Positions 1 through 64,000 of a stretch of DNA of 64,000 nucleotides are shown here, one piece after another. The notes beneath the pieces are model-generated. The model had not been told where the DNA came from, searched no databases, and worked only from the letters and a program-made list of their open reading frames with translations. The translations under genes and the position numbers were made by a program. Numbering within the stretch: the first letter of the stretch is position 1; each line of letters starts with the position of its first letter. The DNA is from Sipunculus nudus (lineage: Eukaryota; Annelida; Sipuncula; Golfingiida; Sipunculidae), in contig CM049313.1 of assembly GCA_026874595.1 (NCBI GenBank), positions 63,678,159-63,742,158 on the forward strand, in the 5' to 3' direction.

Positions 1-536
1 ATTTGAAAGATAGAAAATAATTACTTTTAGTAAAGAGGCCACCTGGGACTATATCTGTTATTTAAGTATATCACTTGAATTGGTGCTGAAACATGTCATG
101 ATTATGGTATTACAAAATACATGTAAATGGGAAGTCCTTTTTTGTGTGACCATAAATTATACATGTGCTTGTCTTTACCGTTATCATATTATGCTAATTA
201 TGAGATTTGAACTTAATTTTTTAATAAGCTCACAGGTAATGTCATCTGCACAAGAATCAGCACATGAGACAGGTATACTGACCACAAGCAGGACCCTGCT
301 AGTGTTTTTTATACTGTAAAAGTTGGTTTCAAACCACAGTGTTAGTGGGTGTCACAACAATTGGATGTCTTTCCTGTTATCATTGATAGACATGGAATCA
401 TCAGGAGTTAAATGACAGGATCTGTCACTGTTGAATATGCATAGTGTTTAGGCTGTGTTGAGGAACTATTTTTCAAGCTGTTGTACATAACCATATCCTA
501 CAGGCCATATTTGTGTCTTTACCGTTATCTTGATCT

Positions 537-573
537 GTCTTTACCGTTATGAATATGTATTAACGGTAAAGAC
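537..573. other. Perfect hairpin formed by two copies of the motif
   Basis: The direct copy at 537-550 and the inverted copy at 560-573 form a 13-bp perfect stem with a loop of about ten bases. It is the only place where two opposed copies lie close enough to pair. Confidence 0.6.
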
Positions 574-829
574 TGGTGTGACAAAGACCCGGAGCTTGAG
601 CTCACAATATGTACAATTTATTGCTGTAACCTTGCCACAGTATTTCCTGTATAATAATATTATGTGTCAGTTTATTTAGAGAGAAAGAAATTAAATATAT
701 TTTATATGATTAATACAAGAATATGCCTCTACTTAAAAAAGGAACACCAAATAATCAAACATACCATGCATCTGTTAGAGGTCATATGACATATTTCCTC
801 ATGAAGTTGTAAACTGTTTATTGTTTTAG

Positions 830-938
830 CCCTTCACATCAAGCTTACAAAGGAGAGTTTTTTTGTGCCTTGCTAAGGGAGGGACAGCTGGATAACCGGA
901 AAACAGACAAAGACCCATCACTATGGTCAGCATGCTAA
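830..938 (+). CDS. Candidate orphan exon, unidentified
   Basis: After a TTGTTTTAG splice-acceptor-like sequence an open frame of 35 codons starts at 831 (begins PSHQAYKGEFFC, ends with TAA at 936-938). It has coding-like composition and includes NRKTDKDPS. A second short coding-like frame lies near 1210-1345 and contains STDNGKDVKVN. No family is recognised and no partner exons can be joined in phase, so these may be chance frames or remains of a gene. Confidence 0.2.
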
Positions 939-1543
939 AATCAGCTGAGCTAAAAATTGATAAAAATATTCCACTTCCAGTAGAATAAAGTAAAGATTTT
1001 ACACAAACTAATGTTCATTTAAGATGTAATAAGTTTTATATAATAGCATTCAGACTAGGTTTGTGTAATTTGAATGTTTTAAATATATTATGTTAAAACA
1101 ATGAGAGCAGGTACTTATGTTATTTCAACATTGAGAAAACTGTATATGAGTAACAACCATGGGTGATCTATTTTACTTTGTTTGGTTTTTAAAATTCAGT
1201 AAAACAAGCTGGATATATGCAGAAAGGTTTCACATGTAACAGCTACAAGGTTGCTGACACTGAAACTTGTCTTGTTAATGAGATAATGGTACAGACTTCA
1301 ACTGATAACGGTAAAGACGTCAAGGTTAATTATTCCAAACAATTTATATTGTTATTCAGCTCATGATTAATTTTGTGTTAGTGAATTATCTTTAACTGAA
1401 AAAATATTATGTTACCCTGAAATATATCTATACTTAATCACATTTCAAATATATTTCAAAATAATATTTCACAGTAAACTCATAAATGGAGCCTGTCTTT
1501 ATTTTATTCAAATATACATTTCATTTATAATTCTCTGAAACGT

Positions 1544-1631
1544 GGGGGGGGGGGGGGGTGATAACATTGACCATCCCCCCCTTGCCAAATAGTGTGGGGG
1601 ATATATACCCCCCATCCCCCCCCCCTATATT
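1544..1631. repeat. Alternating poly-G and poly-C runs
   Basis: A run of about 15 G at 1544-1558 is followed within 75 bases by three C runs and one G run, so the strand can fold on itself. It is low-complexity sequence. Confidence 0.8.
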
Positions 1632-3704
1632 GACACCCCTGCATGCCAGTTCAAAATTCATGATATAGCAAGCTAGGAGGCCCTCTTGACTTAAGCAAGA
1701 TTGCTACTCAACCATGCCAGTGATCTGATCTTCAGAATTAAATGTGGCAATGATTTAATTGAAGTTATGTCATAAAAGAAGTGTTGGGAAAAAGTTGTAA
1801 TTTCATGATCAGTTATCCATGAAAATCAGTTGACCTATACTGATCTATAATTGGAAATAATTATTTGTTGAGAAATATGAACTTCAGAGACCAGTACATC
1901 ATATCAACTGAAATGTAGGCCTACATTTAGGCTAATAATGTCATTATTCTAAAGCCTACATGTCTATATATTAACTCAGTGATTAAGTCTTTTTAGTAAA
2001 TGCAGTCTTTTCTCTAGTTTTTTTTTTGTATATAAAGCATGCATTTCCAGATCACAAAGGCTAAGTTACATGCACAAATTTACATTTGATTATGACACTG
2101 CAAGATCTATCATGAGATCGTTTGCAGCAACCTGACTGATCATCGTTTATAAACAATCATCAGCCAATCACTTCAAAACAGGTCAATGGAATGGGAATAT
2201 TTTGGCAATTTGTGGGAGTGAAATATGGCCTGTCAGGAAATAAGAGGTGAGCTGCACAATTGCAATGAAACTGTAGTATCCAAGATAACGAATTGTACTA
2301 CTTGACACCATGATGGTGAGAGGCTGCCTCACAGATTGTTGGACAGACCCTGTAGGATTTCCATACAAATTAAGTATGCTAACGCTTCTCTTCCCTTCAT
2401 TAGCAGATAACTTTCAAGGATAGACCGTCATTTTTTTTAACATCCTTCCCGTCACAGTGACGTTCATACATTGCAATATTTACAACAATGCCTTATTCCT
2501 AATTTCCTATTGGCTGAAACAACCAGAAGATATGAAGAGCCCAGGTGGAGAAGAGCCAACATCTTGCGTTGTTTACTTTAAGTGCCCATTCTTTTGGACA
2601 TAAAAAGATCATTTTGCAGTAATTCAGGTCCCAATGGCATCAAAGCATCTGTATTATTGGTAATATGCAGTGGCTATTTGGTGTATTTATGCTACAAAAG
2701 AAAAATGTGAGGTAGACTCTAACAATACTCCAAAGAGCCCTATATTGGTTTATAAATTCAAATTAGTAGTCATTTTTCAAATAAATTATGTCTGGAGTAC
2801 ACATTAAATACCATAAATAGCATGCTGGCAGTTTCCAAATTCAGCTATTTGCCATGATGTTTTTAAAACAGTCAAACAGTTAATTAAAGTATAGACTGTA
2901 TTGTAATCAATCTATATTTGAACTACCAAAAATTATACCTGTCTGATCATTGGGGAGGGGGGGGGGGGGGGTCTTCTCCTACATTACAAGCACTTATCTA
3001 TATTTCTCTATCTGCTCTAGGAATTTTTTTTTTATAATATTAAGAACCGCTGTTAGGTGGAACTGATTGTTTCTTCAACCCCAAATTTAAATGCCCTCTT
3101 ATTCATGTGACCTCATGACTTTGCAGGGTGTAATGGCATTAGTGTTGGTATAATGATATAATGGATTTATCATGTATGTTACCCCATGCAATGACAAAAC
3201 ATCTTGCAACATTAATGGAAGACTGTTTCATCACCTCTTCATATACAGAGATATATGGTATTTGAACATGATACAATCGTATTTTCCAGAAAACAGTTTT
3301 ATTATCAGTTTTAAGGACAGGGTGACATTAAAACTTATTCACCACAACATCTTATTATCAATTCAAATGCAACATACTGGCTATTGTTAACGCATTTTAC
3401 TTTAGTGATTGTGCGTTTGGTCCAAGAAGACACGGGTGGCACTGCCATGACAGAAGTAATAAGAATGTATATTATGTATATATAGCTATATAGTGTATAT
3501 GCGACAATGCTTTGTGCACTAGTCCAGTTTTATAAGGGTTATAGACATATTTAAACTGGGTATTTATGCAATTAGCTTGTCATAACAGATTTTTGTCATT
3601 AAAAATGAGATACCTGATATACTGATGGGTTTTCTCCCTCTTACAGACACAGACCATACTGAGCTTAGAATTCAACCAAAGTGCAAATATGGGGTGGTGT
3701 CTAA
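1632..3704. other. Non-coding stretch
   Basis: No supported gene. The only notable feature is a G-rich run at 2952-2971. Short open frames at 2183-2368, 3172-3390 and 3580-3798 lack coding character and homology. Confidence 0.6.
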
Positions 3705-4110
3705 TGCTGCGTTCGTTACCGCTCGTACAGATGGTATGTACCAGATGGCAGCTCGTTCGTACGACTTGCAAACGTTCGGTACCCAACAAAAGACCCACTG
3801 ACCGGATGTCTAGGTTGTGATAGTAAACAAAAAAAACTGATTAATAAAATATGTTTCATGTTACATTTGTTCAACTTTATTTGTCATTTAAAACTTTTAA
3901 GTCAAATATTGCCATTATTGGTGTCTTTATTTGCTCCCTACATCTCGAAAAGCAGTGAATAAAGGTGAAGGTCGCTAAGTGGAACAGATCGACTTGCTCT
4001 GCCAAATCCCAGTTTCCCAGTGGTACGTTCCACTTGGATCATGTGTCTAACAGGATTTCCCACTGGGAAACTCGTACGTACCATCTGTTCCAGAGGTAAA
4101 TAACGCAGCA
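3705..4110. mobile_element. MITE with terminal inverted repeats and TAA target duplication (PIF/Harbinger-like)
   Basis: The left end TGCTGCGTTCGTTACC continues to ACAGATGGTATGTAC. The complement of the right end reads TGCTGCGTTATTTACC and continues to ACAGATGGTACGTAC. The two arms therefore match over about 40 bases with few mismatches. The element is flanked by TAA at 3702-3704 and 4111-4113. A 3-bp TWA duplication is typical of PIF/Harbinger elements. At 406 bp with no transposase frame it is non-autonomous. The superfamily call rests on the target duplication alone. Confidence 0.75.
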
Positions 4111-4489
4111 TAAAATGTACTACTCTCTGGTTGGTATATTTATCATTTTAGTCACTATTTGTGGCTAAATGTATGTAGGCCTAATAACACATGTTTTAAT
4201 AACAATACTGCATGCATCACCAACAGATAATGACACAGATGGATATATATATATATAGAGAGGACAACAAGTGCAAGTAATATTTTATCCACCAGTCCAA
4301 AATGTAGAACTGATTACATGGTCACTCCCAATATATCAAAACATAGGTTCAACATTCAAAATGGGCTTTTGGAGTTAGATTTTCACATAAGACGTTATAT
4401 AGTTGCCATAACAACAAATATATATGGGATGATGACAACATTGGTTTATGTCAAAAGAGACTCCATTCCCAGAAATGTCAGCTGTCAAA

Positions 4490-4744
4490 ATGGACGATAA
4501 TGAGAGGAATTCCATTCGGCTCCCAGAGGAATTGCAGACAGGAATGCCCTTTTTATCGCAGTTCTCGCTATCTGAGCTAAGCACCTCTGGTAGCAACATT
4601 TTTGTCAGAGTTTTAGCAGGGTCCGACTGCCTACCATAGTGTGTTTAACTCGATCTAACGTGTCTCAGGCCTCCCTACCTTGCCATGGGAACCGCCGGAG
4701 CTCATATTTCGTGCTCTGGATGAGTTTGCCGAGGGTCTGTGCAG
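4490..4744 (+). CDS. Candidate 5' end of an unidentified gene (two phase-compatible exons)
   Basis: An ATG in a strong context (AAAATGG) at 4490 opens 33 codons beginning MDDNERNSIRLPEELQ and reaches a possible donor, CTG|GTAGCA, at 4589. A possible acceptor GTGTCTCAG at 4660-4668 opens a second frame containing LPTLPWEPPELIF and ALDEFAEGLC, which ends at a possible donor GCAG|GTTTTC at 4744. The phases agree (G + GC). Both pieces read like real protein. The implied intron is only about 79 bp, short for a mollusc, and no downstream exon was found. No family is recognised. Confidence 0.25.
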
Positions 4745-7317
4745 GTTTTCTTTGCTCCCTGTGCGATGCTTGAGGCTTGGCCCCTGCCGCCTTTTGCGAG
4801 ATTCACTCATATCTGTGTTTACCTACGCTGCGTCCGACTTTGTACTGATGTATGTCACCGAGTACACCTCAAAATAGACATGATGTTGTACGTGATCCAA
4901 CACGAACCAAAACAAATCGCTGCCAAATGATGTTTGTAGCCCCGTTTGTAACAAGCCACGCGATTGGCTTATTGGTTGGTGCGCTGGGGTCGGAATAGGC
5001 TTTTCATCTGACACAATGTATGGTTTTCACAGCTTATGAGTTGTTTCTATGGATCAAGGGTTTATAATTCTTCGATTTCAAATAACCACAATGACTATTA
5101 AAGGGTAGAAAGGTGGCACAATCCCCACTTATTAATTTGCACGTGAATGTAGAGCCAGCCAATAAAGAACGTTTTAGCAAGCACTTAAGAACCGCTACTC
5201 TGTACACAGGAACTCAATGCACAGTGCAGATTTCTTGGAGGCGAAACTTCTTCCCGCGCAACAGGCGATTCGGGCAACTCCCGGTTTTTTATCGCAGGCC
5301 TGACCTTTATATAAATTGGTCTTTTCGTAAGTAGGTCGGTGTTGGTTTAGTCTTTCATGCATATCCATTGAACTTGATGATTCTGACGATTTTTGTGAGT
5401 AGCCTGTAGTATCTCAGGGCCACAATTTAAATAATAGTAGGCCTAATAATAAAAATAATAATTGGCCTAAATATGATAATGATAGTTAAAATAACAATAT
5501 TAAATGAAATAGTTATAATATATATATATAAATATATATATATAATAATAATAAAAATATTAATAATAATAATAATAAATGTTGAATTCTCAGCCTAGCA
5601 ATTCTTTCCTAAATCAAGACCTTTTTTCTACCTTTCCCCAATAATAATTTCAATGATCAGGGACAATTAACATGAAAATATTATAACAGAACTAACTTGA
5701 TAAACAGGTAAAAAATATTCTAACAACACTAAATTTTATTATTTTATTTCCTTGGAAGAAATTGTGGTGCGGCTTCAACCAAGAATTTGTAAATTTTCAC
5801 CAAAAATAAATGCGGGGGAAGGGGGGGGGGGGTTGACGCGCACTTGTCCATGAGAAACCAACCTTATTATCTTTCTTAAATTTAATTTATTCTTTTATGG
5901 CCTACTAGGTTTCTCAGAATTTCATATGCATTTTCATATCTTTTTCTCTCTCTCTATCCGTGGTATTTCTTGCGTATCTGTCAATATAACATGTATGAAG
6001 ACACGTTTTGCCTGACCACAAGACTTCGTGCATGTATGTAAATTGTAAGCCCTTGTTAGACACCGAAAAACAGTTGAGGTGGAGATTCCCGTACACGGCA
6101 GTAGACATTTAGGCCTACACTGGACTTGTCACCTTTCTTGAGTCGTGACACAAATAATTAAGCCATAAACGGGGGAATTGCACGGCAACGGTAATTCATG
6201 AATACCCTATATTTCATCGAAATCGTAGTGAACAGTAGGTAATCTTAACATAAGGCTCTAAGAGAAGAATTAACACGTATTAATACAAGTGATTCCACGA
6301 TGTGTAAATCCATCTCTATGGTACTAATTCAATTCTTTTGTCGCCTACAAGTTGCCAATCATCGAGAAACCAGAGCGAAACATGCTTGTATTCAACAAAC
6401 ATGCTATATATATATAGGGATTGGGTACCTATATAATGTTGAGTTACAATGGCATTTTTCCTGCATATGGTATATATAGTACGTGTTTCTAGAATTTACT
6501 TAGATGGGTTTAACGATTGATCTGGACTATTTTGGTTAACAGCATATCCTGTAGGACATAAGGCATTGTAAAAATGACAAAATATTTGCATCTCATCGAG
6601 CCTCAAAGTGCGGCTCTCCTGATTGCTGAGTGAGCGCGCGTGACACTTTGACAACTGTACTGACTCTCTTATATGTCAGAAGGCACTTAATTAGCGGCTA
6701 GGCCTATACCAAATGCTGAAAAAATGAAATAGAATAAAATAAATGCATCATCCCAATCTTTCCGAAAGACCATTTCAAATACTTCAATCATGCATGAAAT
6801 TTTCATGAACAAAAGGGTGATTCCGTTTTTTCTACTTTATTTAAAGGTTTTATCATCTATCATTTAAATCGAAGACACTTTTATTGAATTGCGTCTTCAA
6901 TTTCATGCGAAGATGTTCTACAGGGCCCATGAAAGATTGACTATCCAACGTATCAACAATTTTTTAATGTAGTTACAGTGTTCATGAGGATTGTCTACTG
7001 TTTTACCATATACCTTGTCTCAGCCCCCTACTTGACCTGTAGTTATGAGCGTTTGGAAATGGATATCCTCTCAGTCTGTGTAAAAGTATGTACAAGGAAT
7101 TTCGCCACTCCTCACTATCCACTCTGTCTCAGATAGACCTTTCGTTACTGCAAAAAAACCCGTCCGTATGGTTCACACAGATTAATCTTGCTTAAACTTA
7201 CAACGTAAGGAGGGCCTACATAGGTTAACCTCACTATATCCAAGACCGTCTTTCTGATAGACTTTGGTATTTCATTGTCTAAGAAAGTCTTAGGGTCTAC
7301 ATATCTTTTAACGCCTA
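4745..7317. other. Non-coding stretch
   Basis: No supported gene. It contains a TATATAAAT box at 5308-5316 in a locally CpG-richer stretch, which might be a core promoter but has no gene attached. It also has an AT-rich (TA)/(TAA) region at 5515-5580 and a poly-G run at 5821-5832. The frames at 5113-5334 and 5914-6108 are not convincing. Confidence 0.5.
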
Positions 7318-7540
7318 CAGGGGCGGATCCAGGATTTAAGAAAAGAGGGGGGGGGGTGGGGTCCAACCCAGGAGGACAAATGAAAACCCTAAAAAAAGGT
7401 CCTCAAGTCTTAAAAAAAGGGGGGTGGGTGGGTGTCCAGGCGGCAAAATTTTGTCTAAAGCCCTTAAAAAACGTTGTTTCTGAGGAAAAAGGGGGGTCCG
7501 GACCCCCTGGACCCCCCCCCCCCCCCTGGATCCGCTTCTG
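7318..7540 (+). mobile_element. hAT-like MITE, copy 1, with perfect 5-bp target duplication
   Basis: The left end is CAGGGGCGGATCCAGG and the complement of the right end is CAGAAGCGGATCCAGG. The flanks are GCCTA at 7313-7317 and 7541-7545. The interior is G-rich at the left and C-rich at the right and holds no transposase. The same element lies inverted at 41122-41341. CAG-starting inverted repeats fit hAT-type elements; the 5-bp rather than 8-bp duplication suggests the 5-bp hAT lineage (inference). Confidence 0.85.
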
Positions 7541-9278
7541 GCCTAGGAGCATCCTCTTACCCCAAACACTAGGACACTTCACTGTCCCTATTTATCCTCT
7601 TCAACAACTTGTACTGAAAAAAAACTCAGTGCCTTTTAGTCCTTGTAGTCAACAGATATCAATGTTTCAAGACCAACTACCATCTTTGCAGTCTATATAC
7701 ATAAACTCTTCATAGAAATCATAATTACTGTAATAAAAGTCTGATCCCTTTTTTGTTCGCGATCACCCTCGTAATTCACTTATACGTAACCGCGCCACTG
7801 CCCAAGATCACCCTCACAGTTCATATAGGAAACCCATACATCGTGTAAGGGTACCCCCGCCCCAGACCATCCAGGTGATCCACATTTATTATTTCTTCTG
7901 GTCAAGAACACCCTCGTGATCTTTATCCATTAACCCTTCACTATCCAAAATCATATGTATCCAAATTGATGAACCCTTTACTGTTCAAGATTACTATCCT
8001 ACAAAAAATAAAAAATAACCCATAGCCAAGGGACTTTATCGAAGATAATCTTAGTAGTCCAAGTATAATATCCTTTCGCTGTCCTAAAAATCCCCTAACG
8101 CAGTCCACATATACGTAAAACCATTGTTGTCAAAGAACTTCATTCTGGTATATACTGGTACATCAAAAAACAATCACTATGTTAGATAACACTCTCTCAC
8201 GTGTGTCGCGCATTTGTTAACCGTTTGCCCTCACTTACCCTGACTATAAAACCAACTAGAAAATATAGGGACACAAGATCCACGTTCAATGTAGAACGTG
8301 AATGATTCGGAAAAATGAATGCTGCTGTGTCCTGAGCATAGTAAAAAGAACTCCATATTGCGTAGTGAATCGCCCTCTGATGCCAGTTGGTTAACCTGTC
8401 CTAGATTATAAGTCCACTGTACATTAAACGCCCAAATTTAAATACTATCTTATATATGAATAGGTCGATATAGGAGCGGGTCTCTTTTAAGAGGTTTGAA
8501 AAAAATCATGACTGTCTCTTTAAATTGTATTGATGTATTTTCAGGACCAAGATATACCACTTATTTTGTACATTTCTAATTCAAATATATGAAAATCTTC
8601 CCCCAAACCTCACTTTCTTCAATCAAATTTGATTCAAATGCAGCGTGCAATAGGTTTTTGTTAGGTTAGCTGCTTTTATAGGTTGGTAATCAATCACCTG
8701 TAACGTGTTGGTGCATGTGCCCTCTCCGCTTTCCATATTTCAAATGCTATATCTGAGACAATTTCGCCTTGCAGCCTCCTTGACTACTTTTGAGGTTAAA
8801 TTATGGTTCCAGCTATACGTGCAAGACTGCATCAGTGCATGACCCCCGAGAATTCCACCAGTCACATGTCAAAATATATATAGATTCGGGTGTGCATGTG
8901 TTTGTGCAAGAGTAGCCATTCCTAAGACATACAAAAAGGTTCACAGAAGGTGAACTCCAAAGTGAAAAATAGCGCGGGGACACTTTAAAGATAGACTGTC
9001 TGCGAGAGAAGACATGGTTAAATTAATTCAGTAAACAGACTGAAGGTCCAACTTGACAGAAGCATTGAGTAAGTACGGCCTTAAGTTACTTTTTCTCACT
9101 GCACACGTGCTATACAACTTGATTTCCTTATATGTTACACTTTACTCTGAAAAATAATGGGTTCTCTCAACCGGTTCTGGCAAAGGGCCAAGAATGAGGC
9201 CAACGAAAGACACTGTCACGGTGTTACCAGACCAAAGACAACGGTGTCACATTTTTAAACTTTGGAGCTGGATGCAAA
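7541..9278. other. Non-coding stretch with faint degenerate repetition
   Basis: No gene seen. From 7560 to 8170 phrases like CAAGATCACCCTC and AACCCTTTACTGT(C)CAAGATTA recur at irregular spacing, which suggests an old decayed tandem repeat. Confidence 0.4.
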
Positions 9279-10276
9279 ATGCAATACCGCGCTCTTATTG
9301 GTCTGATTACAATCCTTTGCTTTGTGCAAACTCTGACGTTAGGACCAGCAGAGAATCATGCCATGCAAAGCAACGCTTAAAGCCAATGAGACTGGGATGA
9401 ATGTATGTGTATAGCCGCTGCATGAAGAGCGAAATTGGACTGGAATATTTTCGAAAAGGACTCTGTCATTACTATGATCAGAAGGTTTTTCATAATACAC
9501 TGACGTAAAGTGAAGAATTCCGCCCGACACGACACTCGGACGTACTCTTCGAGTTGTTATATATCTGGTACAGGAACTATGTGTTTGGAAACCCGCATGC
9601 TTCCTGGTTTTGAAGCTTGGAATTGCCATTCCTTTCACTAATTTAATGTTGAAAAATTGAAATCTTCCACGATACTGAAAGAAGTGCGATTCCTCTGAAG
9701 CAGATAACCAGGATTTCTTCCTTTGGGAGCTTGAAATATTAGCGCTCAATTGTCTTCTAGTTCTTAGTTCTCCCTTGCACACTTCATCCAAATCCTGTTC
9801 CTTTATACTTCTCTCTTGGCTGAGTGACTTTCATGAAACCTATGTTCCTGTGTTTGTGAACATTAACTCAAATTTCATCGAACTGAGCTACGGTGTGGTC
9901 ACTTTCGGTCACTCATTCCAAATTACCCTCATGTATTTTGGGTTTCCTTTAAATATTTGCCATACAGATGCGATCAAGCTGGTACTTAATCACATGGCCC
10001 AGGTTCAGGATATTCAGGAGGCTTGATGGATCCTGCATGGAAAGATGGGTCTCTAAGCAGATGTTGGTCTGGTGTCTCTTCAACGAATACTGCACTGAAG
10101 TGTCCTGTGGAAATTTAATAGCCTTTCCTGGATCCGATAATACCATAATAGTTTATAGTTCATGTTATTCTCAACCAATTGATACTTTCTATGGTAATTT
10201 TACCGGCATGAACCAAAATGCTTTCGTGTGTGGTGAATTTTTTTCCTGGTGTTCAAAATATCATGATCTTCATTGA
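9279..10276 (+). pseudogene. Probable decayed gene of unknown family
   Basis: Several coding-like fragments follow one another in shifting frames. ATG at 9279 opens 33 codons with MQYR then a hydrophobic stretch (ALIGLITILCFVQTLTLG), resembling a signal peptide or type II membrane anchor. A frame from 9401 reads SEIGLEYFRKGLCHYYDQ and stays coding-like beyond a stop (LYIWYRNYVFGNPHASWF). Frames from 9775 and 9968 continue with YGVVTFGHSFQITL and IDTFYGNFTGMNQNAF. At least two frame changes and several stops separate them. The layout could fit a Golgi or secreted enzyme, but no family motif is recognised. A 150-codon frame on the minus strand at 9339-9791 is an alternative. Confidence 0.3.
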
Positions 10277-11126
10277 CAATCGTCATCGCTGTCAATGGTA
10301 TGCAACATGCCTCACTAATTTCTGCTTCTCCTTATGAAATTATTACGAGCTCATATTGAGTATTCATATTTCATGTACCTGCACTACCTTTGACACAGGG
10401 AAACTTAATCTTGTGGATCCAAGAGCGTAGATAGCGGGGTGGGGGTGGGGGGGGGGGTGGGGGGGGGGGGGAGGTTGAGGTGTTCAATCACCCCCCACCC
10501 TTAGGTTTCTATGGGGGGAAAAGCAAAACTCTAGTAATTATGCAATACATGCCAGTTAAAAGTAATAATATTTATAACGAACGTTTTGAGGTATTAGAAG
10601 TAACAAATGTCTCGCGTCGTCGAAAATTCAAGGTTGATTTGTTATTCAGAGTTTCACCACAGGTTTCCGTATATTTTGTATCTGCAATGGAGATACGCTC
10701 ATAACATTCAGTTACAGTCTGACCGCAATTACTATTATCGTTAAGTGTACAATTTAATATGCAGACTAGGACCTCCATAGCTCTATAACTTTATGATAAT
10801 CTATTAATCATATGAATTAATATGTTTAATTGTTCTACAAATAACCCTTTCTCATAATTAATAATGCATTCGGCCAAAAGCACAGTATACCAGCAAAAAA
10901 GTAAACGATTTTATAATAAAAATTAAATTTATGGTATCTTCATAATCTATACATCATTCTTTACCTTGGGTTCTCTAGTTTGTTGATTGAATTGGGAAAA
11001 TAAATCTGTCTTTTTCAAGATTTTTAAATTTTATTGAAAGAACATAATATCTTCAAAATTGTGCCAATATGAGGTCAGTGTAGACATATATATAGTCAAT
11101 ACATTGTGTACAGCTAATAAAGGATA

Positions 11127-11200
<74 letters not shown>

Positions 11201-12838
11201 CCATCCCCCCAGGTCTGAAGACCTGTCTATGCCACTGTGTGGATCCCTTGTGGGCTTTGCAATACGATTCCATACTGCATCTTGAGGAAGCTCTTCCCTC
11301 TTCCCAGGTTGGAATGACTATTTTTGATGTTTCTATAACCACAACGAAACGATAAACACTAATAAAACAAAACATAATTGTTAAAATTTATAGAAATGAT
11401 ACATGTTCTCTTCTTTCTCAGTGATCTGACTCGTCTGGGTCACCAATGAGGCCATATAAGCAGGCAGGTCTCTTCAGTTCTGATATCATTGGCAAAATTC
11501 TAAAGATCCTAGCACACAGCTAGTCTTTGTTAGACCCATTTACTATTAGACCTAATTTTGATAAAGAATTAATTTTATATGAATCCTTGAACAGAACATC
11601 TTCACCACCAGTGATGTAGAATCCATTTGTAAGTTTATTTCTTTGTTGATTTCTTATGCCTTACAAGCACACACAAGTGTATTAATTTCATCCGATTAAT
11701 CTCTGATGGAAATCTAATTAGATCACTGGATCTTTGATTTGAGCATAATGGCCCTTTGGTATAAACAATGATTTACTGACAGCAGCTGTAACAGTGTTGT
11801 ATTTCTGTATTAATTCTCCATTGTTTTACCTTGGTCACATGCTGCATTGGCAAACATATCCAGCCTTGAACGATGCAAAGTACAATGATTCTATCCAGTG
11901 CAACACCACACCCTGCATATATACAGATGTAGATAGAATATCATGTATTGATTTTAATCCTGCACCTGAATATTATTAAATGAAATTGTGGTAAACTGTT
12001 GTACTGATAAGTATGTATGTAAGCAAAACATACCTACCATGCTTAAAAAAGCATGGTTTGATTACATACATATAGCAAACATTTCTTCTTATAACAGGCA
12101 TTTCATGGTTCCCCAAAAAGATATATTACTGTGCTTATCATATATTCTTTTTTCTGCTCTAAAGACAATAGGAAAATACTGTTAAAGAAGGTAGTAGGTC
12201 TTGATCTCCAGGGTTAAAAACTCTGGCACAATAAGCTCCCCCCCCCCCCCCCATCCCCCCTGTAAAAAAGCATAATAATGCAACACCCAATCCTTGAAAA
12301 GGGTAAAGGAGAAGGTTACTGTAATGATATGATATCACTGACAATGGCAATATCATCTGGATTTTTCACTTTGCCTTCCTGGTCTTTCAGGCCTGTTCAT
12401 TCTTGTTGCTTTCCTTCACCATCTTGGGAATAGTCTTAACAGGTATCAGGTGGTTAGCCATAAAACATTGGTCTGCCCAAGTTACTGATACCATTCATTC
12501 TTGAGTGAAGAGGGTGCACTCGTGGGTCAAATGTGGCAGGGATCCTTTGCACTGAGGGTGGTCTGAATGGGATGCATGTACTCAATCATGTTGTCTCATT
12601 TCTAACACACTAACCATTTCATCACAATGTTTGTCCATTGTTCATAATAAACGTTTTATGTACTGACAGTGTTTTTTTTCAAAGTATTTTCATAAATCAC
12701 ACCTTTGTCAATCACTTTTATATAAAACCTTCCAAGCATTATCCATTGGTGTACATAATAATGAATATGGATATCGGATGACAAATCTTCTTTTGTAGGA
12801 TAAACATTTGGTCATAAGTCCCAAGCTTGTATATAATG
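10277..12838. other. Non-coding stretch, includes the 3' side of the NR2C2AP homologue
   Basis: It contains a G-run tract at 10438-10472, a (TA)n tract at 11129-11198, a C run at 12238-12252 and a 9-bp perfect hairpin (ACCATGCTT/AAGCATGGT) at about 12037-12058. Sequence just below 12839 is presumably the 3' untranslated region of the minus-strand gene. No other gene is seen. Confidence 0.5.
11129..11198. repeat. (AT)n microsatellite
   Basis: About 35 uninterrupted AT dinucleotides. Open frames across it (YIYIYI) are artefacts. Confidence 0.95.
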
Positions 12839-14265
12839 CTAAGACTTTCCTAAAACATCCATTTTGTATATTGTTATTCTTCCAAAAAAGTCTGTGCTGC
12901 TGCCGAAGACAATTCTCAGTCTGTGGATCTTCTCATCACTTGACACAATAAATGTCTGTAAAATGGTTAAGGAATGATGATCAGAAAGGTCCAAAGCCGT
13001 AAAATGACAGAAGTTTTCCAAGCTTTGTTACTCTACTATCTTCTAACTTATGCTGACCAAGAAAAAATAATTATAACTGTTGAATAAGATAGCAGTTGCA
13101 GGTTTAGAACCTGGAAATAATTTTATCTTAATCATATCAACTTAATCATATTTTTTTAGATATAAGCTTAAAGACTGATTGTACATCATATTAAAAATTC
13201 CTTGAAAAAGAATGTATTACATGGCATATTTCACATGACGTTTCCTCTTAACATATTTTTTTTCTAAAAGGATACTTGGACAGAATTAACATCTTCTGGG
13301 TAGATATCTGCAATTTTCAGTAGGTCCCCATCTGCAATTGTTGACCCCATAACCTGGCAGTCTTTTCCAGCAAACCCACCTTGGAACTGGATTTGTATTT
13401 CTGTAACTTGGACAGGATCAGTGAAATCCATCTGTACCCACTGAGGGGTGCCCTGATCCACAAAATGAAACGCAATCATTAAATCATATTAACAAAATAA
13501 TGCATCCATATTTGTGAGTTATAATATATTAATACGAAATAATTGGAAACGGCCGATCTAATACTAGTACTTTCAAACACTTAAAATGTTTATGTTTTGT
13601 GAAAATTAAGGAACCTTAAACAATCACATCTGACACACTGTTAAGGTTAAAGTTCCATTTTTTTATTGAGAAAAATATACATATTCTGAAGTTTCTTGTA
13701 TTTGAATAAACTATTATTACTTCTCATGGTAGAGTGTTTAAAGTCAGAAAAAAAACACATGCTTCATATTGCAAGTGTGACAATTGTAATGTTTATTTCA
13801 TAAAGTTATATTTTACGCAGAACTTATATTAGAAGAAAATATGAGCTTATACAGTTATTCTGTAAAAAGAAAATTACAGTTCTTTTTTCTGAAATTGGGC
13901 CTTAATTGAGACACTTTGCATATTTCTCACCTGGTCTGAGTTCCAGCAAGTTTCATCATTCCCATCAAACATAAACTTTTTTCCAAACTGCTTGACATCC
14001 CGATTCAGGACAGAGCTCACTCTGAAATAATTGAAATGTTAAAAGAAAGTTATAAAGGTAGAAGAAAAGAAATACTTAAAAGTTCTATCTGCAAAGCAGA
14101 CAATTTGTTCCTAAACATCCTGTTCTAACATCCATACCAGCTTATACATGGAACATTACAGTAATGGTTAGATCTGTGAACTCACCGAGCATAATCAGAC
14201 TCACAAGAGTATGACTCTGCTGTTAATAATTTGTGGGTTTCCAGACCTGGGGCATAGCTGTACAT
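12839..14265 (-). CDS. NR2C2AP: Nuclear receptor 2C2-associated protein (NR2C2AP/TRA16) homologue
   Basis: Minus-strand exons in transcript order are 14265-14186, 14021-13931, 13452-13276 and 12955-12839 (stop at 12841-12839). All junctions have GT..AG borders and consistent phases. Exon 2 encodes VSSVLNRDVKQFGKKFMF and ETCWNSDQ; exon 3 starts GTPQWVQMDF and contains IQIQFQGGFAGKDC and YPEDVNS; exon 4 contains STDFFGRITIY and ends VLGKS. These align block by block with vertebrate NR2C2AP (VSSVLNR, ETCWNSDQ, LQIQFQGGF, FYPED, DFFGRV.IY), a small protein with a discoidin-like (F5/8 type C) beta-sandwich reported to bind and repress the orphan nuclear receptor TR4/NR2C2. With the ATG at 14265 the product is 154 residues, 15 longer than human. 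The N-terminus is the uncertain part: an acceptor TACAG at 14262-14258 lies just inside this exon and would instead join the candidate upstream exon at 15043-15206, giving 206 residues. Confidence 0.9.
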
Positions 14266-15042
14266 GTTGTGAAGAGAGTAATGTACTCCATCATAGAATG
14301 ATGGATACAAATTCTTTCAAGGCAAATTACATAAACATAGGTGTTTTAGTGGTAAGGACTTAACAGAAAAAGGCAGGTTTTGTTAGCATGTGCATGTGAA
14401 ATGTAAACAGGTGTTTCCTAGAAATGCATAAACAAATTTTGATTTTGAAGTTTGACATTTAAGATGAGTATTCCCAACCCTCCCACAGCACCTGACAGGA
14501 AGAGGCTCATTTTGATTGAAAGCAACATCTGGCAAATTGGTGATCTGTTAGATTTTACCTCTAACTTAGTAGATTCAAGTCCATTGCTGTTCTATCACAC
14601 AAATATAACAAACAAACTTAACATAGCAACCCAGTCAAGCTCATATTATGAGTGACATTTGAGAGTATTGTGGATATGTATGTTGCATATATGCACAAAT
14701 CTAGGATCTAGGATACAACAGCGTACCATAAGTAAAGTTCAGTAGAAATGCCAGAATTTTTTTTAAAAGACTGCATGAGATCAAATGATATGTTTGTTAC
14801 ACAGAAAAATTATATTATCTAGGACCGAAAACAGTTATTTTTTTGAATGACCAAGAAATTTAGCTTAAAAATAGTGTTCTTAAGGAAAACTGAACTCACT
14901 TTTGAAATTTAACAACTCCAAAACTCGAAACTGCTAGTGATATCAGAGAAACAATTCGAAATCTGCATTCTAAGGAATGCAAGCTCTCACCATGTGGGGT
15001 GCCACCATTTTGGGATGCTCTCAAAACCATGTTTGCATTTAC
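14266..15042. other. Intron or 5' flank of the NR2C2AP homologue
   Basis: AT-rich sequence. The plus-strand frame at 14452-14655 has no homology or coding support. Confidence 0.5.
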
Positions 15043-15206
15043 TTAATCAGATCATATTTCAAGGTTGATTCATACATAAGCCACTCCACATTGGGAATAT
15101 TCCTTAATAAAGTTCCTGAATCCGGATCATGAGCTGGGTCTTCACCAAAATCAAATGGATTCTTCAATGGCCAATTCACGAAATACAGGTACCCAGAAAA
15201 TGTCAT
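15043..15206 (-). CDS. Candidate extra 5' coding exon of the NR2C2AP homologue (or exon of an unknown gene)
   Basis: A minus-strand ATG at 15206 opens 54 codons with strong coding character: MTFSGYLYFVNWPLKNPFDF, then GEDPAHDPDSG and NIPNVEWLMYESTLKYDLI. The frame ends at a good donor, ATTAA|GTAAAT (exon end 15043), leaving two bases. The next acceptor downstream, TTCACAACATGTACAG (exon from 14257), leaves one base, so the join makes Asn and runs on in frame as YAPGLETHKLLTAES into the first exon of the NR2C2AP model. Phase agreement and coding quality support it; vertebrate NR2C2AP has no such extension and the segment is not recognised. Confidence 0.4.
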
Positions 15207-15260
15207 GAAAATGAGATTTCATTCAAGATTGTGCAAGTTATGTTGTGAACATACACACAA

Positions 15261-15283
15261 GCACACACACACACACACACACA
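15261..15283. repeat. (CA)n microsatellite
   Basis: About eleven CA dinucleotides, with imperfect CA flanks from 15252 to 15290. Confidence 0.95.
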
Positions 15284-15743
15284 TACACAAACAGGGATGA
15301 ACACATACTCTCCTGTCAGAGAAAATGAAATGTGTGACTTTGCTAAGAAAGCTGTATACTTGTGCACTGCTGTCAGGTAAAACATTGTACGAAGTTTACC
15401 AAAGTGGTGCAAGGCCTGATGTGGCAAAGGCAGACTTTTTTCTCACTGAACTCTGTATGTTGGGGCAATACCTTTCCTATCAATATTTAAACTAGAAATA
15501 TAAAAACTTCCCAACTGGTATGTTATATCTGCATTCAGTCAAAATTTCTTTGTTCTATAATGAATACCACAGTCTTTAACTGGGTTCATTAATTTTAGAC
15601 TGTCTCTACTTTGCTTAGCAAAGGATCTCCTAGGGATTTCTTACAGTGTACAGGTCCAATTTCCTACTAATGTTCTTGTGGCATGTGTTGGGATTAAGAC
15701 CAGTGGCCATTTTGATGGTCGACAATGTTATATAAGTTATAAC

Positions 15744-15940
15744 GTGGATATAAACAAAACAGATGACTTGTGCACTGTGTGTGGGATCAGCCACATTATA
15801 TTATATGTGGATATAAACAAAATGGATGACCTGTGCAATGTGGGATCAACCATGTTATATAACATGTGGATATAAACAAAATAGATGACCTGTGAGATCA
15901 ACCACATAAAATAACATGTAAAGATAAACAAAATAGATGC
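15744..15940. repeat. Imperfect tandem repeat, unit 52-63 bp, about 3.5 copies
   Basis: GTGGATATAAACAAAA or close variants start at 15744, 15807, 15866 and 15918, each followed by GATGACCTGTG-like sequence and GGATCAACCACAT. Unit junctions are dyads: CATGTTATATAACATG at 15851-15866 is a perfect 16-bp palindrome, and CCACAT..ATGTGG arms flank the preceding junction. Confidence 0.85.
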
Positions 15941-17288
15941 CCCTCGACTGTTGGATCAGCACTTTTGGGCTTATTTTTATAAAAGCGTCAAGAGATTAAC
16001 TTTATTTAATGCGTTCAAGATATCGGGATGGACCCCCTTGATAATGTCTAAGGTACATGTTTAAAGGGACATTATCTATTCTTTTACACTATAAAATCAC
16101 TTTTGCTTTAAACAAAAGTTTCCAGGAAAACCATCCAAGCACATGGTCTCAGTACCTCCTTTTGAGCTGTTTAACACCTTATTATTGTTTTGTGTATTAG
16201 TAAACAAAGTCCAAGTGTGTCTGTTTACAATAACACGGCTGCATGACCAGAGGTCTGATTTTGCCCTTGCTTGACAAATCCAAAACAAAGAGTAGTCCAA
16301 ACTAGTCAATACATGGACCTTCATATCCTCTGATATATCTCTGCTGGATGGATGTTGGGTCCCAGGCCTGAGTCATTGGAACATGTGATGTATCAGACAG
16401 CAGGAACATTTTTGGGGCCAAGCCAGTCAGGGCATCTCCTGATTGACAGGTGTTGTGGCCCAGGTGGTGCACTGAGTCCCATGTGCTGTGTTTATGGACA
16501 CACTTGTGATCGCACCCTATTCACTGATTTTAACTCGCATGAACAGGAGTAAGCCAACAGTTTCAAGGCAATATTTTGGCAGGTTCCAATTTAAATAAAA
16601 AAGAAGGTGCTATTTTTCGTGTTTATTTAACATACTCAATAGGTGATTAGGCCCATTAAAGTTCCTTCCTGCCACACCATTTTGAGTGTGCATCGGCAAG
16701 GTTCTGCCACTCCTTGAGGTTTTAGTGATTGATATAGACTAATTGATGATTTCATGAACCACACTTTCATGAAATTTATACTGAGATCATTTTTTAAAGC
16801 TCACTTTAGAGTTCAGAAATGATATTTGTCCAGAGGGAATTGAAGCATGGGGATGGCAGACTAATGAGTAATGCGCCAATAGTACTACACTGCGGGTAGT
16901 GGTGACGGAGTAGAAGAGGGGCACTGGAACAAATACCTGATATTGGAAGCATTCTTTATGAGAGTCGTCATTTCTTCGCCCAACTTAATAATATAAAACA
17001 CAAGTTAATAGAAGTTATACATGGAAATAAGTGATTCTTCAACCGTGATCGTATCATGTGAAACCAGCTTCTCTATTATCGCCCCAAATGTCGTAAAATA
17101 TGTTTATTATTTTCTTTAAGATTCTATATTATCTTCTCAAGAGTGAGTGTATCGGTCAAGTGATACAGCCGAAGTAATACATTTTTCTTAACCAGTTATT
17201 CTAAATTGCAGTGAACCTGTGGTTTTACAATGGTCGTAAAGTGCCGTAAATAAGATCTATGCCGTAAGTCGGTAGGGCTTCACCGAGT
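15941..17288. other. Non-coding stretch
   Basis: No supported gene. The frames at 16097-16324 (minus) and 16352-16552 (plus) have no recognisable features. Confidence 0.5.
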
Positions 17289-17335
17289 TCAAGCTATCCG
17301 GACGTTGCGCCATCCGGAGGTAACATATCCGGACC
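17289..17335 (+). repeat. Left boundary motif of the satellite block (ATCCGGA repeats)
   Basis: TCAAGCTATCCGGA (17289-17302) is followed by CATCCGGAGGTAAC and ATATCCGGA, giving three ATCCGGA words in 45 bp. The complement of the first word appears twice at the right side of the block (35514 and 35581), with further TCCGGA words between. This makes a pair of inverted boundary sequences around the block. Confidence 0.65.
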
Positions 17336-17562
17336 CAGTTAGTTAACACAATATCCGCCAGAGGTCGCTACCGCTATGCTTACCAACAGGATGGACGTCG
17401 CAGGCAATGCCCATACACTTTGTGTGGTCCAACTGCACCAGAGACTGTGTCCTGATGTGACTTGATGATGGAAGTATGACGTCACACGTTAATAAAAAGA
17501 AAAAAAAAAGATATTTCAATAATAAATTAATTAAAGAGTGTTTTCCGTGATATATTGCGCTG
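17336..17562. other. Junction between boundary motif and satellite array
   Basis: Non-repetitive sequence, AT-rich at its right end (an A-rich run at 17497-17509). No gene. Confidence 0.5.
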
Positions 17563-18578
17563 GCCAAATGGAGGGTTTGTAACCTCTTATCTCAGTCTGT
17601 GACAACAAGCCATGCATGTCAATCCACTTTGAATCGTTTGGATTATCTATAACAATTATTTGCATGGCCGGGTTTCTCATTGGGTTCAAGGACCAAAACC
17701 GGGTTTTGTAGCTATACGTCTACATTCCTATATGGTGAAGGCCAAATTTAATGAAGGGTTTAAGTATCTCTTATCCCAGAGCCTGTGACAGCAAGACTTG
17801 GAGCGGTATGAGTTTTCTCTGCGTTGGTGTCTGACAGGGACCAAGGCCCCAAACCACGGTTCAAAGTGGAGCTATACCACAATCTTAATTCATTATATTG
17901 GCCAACCTGAGGCAAACGGGTATTCAAAATGGGGCTAGGCCTTTATATTAAATCATTATTTTGGCCAAATTGAGGGTTTTTATCTCTAATCACAAAGTCT
18001 GTGACAACAAGCCATGCATACCCACCATCTAAAAAAATAAATTTACGTTGGTGTCTGACGGGGTTCAGGGGCCAAAACGACGGTTCCAAGTGAGGCTATA
18101 CCTCTCTCTCAATTCAGCAACATGGTGATATCTCTAATCTTAGAGAATGTTACAATTACAGATGCATGTCACCTAACTGGGCGGGGATCGAACTATTCAG
18201 AACCAAATTTGCAATGTGCCCTGAACGGGATCAGGGGCCCAAATCAGGGTTCGAAATTGGGCTGTCCCTATATCATAATTCATTCTATTGGCCAACCTGA
18301 GGGTGTTTATCTCCAACCTCAGAGTCTGTGACAGTTAGGGATGCATGTTACCTGGCTTGGCGGGGCTCTAACTGTCTGACACCAAAATTGCAATGGCCTC
18401 TGACCGGGATAAGGGACCCAAAAAAGGGGTTAGAAATGGGGCTATACTTCTATTTAAACTCATTTTGTTGTCCAACCTGAGGGCGTTTATCTCTAATCTC
18501 GGAGTCTTTGACGGTTAAAGATGCATATGTCACCTGACTGGACGGAGCTCTAATTGTTTACGAGCAAATTTGCAATGG

Positions 18579-21500
18579 GCTCTGACCGAGATCAGGGGCC
18601 CAAATCAGGGTTCGAAACGGGGCTATACCTCTATCTAAACTCATTTTGTTGGCCAACCTCAGGGTGTCTATCTATAGTATCAGAGTCTGTAACAGTCAGC
18701 GATGCATGTAACCTGACTGGGCTCGGTTCCTCTGTCTGTTAGCAAATTGTAATGAGCCCTGGAAGGTTTCAGGTGCCCAAATCGGGTTTAGAAATGGAGT
18801 TACACCTCTACCTTTACTCATTATATTAGTCAACCTGATGGTCTATATCTCTAATCTCAGAGTCTGTGACAGTTAAAGATGCATGTCACCTTACTTGGCG
18901 CGGTTCCAGTTATCTACAAGGATATTTGCACAGGGCCCTGACCGGGTTGAAGGGCCCGAATCAGGGCTCAAAATGCGGCTATACCTCTAACATAACTCAT
19001 TATATTGGCCTACCTGAGGATGTTTATCTTTCATCTCAGAGTCTGTGACAGTTAGAGATGCATGTCGCCTGACTGGGCTCGGTTTCATCTGACTGTTATG
19101 AAATTTGCAATGGGCCCTGACCGGGTTCAGGGGTCCAAATCAGGGTTCGAAATGGGGCTAATCTTCTATCTAAACTCATTTTGTTGGCCAACCTGAGGGT
19201 GCTTATCTCTAACCTCAGAGTCTGTGACAGTTAAAGGTGAATGTCGTCTGACTGACAGCGGTTCCAGCTGTCTACAAGCACATTTTTACTGGGCCCTCAC
19301 TGGGTTGAAGGGCCCAAATCAGGGTTCAAAGTGTGGCTATACCTCTATCTTAACTCATTATGTTGACCTACCTGAGGATGTTTATCTCTAATCTCAGAGT
19401 CTGTAACAGTTAGAGATGCATGTCGCCTGACTGGGAGAGGCCTTATCTTAATGTCTGGAAATTTGCACTGGGCCCTGACCGGGTTCAGGGGACCAAATCA
19501 GGGTTCGAAATAGGGTAAAACCTCTATCCTAACTCATTAAATTGGCCAACCCGAGGGGGTTTATCTCTAATTTCAGAGTCTGTGACAGTTAGAGATGGAT
19601 GTAACCTGGATGGTCTGGGCTCTAACTATCTGCAAGCAAATTTGCAATGGGCTCCGACCGGGCTGAAGGGCCCGAATCAGGGCTCAAAATGCGGCTATAC
19701 CTTTATCTCATCTCATTATATTGGCCTACCTGAGGATGTTTATCTCTAATCTCAGAGTCTGTGACAGTTAGAGATGCATGTCGCCTGACTGGGCTCGGTT
19801 TCATCTGACTGTATGGAAATTTGCAATGGGCCCTGACCGGGTTCAGGGGTCCAAAACAGGGTTCGAAATGGGGCTATTCTGCTATCTAAACTTATTTTGT
19901 TGGCCAACCTGAGGTTGCTTATCTCTAACCTCAGAGTCTGTGACAGTTAAAGGTACATGTCGTCTGACTGACAGCGGTTCCAGCTGTCTACAAGCAAATT
20001 GTTATTGGGCCCTCACCTGGTTGAAAAGCCCAAATCAGGGTTTAAAATGTGGCTATACCTCTATCTTAACTCATTATATTGGCCTAACCTGAGGATGTTC
20101 ATCTCTAATCTCAGAGTCTGTGACAGTTAGAGATGCATGTCGCCTGACTGGGAGAGGTTTCAGCTGTCCACAAGCAAATTTGCACTGGGCCCTGACCGGG
20201 TTCTTGGACCCAAATCAGGGTTAGAAATGGGGTAAAACCTCTATCCTAACTCATAAAATTGGCCAAACCGAGGGTGTTTATTTCTGGTCTCAGAGTCTGT
20301 GACAGTTAGAGATGGATGTAACCTGGATGGGCTGGGCTCTAACTATCTGCAAGCAAATTTGCAATTTGCTCTGACCGAGATCAGGGACCCAAATCAGGGT
20401 TCGAAACGGGGCTATACCTCTATCTAAACTCATTTTGTTGGCCAACCTCAGGGTGTCTATCTATAGTATCAGAGTCTGTAACAGTCAGCGATGCATGTAA
20501 CCTGACTGGGCTCGGTTCCTCTGTCTGTTAGCAAATTGTAATGAGCCCTGGAAGGTTTCAGGTGCCCAAATCGGGTTTAGAAATGGAGTTACACCTCTAC
20601 CTTTACTCATTATATTAGTCAACCTGATGGTCTATATCTCTAATCTCAGAGTCTGTGACAGTTAAAGATGCATGTCACCTTACTTGGCGCGGTTCCAGTT
20701 ATCTACAAGGATATTTGCACAGGGCCCTGACCGGGTTGAAGGGCCCGAACCAGGGCTGAAAATGCGGCTATACCTCTAACATAACTCATTATATTGGCCT
20801 ACCTGAGGATGTTTATCTTTCATCTCAGAGTCTGTGACAGTTAGAGATGCATGTCGCCTGACTGGGCTCGGTTTCATCTGACTGTTATGAAATTTGCAAT
20901 GGGCCCTGACCGGGTTCAGGGGTCCAAATCAGGGTTCGAAATGGGGCTAATCTTCTATCTAAACTCATTTTGTTGGCCAACCTGAGGGTGCTTATCTCTA
21001 ACCTCAGAGTCTGTGACAGTTAAAGGTGAATGTCGTCTGACTGACAGCGGTTCCAGCTGTCTACAAGCACATTTTTACTGGGCCCTCACTGGGTTGAAGG
21101 GCCCAAATCAGGGTTCAAAGTGTGGCTATACCTCTATCTTAACTCATTATGTTGACCTACCTGAGGATGTTTATCTCTAATCTCAGAGTCTGTAACAGTT
21201 AGAGATGCATGTCGCCTGACTGGGAGAGGCCTTATCTTAATGTCTGGAAATTTGCACTGGGCCCTGACCGGGTTCAGGGGACCAAATCAGGGTTCGAAAT
21301 AGGGTAAAACCTCTATCCTAACTCATTAAATTGGCCAACCCGAGGGGGTTTATCTCTAATTTCAGAGTCTGTGACAGTTAGAGATGGATGTAACCTGGAT
21401 GGTCTGGGCTCTAACTATCTGCAAGCAAATTTGCAATGGGCTCCGACCGGGCTGAAGGGCCCGAATCAGGGCTCAAAATGCGGCTATACCTTTATCTCAT

Positions 21501-23945
21501 CTCATTATATTGGCCTACCTGAGGATGTTTATCTCTAATCTCAGAGTCTGTGACAGTTAGAGATGCATGTCGCCTGACTGGGCTCGGTTTCATCTGACTG
21601 TATGGAAATTTGCAATGGGCCCTGACCGGGTTCAGGGGTCCAAAACAGGGTTCGAAATGGGGCTATTCTGCTATCTAAACTTATTTTGTTGGCCAACCTG
21701 AGGTTGCTTATCTCTAACCTCAGAGTCTGTGACAGTTAAAGGTACATGTCGTCTGACTGAGATCGGTTCCAGCTGTCTACAAGCAAATTGTTATTGGGTC
21801 CTCACCTGGTTGAAAAGCCCAAATCAGGGTTTAAAATGTGGCTATACCTCTATCTTAACTCATTATATTGGCCTAACCTGAGGATGTTTATCTCTAATCT
21901 CAGAGTCTGTGACAGTTAGAGATGCATGTCGCCTGACTGGGAGAGGTTTCAGCTGTCCACAAGCAAATTTGCACTGGGCCCTGACCGGGTTCTTGGACCC
22001 AAATCAGGGTTAGAAATGGGGTAAAACCTCTATCCTAACTCATAAAATTGGCCAAACCGAGGGTGTTTATTTCTGGTCTCAGAGTCTGTGACAGTTAGAG
22101 ATGGATGTAACCTGGATGGGCTGGGCTCTAACTATCTGCAAGCAAATTTGCAATTTGCTCTGACCGAGATCAGGGACCCAAATCAGGGTTCGAAACGGGG
22201 CTATACCTCTATCTAAACTCATTTTGTTGGCCAACCTCAGGGTGTCTATCTATAGTATCAGAGTCTGTAACAGTCAGCGATGCATGTAACCTGACTGGGC
22301 TCGGTTCCTCTGTCTGTTAGCAAATTGTAATGAGCCCTGGAAGGTTTCAGGTGCCCAAATCGGGTTTAGAAATGGAGTTACACCTCTACCTTTACTCATT
22401 ATATTAGTCAACCTGATGGTCTATATCTCTAATCTCAGAGTCTGTGACAGTTAAAGATGCATGTCACCTTACTTGGCGCGGTTCCAGTTATCTACAAGGA
22501 TATTTGCACAGGGCCCTGACCGGGTTGAAGGGCCCGAACCAGGGCTGAAAATGCGGCTATACCTCTAACATAACTCATTATATTGGCCTACCTGAGGATG
22601 TTTATCTTTCATCTCAGAGTCTGTGACAGTTAGAGATGCATGTCGCCTGACTGGGCTCGGTTTCATCTGACTGTTATGAAATTTGCAATGGGCCCTGACC
22701 GGGTTCAGGGGTCCAAATCAGGGTTCGAAATGGGGCTAATCTTCTATCTAAACTCATTTTGTTGGCCAACCTGAGGGTGCTTATCTCTAACCTCAGAGTC
22801 TGTGACAGTTAAAGGTGAATGTCGTCTGACTGACAGCGGTTCCAGCTGTCTACAAGCACATTTTTACTGGGCCCTCACTGGGTTGAAGGGCCCAAATCAG
22901 GGTTCAAAGTGTGGCTATACCTCTATCTTAACTCATTATGTTGACCTACCTGAGGATGTTTATCTCTAATCTCAGAGTCTGTAACAGTTAGAGATGCATG
23001 TCGCCTGACTGGGAGAGGCCTTATCTTAATGTCTGGAAATTTGCACTGGGCCCTGACCGGGTTCAGGGGACCAAATCAGGGTTCGAAATAGGGTAAAACC
23101 TCTATCCTAACTCATTAAATTGGCCAACCCGAGGGGGTTTATCTCTAATTTCAGAGTCTGTGACAGTTAGAGATGGATGTAACCTGGATGGTCTGGGCTC
23201 TAACTATCTGCAAGCAAATTTGCAATGGGCTCCGACCGGGCTGAAGGGCCCGAATCAGGGCTCAAAATGCGGCTATACCTTTATCTCATCTCATTATATT
23301 GGCCTACCTGAGGATGTTTATCTCTAATCTCAGAGTCTGTGACAGTTAGAGATGCATGTCGCCTGACTGGGCTCGGTTTCATCTGACTGTATGGAAATTT
23401 GCAATGGGCCCTGACCGGGTTCAGGGGTCCAAAACAGGGTTCGAAATGGGGCTATTCTGCTATCTAAACTTATTTTGTTGGCCAACCTGAGGTTGCTTAT
23501 CTCTAACCTCAGAGTCTGTGACAGTTAAAGGTACATGTCGTCTGACTGAGATCGGTTCCAGCTGTCTACAAGCAAATTGTTATTGGGCCCTCACCTGGTT
23601 GAAAAGCCCAAATCAGGGTTTAAAATGTGGCTATACCTCTATCTTAACTCATTATATTGGCCTAACCTGAGGATGTTTATCTCTAATCTCAGAGTCTGTG
23701 ACAGTTAGAGATGCATGTCGCCTGACTGGGAGAGGTTTCAGCTGTCCACAAGCAAATTTGCACTGGGCCCTGACCGGGTTCTTGGACCCAAATCAGGGTT
23801 AGAAATGGGGTAAAACCTCTATCCTAACTCATAAAATTGGCCAAACCGAGGGTGTTTATTTCTAGTCTCAGAGTCTGTGACAGTTAGAGATGGATGTAAC
23901 CTGGATGGGCTGGGCTCTAACTATCTGCAAGCAAATTTGCAATTT
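18579..23945 (+). repeat. Higher-order repeat: three 1789-bp units of ten monomers
   Basis: The units run 18579-20367, 20368-22156 and 22157-23945. GGGTGTCTATCTATAGTATC, a variant found in only one monomer per unit, starts at 18662, 20451 and 22240, exactly 1789 apart. Units 2 and 3 share changes that unit 1 lacks (for example CCCGAACCAGGGCTGAAAATG against CCCGAATCAGGGCTCAAAATG), so the latest duplication made units 2 and 3. Similarity to the pattern stops at 23946. Confidence 0.92.
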
Positions 23946-25314
23946 GCCCTGACCGGGTTCAGCGGCCAAAATCAGGGTACGAAATGCGGTTATACCTCTA
24001 TCTAAACTCATTTTGTTGGCCAACCTCAGGGTGTCTATCTCTAATACCAAAGTCTGTGACAGTTAGAGATGTATGCCACCTGACTGGGCGGGGCTCTAAC
24101 TGTCCTCAAGCAAATTTGCAATGGGCTCCGACCGGGTTGAATGACCCGAATCAGGGCTCAAAATGCGGCTATACCTCTATCACAACTCATTATATTGGCC
24201 TACCTGAGGATGTTTATCTCTAATCTCAGAGTCTGTGACAGTAAGAGATGCATGTCGCCTGACTGGGCTCGGTTTTATCTGACTGTTTGGAAATTTGCAA
24301 TGGGCCCTGACCGGGTTCAGCGATCCAAATCAGGGTTCGAAATGGGGCTATTCTTCTATCTAAAGTCATTTTGTTGGCCAACCTGAGGGTGCTTATCTCT
24401 AATCTCAGAGTCTGTGACAGTTAAAGGTGAATGTCGTCCGACTCCGATCGGTTTAAGCTGTCTACAAGCAAATTTTTATTTGGCCCTCACCGGGTTGAAA
24501 AGCCCAAATCAGGGTTCAAAATGTGGCTATACCTCTATCTTAACTCATTATATTGGCATACGTGAGGATGTTTATTTCTAATCTCAGAGTCTGTGACAGT
24601 TAGAGATGCATGTCGCCTGACTGGGAGAGGTTCCAGCTGTCTACAAGCAAATTTGCACTGGGCTCTGACCGGATTTAGAGGCCCAAATCAGGGTTAGAAA
24701 TGGGGTAAAACATCTATCCTAACTCATTAAATTGGCCAACCCGAGGGTGTTTATCTCCAATCTCATAGTCTGTGACAGTTAGAGATGGATGTAACCTGGC
24801 TGGGCTGGGCTCTAACTATCTGCAAGCAAAATTACAATTTGCCCTGACCGGGTTCAGCGGCCAAAATCAGGGTATGAAATGGGGTTATACTTCTATCTAA
24901 ACTCATTTTGTTGGCCAACCTGAGGGTGTCTATCTCTAATCTCAGAGTCTGTGACAGTTAAAGGTGCATCTCTTCTGACTGAGAGTGGTTCCAGCTGTCT
25001 ACAAGCAAATTTTTACTGGGCCCTCACAGGGTTCAAGGGCCCAAATCAGGGTTCAAAATGTGGCTATACCTCTATCTTAACTCATTATATTGGCCTACCT
25101 GAGGATGTTTATTTCTAATCTCAGAGTCTGTGACAGTTAGAGATGCATGTCACCTGACTGGGAGAGGTTTCAGCTGTCTACAAGCAAATTTGCACTGGGC
25201 CCTGACCGGGTTCTTGGACCCAAATCAGGGTTAGAAATGGGGTAAAATCTCTATCCTAACTCTTTAAATTGGCCAAACCGAGGGTGTTTATCTCTAATCT
25301 CAGAGTCTGTGACA

Positions 25315-26875
25315 GTAAGAGATGCATGTTGCCTGACTGGGCTTGGTTTCATCTGACTGTATGGAAATTTGCAATGGGCCCTGACCGGGTTCAGGGGTCC
25401 AAATCATGGTTCGAAATGGGGCTATTCTTATATCTAAAGTCATTTTGTTGGCCAACCTGAGGGTGCTTATCTCTAATCTCAGAGTCTGTGACAGTTAAAG
25501 GTGAATGTCGTCTGACTGACAGCGGTTCCAGCTGTCTACAAGCAAATTTTTATTGGGCCCTCACCTGGTTGAAAAGCCCAAATCAGGGTTCAAAATGTGG
25601 CTATACCTCTATCTTAACTCATTATATTGGCATACGTGAGGATGTTTATCTCTAATCTCAGAGTCTGTGACAGTTAGAGATGCATGTCACCTGACTGGGA
25701 GAGGTTTCAGCTGTCTACAAGCAAATTTGCACTGGGCCCTGACCGGGTTCTTGGACCCAAATCAGGGTTAGAAATGGGGTAAAACCTCTATCCTAACTCT
25801 TTAAATTGGCCAAACCGAGGGTGTTTATCTCTAATCTCAGAGTCTGTGACAGTTAGAGATGGATGTAACCTGGATGGGCTGGGCTCTAACTATCTGCAAG
25901 CAAAATTGCAATTTGCCCTGACCGGGTTCAGGGGCCAAAATCAGGGTACAAAATGGGGTTATACCTCTATCTAAACTCATTTTGTTGGCCAACCTGAGGG
26001 TGTCTATCTCTAATACCAAAGTCTGTGACAGTCAGAGATATATGCCACCTGACTGGGCAGGGCTTTAACTGTCCTCAAGCAAATTTGCAATGGGTTCCGG
26101 CCGGGTTGAATGACCCGAATCAGGGCTCAAAATGCGGCTATACCTCTATCTCAACTCATTATATTGGCCTACCTGCGGATGTTTATCTCTAATCTCAGAG
26201 TCTGTGACAGTAAGAGATGCATGTTGCCTGACTGGGCTCGGTTTCATCTGACTGTATGGAAATTTGCAATGGGCCCTGACCGGGTTCAGGGGTCCAAATC
26301 AGGGTTCGAAATGGGGCTATTCTTTTATCTAAAGTCATTTTGTTGGCCAACCTGAGGGTGCTTATCTCTAATCTCAGAGTCTGTGACAGTTAAAGGTGAA
26401 TGTCGTCTGACTGACAGCGGTTCCAGCTGTCTACAAGCAAATTTTTATTGGGCCCTCACCTGGTTGAAAAGCCCAAATCAGGGTTCAAAATGTGGCTATA
26501 CCTCTATCTTAACTCATTATATTGGCATACGTGAGGATGTTTATCTCTAATCTCAGAGTCTGTGACAGTTAGAGATGCATGTCACCTGACTGGGAGAGGT
26601 TTCAGCTGTCTACAAGCAAATTTGCACTGGGCCCTGACCGGGTTCTTGGACCCAAATCAGGGTTAGAAATGGGGTAAAACCTCTATCCTAACTCTTTAAA
26701 TTGGCCAAACCGAGGGTGTTTATCTCTAATCTCAGAGTCTGTGACAGTTAGAGATGGATGTAACCTGGATGGGCTGGGCTCTAACTATCTGCAAGCAAAA
26801 TTGCAATTTGCCCTGACCGGGTTCAGGGGCCAAAATCAGGGTACAAAATGGGGTTATACCTCTATCTAAAGTCAT
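25315..26875 (+). repeat. Second higher-order repeat, 895-bp (five-monomer) period
   Basis: GTAAGAGATGCATGTTGCC starts at 25315 and 26210, and the 670 bp after each are almost the same (through ACAAAATGGGGTTATACC). A further variant, AAAGGTGCATCTC..TGACTGAGAGTGG, recurs at 24960 and 26929 (11 monomers apart). The array therefore grew by duplication of several different block sizes. Confidence 0.8.
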
Positions 26876-28359
26876 TTTGTTGGCCAACCTGAGGGTGCTT
26901 ATCTCTAATCTCAGAGTCTGTGACAGTTAAAGGTGCATCTCGTCTGACTGAGAGTGGTTCCAGCTGTCTACAAGAAAATTTTTACTAGGCCCTCACTGGG
27001 TTCAAGGGCCCAAATCAGGGTTCAAAATGTGGCTATACCTCTATCTTAACTCATTATATTGGCATACGTGAGGATGTTTATTTCTAATCTCAGAGTCTGT
27101 GACAGTTAGAGATGCATGTCACCTGACTGGGAGAGGTTTCAGCTGTCTACAAGCAAATTTGCACTGGGCCCTGACCGGGTTCTTGGACCCAAATCAGTGT
27201 TAGAAATGGGGTAAAACCTCTATCCTAACTCTTTAAATTGGCCAAACCGAGGATGTTTATCTCTAATCTTAGAGTCTGTGACAGTTAGAGATGGATGTAA
27301 CCTGGATGGGCTGGGCTCTAACTATCTGCAAGCAAAATTGCAATTTGCCCTGACCGGGTTCAGGGGCCAAAATCAGGGTACGAAATGCGGTTATACCTCT
27401 ATCTAAACTCATTTTGTTGGCCATCCTGAGGGTGTCTATCTCTTATACCAAAGTCTGTGACAGTTAGAGATGTATGCCACCTGACTGGGCGGGGCTCTAA
27501 CTGTCCTCAAGCAATGAGCTCCGGCCGGGTTGAATGACCCGAATCAAGGCTCAAAATGCGGCTATACCTCTATCTCAACTCATTATATTGGCCTGTCTGA
27601 GGATGTTTATCTCTAATCTCAGAGTCTGTGACAGTTAGAGATGCATGTCGCCTAACTGGGCTCGGTTTCATCTGACTGTTTGGAAATTTGCAATGGGCCC
27701 TGACCGGGTTCAGGGGTCCAAATCAGGGTTGGAAATGGGGCTATTCTTCTATCTAAACTCCTTTTGTTGGCCAACCTGAGGTTGCTTATTTCTAATCTCA
27801 GAGTCTTTGACAATTAAAAGTGCATGTCGTCTGACTGAGAGCGGTTCCAGATGTCTACAAGCAAATTTTTACTGGGCCCTCACCGGGCTCAAGGGCCCAA
27901 ATTAGCGTTCAAAATGTGGCTATACCTCTATCTTAACTCATTATATTGGCCTACCTGAGGATGTTTATCTCTAATCTCAGAGTCTGAGACAGTTAGAGAT
28001 GCATGTCGCTGACTTGGAGAGGTTCCAGCTGTCTACAAGCAAATTTGCACTGTGCGGGGCTCTAACTGCCCTCAAGCAAATTTGCAATGGGCTCTGACCG
28101 GGTTGAAGGGCCCGAATCATGGCTCAAAATGCGGCTATACCTCCATGTGAACTCCTTATATTTGCCTACCTGAGGATATTTAACTCTAATCTCAGAGTCT
28201 GTGACAGTTAGAGATTCATGTCGTCTGACTGGGCTCGGTTTCATCTGACTGTTTGGAAATTTGCAATGGGCCCTGACCGGGTTCAGAGGTCCTAATCAGG
28301 GTTCGAAATTGGGCCATTCTTCTATCTAAACTCATTTTGTTGGCCAACCTGAGGGTGCT

Positions 28360-28382
28360 TATATATATATATATATATATAT
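28360..28382. repeat. (AT)n tract ending the plus-oriented satellite array
   Basis: The last monomer stops in GAGGGTGCTT and turns directly into (AT)11. It marks the inner breakpoint of the array. Confidence 0.9.
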
Positions 28383-28743
28383 CCGACGAAAGCAACGAGT
28401 TGTTCATCTCTGTTAAATTACTGGCCGGGGCGCTGAAATTTCCTGCTACAGTACAAATTTATTGGAAATATTTAGAACGGAAATCGACAGTGTTTTATGT
28501 AAATACGGGAATGGATGATTCCTTCACTTGATCGTGCTGCTGTCCTAGGCTGACATATGACCTTTTTCATAATTCTGGGGGTTTTTTGTGTTATTTTGCA
28601 GGTAAAATATCCTTTTGTTAACCAATATGTATGGGCTTGAGAAACACTGACATAATTTCGCGGGATCAAACTCATCAAGCGGGGTGATAAAATAATGAGA
28701 AATTCTCAAACCTTGTTTTCTAAGGGAGATGCCTAAAAATTCC

Positions 28744-28766
28744 GGGGGGGGGGGGGGGGGGGGGGG
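28744..28766. repeat. Poly-G tract
   Basis: 23 consecutive G, the longest uninterrupted G run in the window. Confidence 0.95.
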
Positions 28767-29122
28767 CTTATTACGTTATTACAATCCATGGTGTTGTAAA
28801 CTTCAAGCAGTGTTTGATCATTGCACCTATGAAAGTAGAATTGAAGGAATGAAAGTATAATTATAGGTCGGTTTATATATGTCAATCTGCTCTTGTCCAC
28901 TCTGACCATTTTTCACACAAGCCCAATTCTGTGGCCATGGTGATGACAGTTAAATTTTTGTAATTTATTAATAATTAGAATTATAGACTGATTACATTTC
29001 TTAATTTACTATGAAATGTTATATGTCTAAAACTGGTTTATAATTAACTTATCCTTGAAATATATCAAATAACTTATTTTTAAATGTTATACTTCATTGT
29101 AAATTCTTTGAAAGGTGTCACA

Positions 29123-29128
<6 letters not shown>

Positions 29129-29176
<48 letters not shown>
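29129..29176. repeat. (TA)n microsatellite
   Basis: About 24 TA dinucleotides. Confidence 0.95.
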
Positions 29177-29180
<4 letters not shown>

Positions 29181-30879
29181 TTGTCCAAACTTTGATTACC
29201 CTCCAATTTCTACGAGTTGTCCTCCACCCTTGAAGAAAAAAATTGACGTCACTGATAATACTCAAATAGTCTTTCTAAATTAGTTACATCAGGCTGTTGG
29301 ATGCCAGAATGTGTCCTCTTTACCAGGGTCTAGTTTGGAATTACAGTGTCCCCTAACTGATGGACATTCAGATCTATGAAATGTATTGACTGTCCATATA
29401 CTTACTATGCTTTAGCACAATAGACCTTTATAAGGACCTGCTTGAAACGAATAACACGATTGATAGTTTTCACTGACAACTTAAGTATAGCGTTCCTCCT
29501 TAGAGGTGTTGTTTACAAGACCCCTGTACCCTCCACATCATTCACAATTTGACCTCTGTCACCATAAGGTGAGAGGCAAGTGTCTCAGCTAAGGGTTATA
29601 TCTGCACTGACTGAAATAAAGCAACGTGTGTGATAGCTGCTGTGTAGTTTTAAAATGCTTTTACTGACTGAACACAAAGAACACCTGCATGGAAAACTCC
29701 TGTTTAACTGTTCAATATATTTGAGATAATTTTATGTTGTGCAATTAGTTAACAGTGATTTCTTTAAAAATACTGCAAATATGAATGAAGTGCAAGACTG
29801 ATGTATTGATTATTTTTTTAAAGACGGACTAGATCAACAAAACCATGATGGTTGGAAGCACTTCATTTGAACAAGTATGCACTGATTACCATCAGGACGT
29901 TAACGTTATCACATAATTTGTATTCATATCCAGGGTAAGACATGATTGCATATTATTGTATTTTGAAATGCATTTTGTCGAAGCGTGCAGACTAGGATTT
30001 AGCATATAGTATTCTTTACATTATATTGTCATCAACAGTGATGAATGACTTAAGTTCAGTCTAGAGTATTATTTTTCCACGGACTTCCGTTTTTTTTTTT
30101 TTTGTTTCGATTATGCCAATTAACCATTCTGACTATAATTAAAGATTTTATAATAATAACTAATATCAAAATATTTTAGTATCTGTTTGAAACATAGTGT
30201 CATTATGGAGTGTTTTTATTATAGTAAACTTTTGATTTTTACAGATTTCCTATAATAAAAGTGTGTTATCACTATAAGATTTTTTGAATGTTTATTACTG
30301 AAGGAAGACAAAACATTAATAAACCTTACATTTTGTCATAATAATACTTGAATATTCACCAATCAACGCCACCCGTCTCCCCCCCCCCCCCAAACTTTTA
30401 AAAAAGGGGGTGGCACAGACGGCCCAAGAAGTTTTACAATTAATCTGACTCTGGATATACTGGTATCAGCCATCATGCAGATATAAATCGACGAGCATTG
30501 TCTATAGGTGTTGCAAACGTATGCTATATTAGTTTTCAGTGTGCCAGTAAGAAGTACTTTTATCCCACCCCACATAATGTGTGTAGCCTGGTTCTTGATA
30601 AATGTGCATACTTTAACAAACCTGATCCCTCCCAGTCATCAAACACCTCAGATCATAGATAACTTAATCATAACTTGACAAGACGGGCCAGCCATCAGTG
30701 TGTAACTGTTATTCTCAACACATATACCCTTACTGGGAGAGGGTCAAAATGGTTACATACCAGAGCTGAGTATCAATTTGTAACGCTGTCACTGAACCTC
30801 CAGCAGCACTGACCTCCCCCATTATGTTAACAATCAGTATCCAGTGTCATGGACCAAACTAACTGTTTAAGATGGACGA

Positions 30880-33800
30880 TTCAGACCATTCCGAACCCTT
30901 ACTGGCCCCTGAACCCGGTCAGTGCCCATAGCAAATTTGCTTAGTGACAGATGGAACCGAGCCTAGTCAAGTGACATGCATCTCTAACTGTCACAGACTC
31001 TGATGCTAGAGATAGACACCCTCAGGCTGGTCAACAAAATGATTTAAGAAAGAGGTATAGCCCCATTTCGAACCCTGATTTTTTTCCTCTAAACCCGGTC
31101 AAAGCCAATTGCTAATTTGCTTGTAGACAGCTGGAACCGAGCCCAGTCAGGTGACATGCATCTTTATCTGTCACAGACTCTGAGTTTAGAGATAAATACC
31201 CTCAGGTTGGCCAATTTAATCAGTTAAGATAGAGGTATAGCCACATTTCCGTCCCTGATTTGGGCACCTGAGCCCGGTCAGGGTACATTGAAAATTTACT
31301 TGAAGACAGTTGAAGGCCAGCCCAGTCAGGTGACATGCATCTCTAACTGTCACAGACTCTGTGATTAGAGATAAACACCCTCAGGTTGGCCAATTTAATC
31401 AGTTAAAAGGTGGTATAGCCACATTTCGGACCCTAATTTGGGCACGTGAGCCCAGTCAGGGCCCATTGAAACTTTGCTTGCAGACAGTTGAAGGCCCGCC
31501 TAGTCAGGTGACATGCATCTCATACTGTCACAGACTCTGAGTTTAGAGATAAATACCCTCAGGTCGGCCAATTTTATCAGTTAAGATAGAGGATTAGCCA
31601 CATTTCGGACCCTGATTTGGGCATCTGAGCTCGGTCAGGACCCATTGCAAATTTGCATGCAGACAGTTGAAGGCCCGCCCAGTCAGGTGACACGCATCTC
31701 TAACTGTCACAGACTCTGTGATTAGAGATAAACACCCTCAGGTCGGCCAATTTTATCAGTTAAGAAAGAGATATAGCCACATTTCGGACCTTGATTTGGG
31801 CACCCGAGCCCGGTCAGGGAGAATTGCAAATTTGCTTGCAGGTAGTTGAAGGCCAGCCCAGTCAGGTGACATGCATCTATAACTGTCACAGACTCTGTGA
31901 TTAGAGATAAATATACCCTCAGGTTGGAAAATTTTATCAGTTAAGATAGAGGTATAGCCTCATTTCGGACCCTGATTTGGGCACCTGAGCCCGGTCAATG
32001 AGAATTGCAAATTTGCTTGCAGATAGTTGAAGGCCCGCCCAGTCAGGTGACATGCATCTATAACTGTCACAGACTCTGTGATTAGAGATAAATACCCTCA
32101 GGTTGGCCAATTTATTCAGTTAAAAGGGGTATAGCAACATTTCAGACCCTGATTTGGGCACCTGAGCCCAGTCAGGGCCCATTGCAAATTTGCTTGTTGA
32201 CAGTTGAAGGCCCACCCAGTCAGGTGACATGCATCTATAACTGTCACAGACTCTGTGATTAGAGATAAACACCCTCAGGTTGGCCAATTTAATCAGTTAA
32301 AGGTGGGTATAGCTACATTTCGGACCCTGATTTGGGCACCTGAGCCAAGTCAGGGCCCATTGCTAATTTGCTTGAAGACAGATGAAGGCCCGCCCAGTCA
32401 GGTGACATGTATCTCATACTGTCACAGACTCTGAGTTTAGAGATAAATACCCTCAGGTTGGAATAATTTTATCAGTTAAGATAGAGGTATAGCCACATTT
32501 CCGACCCTGATTTGGGCACATGAGCCCGGTCAGGGTCCATTGCAAATTTACTTGCTGACAGTTGAAGGCCCGCCCAGTCAGGTGACATGGATCTCTAACT
32601 GTCACAGACTCTGTGATTAGAGATAAACACCCTCAGGTTGGAAAATTTTATCAGTTAAGATATAGGTATAGCCACATTTCCGACCCTGATTTGGGCACCT
32701 GAGCCCGGTCAGGGTCCATTGCAAATTTACTTGAAGACAGTTGAAGGCCAGCCCAGTCAGGTGACATGCATCTCTAACTGTCACAGACTCTGTGATTAGA
32801 GATAAACACCCTCAGGTTGGCCAATTTAATTAGTTAAAGGTGGGTATAGCCACATTTCGGACCCTGATTTGGGCACCTGAGCCCGGTCAGGGCCCATTGC
32901 TTATTTGCTTGCAGACAGTTGAAGGCCCGCCTAGTCAGTTGACATCCATCTATATCTGTCACAGACTCTGATTTTAGAGATAAACACCCTCAGGTTGGAA
33001 AATTTTATCAGTTAAGATATAGGTATAGCCACATTTCAGACCCTGATTTGGGCACCTGAGCCCGGTAAGGGAGAATTGCAAATTTGCTTGCTGACAGTTG
33101 AAGGCCCGCCCAGTCAGGTGACATGGATCTCTAACTGTCACAGACTCTGTGATTAGAGATAAACACCCTCAGGTTGGAAAATTTTATCAGTTAAGATATA
33201 GGTATAGCCACATTTCGGACCCTGATTTGGGCACCTGAGCCCAGTCAGGGCCCATTGCAACTTTGCCTGCAGACAGTTGAAGGCCCGCCAAGACAGGTGA
33301 CATGCATCTCTAACTGTCACAGACTCTGTGATTAGAGATAAACACCCTCAGGTTGCCCAATTTTATGAGTTAAGATAGAGGTATAGCCACATTTCGGACC
33401 CTGATTTGGGCACCTGAGCCCGGTAGGGGAGAATTGAAATTTGCTTGCTGACAGTTGAAGGCCCGCCCAGTCAGGTGACATGCATCTATAACTCTCACAG
33501 ACTCTGTGATTAGAGATAAACACCCTCAGGTTGGCCAATTTAATCAGTTAAGATATAGGTATAGCTACATTTCGGACCCTGATTTGGGCACCTGAGGTCG
33601 GTCAGGGCCCATTGCAACTTTGCCTGCAGACAGTTGAAGGCACGCCCAGACAGGTGACATGCATCTCTAACTGTCACAGACTCTGTGATTAGAGATAAAC
33701 ATTCTCAGGTTGGCCAATTTTATCAGTTAAGATAGATGTATAGCCACATTTCGGACCCTGATTTGGGCACCTGAGCCCGGTCAGGGAGAATTGCAAATTT

Positions 33801-35440
33801 GCTTACTGATAGTTGAAGGCCCGCCAGGTCAGGTGACATGCATCTCTAACTGTCACAGACTCTGTGATTAGAGATAAACACCCTCAGATTGGCCAATTTA
33901 ATCAGTTAAAAGGTGGTATAGCCACATTTCGGACCCTCATTTGGTCACCCGAGCCCAGTCAGGGCCCATTGCAACTTTGCTTGCAGACAGTTGAAGGCCA
34001 CCCAGTCAGGTGACATGCATCTCATACTGTCATAGACTCTGAGTTTAGAGATAAATACCCTCAGGTTGGAAAATTTTATGAGTTAAGAAAGAGATATAGC
34101 CACATTTCGGACCTTGATTTGGGCACCCGAGCCCGGTCAGGGAGAATTGCAAATTTGCTTGCAGGCAGTTGAAGGCCCGCCCAGTCAGGTGACATGCATC
34201 TATAACTGTCACAGACTCTGTGATTAGAGATAAACACCCTCAGGTTGGCCAATTTAATCAGTTAAGATAGAGGATTAGCTACATTTCGGACCCTGATTTG
34301 GGCACCTGAGCCCGGTCAGGGAGAATTGCACATTTGCTTGCTGACAGTTGAAGGCCCGCCCAGTCAGGTGACATGTATCTCATACTGTCACAGACTCTGA
34401 GTTTAGAGATAAACACCCTCAGGTTGGAATAATTTTATCAGTTTAGATAGATTTATAGCCACATTTCCGACCCTGATTTGGGCACCTGAGCCCGGTCAGA
34501 GTCCATTGCAAATTTACTTGAAGACAGTTGAAGGCCAGCCCAGTCAGGTGACATGCATCTCTAACTGTCACAGACTCTGTGGTTAGAGATAAACACCCTC
34601 AGGTTTGCCAATTTAATCAGTTAAAGGTGGATATAGCCACATTTCGGACCCTGATTTGGGCACCTGAGCCCGGTCAGGGCCCATTGTTAATTTGCTTGCA
34701 GACAGTTGAAGGCCCGCCTAGTCAGTTAACATCCATCTATATCTGTCACAGACTCTGAGTTTAGAGATAAATACCCTCAGGTTGGCCAATTTTATCAGTT
34801 AAGATAGAGGTATAGCCACATTTCGGACCTTGATTTGGGCACCTGAGCCCGGTCAGGGCCCATTGCAAATTTGCTTGCAGACAAATGAAGGCCCGCCCAG
34901 TCAGGCATCATGCATCTATAAGTGTCACAGACTCTGTGATTAGAGATAAATACCCTCAGGTTGGCCAATGTAATCAGTTAAAAGGGGATTAAGCTCAATT
35001 TCGGACCCTGTTATAGGCCCCTGAGCCAGGTCAGGGCCCATTGCAAATTTGCTTGCAGACAGTTGAAACCCAGGCAAGTGCAGTCGGGTGATTAAGGAAT
35101 CTCTTATTCATAGATCCTGGACTTGAGATTAAAGATAAAAACTCTCAAGATGACTTACATAATGAATTAAGATATAGGTATAACCGTATATATAGCCCCA
35201 TTTTGACCCCGTTTTGGGCCGGGTGCCTTTACCCCGTGAGAAACCTATGCAAAAAATGTTCATAGAAAATTTAATTTTCTGCAAGTGATATGCATGGCTT
35301 GCTGTAACAGACTCTGATATAAGAGATACAAATCCTCCTCCACATGGGCAACACATTGTATGAATACAGACGCGGAGGTAAAGTTCCATTTTGAACCCTG
35401 GTTTGAGTGCTTGAACCCGGTAAGAGACCCATTTAAATAA
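30880..35440 (-). repeat. Satellite array, about 25 monomers of 179 bp, inverted relative to the first array
   Basis: The landmark AGACTCTGTG recurs at 31711, 31890, 32071 and 32248 (177-181 apart). Read on the minus strand, monomers match the first array in order of blocks, but belong to a distinct subfamily: AACTGATAAAATTGGCC instead of AACTCATTATATTGGCC, GGGCGGGCCTTCAACTGTC, and ATCACAGAGTCTGTGACAG. The outermost monomers (35080-35440) are degenerate, like the outer edge of the other array. Three-monomer similarity is visible (GGTGACATGG at 32581 and 33117), but there is no long higher-order unit. Confidence 0.96.
31696..31729. other. Dyad-symmetric core of a satellite monomer (representative)
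   Basis: ATCTCTAA, three bases, TCACAGA, one base, TCTGTGA, TTAGAGAT: two nested inverted repeats giving 15 paired bases around a one-base centre. The same segment is in most monomers of the inverted array. The plus array keeps the outer arms (ATCTCTAA..TTAGAGAT) with a shorter inner dyad (CAGAGTCTG). Confidence 0.85.
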
Positions 35441-35513
35441 TATTTATAATCCATATATCTTCATTATTTGTTTATGAATTTATTACAGCTGAAATACTGA
35501 TGTCACGGCTGTC

Positions 35514-35640
35514 TCCGGATAGCTTGAGTCCTGATGACCTTCCGGTGACCTCCGGATGGAATTCCCTCCGGATAGCTTCGTCCGGATAGCTTGAGCATGG
35601 TTAGGGCTTCAGCTCGGTGAGGGTTATTCCGCACCCAGTC
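35514..35640 (-). repeat. Right boundary motif of the satellite block (TCCGGA repeats)
   Basis: TCCGGATAGCTTGA at 35514-35527 and 35581-35594 is the exact complement of the left boundary word at 17289-17302; TCCGGATGGAATTCCC and TCCGGATAGCTTCG lie between. TAGGGCTTCA, also found next to the left motif, follows at 35602. The outer part, GAGGGTTATTCCGC to ATTCCTC (35617-35653), recurs in inverted form near 54515-54550, so this boundary sequence is also dispersed. Confidence 0.65.
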
Positions 35641-35733
35641 AGGCTGATTCCTCCATTTACCGTTAGATGTCGGTAATAAAGCAAGGCAATTGTCTATTAA
35701 CCCTATGGGAATCCATTTGCACTGGTGTGACCT

Positions 35734-35735
<2 letters not shown>

Positions 35736-35802
<67 letters not shown>
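35736..35802. repeat. (TA)n microsatellite
   Basis: About 33 TA dinucleotides. Frames across it are artefacts. Confidence 0.95.
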
Positions 35803-35805
<3 letters not shown>

Positions 35806-37865
35806 GGTATATGTGGTAATAGTGTAATATCACAGGTATGAACAGAAGACTATTTTGATTCATAATATATGTTTATCAATTTAATAATTTATACAAATCA
35901 AATGTGAATTTCATTCTTTCATCCAAGCCACAAGTTATCTTAAAGAAACCACCACCTGCTCTCCCTGGCCTCATGTGACACTTTCACTCACTCCACAAAG
36001 GAACCATCATGATAATAGGTGGCTCATCGTATTAAAACCTTTGTACAAAACGTTTATACGCCCATCTATGACCGGACGTATAATGGTATACCCACTGTCA
36101 GTCTTGCCTTCCGTCCGCTGGCCCGTCCCTCCGTCTGTAGACTTTTAAGGTAGCTTTCTATTTGTGGGTAGGCAGCTAGGAATCGCATCAATCAGGCCTT
36201 ACATATTTCATAAATAGTTTAAACGAAGAAATGAAAAGCGTCGGGGAGCAGGAGGCAAAATAAAAATAAATATAAATCAAGGCAAAAAATCTTAAGAGTG
36301 CCATTTTATCACATATCTTTTTAAATGATGAAGTAAAAAAGTTAATAATTGTATGTGCCTTCTCCAATGTACACTGAAATTAAGTATTCTATTTCCTCTT
36401 TATTGTCCGGCAAATTGAAAATAGCCGTGCAATATACAATTCAATACACAGACGCAATTTAAAGCAATTAAAATGTCTTCAGGGTTACCCAGTCAGGGGG
36501 CAAGAAAATAATACAAACATCAATCCCTTTTATTTAAATTCACATTAAAATAACCTTGAGCAAATAGAATCTATCTGGTGTTGTCAATTATTTAAAAATA
36601 CCTCAGAAATGTAAAACAACATATCAAATAACGTAAAAATTTACCCCTCAGAAATGTATGCATAATTATGTAAGTATAATTATATATTGATGAACATCAT
36701 ATTAGAATCATTAGCAAGAAGGTTCGTACATCTATCACTTTACAAACGATTTGGTGTCCTTTAGCGGTATACGTGATAGTGGTAAAACATGGAATTGTCT
36801 TCAATGTAAATGACACAGGGGTGCACAATGCTATTTCAGCGTTTTCTTTTTGTAGTAACATGTACTTGATTGACAGTTTATTTGCATAAGGCGACCTGTC
36901 AGGGCTTCACTATCATGGACTGGTGGAAAGACAGTGCACCCCGCCCAGCAGCTGTATAGAAAAGGAGCAAATCTGACATTCGTAGTATGCGAATGTGCGT
37001 TTAGTTTCGTCCATGCGATTTCATGGCGGGAAATAGTCCGTGTTCAACATTTCCAGTACTCACAAATGCGATATGTTATAAGCACATATGCGGCGAATGG
37101 AAATACAAACTACCGAAAGCGTGGACGTTGCAATCTCGACAGGAATTTTTTGAGTGCTATAGGAAATTATAAAATCCTTGTTGGTAAAATATTTTACAGT
37201 CCACCCTTCCAATGTTTTAAAACTAAGCATAATATCATTAGAAAAAAATTAATTAATAGTTTCACAGGCACCTTTTCAAGGAAAATGATGCGGGCGGGCG
37301 GCTTTTTATTCTTATTTTTTTAACCATGAAAATAGCCTTAAATATTGTTATTTCTCATGCACTGGCACAGAAATGACACCCATGATTAAAATATATGAAA
37401 ATAAACGATCTATACGTCGAATTAGTCAAAAGTTTGGAAGAATCCTCGAAAAATGTGACATTTTTTATTTCTTTTACGTGAAATATTCACATGCAAACCA
37501 GATTATATAAGACTACGGGCGTCATTATCTCGCGGTGAATCCTGGAACACGAAATGCATGATGGTCAAGCCTAGACCCGAGATTGTATAATAAAGAAAAA
37601 TATAATATAATATAATATTATAACATATAGTATAATATTTGTTGATTTTTCTTATTTAAATTTTAATTGCAAAATAAGTATATTGGAAGTTTGTTTAAAC
37701 ATGATCTCTAACGATGGGCCGCGATGGCAGCCATGGATATCCTCACCGAACGGTCACGAAGCATTACCGTGAAAGCACGCAAGTAAATTCTCTTTATAAG
37801 ATGAAATTTTACATTTGAATACCACTAAACAAAAATTAGACCGATCCTAAGTGTTTATTTAAAGA
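35803..37865. other. Non-coding stretch
   Basis: AT-rich. A short CCGTCCG-rich segment at 36110-36145 resembles the heads of the dispersed GTCCGTCCG repeats. The 129-codon plus frame at 36934-37323 shows no family, signal or splice support and was not accepted. Confidence 0.5.
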
Positions 37866-38240
37866 CTGGTATATAGTTTTACATCCACTCCTCCTGCTTT
37901 CATTAGAATATCACCCACTCCTTCAAGAACCAATTCATCCAGTCCTGCAGAATCACTACCCATTCTTCCTGGTGTAATTAGATCAACACCCACTCCTGCA
38001 GTAACCATCACCCTGTCCCGCAGGACCATCACCTTTCCTACAGGAACCGTCATCTAGTCCTGCAGGGACCAACGCTCACTCCTCCCAGTGTCATGCGACC
38101 ATCACCCACTCCCGCAGGAACCATCACAAAGTCCTGAAGGACGATCACCCACTCCATCTGGTGTCATTAGATGACCACCCACTCCTTAAAGATCCCCACC
38201 CAGTCCTGTAGGAGCATCACCCACTCCTCCTGATTTCATA
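37866..38240 (-). repeat. Minisatellite family, locus 1 (CATCACCCACTCC units)
   Basis: Imperfect units of about 22-50 bp built from ACCATCACCCACTCC, (C)GCAGGA and TGGTGTCATTAGAT, roughly ten copies. The same unit in the other orientation makes up 53346-53480. Confidence 0.85.
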
Positions 38241-39689
38241 AGATCATATATATTCATGTATATCGAATATCTGAATAGTTTTGGGGACACAAGTTTGTTC
38301 GGATATTTTAGGTTACAGATATGGGAGGTACATTTTTTTCCATAAGTATACTATTACTACAGCCGTACAGGTACTCATGAGCGTATAACTAGGTTTCAAT
38401 ATGTTAATTCTGATCTTGCCTGTAATGTTATCTCATCAGGACATTTTTTCTAAATCTTATTTTTATTTAAAAAAAAACAGCAAACTGTTACAATCATTAT
38501 AATCTATTATAAAGATAAGTAACTTTCTGTATACGTATACAGCTTGCAAGGTAGCATTTATATCCAATGGATTGACTGTTTTTGACCCAAGCCAAGTTAA
38601 ACCATCTATGGGAAGTAATATAAATGATTTTAGATATATCTTAGTATGACGCACTTGTGTCATCTCTTTGGTTCAAGCAGCTATTTATTTCATATATCGC
38701 AGGTGAAGATCGTAGGCTACGTAAAATACCCCAGGTGTAGACCGCTGATATATATCTAAATCACGGTGCGGATTTCACAGTCAGTCACGGCACAGAAAAC
38801 TTTCACGTTGTAAGTTTGTGAAAACTGACCGGGTATTGAGATCAGAGAGCCAAACTGATGACATAGAAAACTCAGTATGATGATCTTTACCAAACTATAA
38901 GTTAGTTAACGAACGGAGAAGCACAAATAAGCAATCATAGAAAGAACAACACAAGAGGGACAGTGTTACGTAAGTACACGTACAGGTGATCGGATCAATA
39001 CATGCACCGTAATGACTTAGCGATACAGGCTCTCAATAACCCATTAAGCTTTATAAGATGCGCCATTTGTTAATCTTTACGGGCGAGTGAAAGCCACTCA
39101 GCTAGTTATCCTCGGAGTCACATTCGGTAATTTCAGAAAATATTTTCAGAATGTCGTATTTCAATTTTTCGTTTAAGAAGAATTCTCTAGTTGCATAAAA
39201 AATCAGTTGTACCCAACAGGTGCGTGTTTTTTATCTTATTTAGTTCGTATCTTCTAGTACCTTGAACCTGAACGCTTTTTTCTTAACCTTGCGTGGCAAC
39301 AGGATAAGTGTCTTCGGCATAATACGTCGACAGTATCAACGGCTCTATCGTCGTTTTCGAGTGCTTTTTATGAGCCATGTAGTAGCTTTTTCCGAGGTGC
39401 TGCTGTGTGTCTAAACAACAGATGACTTGCGTCCGACATAGCACACAGACTTACTACACCCGTGCATTCAATTGGCCCGTTGAGCACCCGAGGCACAGAG
39501 AGGCTGGGGAAGGGATTATTTCTTAGATCTCAAGCGTTACCTGACACCTTCGTATGTTAATAAAATTTTACCCAACTAGATTCATCTTATTTAATAGAGA
39601 TAAATTTCGGTTCCTCAATTTGAATGTCAGAAAATAGCGAATATTCGGGAAAACGAGATACGGAAATTCCAGGTTCTGCTGTATTGTAA
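38241..39689. other. Non-coding stretch
   Basis: No gene or clear repeat seen. It may include the 3' part of the neighbouring LINE remnant. Confidence 0.45.
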
Positions 39690-40335
39690 ATGTAAATTGG
39701 TATTCAATTTTTACAGCAAACCTTTGTGCCATACCCTGCCAAATGCGTTTGAAGCATTCAGTGAAACGTAAAGTTTTTTCTGTCCCATATCAATTGCCTT
39801 TGAAACTATATCATACATATCACAGAGTTGATAGGTACATTAATTATCTGGCATAAAAGCTACTCGAAGAGAGGTAAACTCTGGTTTTTACGCAGGTTAT
39901 AAAAAACATATTTCAACACACACTTTGCTCAAGCAATTTAGCAGCATGACTGGTCGATAGTTACCAAGTTCTTGCTTATACTGCCCTTCTTATATATGGG
40001 TAATTTTCCATACTTCGGCGAAGCTCATGCATTTGAGCGACCAGTTTAACAGGATGGCTAAGCTCTTGGTTATAGAATGTGCACCGAATTATAGCATACG
40101 TTAGGTGATTCCATCTTGACCACAAGCTTTAATAACATTTAGAGTAATTGAATAATCCAATACGTCCTGTTCCGATATTACAATTTTTCCAGTACCCCAT
40201 ATACCGACTTAGTTTGCATGAGTAGTGAGTCATTATCTGTTACAATAGACGCTATTTCAATGAAGTATGTGTTAAATTGTACAGCCTTTTCGAGATCATC
40301 AGCAACAATATCATCCCAAACATGAATGGGTGGGA
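39690..40335 (-). pseudogene. Degenerate non-LTR (LINE) reverse transcriptase fragment
   Basis: Minus-strand translation gives, in LINE order, DDLEKAVQFNTYFIEIASI (connector before the RT domain, about 40300-40240), GNYRPVMLLNCLSKV (about 39966-39924, the NYRPVSLL..SK motif) and YDIVSKAID then NAFGRVWHKGLL (about 39810-39716, the region of motif A, usually D.SKAFDRVWH.GLL). Several stops and frame changes lie between, and the motif A aspartate position reads Asn, so it cannot encode an active enzyme. The wording of the motifs fits Jockey/CR1-type mollusc LINEs; the clade is inference. Confidence 0.85.
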
Positions 40336-41121
40336 CAGAGTATATAAATATATTGTCTTATAATGGTCTTGTTTGACTCTAGAAAAGATAAACTATCAGG
40401 TTATAAATGTCAAATTTTATTTAAAAGTTTTCCAAAAAAGGCCAAGATTCAGAATTTTTATAGATGTTAATACATAAAAATAAACACTGCCACCTGCCTT
40501 TTGCAATATGCCAGCATGGAGATCTCGAACCTTTGAGATTTCGTATTTTCGAATGCGCGAGCTTGGACCTCAGGTCAGACGAATCACGGTAGATAACCAA
40601 TAGAACAAAATATCTCATCAAGCATTGAGATCCTTTCAATAATCTAACCAACAATTACTAGAATTAATTTAATATTCAAGGAGGTTAAGAAATAAAATGG
40701 AAAATATATGCATAACGTGATATTTTTCGTTTTAATATAAACATTCGTTTATTTTTATTCATCACAAGGTTTCTTTTTGTTATATCATCAAAGTAAAAAA
40801 AAAAAAAAACATTTTTTTTTAATTCGGGGCTGAATCATTCGAAATTATAAATTTTCTTCTACATCTATATTTTTATCATTTAAATAAATCAACACAAACA
40901 TGAAATTTGCAATACTACAATCTCTGGTTTGGGGCGGGGCCACACCACCTGAATTATTTTTTTGATAGCCTGTTGCAGTCAAAGGCCACGCCACATAATT
41001 AGGGTGGCCTGCCTGCGGCTTCAAGTACCCTGCTGGTCACAGGTTTTCCCGGGAAGATGGGTCCCAGTTGGCATAATTGTTCTCATAACTCATAAATGTC
41101 CATGCATAACTTTGTATAAAT
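40336..41121. other. Non-coding stretch
   Basis: AT-rich sequence with A and T runs at about 40796-40820. Upstream parts of the LINE may be here but no motif is recognisable. Confidence 0.45.
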
Positions 41122-41341
41122 CAGAAGCGATCCAAGGGGTGGGTGGGGGGGGGGGGGGGGTCCAGGGGGTTCGGACCCCCCCCCCCCCCTTTTTCATCAG
41201 AAACAAGGTTTTTTAAGGGCTACAGACAAAATTTTGCCCCCTGGAGACCCCCTTTTTCAGACCTGAGGACCTTTTTTTAGGGTTTTTATTTGTCCTCCTC
41301 GGTTGAACCCTCCCTTTTCCTAAATCCTGGATCCGCCCCTG
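41122..41341 (-). mobile_element. hAT-like MITE, copy 2, inverted, with perfect 5-bp target duplication
   Basis: The same element as 7318-7540 in the opposite orientation: the left end is CAGAAGCGATCCAAGG, and the complement of the right end is CAGGGGCGGATCCAGG. The flanks are TAAAT at 41117-41121 and 41342-41346. Shared interior words (on the complement) include GAGGACAAAT, AACCCTAAAAAAAGGTCCTC and AAAATTTTGTC. Both copies carry G and C runs next to the ends. Confidence 0.85.
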
Positions 41342-41442
41342 TAAATAGTCGGATCAAATGAAAAAAAACTCTAACGACCCTGAAGCTAAAATAAATCTGA
41401 ATTTTTCTTTTTCGTTTGAAAATTCAATTGTTCTAAAATTGA

Positions 41443-41445
<3 letters not shown>

Positions 41446-41505
<60 letters not shown>
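41446..41505. repeat. (TA)n microsatellite
   Basis: About 30 TA dinucleotides. Confidence 0.95.
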
Positions 41506-41510
<5 letters not shown>

Positions 41511-41869
41511 ATGGAATGTGTCACATACCGGGGAAACAGCAAAAAAACTTTTAACATTCAAAATTTCCAGAGAAGAATAAAAAAATCAAAATTTGAGCCT
41601 TTAATTTGAATTTATTGATAGACCACTCATGGGATACATTACAATATTATACTAATTCACCACGATGAAGTGACCTTAGCGTAATATGGGCTTTCATTTC
41701 ATATAAAGTAAGCTGTAGCAGCATCTGGTGGAAAGGCTGTGCCAGGACCTCCGGTCTTCCGGCCGTGACCTCCAGCTTTTACCAAGACGCACTTTTTTGT
41801 ATACATCTGATTGACATTTGCATGTGGATGGTGCAAGATTGTTGCTTGTAGCAAGTTTAGGATTTAGGC

Positions 41870-42330
41870 TCAGCTGACTGAAAGTCTCCTGTCCGTCCGT
41901 CTGTTTGTATATCTGTATGTCCACATATTTATTTCCAGATGATAACTCTAGTTTGGATTGACATATTAATTACAAACTTGACTTATATATATGACTTACC
42001 AATAATGTAAGAACCCTTATGATTTAAGGGTCAAAAGGTCAAAGGATAAAGTCACAGGACCCGCTTCTTTATGAGATTGTGGATGCATTTAAGCCAAATC
42101 TTTCATCCCAAACCTTCCGTCTTCCACGTGGCGCACATGGCAATAAGGGAAGGTTCCTTTTGAATTTGGGGTCACTAGGTCAAATGTCAAGGTCACAGAG
42201 CCCATCCATTAAAAAATAAATTTATGGATGAAAACTCCAGTTTGGGTAGACGATGGGCTTCTTACTGATCACAGAACCCTTATTTAAAAAAAAACTCACA
42301 AACCTATATCCTTAAAGATCAATTCAGCTG
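41870..42330 (+). repeat. Dispersed repeat with GTCCGTCCG head and GGTCAAGGTCA body, copy 1
   Basis: It begins CTCAGCTGACTG..GTCCGTCCGTCTG and then shares long stretches with 58690-59370: TTTGGATTGACATATT, AATAATGTAAGAACC, TTGTGGATGCATTT, CATCCCAAACCTTC and TTATGGATGA.AACTCCAG. It contains GGTCAAAAGGTCAAAGG and AGGTCAAATGTCAAGGTCAC. No coding capacity. Confidence 0.8.
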
Positions 42331-42430
42331 AGCGTCTAGTCTCATGTTTCCCTAGTTCTTTATGTGTAAGCTGTATTTTTATTTAATATTTTGGGTTCTT
42401 TAAAGCTGTATACGGTTTCTAGTCAGCCTG

Positions 42431-45400
42431 GGGCCTGTTGCATAAAATTTCCGCAAATCGCAAAGTTGCCATGGGTTTGCGTTGGAAATTGCGAAGCTCT
42501 TGCGACGGTTGCATAAAACATGACGCAAATTTCACGTACTTGCCACGCACTTGCGACGGGATTGACGCAATTTATGCTTCACGTGTCGTGTATTCTTGGA
42601 TTCTGCCGGCACGTACACTTGTTCGAATAAGGCGATTCCATGTGCCTCCTAGGTAGTGTCAAACTATGTGTCTCCTAGGCAGGGAAAAAGTCGTGTAACC
42701 ACCTTCGATAAGTACACATTTAAACTTCGATTTTAAAAGCAGATAGTTTTTGTGACAACGTTAAACAAAAAACACCCTTGAAGGTCCTAAAATATATAAT
42801 TGCAAGAATAAGTATTCATCTTTATAATTCGTTAACAACTATAAAACACATTGTAAATAATATTGAACAAAATGTCAAACTGGGAAAATACATATGTCCG
42901 CAACAAGAATTGAAACATCGCCAAGGGCGCCAAGGGCATTTTTAATTCACATGCATCTTTCATACATGTACGAATATATGTTATATAAGGTGAGGCCTAT
43001 ACGTATCGTATCGAATCCGAAATGATATCACCTGTGGAATATTGTTTAACATTGTTTATATTTTACTGACATAGAATTATCAGCTATGCAAATTAGGTAT
43101 CCAATTATCATATTAACATATCATTTGTCAATTGTTTCATTATTGTAATATATATGTTTAATATATAAATTTTTATCCCCAAGAAACTTTAAGATTTCCC
43201 CATTTTCTCTTCGTTTAGCCCCCCCCCCCCCTTCCTAATTAAAAAACATGAATTGATTTCCCTACATATGCACATATACCAAACAAGATCCAGCCTATTA
43301 ACATTCTTATATTCACACAACTGACAGTTCGTATTCATAATTATATTTAAGTTTAACATATGTATACCATAATGTATGAACAGTTAGGAGGTAATGAAAA
43401 AAGTAACCTTTTGCAGTTTCACCGTTACAGCTAAGCTGTGTAATTTCCAAATAATATCTACAAGAAGAAGCCTTGTTATTTTACTATATGGCACTGGAAT
43501 TTCTTTAAGTTCTTCCAAGTTTCCGATTTCGAGTACTTCTCATTTCGAATAAATGGCCTTGAAAATGGTAACGTTTAAAAATTTCATATAGTTTTACGCT
43601 AGTTGGCACCAATTTTAACTTTCCACTTTGAACATCTCTAGAATTCTCTACATCCGACTGTAATTAAGGATTTGGGCGTGGTCAAAAATAGCGTTATTCC
43701 GCTTTAAACGTTTTCGATTCACGCTTCGTTGTCATCAAACTCTCTCCGAAACTTGATAGGAGAATGTTCCCGGGGTACTGTTGTGTCGCATCTGAGCGCC
43801 CTAATCGATAGCCGTGACAACCCAACTCAGTAGGCAATCGGATAACTGGGCTAGTAAGCCTACTCAAGTCGTGATACTAGTAATATGGAGGAATGTATCG
43901 CGGTGGTCTTGAATCTGGTTGCATTCATATTGTGGAAAACGGCCCATAATCTCAATATTATGCTTGGAATGGTGAATAAACACAATTGTATATGTATGAG
44001 CTCGCAACCCAAACTGAAACACCGTCTCCATGGACACGGGTCATTTCCTGTGTGGCCTAGCTGCAAGTTGCCTGCGTAACCCGTGCGAGCCATGCTTGTG
44101 TTCATGCGGTCATAAATTCAACAGACAAGGCGAGGGGTTTACCAATGTGCTGGGTTAAACAAGAATTTTTCTCGCTCATATTTGGTATTATTAGAAAGTA
44201 CACAAAAAATGCTATCGTATTGCCTGATTAAGGTTGATTGACAGTGTACCTGTAGCCCATGAAGCGTTGACATAAATGACGAAAAAAAAAATTTGCATCT
44301 TCATAAGGCCTTATAATGCGATCCTCAGACGTAGATGTCATGACACTCTGGCGCTAGTAATCTGTTCGTATGCCAGAGGGTCAATATGACGCTACCTAAT
44401 CGACACTGACAGGTTTATTTATTAAAGCTTATCGATGCGACTCATAAGTTTTGGCATTATGCGCACACATTAAAACCCGGATTTGTCAGGCCACATTTCG
44501 AAGTTATGATCGTACCGCTGCATTTTTTTAGCTCAGCTTACTATAATTTATCTAAGCTATAGCGATGGTCCTTTGTCCGTCTGGCCGGACGTCCGTAAAC
44601 AAACAACGTTTTGAATTGGACCTTTATGAATTTGAAATAAACTCTGTCAGCTTTTAAATCTCATTTGAAAACTCATTAGTGTAGTCAATGAATTTATGTG
44701 ATACGAATTCTCTTAAAACGTTGTTGTAGTTATTAACTTAATTTTGTAATTTTTGAGTTTCTTATTGTAAAATTAACCAATATCGTTCCAATTGTAACCT
44801 TTTAGTCATGTATAAAGCGTTTAGGGCACCATTTCTGGTGGATTTTACGCTTTATAGAATAAATAAATATCAATTATTAATTTTATTATCAAATTATGAT
44901 TATTATTATTTGGCATAAAAATATGTACATTACAATTTAAATTTAACAGTGAACAGATGTTCTTGGGACCATGTGCCAGTCTATAACTATATGAAAACCA
45001 AGGCTCCATATACATATTTTCTCTATTACAAATTCTGTAAATGAGATATTGTAAGAAAAAGAATATGGCGCACATAATTTGTATATTATGATGTATGAAT
45101 ATTATGTATTTCTAAAGAACGTCTGTTTACATTATATTATGAGAGAATATTTATATGTAATGCTGGAAAGGTTTAAATATTAATTTATGAAACAAATATC
45201 TTAGTGTTTATGCAAAATTAGAGCTAGATATAAATTTTTGTCAACAGCGGCCGTAATAATATAACAAACATATTCCAATATCTTGATTTAAACAAACAGT
45301 GAACAAATATTATTTACATTTATTTTTGGATTAAATGGTGCTGCGATGGGCTTGCGACCCCGATTTTGTCGTCGCAAATTTTGGGTGTTTTGCGACACAT

Positions 45401-45494
45401 CGCAACTCTGCAACAGTTTTATGCAACCGACATTTCTGCTTGCGACCCTGTTGCGACGCCTCACAGCCTTGCGATGCCTTTATGCAACAGGCCC
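42431..45494. mobile_element. 3.06-kb terminal-inverted-repeat element, no transposase seen
   Basis: The left end is GGGCCTGTTGCATAAA and the complement of the right end is identical over 16 bases. The flanks are CTG at 42428-42430 and 45495-45497. Both arms are packed with TTGCGAC/TCGCAA and GTTGCATAAAAC words over about 150-180 bp, as subterminal repeats of DNA transposons. The interior contains a 560-bp repeat also present elsewhere (43830-44390), a GTCCG-rich repeat head (44521-44640) and no transposase frame. It is either non-autonomous or a short MITE split by later insertions. The superfamily is unassigned; PIF/Harbinger-like by end sequence is a guess. Confidence 0.7.
43830..44390 (+). 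repeat. Dispersed 560-bp repeat, copy A
   Basis: It matches the complement of 52785-53345 almost throughout: GGCAATCGGATAA, GTAAGCCTACTC, GGCCCATAATCTCAATATTA, CGTGCGAGCCATGCTTGT, TCATGCGGTCATAAATTCAA, GAGGGGTTTAC and GACACTCTGGCGCTAGTAAT. Near its end CTCTGGC and GCCAGAG form a 7-bp hairpin. No coding frame is shared by the two copies. Confidence 0.85.
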
Positions 45495-45497
45495 CTG

Positions 45498-45673
45498 GTC
45501 AGAGGTCAGCCGGGCCAACCTGCAACCGCACGGAACCCGCGCTGAACCCGCGGCAGTCACGCTCTGACCTTTCACTTGTAGCGAGCTGGGGGCTATGATT
45601 GGCTGTTAGAACTGAAGGGAGCGGTTGACCGGCGCTGGCTGAAAACGCATTTCACTTTGGCGATCATCGAGAG
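45498..45673 (+). promoter_or_regulatory. Candidate promoter and first non-coding exon of the AMN1-like gene
   Basis: This stretch is clearly richer in GC and CpG than its surroundings and ends in a good splice donor, CGAGAG|GTGAGC, at 45673. It lies upstream of the AMN1-like gene on the same strand. Its only ATG runs into a stop after four codons, so if transcribed it is untranslated. Confidence 0.35.
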
Positions 45674-46216
45674 GTGAGCATGTCATAGCCGGGTTCCCGT
45701 TTTCAAGACAGGTTAACGTGAGATAACAATTCTGGGCTGCGATCAAGTATTGTCAGGGTAACTTTATGCTGTAGACGGTAGACTTTTCGCATATGGGAAC
45801 AGGACAGGTTAATTAATTTCAGCGTTAGATATAGATATAAATCAGTTCATCAGTTCATATCAGTCGATCGGTTGTGGCCAGTAACAGTTACACGTTGTTT
45901 ATGGACGTTTTTTTAAACGGTTTTAGACAAATAATGCTGTCATTTCCCAATTCTTCCTAAACTCACGGAATTATTATCCATTTGTCGACTGACAGTTATA
46001 CTATCGTGCAGCCCTCGTCGTGGTATCAAACACTGACGTGAAAATATCTCACCAGTCTTAAATATTTAACAGGACTGAGTGCATGACAAGCGGGGCAACC
46101 AGCAAGCCTGCTGAGAACGCCCATGCCCGGATTAATTTATTTGGGCCAGGTTTTCGGGTTATAACAAAAGGGGGTAAAATCTTTACATTACTCTAACATC
46201 TGTAACCTCCAAAAGC

Positions 46217-48525
46217 ATGACGTTTGCTAGCCGCCGACGGCGACGCAACAGGTTTCATGTTTCCACATTGCGTCTGTCACTAAAAAAAAGAGCAATTGAG
46301 TAGTCCATTCTTATGGGCTAGACGTTTGCATGAATTTTAAACGCAAGACAAGAAAACTTTGGAGTGGAGCTCGACTTGTCAAGATTCTATCTACTGTAGT
46401 CTCAAGTTCGTAACGGATGCTAAGACATTGTCACATGCAAAATCAGAATAATAGCACTGTCAGCAGTTTTTATATACCAGACATACGTCTGATGATACTC
46501 TGATTATTTCATGGAAACACAAGAAAAGTGAATCAACAATGGTTAATAAATGTTCTATTTCACGGAAACATTTTATATTTAAATTATTTTTTTTATAAAT
46601 AATAAGAATTACAGTAATATGAATATTAAAATATGATATTATATTTATAATGGCTAATGATATAAATGAAAATGGAGTTGAACGACAGGACAAAAAGACA
46701 TCCCGGGAAATAGCGTGGGACAAGAGCGGAGGTAAATGTGAATTTCGTTTAAGTAAAACACTGGCGTACATCCTGTGGTATGGAGCGGAAAAAGAGGGAC
46801 CTGGTTGAGCTTGAAGGAGGTATTACTACTACTACTAATAAAAAGAAATGAAAATAATGTTTTATTGCAGAGTATGTCAGGGGGATATACCCTCCGATGG
46901 TCTGAAACTTTTTGAAAATTTAGGTGGTAATGATATAAAGTGAGGGTATAGTTTCAGCGCTCTTCTCTGGTACTAAGCATTTAATTTTCTATTTCACAAA
47001 TTTCTTCAGGCTGAAAAAGGGTGGGTACCCCTTTTGCTTCCCTGTTAAATGCTTGTTGTTATGTATTTTGTGTCTTTCAGCTTTGATAGGTTTACATGTA
47101 TTGTTGCGATACAAGCCATTTCCATGATTTTTGGATTTTCTAGAATTCAAAGAGTACATTTACTACGTCATCACATCCCCTATCAGATGCTGGAAGCCAC
47201 TGAAAATTCTACCTTATACAGAAACACAAAACGGATCGAGAAGAAAAATGCGAACGGGAGGGTGTATGTCAGAGCTGTACATGGATGTAATATGGAATGT
47301 GTGAGTGTAGAAAATCATTGGAAGAAAAATTAAACTATTGATTAAAAATCATTCATATTTTTCATGTTTTTTAAATGTTTGAAATCAGTATTGCGGATGT
47401 TTGAGGGTCTTGGAATTAGCAAGCTCTGCATGAATTCTTGTATGACTTACTCTGTAAAAAGAAATTCATTCTCAATAAAGTTTGGATGGTGTCAGTTTTT
47501 TATATCATATAATAATGATACAGAATTTAAAAGCAATATATTGTGATATAGTTAATCTGCATATTGTGCAGGAACTCCAGCACTCTTCATCATATATATG
47601 ATAACCGTGATTTCTACCATGTCTCTGGGACTACTTATAAGCCGGAAAATATCAAATTTTTTTGGAGAACGCGTACAATTCTGTCAGTTCATATGGAACA
47701 CCATCATTTTGAACATCAAATACCTATATATCTTTTATGAAAAAATAATTTCCGTGTTTCATACGGAATATCATTCGAATCACTAAAATAAAGACTATCC
47801 TTGGAATATAATGATTTTCTGAACACAGAAACGCCCTGGTGATGCTATTACTTTCAAGTAATAATCCTAAAAGGGCATGTTAGTGTAACAAACTGTTACC
47901 AAAAATGCATGTCCTGATATCACAATAATACGGAAGTTAATGCTATTTGATTTTCCATATTTTATATCATAACATTCTTTGCCATCTCTCTTTAAACATT
48001 TAAACTATTTGTTTTCTGTATCTGCAACCAATCAAATGAAGATAGACTGGTTGTCCTGCTGCTAGACATGTATTTTATTTATGTATTTGTGATAACAGAG
48101 GAGTACACGAACCCGTGAACCTGTGTTTTTTAAGAGACAAGATGGCAGTTTGTTACTAGTTGGCTCTAACTGTGCTATACTTCAATATACAGTAAAACCT
48201 GTGTAATCACATCACCTGTTGAAAGTTTTCAAAATTCACGGGTGGTGTTATAAGACAGGTTGTCTTTTCTGCAGGTTACACTCGACTTGAATCTTTCAGA
48301 ATCCGGTCCATGAAGGCAGCCAAGTCCCACGGCTTCTGGACAGCTGCCTAGCCTACATCAGTAACAACATTACAAAATATGATTTGTCAACGTTTCCTGA
48401 TGAATTCCTTGTGAGGTATGTGGTGATAAAAAATAAATCTAATTTTAATGCATTTATCACAGTACAGGTATATATATATATGGTGATAAAAAATAAATCT
48501 AATTTTAATGCATTTATCACAGTAC

Positions 48526-48579
<54 letters not shown>

Positions 48580-50613
48580 ATACATATACATGTCACAGTA
48601 CATAAAAAATGTATTTTTTTATCAAATATTGTGGTTCAGTTTTCTGACTAATATCAGTATGTAAGAATACCGACATAAACCTGATAACGCCACAATGAAA
48701 GTATGTATATTGTGGTTATATAGATATGACAATTATACATTTAGTAACTGATTAAAGCATTATCATTGCTTAATATTGTCCTTTAAATACAGAAAATATA
48801 TGTCTAGTCCACAATAGAAGTAAAAATTCAAGGTTTTCTAATTTGTAACTGCTTAAAGCTTTTTCTTTTTTGAATATTGTACTTTAAATACAGAAAATAT
48901 ATGTGTGGTCCACAATAGAAGCGAGGTTTCCCATTTTGTAGTTTGGGCACATTGATATAAATTTTCAAAGATTATTAGGGGTAGGTTTACTGAGATATGA
49001 ACAAAACCACACCCCTCCAGGCAAATGCTTTCCTTGCCCCTAACCCAAAACAAGAACTCCGAATAATATTACACTCCATCCAGCCCCCAACCCTCCCTCA
49101 GAATATCAGATCAGTGTTATGGATTATATATACGGTAATTTTGGGAGTACCTGTGGGTCATTTGTTTGTCTATATCTTACAGTTATAAGATATTTTGTTG
49201 ATTCTCAGTGACGCATTTCCTTTTTAAAATTCAAGTGATCTGATCCTGAGGTTTAAGAGACAAAAGAAACTGACCAGGAAGGCGCTGGATAGCTTACTCA
49301 GCTCCAGGATGGAGCACCTTCACCTGGACGGGGCATACGTAACTGAAGGAATGATCAAGCTAGTGGCCACCAGGTGTCCTCAGCTGAGGGTCCTCAACCT
49401 CTGTGACTGTGGATATGTCATTACTGATCATCTCATGGAAGAACTACTCAAGGTACGAAGGAAATCTTATAAAAAGCTTGCGTCTCATAGATAAAGATAA
49501 ATGTACAGATGATAAACAAACATAACTGGCCCAGATCTTCTTTCACTAAGGTTGAATTATTTTTCATTCCACTGTCTGATCATGTTAGAAATTAGTTCCA
49601 GACATGATTATAAGTAATGGCTACAACCCTCTGTCTGGAATGAATCGGACGCCTGCTCTGTCTGACCAGAATACTGTCTGTCAGTTAAATCAGTGTTATA
49701 CTCTGCTATACAGGCACTGACTGGCCAAAAGGAAAATTAAATTTTCTGTAATAACAAAACTCTGCTGATTTTGATCCACATGATGGTGGTGTCTCATAAA
49801 ACTCAGCGCCGCTAAACATTATGTGTGGAATCATCATCAGTGCGGTGTTACTCAGTAAAAAAATTAATCTAAAATAATCATAATTTGACCATACCCATTA
49901 GCAGTTAACCTAAAACAATGATACAAAACTCTTCTGAGGCCAATGTTCTAAAATTCGTGCACCAACTTGGCCCATTTGACTGTGATAGCTCTAGTTTCTA
50001 TACATCAAAGTGAATGTGGGGGGGGGGGGGGGGGGGGAACTACATCGGCCCTGTTGAACATTTGGTTACATATTCTAATAACCTGTTGCGGTTGAACATC
50101 CCACTTACAATTTATTTACTAAGTATTGTTGGAAATGTTCTTGGGGAAAAGTAGACTTTTTTTTTTAATTTCTGAATTTGAGTCATGTTATGGACAAGCC
50201 CATTTAATTAATCAAATTAATGCACCTTTGGTATCCACATTTACATCAAGGTTGTACATTTTTTATTCTCTTTCCAGGAAATCTCCACCATAGAGAGCTT
50301 GAACCTGAAAAACTGCGTCCATCTGACAGACAGAACACTAAATGCGCTGTGTAAAAATGCACCCAATCTCACGCGGCTCGACCTGACCGGGGTTTATTCT
50401 GTCACACAAACAGGCATATTGAACTTAGTTATCCAGTGTCAGCAGCTGAAGATGTTAGACATATATAGCAATAAGAACATAGGTGAGGAGGGAAAGGAGG
50501 CGCTGGTCCAGATCGCTCGCACAAGAGGCATGACTGTGGTACTGAAGGGGCTCGCAGAGGAAGGAGGGGCCCCTGTAGATCCGCAGGCAGCATTCTTCCA
50601 GCGATCGTATTAA
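46217..50613 (+). CDS. AMN1-like leucine-rich-repeat protein
   Basis: Firm exons: 48300-48415, 49236-49452 and 50278-50613 (stop 50611-50613), with AG/GT borders and matching phases (AG+T = Ser; then phase 0). The protein has RLLDSCLAYISNNITKYD at its start, like the LLDLCL opening of AMN1, then cysteine-type LRRs: MEHLHLDGAYVTEGMI, CPQLRVLNLCDCGYVITDH, IESLNLKNCVHLTDRTLNAL, APNLTRLDLTG and QLKMLDIYSNKNIGEEG; the tail ends in QRSY. About 220 residues are visible, slightly shorter than human AMN1 (258). AMN1 and FBXL proteins share this repeat type; the lack of an F-box and the short N-terminus favour AMN1-like. In the first firm exon a stop lies just upstream in frame (48288-48290), so another 5' exon is needed. 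A candidate is 46217-46251 (ATG.. encoding MTFASRRRRRN + 2 bases, donor AACAG|GTTTCA), which fits an alternative acceptor GGCAG at 48319; this part is weak. Human AMN1 function is inferred from yeast Amn1 (mitotic exit control). Confidence 0.8.
48421..48540. repeat. Perfect tandem duplication of 60 bp beside a splice donor
   Basis: 48421-48480 and 48481-48540 are identical base for base. The first copy starts five bases after the donor of the AMN1-like exon. Each unit has an inverted repeat, GTGATAAA..TTTATCAC, and ends in (TA)n, which continues to 48576 after the second copy. Identity implies a very recent event or an assembly artefact. Confidence 0.95.
50018..50037. repeat. Poly-G tract in an intron
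   Basis: About 20 G in the last identified intron of the AMN1-like gene. Confidence 0.95.
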
Positions 50614-51356
50614 TTCCACTTTCATAAATCTCCAGGGACGATTTGATGTTATAAGTATTGTGTTCTTAAAGTCAGTGACAAGAACTGCATAGGTACCATT
50701 TATTTAAGTTATAAATATTATTTGGTTATAATTCCTTTTAATTGTATGGTTAACTGAGCTGACTATATGTCAACTGAGACATATATAGTAATCACCTAGG
50801 CACCATCACCTGTCCATTTAACATTCACATTTGGAAACGGTTGGAGTTACAGATTCAGATTTACATATTTTGATATACTAATATGGAAAAGTTCAACTAC
50901 GAAACCAGAAACTAGGTCAGTGTGGCCCCTTTTGTTTAAAAAGAAACATATTTGAATACTTCTCAAATGTCACATAACCACCATGACATGTTTTTTTCTC
51001 AGAATTTTCATGAAGATGCTTCTGTAATATCTTCTGTGTGCAAATTAGGGGTAAGGCCAGTAATGAATAATTTTTAGAAGTCACAGACTGGAACGTAATA
51101 TACAGAAGGAAATGTATATACCAAATTAATAATTTTGATTGATAAATTTATGAAGTTTTTGTTTTACCCCACTTATTCGAGCAGCTGGATGGGTAACAGA
51201 CCTGCCATAAAATTGTATGTACGAATTTTAGTTATTTTAGGATGTTAGGTTTTCGACTTGGTCAAATTCACGTAAATTTTTATAATCAGTTAGGTCATAT
51301 AATTATAGGAGTTTGTTCATTAATAGATTGATCATACGACCATATAAGTTTTGTTT

Positions 51357-51362
51357 AATAAA
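51357..51362 (+). terminator. Candidate polyadenylation signal of the AMN1-like gene
   Basis: AATAAA about 740 bases after the stop codon on the coding strand; AT-rich 3' untranslated-like sequence precedes it. Confidence 0.35.
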
Positions 51363-52784
51363 AAATTTAATGAAATCATCTAGTTCAATTTGTAACCATT
51401 ATAGACTTGCCTACTGGATTCTGTGTTTATATCTATTTGTTTCCTCCAGCTGACGGAGTCATCAAATTTGCTCTCGCTGTGGCCGGCGCAATGCTTATAA
51501 TAGGATCTGCCACCTCGCGGCAAATCATATAACTAATTTATGGCACTCTGAGCGACTCATCGACTGGTAAGGTCCAGTGGCTGTGGGACGGTCAGCGCCA
51601 CACATCACCGCCTCACAGAACTAAGGTCTTTTCCACTGAAATCAACAATTACTGCGGTCTCTCCCCGAAACTTCAAACCAACATGGTGTATTCAATGATC
51701 ACCCTTTTCGCCCTTCCATTTGTAAAATTCCGATTTAATCTGTCATAATATTGATTAGCCTCTCCTATATGTTGAGTCTGATAGCTATTCACTGATTGTT
51801 CAACAATATAATTTTCAGACTACACACCCCCAGTAACGAGTGGTAACACTTATCATCGCTCATCATAGGTGGCCTAAAATGTAATAAATTTCTGGCTCAC
51901 CATTAAGCGTGGCTGCCAGTGAGGAGTATTATCTATTGGACACCAAATTGGCAGTCAAAATATAATACATGTAGCCCTATGCACTGGCTGAAAAATCGCC
52001 ACGATTCAAGTCTGGGCAGTGGCTAATGGACACAGACAAAGGGCCACGTAGATGCTGCGCCTGTCATCTCAACAGAGGGACTGGACTAGATCCAGTTGGA
52101 GCACAATGTTTATAAATCGATATTTGAATAGTTCTAAGGCTTGATCTATCGTTACAAAGTCGTTGTGATAGTATATACAGTGCATTTACATTCAAGGTTT
52201 GGTATATGGACCGTGTACGTTTCCAGGAAACGTAGCGTAGGGAGAGCACGGGTTCTAGGGAAACCTGAACATATGATTTCAATGCGAATATTACCAAGTT
52301 CCTGGGTCTGTAAATTACCTATGGGGCCGCTGTTTGCGTTCCCATACGACGATATACTTTAGATTAAGCGTTACGGTCCAATATGCAAATGAGAGGGAAT
52401 CGTCATTTTCCCCAGAGCATTGTGACGCTCTAATATGCAAATATCAGGGATTCACCAAACAGACCTTATCGGGTTCAGCGGTAAGAACTGCCACTGAGTT
52501 ACATGGAATAACTTTTTATATGAGGTTTTTAAGTAGCAAGCATAAATACTTTTATCCTGGCAGGGCTATGATTATAAACGTATAAATACATTTACGTGAA
52601 TACATGTCATGCCTATGTGCCTGCATGTGATTTTGATAATATAGACATAGATTATGCAGGAAACACAAATATTTTAAATCTAAAATGGTCAAGGTAAAAT
52701 ATTTTAATGGCTTCACTCATTGGTCTAGAATTAAAATACAGTTGTTAAAATGTAAAATCTTTATCATGGAGGTCCGCCGAATTG
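51363..52784. other. Non-coding stretch
   Basis: No supported gene. The overlapping frames at 52064-52585 have no recognisable features. Confidence 0.45.
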
Positions 52785-53345
52785 ACGAAGGCGTCTGTGA
52801 CTCCGATGAAGCGTGATATCGACCCTCTGGCATTACGACTAGATTACTAGCGCCAGAGTGTCTATATATCTAAGTCTTAGGAACGCATTATAAAGCCTTT
52901 TGAAAATGCAAATATTTTCGTCATTTCTGACAATGCTTCATGGCCTAAAGGTACAATGTAAATCAACATAGACCAGACCAATCGTTAGCATATTTTTGTG
53001 TACTTTCTCATAATACCAAACATGAGCGAGAAAAGTAAACCCCTCGGCATGATTGTTGAATTTATGACCGCATGAATACAAGCATGGCTCGCACGGGTTA
53101 CAGGACGCAGGCAGCTTGCAGGCGATACAGGAAATGACTCGTGTCCATGAGGTCGGTGTTTCAGTGTGAGTTTTGAGCTCACTTGTATATTATTGTGTTA
53201 ATTCATCATTTTTAAGCGTAATATTGAGATTATGGGCCGTTTATCACAATATATGAAAGCAACCTGATGCAAAACCACTGCGATATATTCCTCGATATTA
53301 CTTGTATCGCGACTCGAGTAGGCTTACCAGCCCAATTATCCGATT
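52785..53345 (-). repeat. Dispersed 560-bp repeat, copy B (inverted relative to copy A)
   Basis: The complement matches 43830-44390 with many substitutions and small gaps, so neither copy is recent. The outer end at 53345 touches the minisatellite at 53346-53480. Confidence 0.85.
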
Positions 53346-53480
53346 GCCTGCGGGAGTCAGGGTAGGTTCCTGTGGGAGTTGGTGATGGTTCCTGCAGAAG
53401 TGGGTGGCGGTTCCTGTGGGAGTGGGTGATGGTTCTTGCGGGAGTGGGTGAGGGAATAAAGACATCATCAGGAGTGGGTG
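53346..53480 (+). repeat. Minisatellite family, locus 2 (GGTTCCTGTGGGAGTGGGTGAT units)
   Basis: Units of about 22-25 bp: GGTTCCTGTGGGAGTTGGTGAT, GGTTCCTGCAGAAGTGGGTGGC, GGTTCCTGTGGGAGTGGGTGAT and GGTTCTTGCGGGAGTGGGTGAG, plus edges. They are complementary to the units at 37866-38240. Confidence 0.85.
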
Positions 53481-54738
53481 ATATCATACACTTTTTTTTT
53501 GCTGAGATCAGATTGAACATAATGGCAGGTTAATATTGATCAATAAAGAATAATATTTAGGCCACGGCTTGGTTAAAATAATAACACTTGCAGACATATG
53601 ATAGACATTGACATAGATCTACAAGTATGTATACAAGCCTGTATGTTACCGCACATACACAATCTTGGTTACATGTAGCATGCATGATTATACTTAGTAT
53701 TCTAATAATACGCACATACATACACAATGTATATACACATTTACACACACATATACATGTATATATTTATACACATCTATATTATTTATATAATACAACA
53801 TTGATTTAAATATGTTAATTATACTCCCTTTCACTCAGATAATTTTTAAAAAATATAAATATGAAAGATTATCGTTGTTAGAACTAAATGAACATCTTAT
53901 TCCTACTCATCTGAATGGTATACCTGAACTATGGTATATATCATCACGGTTGTGGGGCGTGTTGATGAAAGTCACAATACCTTTACATGGAAACACTGTT
54001 TGGTAAATATAGCTATACTGATGATATAACGGAAGTTGACGCTTCGAGTAAACTGAGACACTGATCCTATATTGGCATTTATACTTCAAACTGAAGAGGG
54101 TGTGTGAGGGTGTGTGTGACTCGCTAGTGTGAGAGGGTAATCAACTTTTGTTTAAACACACATATATATATGTACACGTATACATATATACATTTATAAT
54201 TTATTGCCTGTGTGACTCATTTCATATATACATGTATTACAATAAAGTACGATGGACCATGTAGTATTAAAATCGCTAGGAAAATGTCAGATAAGTAATA
54301 GTTAAAAGGAAATGACCCAGAAAAGTAACAAAGTTAGCCGAAATCTACACTTATAGCAATTCAAGCGCCTGTGGACGCACGGAGCGAAATTGCATTGGCG
54401 TACCAGCTCACATACTTTACCCGCCGTCTGCACCATGCATGGCACAAAGAGTTTGACGTGTAAGTTGGTTCCAAATTGGGGAGCTCCCTCATTTGAATAA
54501 CCCCTGGTGGACAGAAGAGGAATTAGCCTGACAGGGAGCGGAATAACCCTCATGCTTCAGCTCTGCCTCTGACAGAGCCGAGTTGGTGGTCAGCTCCTAT
54601 TAATGGAGATTAACAAGCACATTTTTGATGGTCAGTCTAATGATCTCTCGGATTCGTTTTTCCATCTTCCATGGACAGAAAAATCATCAGCTAGGATGGT
54701 CTGAAGTGAGGGGAACGGGTTTCAACAATTACAGTAAA
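53481..54738. other. Non-coding stretch upstream of the C15orf40 homologue
   Basis: It contains TA- and CA-rich simple sequence (53700-53800 and 54150-54230) and a segment at about 54515-54550 sharing GAGGGTTATTCCGC..GTCAGGCT.ATTCCTC in inverted form with 35617-35653. The sequence just upstream of 54739 is the likely 5' untranslated region and promoter. Confidence 0.5.
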
Positions 54739-57246
54739 ATGCCCAAGTCTAAGAAAACTTCATCCAAACAGAAAAACAAAACAGAAACCTCTGGCACAGT
54801 AAGCATTTGTCATGTTCAGAAAAATCAAATATATTGGTTTGCCTTAACCACCTTCAGAGAGTGTGCGTTCATCCCCCGATCATTTGTGCATTTGTGTGTG
54901 TGGTTGTATTAAAACAGCTCGCGCAATCGTGGGTATATTAGTAAAGAATTTGAATGGAAAATATCAATGGACAGATTTTTATTTCAGGATGACATTGGTT
55001 TTTAAATCAGGTGTGATGACCACTCATTACAGAGTTATTACATTTTTTTTATCATGTGAAGGGGGTGCCAGTTTGAGACGTCCATCCTGGTAAACCTGTG
55101 ATCACTGGGCCTGTGTTGCAGGCTTCCAGACGAATTAGGGGGCGTGTCCCTCCGTGCTTGGTGGGCTGTCAGTATATACACACACACACACGCACACACA
55201 CACACACAGGTCTCATGTGGTTCAACATCCATATACATGCACCATACTTAAAGTAAAGACAAGAGATTTTCAAATACACAATGTATTACATTCTAAGTAA
55301 ATTAAAGGCTTAAGTCGTTAAGGGATTCTTCAAAGTATAGATGAAGATCAAGAGTAGATTTTGGTGTGTATCTGGAACATGATCCTGATTCAGGAACATC
55401 AAAGATTATTCACAAATGTACAGTTATATATATATATATATAAATGGAGCCCTGGCCCCACCTTCCAGTCAAACTGAAGGTCACAGTTCATTGTTTCTGA
55501 TTCAGAGACAGTTTTGTGTGCCAGGCTTGAAAAGTTTAAAAGTGAGTTATGTTTTTTATTTATAATCACAGCATTAGCTAAATACCTTGGCCTTTTGAAT
55601 AAAGCTCTATTTTCAGTCCCAGAAAAAAACATAAGTTTTGCTGTCATAAACATAATATTTGAATTCATACAGTGTTTTTTAATGGCAAGGTATTTAAGCT
55701 ATAGCGTTTTTCCTAACCTTTTTATGTGGCCTTATCCAGGATCCTAGATACACATGCCACTAATATTCACCTACCAAATACTGTGCATTCATTAATAAAT
55801 TCCTTTCTCAACCACATGTAACATGATGTGAAATTCCCTGACTAAAGGCCAGATGTCCGTCCCACTAGCTCACAAACAAGTCTGTCTGGGTCAATACACT
55901 GGACGCTCAGAGTCAGCTGATTAATTAATCAATCGCTGTGCTCTCTGTTTGCAATTACATTGTTTGTTTATTCACTTATGCTTCTGGTTTGTATGTAACC
56001 TGTGCATCAGTGTCCAAAGATGCCCAAAGTCACAGTTAATAACATCTGTATAGATTAATCAGAATGTTATAACTGTCTTTCTAGTGAAATTAGAAATTTG
56101 AGGCAAGTAAAGCATTTTAGTTCACCTACAACAGGTACAGCTTTATACTGTTTATCAGTAAGCACGCGATGTATTTGTCTTACATACATGTATGTATATA
56201 TTCTTGAGCAGGGAGCTGCAAGCCTGAGTAGTCCAGAGGGAGCTACCATATCAGTGCTGAAAGATGGCAGGATTGCAATCAAAGTGCTTGCTAAACCTGG
56301 GGCCAAACATAATGGAATCACAGGTAACAGACTGGTTCACAAAGGCAGTATACTAATAGAATAAGAAATAGAAAGAACAGGCTTTTCTGGCCCAGGGGTG
56401 GAGCACAGAACCCAATGCCAGGAGGTCTTGATTTCAAATCACAGACAAAGAGAAGTGAGATTTTCACGGTAGGCCCCAACCCACAATGAGCATTTTGCAG
56501 GCTTAATGGGAAGGCTATACCCCATAGCCATGTAACACTCACAAACAAGTGTGTCTTTGGGAGGTTCCTTGGTGTTGTGACCCAGCAACGGAGTTGATTA
56601 CACACCCAAGTCCTGCAGGTGGGGTAGACACTGGATCTGGGTGACACCTGGATAAAAAATAAAATGACAAGAAGTGAGTGTTACCACCCTGTCATGTAGT
56701 CTTAAACTGAAATTGCACTCTGCATATGTAAATACATAGCTCAAGAATTAGATAAGTCAGAATTAAAAAAATTGAGGCAATTGCCTCCACCCCCCAAAAA
56801 ATTTGAAAAAAAAAATGAAAAGAGCACAAAATCAGTAAGAGGAAATGACATTAATTTATAATTTTTCAGTGATTTTTACATTTCCTTTACTGAAAAGCAT
56901 TTCTGATTGTTATTTCACAAAAGTTAATTTAAAAAATGGGAGATCTATTTCCAGTTAAACAGCATGAAAGCTTGGGCATGATTGTTACTAAACCAGAAAT
57001 TTGCTCAATTCAATTATGTGTGGTAGGGACTTTAAACTTAATTTTCCAGCATTTCATACAAATGGCAACTGTTTTATCACTATTGTAAACATGCTCAGTA
57101 TTATACCCAATGGTTCTGTATATAGAATCATTATAATAATAATTTATAGAATAAAATAATATGAAATGATTTTTTTTTCTCGTATCATTTTTCTATTAAT
57201 TTTGTTGGAATATATACTGGTATATATATATATATATATATATACC

Positions 57247-57299
<53 letters not shown>

Positions 57300-59941
57300 G
57301 ATATTTATTGGTAGGCTTTATTTAGTGCTGACACATACAAAATCCCATACTCTTTATAACAATATATAATTTTATTTAAAAATCAAAAGTTAGTTATGTA
57401 TTTGTATGTTTAGATGACTTACAAATTGTTTTCATAATAATAGAATTGTGTATTTTATTTCAGATATTTCAGATGAAGGTGTGGGAGTACAAATAGCAGC
57501 GCCACCTGTTGATGGTGAAGCAAATGCAGAACTCATAAAATATATCTCTCCAAAATCCTGAACCTCAGAAAATCAGATGTGACCCTAGAAAAGGTAAAAA
57601 TTTCATATTTACAAAGCATTTTAACATATAAAACAGAATTTTAATGTAAGAAAGTTAATGGTGTTCATTATTGTAGGATATGCCACTACTTGAACCCTCC
57701 TATATCACAAGTGGACTCTTCCTATCGTCATGTGGCCTCGGCAGCAGACTAGTAGACCAGTGCTGGTCACTTGGTGCCTTTTACTATTAAAAGTGGCACC
57801 TAGTCAACTAGACCACAGTGTCATAAGGATGCTGACCTTTGTTGACCAGGATGAAACTTGAAAGTAAACACAGTTACCATCTGCCTCTTCTAGCACTCCT
57901 ATCTAAGGATATACTGTCTTTAGCTTCATAATAATTGTTAAAAAAAAAACGCATTGCTCTGTCAGCCATTTGTTATATAAAACCTATTTGCTATGTTATT
58001 CTACTTTCATATGTGGGCAAAATCCTGTAACTAGGTAATGTGTGACTGAACAGTTTCCCAAGCAACTTTTTTATTCTACATATGTTCCCAATCCTACATG
58101 CTGGCCAGATGGCATAAAATATATCTGCTTCTGAAAACAAAACAGGCATTTTTTTTATATGACTGGCTATGCTAGGCCAGATTTTTTTAAAATTTTAGCT
58201 CAGCTGACTGTAAGTAAACTGAGGTATAGGTATGTAGCTTTGTCCATCGTCTGTCTGGCCGTCTGTCTGTTACCCATCCATTAACAGGGCACAAATTGTA
58301 ACCACTGGAACTAGAAACTTGTAAGTGTACATCCAGAGAGATTTGGAAACCTAAAATTAGGTAATTGTGACCTATATCCTCTGAACTGTGTGGCTTGTAA
58401 GTACCCCCAGAACAATTAAAAATTTGATACAAAACTTCCAGTATCTTGATAATTCATGCATGGATTGCCATGAATCCTGCCTTGAATATTGACTATGATT
58501 AGTTATGTCAGTTCCAAAAAAAAAACTGGTGGCGCCAACTGTATTTTTCTCATTTTTACCATTTATTTCTTTTTTTGAGACATTCAAATGACAGCAGTTA
58601 TGTCATTTTCTCAGCTGTGGTTTCATCTAGTGTCCTGAAACCCAGTTTATTTATTGAATAGGATTAGTTTCTACAGTTCCCTATATTAATCACCCTCTCT
58701 GTCTGTTCATCTGTTCGTCTTTCTGTATGTCCATCAAATTTGTTTCTGACAATAACAGTTTGGATTGACTTAAGGATTCAAAATTGGATTTATATATGGC
58801 CCGCCTCTAATGCAAGAACTCATATTAAGAAAGATTGTGGATGCATTTTAAGCCAAATTTTTCATTCCAAACCTTTCATCTTGCACATATACTATAGCTG
58901 ACCTACCAATAGGGGAAGAACTTGATTGATTGAGGGCCCATCTGTCCACATATTTGTTTCAAGATATTAACTCCAGCTTGGATTGACATATTGGTTTCAA
59001 ACTTCACTTATATATTACCCACTAATAATGTAAGAACCTTTTAATTCTTAGGGGTCATGAGGTCAAAGGTCAAGGTCACAGGACCCACTTCTTTCTATAA
59101 GATCTTGGATACATTTTAAGCCACACTTTTCATCCCAAACCTTCTGCCTTCCACGTTGCACTCCTGCCAATAGGGAAAGGTTTCTTTTAATTTTGGGGTC
59201 AAAGGTCAAAGGTCAAGGTCACAGGGTCCGTCAATTCACAAATTAGTTTATGGATGATAACTCCAGTTTGGGAAGACAGGTAGGCTTCAAACTAATCCCA
59301 AGACCCATATTTTGAGAAAAAAATCTAATAAACCCTTCCTTAAATACAGATTCAGCTGAGCATTAAGAAACATGGGTCCCTAGTTTACATTGTGTGTGAC
59401 CAAATACCTATCAAACTGGAAACATTCTTCTCATTAACAGCACAACCCAAAACCTGAAATACTTGGATGCTAAGTTAAAAATTAAACTGTAAGCCTCAGC
59501 TTTTACAGGTGCCAGGGAAATAAAATGTGCATTTTTCATTGAATTGAGATGTTATGCAGTGAATGTTATCAATGGAACCATGAAGCTTATTCATCTCAAC
59601 CTGTTGAAATTGTTGATCACTTACTTCAAACTGTCATATACTAAGTCTCTGTTTGAGCCATAAAAGGTTCTTTGACATGGTCATGTTACAGATGTTGTTG
59701 TAAAGACATATACCTTTTAGTTTTAACAGAGATTAAAATACTGCACAGAATAATATATATTTAAGAAATGTCAAAACTTTAAATATAATAATGTGATCGT
59801 ATGAATCAAATGTTTTACAAATATTCTTATCTGTTACATTTACAGGGTTCAAAGTCTAGAGCAAAAACAGTGGCTGTGTCAGGTGTGACTTTGAACATTG
59901 AAGAGGTCCATCAGAAGCTGCAGAAAGGAAAAAACACATGA
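54739..59941 (+). CDS. C15orf40: UPF0235 (DUF167) protein, C15orf40 homologue, with a frameshift in exon 3
   Basis: Exons 54739-54798, 56212-56323, 57464-57593 and 59846-59941, all with GT..AG borders. Exon 1 encodes the basic N-terminus [20 protein letters not shown]; exon 2 contains [20 protein letters not shown]; exon 3 has [20 protein letters not shown] and then, after a shift, [15 protein letters not shown]; exon 4 gives [13 protein letters not shown] and [14 protein letters not shown]. These match human C15orf40 along the length (AKPGSKQNAVTD, IAAPPSEGEANAEL, YLSK.LELRKSDV, GGKSREKVV). The DUF167/YggU fold is a small conserved domain of unknown function. In exon 3 two extra bases (TC at 57547-57548, in ATCTCTCC) break the frame; as written, translation stops at TCCTGA. 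Without them the exon phases close perfectly and the protein is 131 residues. The rest of the frame is intact, so a sequencing or assembly error or a rare allele is more likely than an old pseudogene. Confidence 0.9.
55178..55208. repeat. (CA)n microsatellite in intron 1 of the C15orf40 homologue
   Basis: About 15 CA dinucleotides with one CG interruption. Confidence 0.95.
56375..56660 (+). mobile_element. Probable tRNA-derived SINE in an intron
   Basis: TGGCCCAGGGGTGG at 56388-56401 resembles a pol III A box (TRGCNNAGYNGG), and TGATTTCAAATCA at about 56429-56441 resembles a B box (GGTTCRANNCC), about 40 bases apart as in tRNA-like promoters. GGAGCACAGAACCC.ATGCCAGGAGGTC between them has the look of a tRNA-related head. 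An A-rich end, GGATAAAAAATAAAATG, follows at about 56650. Exact ends and target duplication are unclear. Confidence 0.5.
57217..57296. repeat. (TA)n microsatellite with CCGG interruption
   Basis: Two TA tracts split by ACCGGT at 57244-57249, in intron 2 of the C15orf40 homologue. Confidence 0.95.
58193..59370 (+). repeat. Dispersed GTCCGTC/GGTCAAGGTCA repeats in intron 3, copy 2
   Basis: A head CTCAGCTGACTGTAAG..GTCTGTCTGGCCGTCTGTCTG lies at 58198-58270, and a longer body at 58690-59370 holds two successive versions of the unit found at 41870-42330. AGGTCA-type half-sites cluster at 59051-59081 (GAGGTCAAAGGTCAAGGTCAC) and 59195-59222 (GGGGTCAAAGGTCAAAGGTC then AAGGTCAC). Confidence 0.8.
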
Positions 59942-60445
59942 AATTTTTAAACATATCTTATATTTTTTTATTTAATCACCCTGAGTTCAAGGCAAAACAT
60001 GTGACAAGATAATCTGTTTTAGCTGTTGCTGTTGGATTACACTCTGTTTGCATGATTTTGTCTGGCCTAGCTACAGGTGTTTTTGTTGTCATATGATGGT
60101 TTAAGGCACAATAAGTTAATCATGAAATTAACCGGTAGATGGCAGCAACATGCCTTAAGTCAGGCCTGGAACACTGCATCTGGTATGAGAAGGTGAGATT
60201 GAGAATACGTCACCACCTTTCAGTCTGGCAGGAATGATGTGTTCAGTCAGTAACTGTTTAATCTTGATCTTTGTTGGATTCTGTGACCATATGATAGCCA
60301 CAATACTGGTATAACTAGATGAACAAACTGCGACATATGAAATGAAATATCAGGGCTTTTTCTCATCAGAACTGTTCTGCCCTAAGTTCTTATTCAGTGA
60401 CATGTCATGGTTTTTATGGTGCTTTTTTTATACACATTTTTGAAG

Positions 60446-60451
60446 AATAAA
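60446..60451 (+). terminator. Candidate polyadenylation signal of the C15orf40 homologue
   Basis: AATAAA about 500 bases after the stop codon, followed by further A-rich sequence. Confidence 0.4.
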
Positions 60452-60974
60452 AAATCATGAGTAATGTGATGAGTGGAACACTTTGTAATTTTTTTTTATA
60501 ATTAAACCATTTGTTGAAATTATTTTGCTGTTCAGTGATTGCTTTTATAAGTTGTCATCATGTGAGACTAAATATTTTTAAGGATTTCTTAATCACCTCT
60601 GTATGGTGGCATGTATTAACGAAGGCAGATGGTGGTGATATGAAGAATTTTGTATGATATACTGAGGTCTTGTGGTTTTCAGGTTGTCACGGAGCTAACA
60701 CAACCTTGGTTGAAAATAATACACAAATATAGAAATGATGGCCTCCACGACTGTTTACTAGGGGTTATTGTCATACGTTTACAGTTCACAATGCCTCTTA
60801 TCCCAATCAATCAGCTGGTTTTAAATATAACATTAGGTTTAGTTATTAGAAGCAATTTAAATGATTTTGATTACTTGGCTGGGTTCAGTGATAGGTCACT
60901 GCTTTATAAATAAAGTACACTGTGTGATCATATAAAAATAATGATTGAAATTTAAAAAATAAGAAATACAATAT

Positions 60975-62290
60975 AAGTCATCTGAGCTATAGTCGTGGTC
61001 CATTGTCCGTTGTCCGTCCGTTCTGTCCGTCCGTCCGGATGTCCGTCCATAAGACTGGCACGTTTCGACACCATTGAACCTATGAATCTGAAATTCGCCA
61101 TACAGTTAGATGTCCCCAAAATCTCCTACCATGCCGAAAATTGGGTCAATAGGACTCAGTTTCTTTGAGATATTAAGGAAAAACCTCAATTTTTTTTTAG
61201 AAATCTATTTTCACACTTCAGGACTGCCTAATATCAAAACCACTCATCTGGTATTCTTCATATTTACCATAAATATTCCTCTACATAGTTCCTATGTACA
61301 TGCCAGAAATTAAGTCAGTATTATTTAATTTAAAAAAGTTAGGGGCCCAAACATAATGGACTTTGTAAAAAAAATCAGGAAAGATATTTGGTCACTTAAG
61401 AACAAAAGTGTTAAAGGTAGGGACTTTTTTTCAGTAATACAACTTTAATTGATCAAAATTTAATTGTATACCAAAAATTAGATCAAAATCTGTTAAATTT
61501 TTTTCAAGTTTTTTTAAATATTGGCATAAATATAAAATTGGTACCTTAAATTTTGCCCAAGTTTGACCATGGCACTTTTTTTTCCTGTGTACTGTGGATT
61601 TAATTTTCACAGCATGTTCTTGTTAACATTTTGTCTGTTAACACCAAACATTTGAAACCAGTTGATCAAAAACTGTAGATTTTATTCTAGTTTTCAATCA
61701 CCATGTCACATTAAGTTTACATCAAGCTAGTGTTATGCAGTTTGCTAGAGCTCAGCTCCCCAGCTTCAGCTCTAAGTTCCTTAAATTTAGCATACAGTAA
61801 GATGTCTCCAAAATCCCCTACCATGCCAAGAATTTGATCACTAGGACTTAATTCCTTCGAAATATTAATGAAAAACTTCATTTTTACATTAAAAACCCAT
61901 TGTTTCACTGTAAGACTGCCTAATATCAAAACCACTGATCTGACTTTGATCATATATAATATACGTATTTTTCTATACATTCGCTATGCACATGCTAGAA
62001 ATGATGTCAGTATTGCGTAATTGTTTAAAGTTATGGGCCCAAACATAATGCACTTTTTAAAAAATCAAGAAATTTATTTACTCCTTTAACAAGAGGATTG
62101 CTGAAGCTAGAGATTTTTTGTCAGTGATGTAACATTATTTAATCAAGATTCAATTGAATACCAAAAATTAGTTCTGAATTTTTCAAATTTTACAAGTTAT
62201 TAGTATAAATATAAAATTAGTACCTTAAATTTTGCCCAAATTTGACCATGGCACGTTTGTTTCCTGAGAGCACTGTTGATATAATTTTCA
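60975..62290 (+). repeat. GTCCGTCCG-headed repeat with a tandemly duplicated body of about 690 bp
   Basis: The head GAGCTATAGTCGTGGTCCATTGTCCG (60979 on) resembles 44548-44590. The body at about 61080-61600 is repeated at about 61780-62285: CATACAGTTAGATGTCCCCAAAATC against CATACAGTAAGATGTCTCCAAAATC, GACTGCCTAATATCAAAACC in both, GGGCCCAAACATAATG in both, and GTACCTTAAATTTTGCCCAA in both. The copies differ by many substitutions. No protein is conserved between them. Confidence 0.85.
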
Positions 62291-64000
62291 TATTATGCAC
62301 ACATAAGGATTTCATCTTTGTAGTTTAGAAAGCTGAAAGAAATTGGCCAAATATTGTAGCTTTGATTAATGTTTTTATGAGACCATGTCAGACCCAGGCT
62401 TAATCCAGCCCCTCTTCAGTCACCTGTATGTTGACCTTGTTGACCTTTCATCAGATTATGCATGCTTGAGCGAAGCATACACTGGGGCAGCCAGGCAACT
62501 AATGCCCAGCCACAGTTGATCCAGGTGTCCAACCAAACTCATCTATTAGTTGTTTTGAAAAACAACATAACAATAAACAATAAATTAATAATTTTGTATT
62601 TGTTTTTTTTTATAACAAATTAAAGAAAAATTTATAGAAAAGGAATTTGTTAGTTGATGAGTAACAGAAAGTTAACTTGCAGTTACTGATGATGTAAGAA
62701 TCTTGTATGGATGGATAGAATGTTAATGTTATTCCAAATAACACCATGCAGTCACCTATGGTATTTTTCAGTGAAATTTTAATGATAAAAAAAATAAATC
62801 ATATTATTCATTACTGATCATTAGGGATCATATGAATTGATGATAGACAAAGATGCAGTTGATAATATTAATCTAGATTCCTACTGTGTCTAGTGTGTAG
62901 ATTGATGTGAAAGTAGTCCAAAGTGAATATATTACATTTATTTTTTTTAACATAAATAAAAGTCATAAAACCAGGTACTTATGATCATTATTTAAATTTG
63001 TGAATTTTGTATATTCTGGATTCTCAACATCATTGTTTGGCTAAAACTGAATAAATACTAGACATTGTGCGAATGCTTTGCAAATGTATTTGAATACGAA
63101 TATGAATATGTACTGCATTAAACAATTTTATTGCATAAGAATGGGAATTCAGGTAAAAATGAAAGTATTTGAATACCAGTGCAGATACTTTCAAAATGTA
63201 TTCATGAATGTATTCATGAATATATTCTATAATATTATTTCAATAATCATTTCAGTTATTTTTTATTTAAAAAAATCATATGATTTTCTTATTATTTTTT
63301 TAATAAAAATTATATTGGCACAATATTTGTTATTAAATTTTAATAAATAGTTAAACTCTTTTATTATATGTGCTGCTTATAAGTTATATGGCCAAGTCAA
63401 AATCTGTGTGACAATAGCACTCCATTTGTTAATAAAATAAATGAAATCAATCCTCTTCCCTGTCTCCAAAGATACTATCAAAATCATACATAAGCTAAAC
63501 ACCAACAACTCATAATAAAGCTTGTATTTATTACCACACAAAACAAGCATGTGCCTCTTTCCCAAATCATATTTTTTATCATATAAAAACCATGGGTCCC
63601 TTGTTTTTATTCGTGTCCAGTGAGGCAAATGAATACACATCAAAACTGACTGATCAGCCAATATTTCAACATGATAAGATACAAATAAATATGGTACAGT
63701 GATCACAAGTATATAAAATTACATATTTGCCATATTACTAAAACGTATTAAACAGTATGTATAAGGTGGTTAATAAATATTATCTATCACATTGGTATAA
63801 ATTTAACAAAAGATAAATCAATTTTTAGAACATTTCCAAGAAGGAACAAAAAGAGATTAAAAATAATTGTTATATGCATTTCAAACAACAATATGTAGTG
63901 ATAAAAAACATTGCCAAAAAAATATAATATTGAAAAAATATTTGAAAATGAAAATATTTAAACAGATACTTCGCATTTTTATTTTCAATACATCACATGA
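62291..64000. other. Non-coding stretch at the right end
   Basis: Very AT-rich. It has a small hairpin, ATGCTTGAGCGAAGCAT, at 62462-62478 and TATTCATGAATGTATTCATGAATATATTC-type short repeats near 63195-63225 (described only as TATTCATGAA words). The frames at 63078-63350 and 63377-63706 have no homology or splice support. Confidence 0.45.

What the first reader, a model, noticed from the sequence alone, without database searches (positions are those of the whole stretch)
17289..35640. Giant inverted arrangement of two 179-bp satellite arrays
A plus-oriented array (17563-28359) and a minus-oriented array (30880-35440) of the same satellite face each other across a 2.5-kb spacer, with inverted boundary motifs outside both. 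This reads as an 18-kb inverted repeat: either an ancient inverted duplication of a satellite locus, the inside of a large mobile element, or two contig ends joined at a repeat. The subfamilies have diverged (AACTCATTATATTGG against AACTGATAAAATTGG), so the arms have been homogenised separately and the structure is not a simple recent fold-back artefact.
Basis: partly seen in the sequence, partly recalled or inferred. Interest (0 to 1): 0.75.

Follow-up and report, generated by a model that had tools for sequence, protein, structure and literature searches.

The report
Foldback transposon with satellite-DNA arms
The two facing satellite arrays are the arms of one 18-kb mobile DNA element that has inserted at many places in its genome, so it shows how a transposon can carry and seed long satellite arrays.

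Summary
The window holds one complete non-autonomous DNA transposon, 17282-35601 (18,320 bp), flanked by a perfect 9-bp target-site duplication, TAGGGCTTC, at 17273-17281 and 35602-35610. Its ends are short inverted repeats with TCCGGA motifs about 15 bp apart; its arms are the opposed 179-bp arrays, its loop the 2.5-kb spacer. The genome (1.43 Gb) holds 16 closely related loci by end sequence, this one included, 13 with both ends. Of 14 copies whose two end junctions I read (those 13 and one old relative; 2.6-58.1 kb), 13 have a perfect 9-bp duplication, all different, and one has 8 of 9. The spacer is 93-96% identical in the eight longest other matches. Left-arm and right-arm repeats are two subfamilies shared by the eight loci compared (398 of 399 best cross-locus matches), so the arms diverged before the element spread. 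The longest arms contain copy-specific recent duplications. It works like a foldback element (Tetris is the closest described). No transposase was found. Inverted duplication and assembly join are rejected.

The parts
17273..17281 (.). left target-site duplication TAGGGCTTC
   Evidence: this 9-mer occurs twice in the 64-kb window, here and at 35602, and not on the other strand
17282..17304 (+). left terminal inverted repeat ACCGAGTTCAAGCTATCCGGACG
17297..17333 (+). three subterminal TCCGGA motifs (end positions 16, 32, 47), candidate transposase sites
   Evidence: 0 TCCGGA in 76,093 bp of six element interiors; 3 in 45,680 bp of window flanks
17282..17593 (+). left end domain
   Evidence: (query 17273-17560): 15 close matches in the genome, this one included (87-100%)
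17594..28366 (+). left arm: 179-bp satellite array, plus orientation; outermost monomers (to about 18142) degenerate
18557..23968 (+). recent higher-order amplification in the left arm, unit 1789 bp (10 monomers), about 3 copies
   Evidence: 3622 bp at 99.5% at lag 1789
28194..28201 (+). empty site AGAGTCTG where copies C4, C9 and C16 carry a nested 2.3-kb hAT-like element with this 8-bp duplication
28383..30850 (+). core (loop) of the element, longest stop-to-stop frame 90 aa; 28367-28382 is an AT run
   Evidence: long matches at 93-96% in eight other loci, pieces in four more
30851..35438 (-). right arm: satellite array of the second subfamily, minus orientation
35439..35601 (-). right end domain with inverted terminus ACCATGCTCAAGCTATCCGGACG and four TCCGGA motifs
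   Evidence: 14 close matches in the genome, this one included (96-100%)
35602..35610 (.). right target-site duplication TAGGGCTTC

Best explanation
The feature is one copy of a non-autonomous foldback-type DNA transposon. Shown: it has defined ends, 9-bp target-site duplications and a family of related copies, and its two arms are opposed arrays of two long-separated subfamilies of one 179-bp satellite around a core without a long reading frame. Inferred: a transposase made elsewhere binds the TCCGGA motifs repeated about every 15 bp at each end, cuts out the whole unit and pastes it with a 9-bp stagger; I think a Mutator/Foldback-type enzyme most likely (about 0.55). Inferred from sequence: the arrays grow and shrink by unequal exchange in their middles, probably after insertion, while the monomers next to the ends and the core stay fixed. 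The element therefore seeds ready-made satellite arrays at new places. The confidence given is for the mobile unit and its anatomy, not for the enzyme class.
For: Target-site duplications: perfect 9 bp in 13 of 14 copies with both junctions read, 8 of 9 in the other, all different. Ends: 15 close left and 14 close right ends in the genome, the window's included, 13 loci with both, facing inward. Exact paired-motif pattern: 26 matches, all at the 16 loci, reversed control 0. Core: long matches at 93-96% in eight other loci, pieces at 85-97% in four more; 1.8-4.4% substitutions among 9 cores. A 2.3-kb hAT-like insertion with 8-bp duplication AGAGTCTG sits at the same internal site in C4, C9 and C16, which have different target duplications, so the composite moved as a unit. 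Arm subfamilies shared across eight loci, 398 of 399. In six copies identity falls from the ends inward, 97 to 80% left and 98 to 85% right. The three longest of 15 arms examined hold kilobase duplications at about 99%. TCCGGA sits at fixed end positions and in 0 of 76,093 bp of interiors.
Against: No transposase is apparent in the window copy's core, and none of 131 MULE, 9 KDZ or 110 chromosomal IS1595/Merlin-type matches lies within 97 kb of any of 61 end-like motifs, so the mobilising enzyme is unknown. The left and right ends match each other only over short stretches, not as one long terminal repeat. Copy C10a lacks a right end; C3 and C4b each show one good end. Copy C5 has no core. Of the 14 copies, seven were read only at their junctions plus scattered parts; the 58-kb one includes a LINE and the hAT-like element. 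Array lengths rest on the assembly.
Confidence: 0.95

Rival explanations
1. Ancient inverted duplication of a satellite locus, the arms later diverging.
For: Opposed arrays of one satellite; three short inverted matches exist between the two flanks.
Against: Those three matches (81-219 bp) are kilobases from the ends and not collinear, so they look like dispersed repeats. A 9-bp target-site duplication abuts both ends. 13 other copies with both junctions read have different duplications.
Confidence: 0.01
2. Assembly join of two contigs at a repeat, or a fold-back read artefact.
For: Arrays are hard to assemble and no reads were available here.
Against: 13 loci on ten contigs have both ends facing inward. 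Arm subfamilies differ and agree between loci. Array length in any one copy, such as the 1789-bp triplication, could still be misassembled.
Confidence: 0.02
3. Two separate satellite-bearing elements (for example Helentron/HINE type) that happened to insert face to face.
For: Satellite arrays of 140-180 bp inside Helentrons are common in the Pacific oyster (PMC7492417, passages).
Against: The paired structure with one shared core recurs. The outer ends carry 9-bp duplications, while Helitrons make none (PMC7492417, passages).
Confidence: 0.01
4. It is a transposon, but the enzyme is not Mutator/Foldback-like; another superfamily with a 9-bp stagger moves it. (Not exclusive of the best explanation, which leaves the enzyme open.)
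For: None of the 131 listed MULE matches lies within 0.55 Mb of the 61 end-like motifs.
Against: A 9-bp duplication with composite, internally repeated ends is described for Mutator/Foldback Tm1, and a 9-bp duplication with a minisatellite for Rehavkus (PMC3169594 and PMC6446971, passages). The MULE search scored 150 of 252 candidates, so a partner may have been missed.
Confidence: 0.4

Closest known systems
Tetris, foldback transposon of Drosophila virilis and D. americana (PMC4079207, passages read)
   Same: Non-autonomous; outer flanking domain, then tandem repeats of satellite size (about 220 bp) in each arm, an inner domain and a variable middle; 8-10 bp duplications; satellite-like arrays of up to 66 repeats, and by fibre-FISH long arrays flanked by two end domains; transposase not found.
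   Different: Host, and size: arms up to 1.7 kb in the sequenced Tetris copies, arms of 9-12.6 kb and a 58-kb copy here. Here the two arms hold separate subfamilies. No sequence comparison with Tetris was run.
Tm1, Mutator/Foldback family of root-knot nematodes (PMC3169594, passages)
   Same: Mostly 9-bp duplications; composite ends with a repeated motif of about 14 bp; the two ends of a copy differ in length.
   Different: Short motif repeats only, no satellite arms in the passages read; some Tm1 members encode a transposase.
Rehavkus, MULE-related (PMC6446971, passages)
   Same: 9-bp duplication; tandem repeat near one end.
   Different: Encodes a transposase with a PHD finger; minisatellite before the 3' end only; reported in arthropods and annelids.
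Galileo, P superfamily, foldback-like (PMC3688188, passages)
   Same: Long, internally repetitive arms with several transposase-binding sites.
   Different: P-type transposase; 7-bp duplications (recalled).
Oyster Helentron/HINE elements (PMC7492417, passages)
   Same: Carry satellite-like arrays with 140-180-bp monomers.
   Different: Rolling-circle type, no duplication, array between two modules, 3' palindrome.

Membership tests
Foldback-type DNA transposon | inverted arms built of internal tandem repeats | tested here: met
   arms align inverted at 79% over 4.2 kb
Foldback-type DNA transposon | short target-site duplication at insertion | tested here: met
   13 of 14 copies perfect 9 bp, 1 with 8 of 9
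Foldback-type DNA transposon | non-repeated middle between the arms | tested here: met
   core homology in the window and 12 other loci; absent in C5 and L040
Foldback-type DNA transposon | named transposase of the class (NOF or MULE) in the family | tested here: inconclusive
   none apparent in the window core; 0 of 131 MULE matches within 0.55 Mb of 61 end-like motifs, but only 150 of 252 candidates were scored; no NOF model was searched
Mutator (MULE) superfamily | 8-11 bp duplication | tested here: met
   9 bp; range from PMC6446971 passages
Mutator (MULE) superfamily | MULE-domain transposase with matching ends | tested here: inconclusive
   no link found
Tetris | sequence homology to Tetris end domain or TIR-220 | not tested
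   no Tetris element sequence was compared
Rehavkus | PHD-finger transposase | not tested
   no Rehavkus model was searched; the window core has no frame over 90 aa
Helitron/Helentron | no target-site duplication | tested here: not met
   9-bp duplications at 14 of 14 copies, 13 perfect and 1 with 8 of 9
hAT or P superfamily | duplication of 8 bp (hAT) or 7-8 bp (P), lengths recalled | tested here: not met
   one search lists 9 as the only exact length in its six perfect copies

The most novel reading that the evidence does not exclude
A clan of foldback transposons shares one set of ends, and thus one enzyme, but carries different satellites: the 179-bp family here, a roughly 198/194-bp one in the pair at C16:61.42-61.44 Mb (similar end pairs, unsampled, at C16:61.50 and C9:22.4 Mb), and a 37-bp one at C12:28.36 Mb. 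Such elements would work as interchangeable vehicles that birth, diversify and scatter satellite arrays, with the fixed divergence of the two arms kept because perfectly matching arms would be unstable.
Probability: 0.35. Interest if true: 0.72.

Novelty: new variant of a known kind. Interest (0 to 1): 0.58.

Why it matters
How satellite arrays arise and reach many chromosome sites is a long-standing question. This family gives independent insertions of one composite element, each with exact ends, fixed array edges and array middles that turn over, so growth and homogenisation can be measured copy by copy. The two arm subfamilies also give an internal test: they share an element and can sit within a few kilobases or even abut, yet keep apart. 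Copies span 2.6 to 58.1 kb, which asks how large a unit the enzyme can move and how much growth follows insertion.

Tried and rejected
Inverted duplication of a wider locus: self-comparison of the window with arrays masked (E 1e-4) shows three inverted matches between the two flanks, 7316-7526/41146-41343, 6511-6591/52906-52987 and 14765-14910/55531-55678; they are not collinear and do not adjoin the ends, so I take them as dispersed repeats. A transposase in the spacer: frames up to 90 aa only. A transposase in the 6-kb insert of the C16 core: it is a LINE, RVT_1 at 8.3e-22. An internal coding segment in the 2.3-kb gap of C4, C9 and C16: it is a nested hAT-like element; C1 has a partial related stretch. 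RNA families: no Rfam match at gathering thresholds; no tRNA in the window. Autonomous partner through MULE, KDZ and IS1595/Merlin families: no match near any end (MULE and IS1595 scored 150 of 252 and 150 of 209 candidates); the P-type search did not complete. Origin of the satellite from the ends or core: one chance-level match, E 0.014. Higher-order structure by megablast was mostly uninformative and was replaced by lag identity. The host was not identified.

Full report
What is there. The window has a plus-oriented array of a 179-bp satellite (17594-28366) and a minus-oriented array (30851-35438), separated by a 2.5-kb spacer. Of 83 near-full monomers (59 left, 24 right; shorter hits dropped), mean identity is 76.9% within the left arm, 82.3% within the right and 74.6% between.

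The key junction. The plus-strand 9-mer TAGGGCTTC occurs twice in the 64-kb window and not on the other strand: at 17273-17281 and 35602-35610. Immediately inside lie inverted ends, ACCGAGTTCAAGCTATCCGGACG on the left and ACCATGCTCAAGCTATCCGGACG read inward from the right, with 20 of the first 25 bases equal. Some shared 9-mer between 801-bp flanks is expected (1861 of 2000 shuffles, 4871 of 5000 real region pairs), but none of the 2000 or 5000 had one abutting ends this similar (best 16 of 25). The flanks next to the ends are not inverted copies of each other; three inverted matches of 81-219 bp between the two flanks lie kilobases away and are not collinear. This is the mark of one inserted unit, 17282-35601.

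The family. The window lies on contig C8 of a 1.43-Gb genome in 153 contigs; its species is not given and I did not identify it. The left end domain has 15 close matches (87-100%, the window's included; 23 rows, all 22 candidates scored) and 8 more diverged rows. The right end domain has 14 close matches (96-100%) among 25 rows. Together these are 16 loci, 13 with both ends in inverted order, on ten contigs. An exact pattern of two end motifs gives 26 matches, all at these 16 loci, and 0 for the reversed control. The spacer has long matches at 93-96% in eight other loci and pieces of 270-815 bases at 85-97% in four more; weaker rows (72-82%) mostly hit one dispersed repeat within it, and 40 of 1703 candidates were scored. 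Among 9 long cores substitutions are 1.8-4.4%, mean 3.2%.

Target-site duplications. I read both outer junctions of 14 copies. Perfect 9-bp duplications: window TAGGGCTTC, C1 TATTGAAGC, C9 CACCAAGCC, C4 AGGACGGGC, C8a TCATAGGCT, C5 ATCCGCGAT, the old short relative at C3:20.2 Mb CGTTTGAAG, C7 CGCCAATGT, C10b GTCAGTGTA, C10c GAACATTAC, C12 CTTTGCCTG, C15 AGAAGTTTC, C16 CGGTGTGAC. C8b has 8 of 9. So 13 of 14 are perfect and all differ. The seven were read at the junctions, their interiors only in part. Not complete: C10a has no right end; C3:32.88 Mb showed only a left end and C4b only a good right end.

Anatomy and variation. Copies run from 2,551 bp (old relative with about ten monomer matches, partly of unclear orientation, and no core) to 58,093 bp (C16; read only at its ends and from 19280001 to 19310000, and containing a LINE and a hAT-like element). 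Copy C5 lacks the core and its arms abut. In six copies read through, TCCGGA sits at end positions 16, 30-32 and 46-47 (one of these is changed in the left ends of C4 and C8a) and again at 83-84 on the right; it is absent from 76,093 bp of the six interiors and occurs 3 times in 45,680 bp of window flanks. A hAT-like element of about 2.3 kb with duplication AGAGTCTG lies at the same place in the last left-arm monomer of C4, C9 and C16; the window keeps the empty site, and C1 has a partial related stretch. Since C4, C9 and C16 have different target duplications, arms, core and nested insert travelled together.

How the arrays evolve. Across 399 monomers of 8 loci (partial hits dropped; C5 right arm and parts of C16 not included), the best match in another locus is on the same arm for 398; the overall best match is in the same locus for 222. 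The arm split is therefore a property of the element and older than its spread. Among six copies compared at equal distance from the ends, identity is about 97% in the first 700 bases of the left side and 80-81% at 1,500-2,300; on the right it falls from 98% to 85% by 1,700. Array middles turn over while edges stay. Of 15 arms examined (three cut by the fetched stretch), the three longest show long recent duplications, each with its own period: window left 1789 bp, C9 right 2838 and 1067 bp, C16 right 5004 and 1252 bp, at about 99% or more; in the other 12 no such stretch exceeds 0.83 kb. The window duplication (99.5%) is younger than its core's split from the nearest sampled copy (2.4%). That favours growth in place, but an unsampled closer source copy could also explain it.

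Mechanism. Shown: a mobile unit with exact ends and a 9-bp stagger, with no long reading frame in the window core. Inferred: a transposase supplied in trans, probably Mutator/Foldback-like because of the 9-bp duplication and the short repeats at the ends, which resemble Tm1 (PMC3169594, passages); binding of several sites in long repetitive arms has a precedent in Galileo (PMC3688188, passages). Against: none of 131 MULE matches is within 0.55 Mb of any of 61 end-like motifs, and the KDZ (9) and chromosomal IS1595/Merlin (110) matches are no closer than 97 kb; the MULE search scored 150 of 252 candidates.

A wider clan. Allowing two mismatches in the terminal 21-base pattern gives 61 matches against 5 for the reversed control. 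They include inverted pairs of a second type at C16:61.42, C16:61.50 and C9:22.44 Mb, 9.7-14.8 kb apart. Four 300-bp samples of the first pair show other tandem repeats, about 198 bp in two samples and 194 bp in a third, with a 32-bp inverted match between them; the fourth sample has none. A diverged left end at C12:28.36 Mb is followed by a 37-bp array. The duplications of the second type could not be read.

Known or new. Tetris of Drosophila virilis is the closest described element: tandem repeats of about 220 bp inside foldback arms, 8-10 bp duplications, long arrays between end domains seen by fibre-FISH, no transposase found (PMC4079207, passages). Six full-text searches, judged by the listed titles and abstract starts, showed no satellite-armed foldback element of this size or from a mollusc; the listings were capped and cover one open-licence library only. 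I file this as a new foldback family, a variant by its arm-specific subfamilies, its size range and the sharing of ends among different satellites.

Noticed in passing
G000 C16:61422788-61437592, C16:61500533-61510258, C9:22444076-22458545: Inverted pairs of similar ends (ACCGAGTTCAAGCTATCCGTA facing ACCGGGCTCAAGCTATCCGCA, one base different on C9); samples of the first hold other tandem repeats of about 198 and 194 bp.
   Followed up: partly
L041 (C12:28360001-28365000): A diverged left end followed by a 37-bp tandem array of about 20 units instead of the 179-bp satellite.
   Followed up: partly
G000 C16:19280001-19310000 (L035-L037): Core interrupted by a LINE with reverse transcriptase and a weak endonuclease match, flanked by a repeat of core bases 115-886.
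   Followed up: partly
G000, many contigs: A MULE family: 39 rows at the same 47.6 bits, 34 of them with an open 607-aa frame; it looks recently active and is not linked to this element.
   Followed up: no
G000 C11:73184655, 73195738, 73206785: Three right-end-like sequences in direct orientation at about 11.05-kb spacing: probably an 11-kb tandem duplication.
   Followed up: no
G000 contigs C101-C138: Small contigs hold 40 of the 150 IS1595-type transposase matches, many with intact frames and equal scores; perhaps a symbiont, contaminant or unusual replicon.
   Followed up: no
35618-35653 and 54517-54552: A 36-bp 92% inverted match just outside the right duplication, perhaps a short dispersed repeat at the insertion site.
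   Followed up: no
50221-50613: Leucine-rich-repeat frame with a weak match to F-box/LRR FBXL18, E 0.0024, below the cut-off.
   Followed up: no
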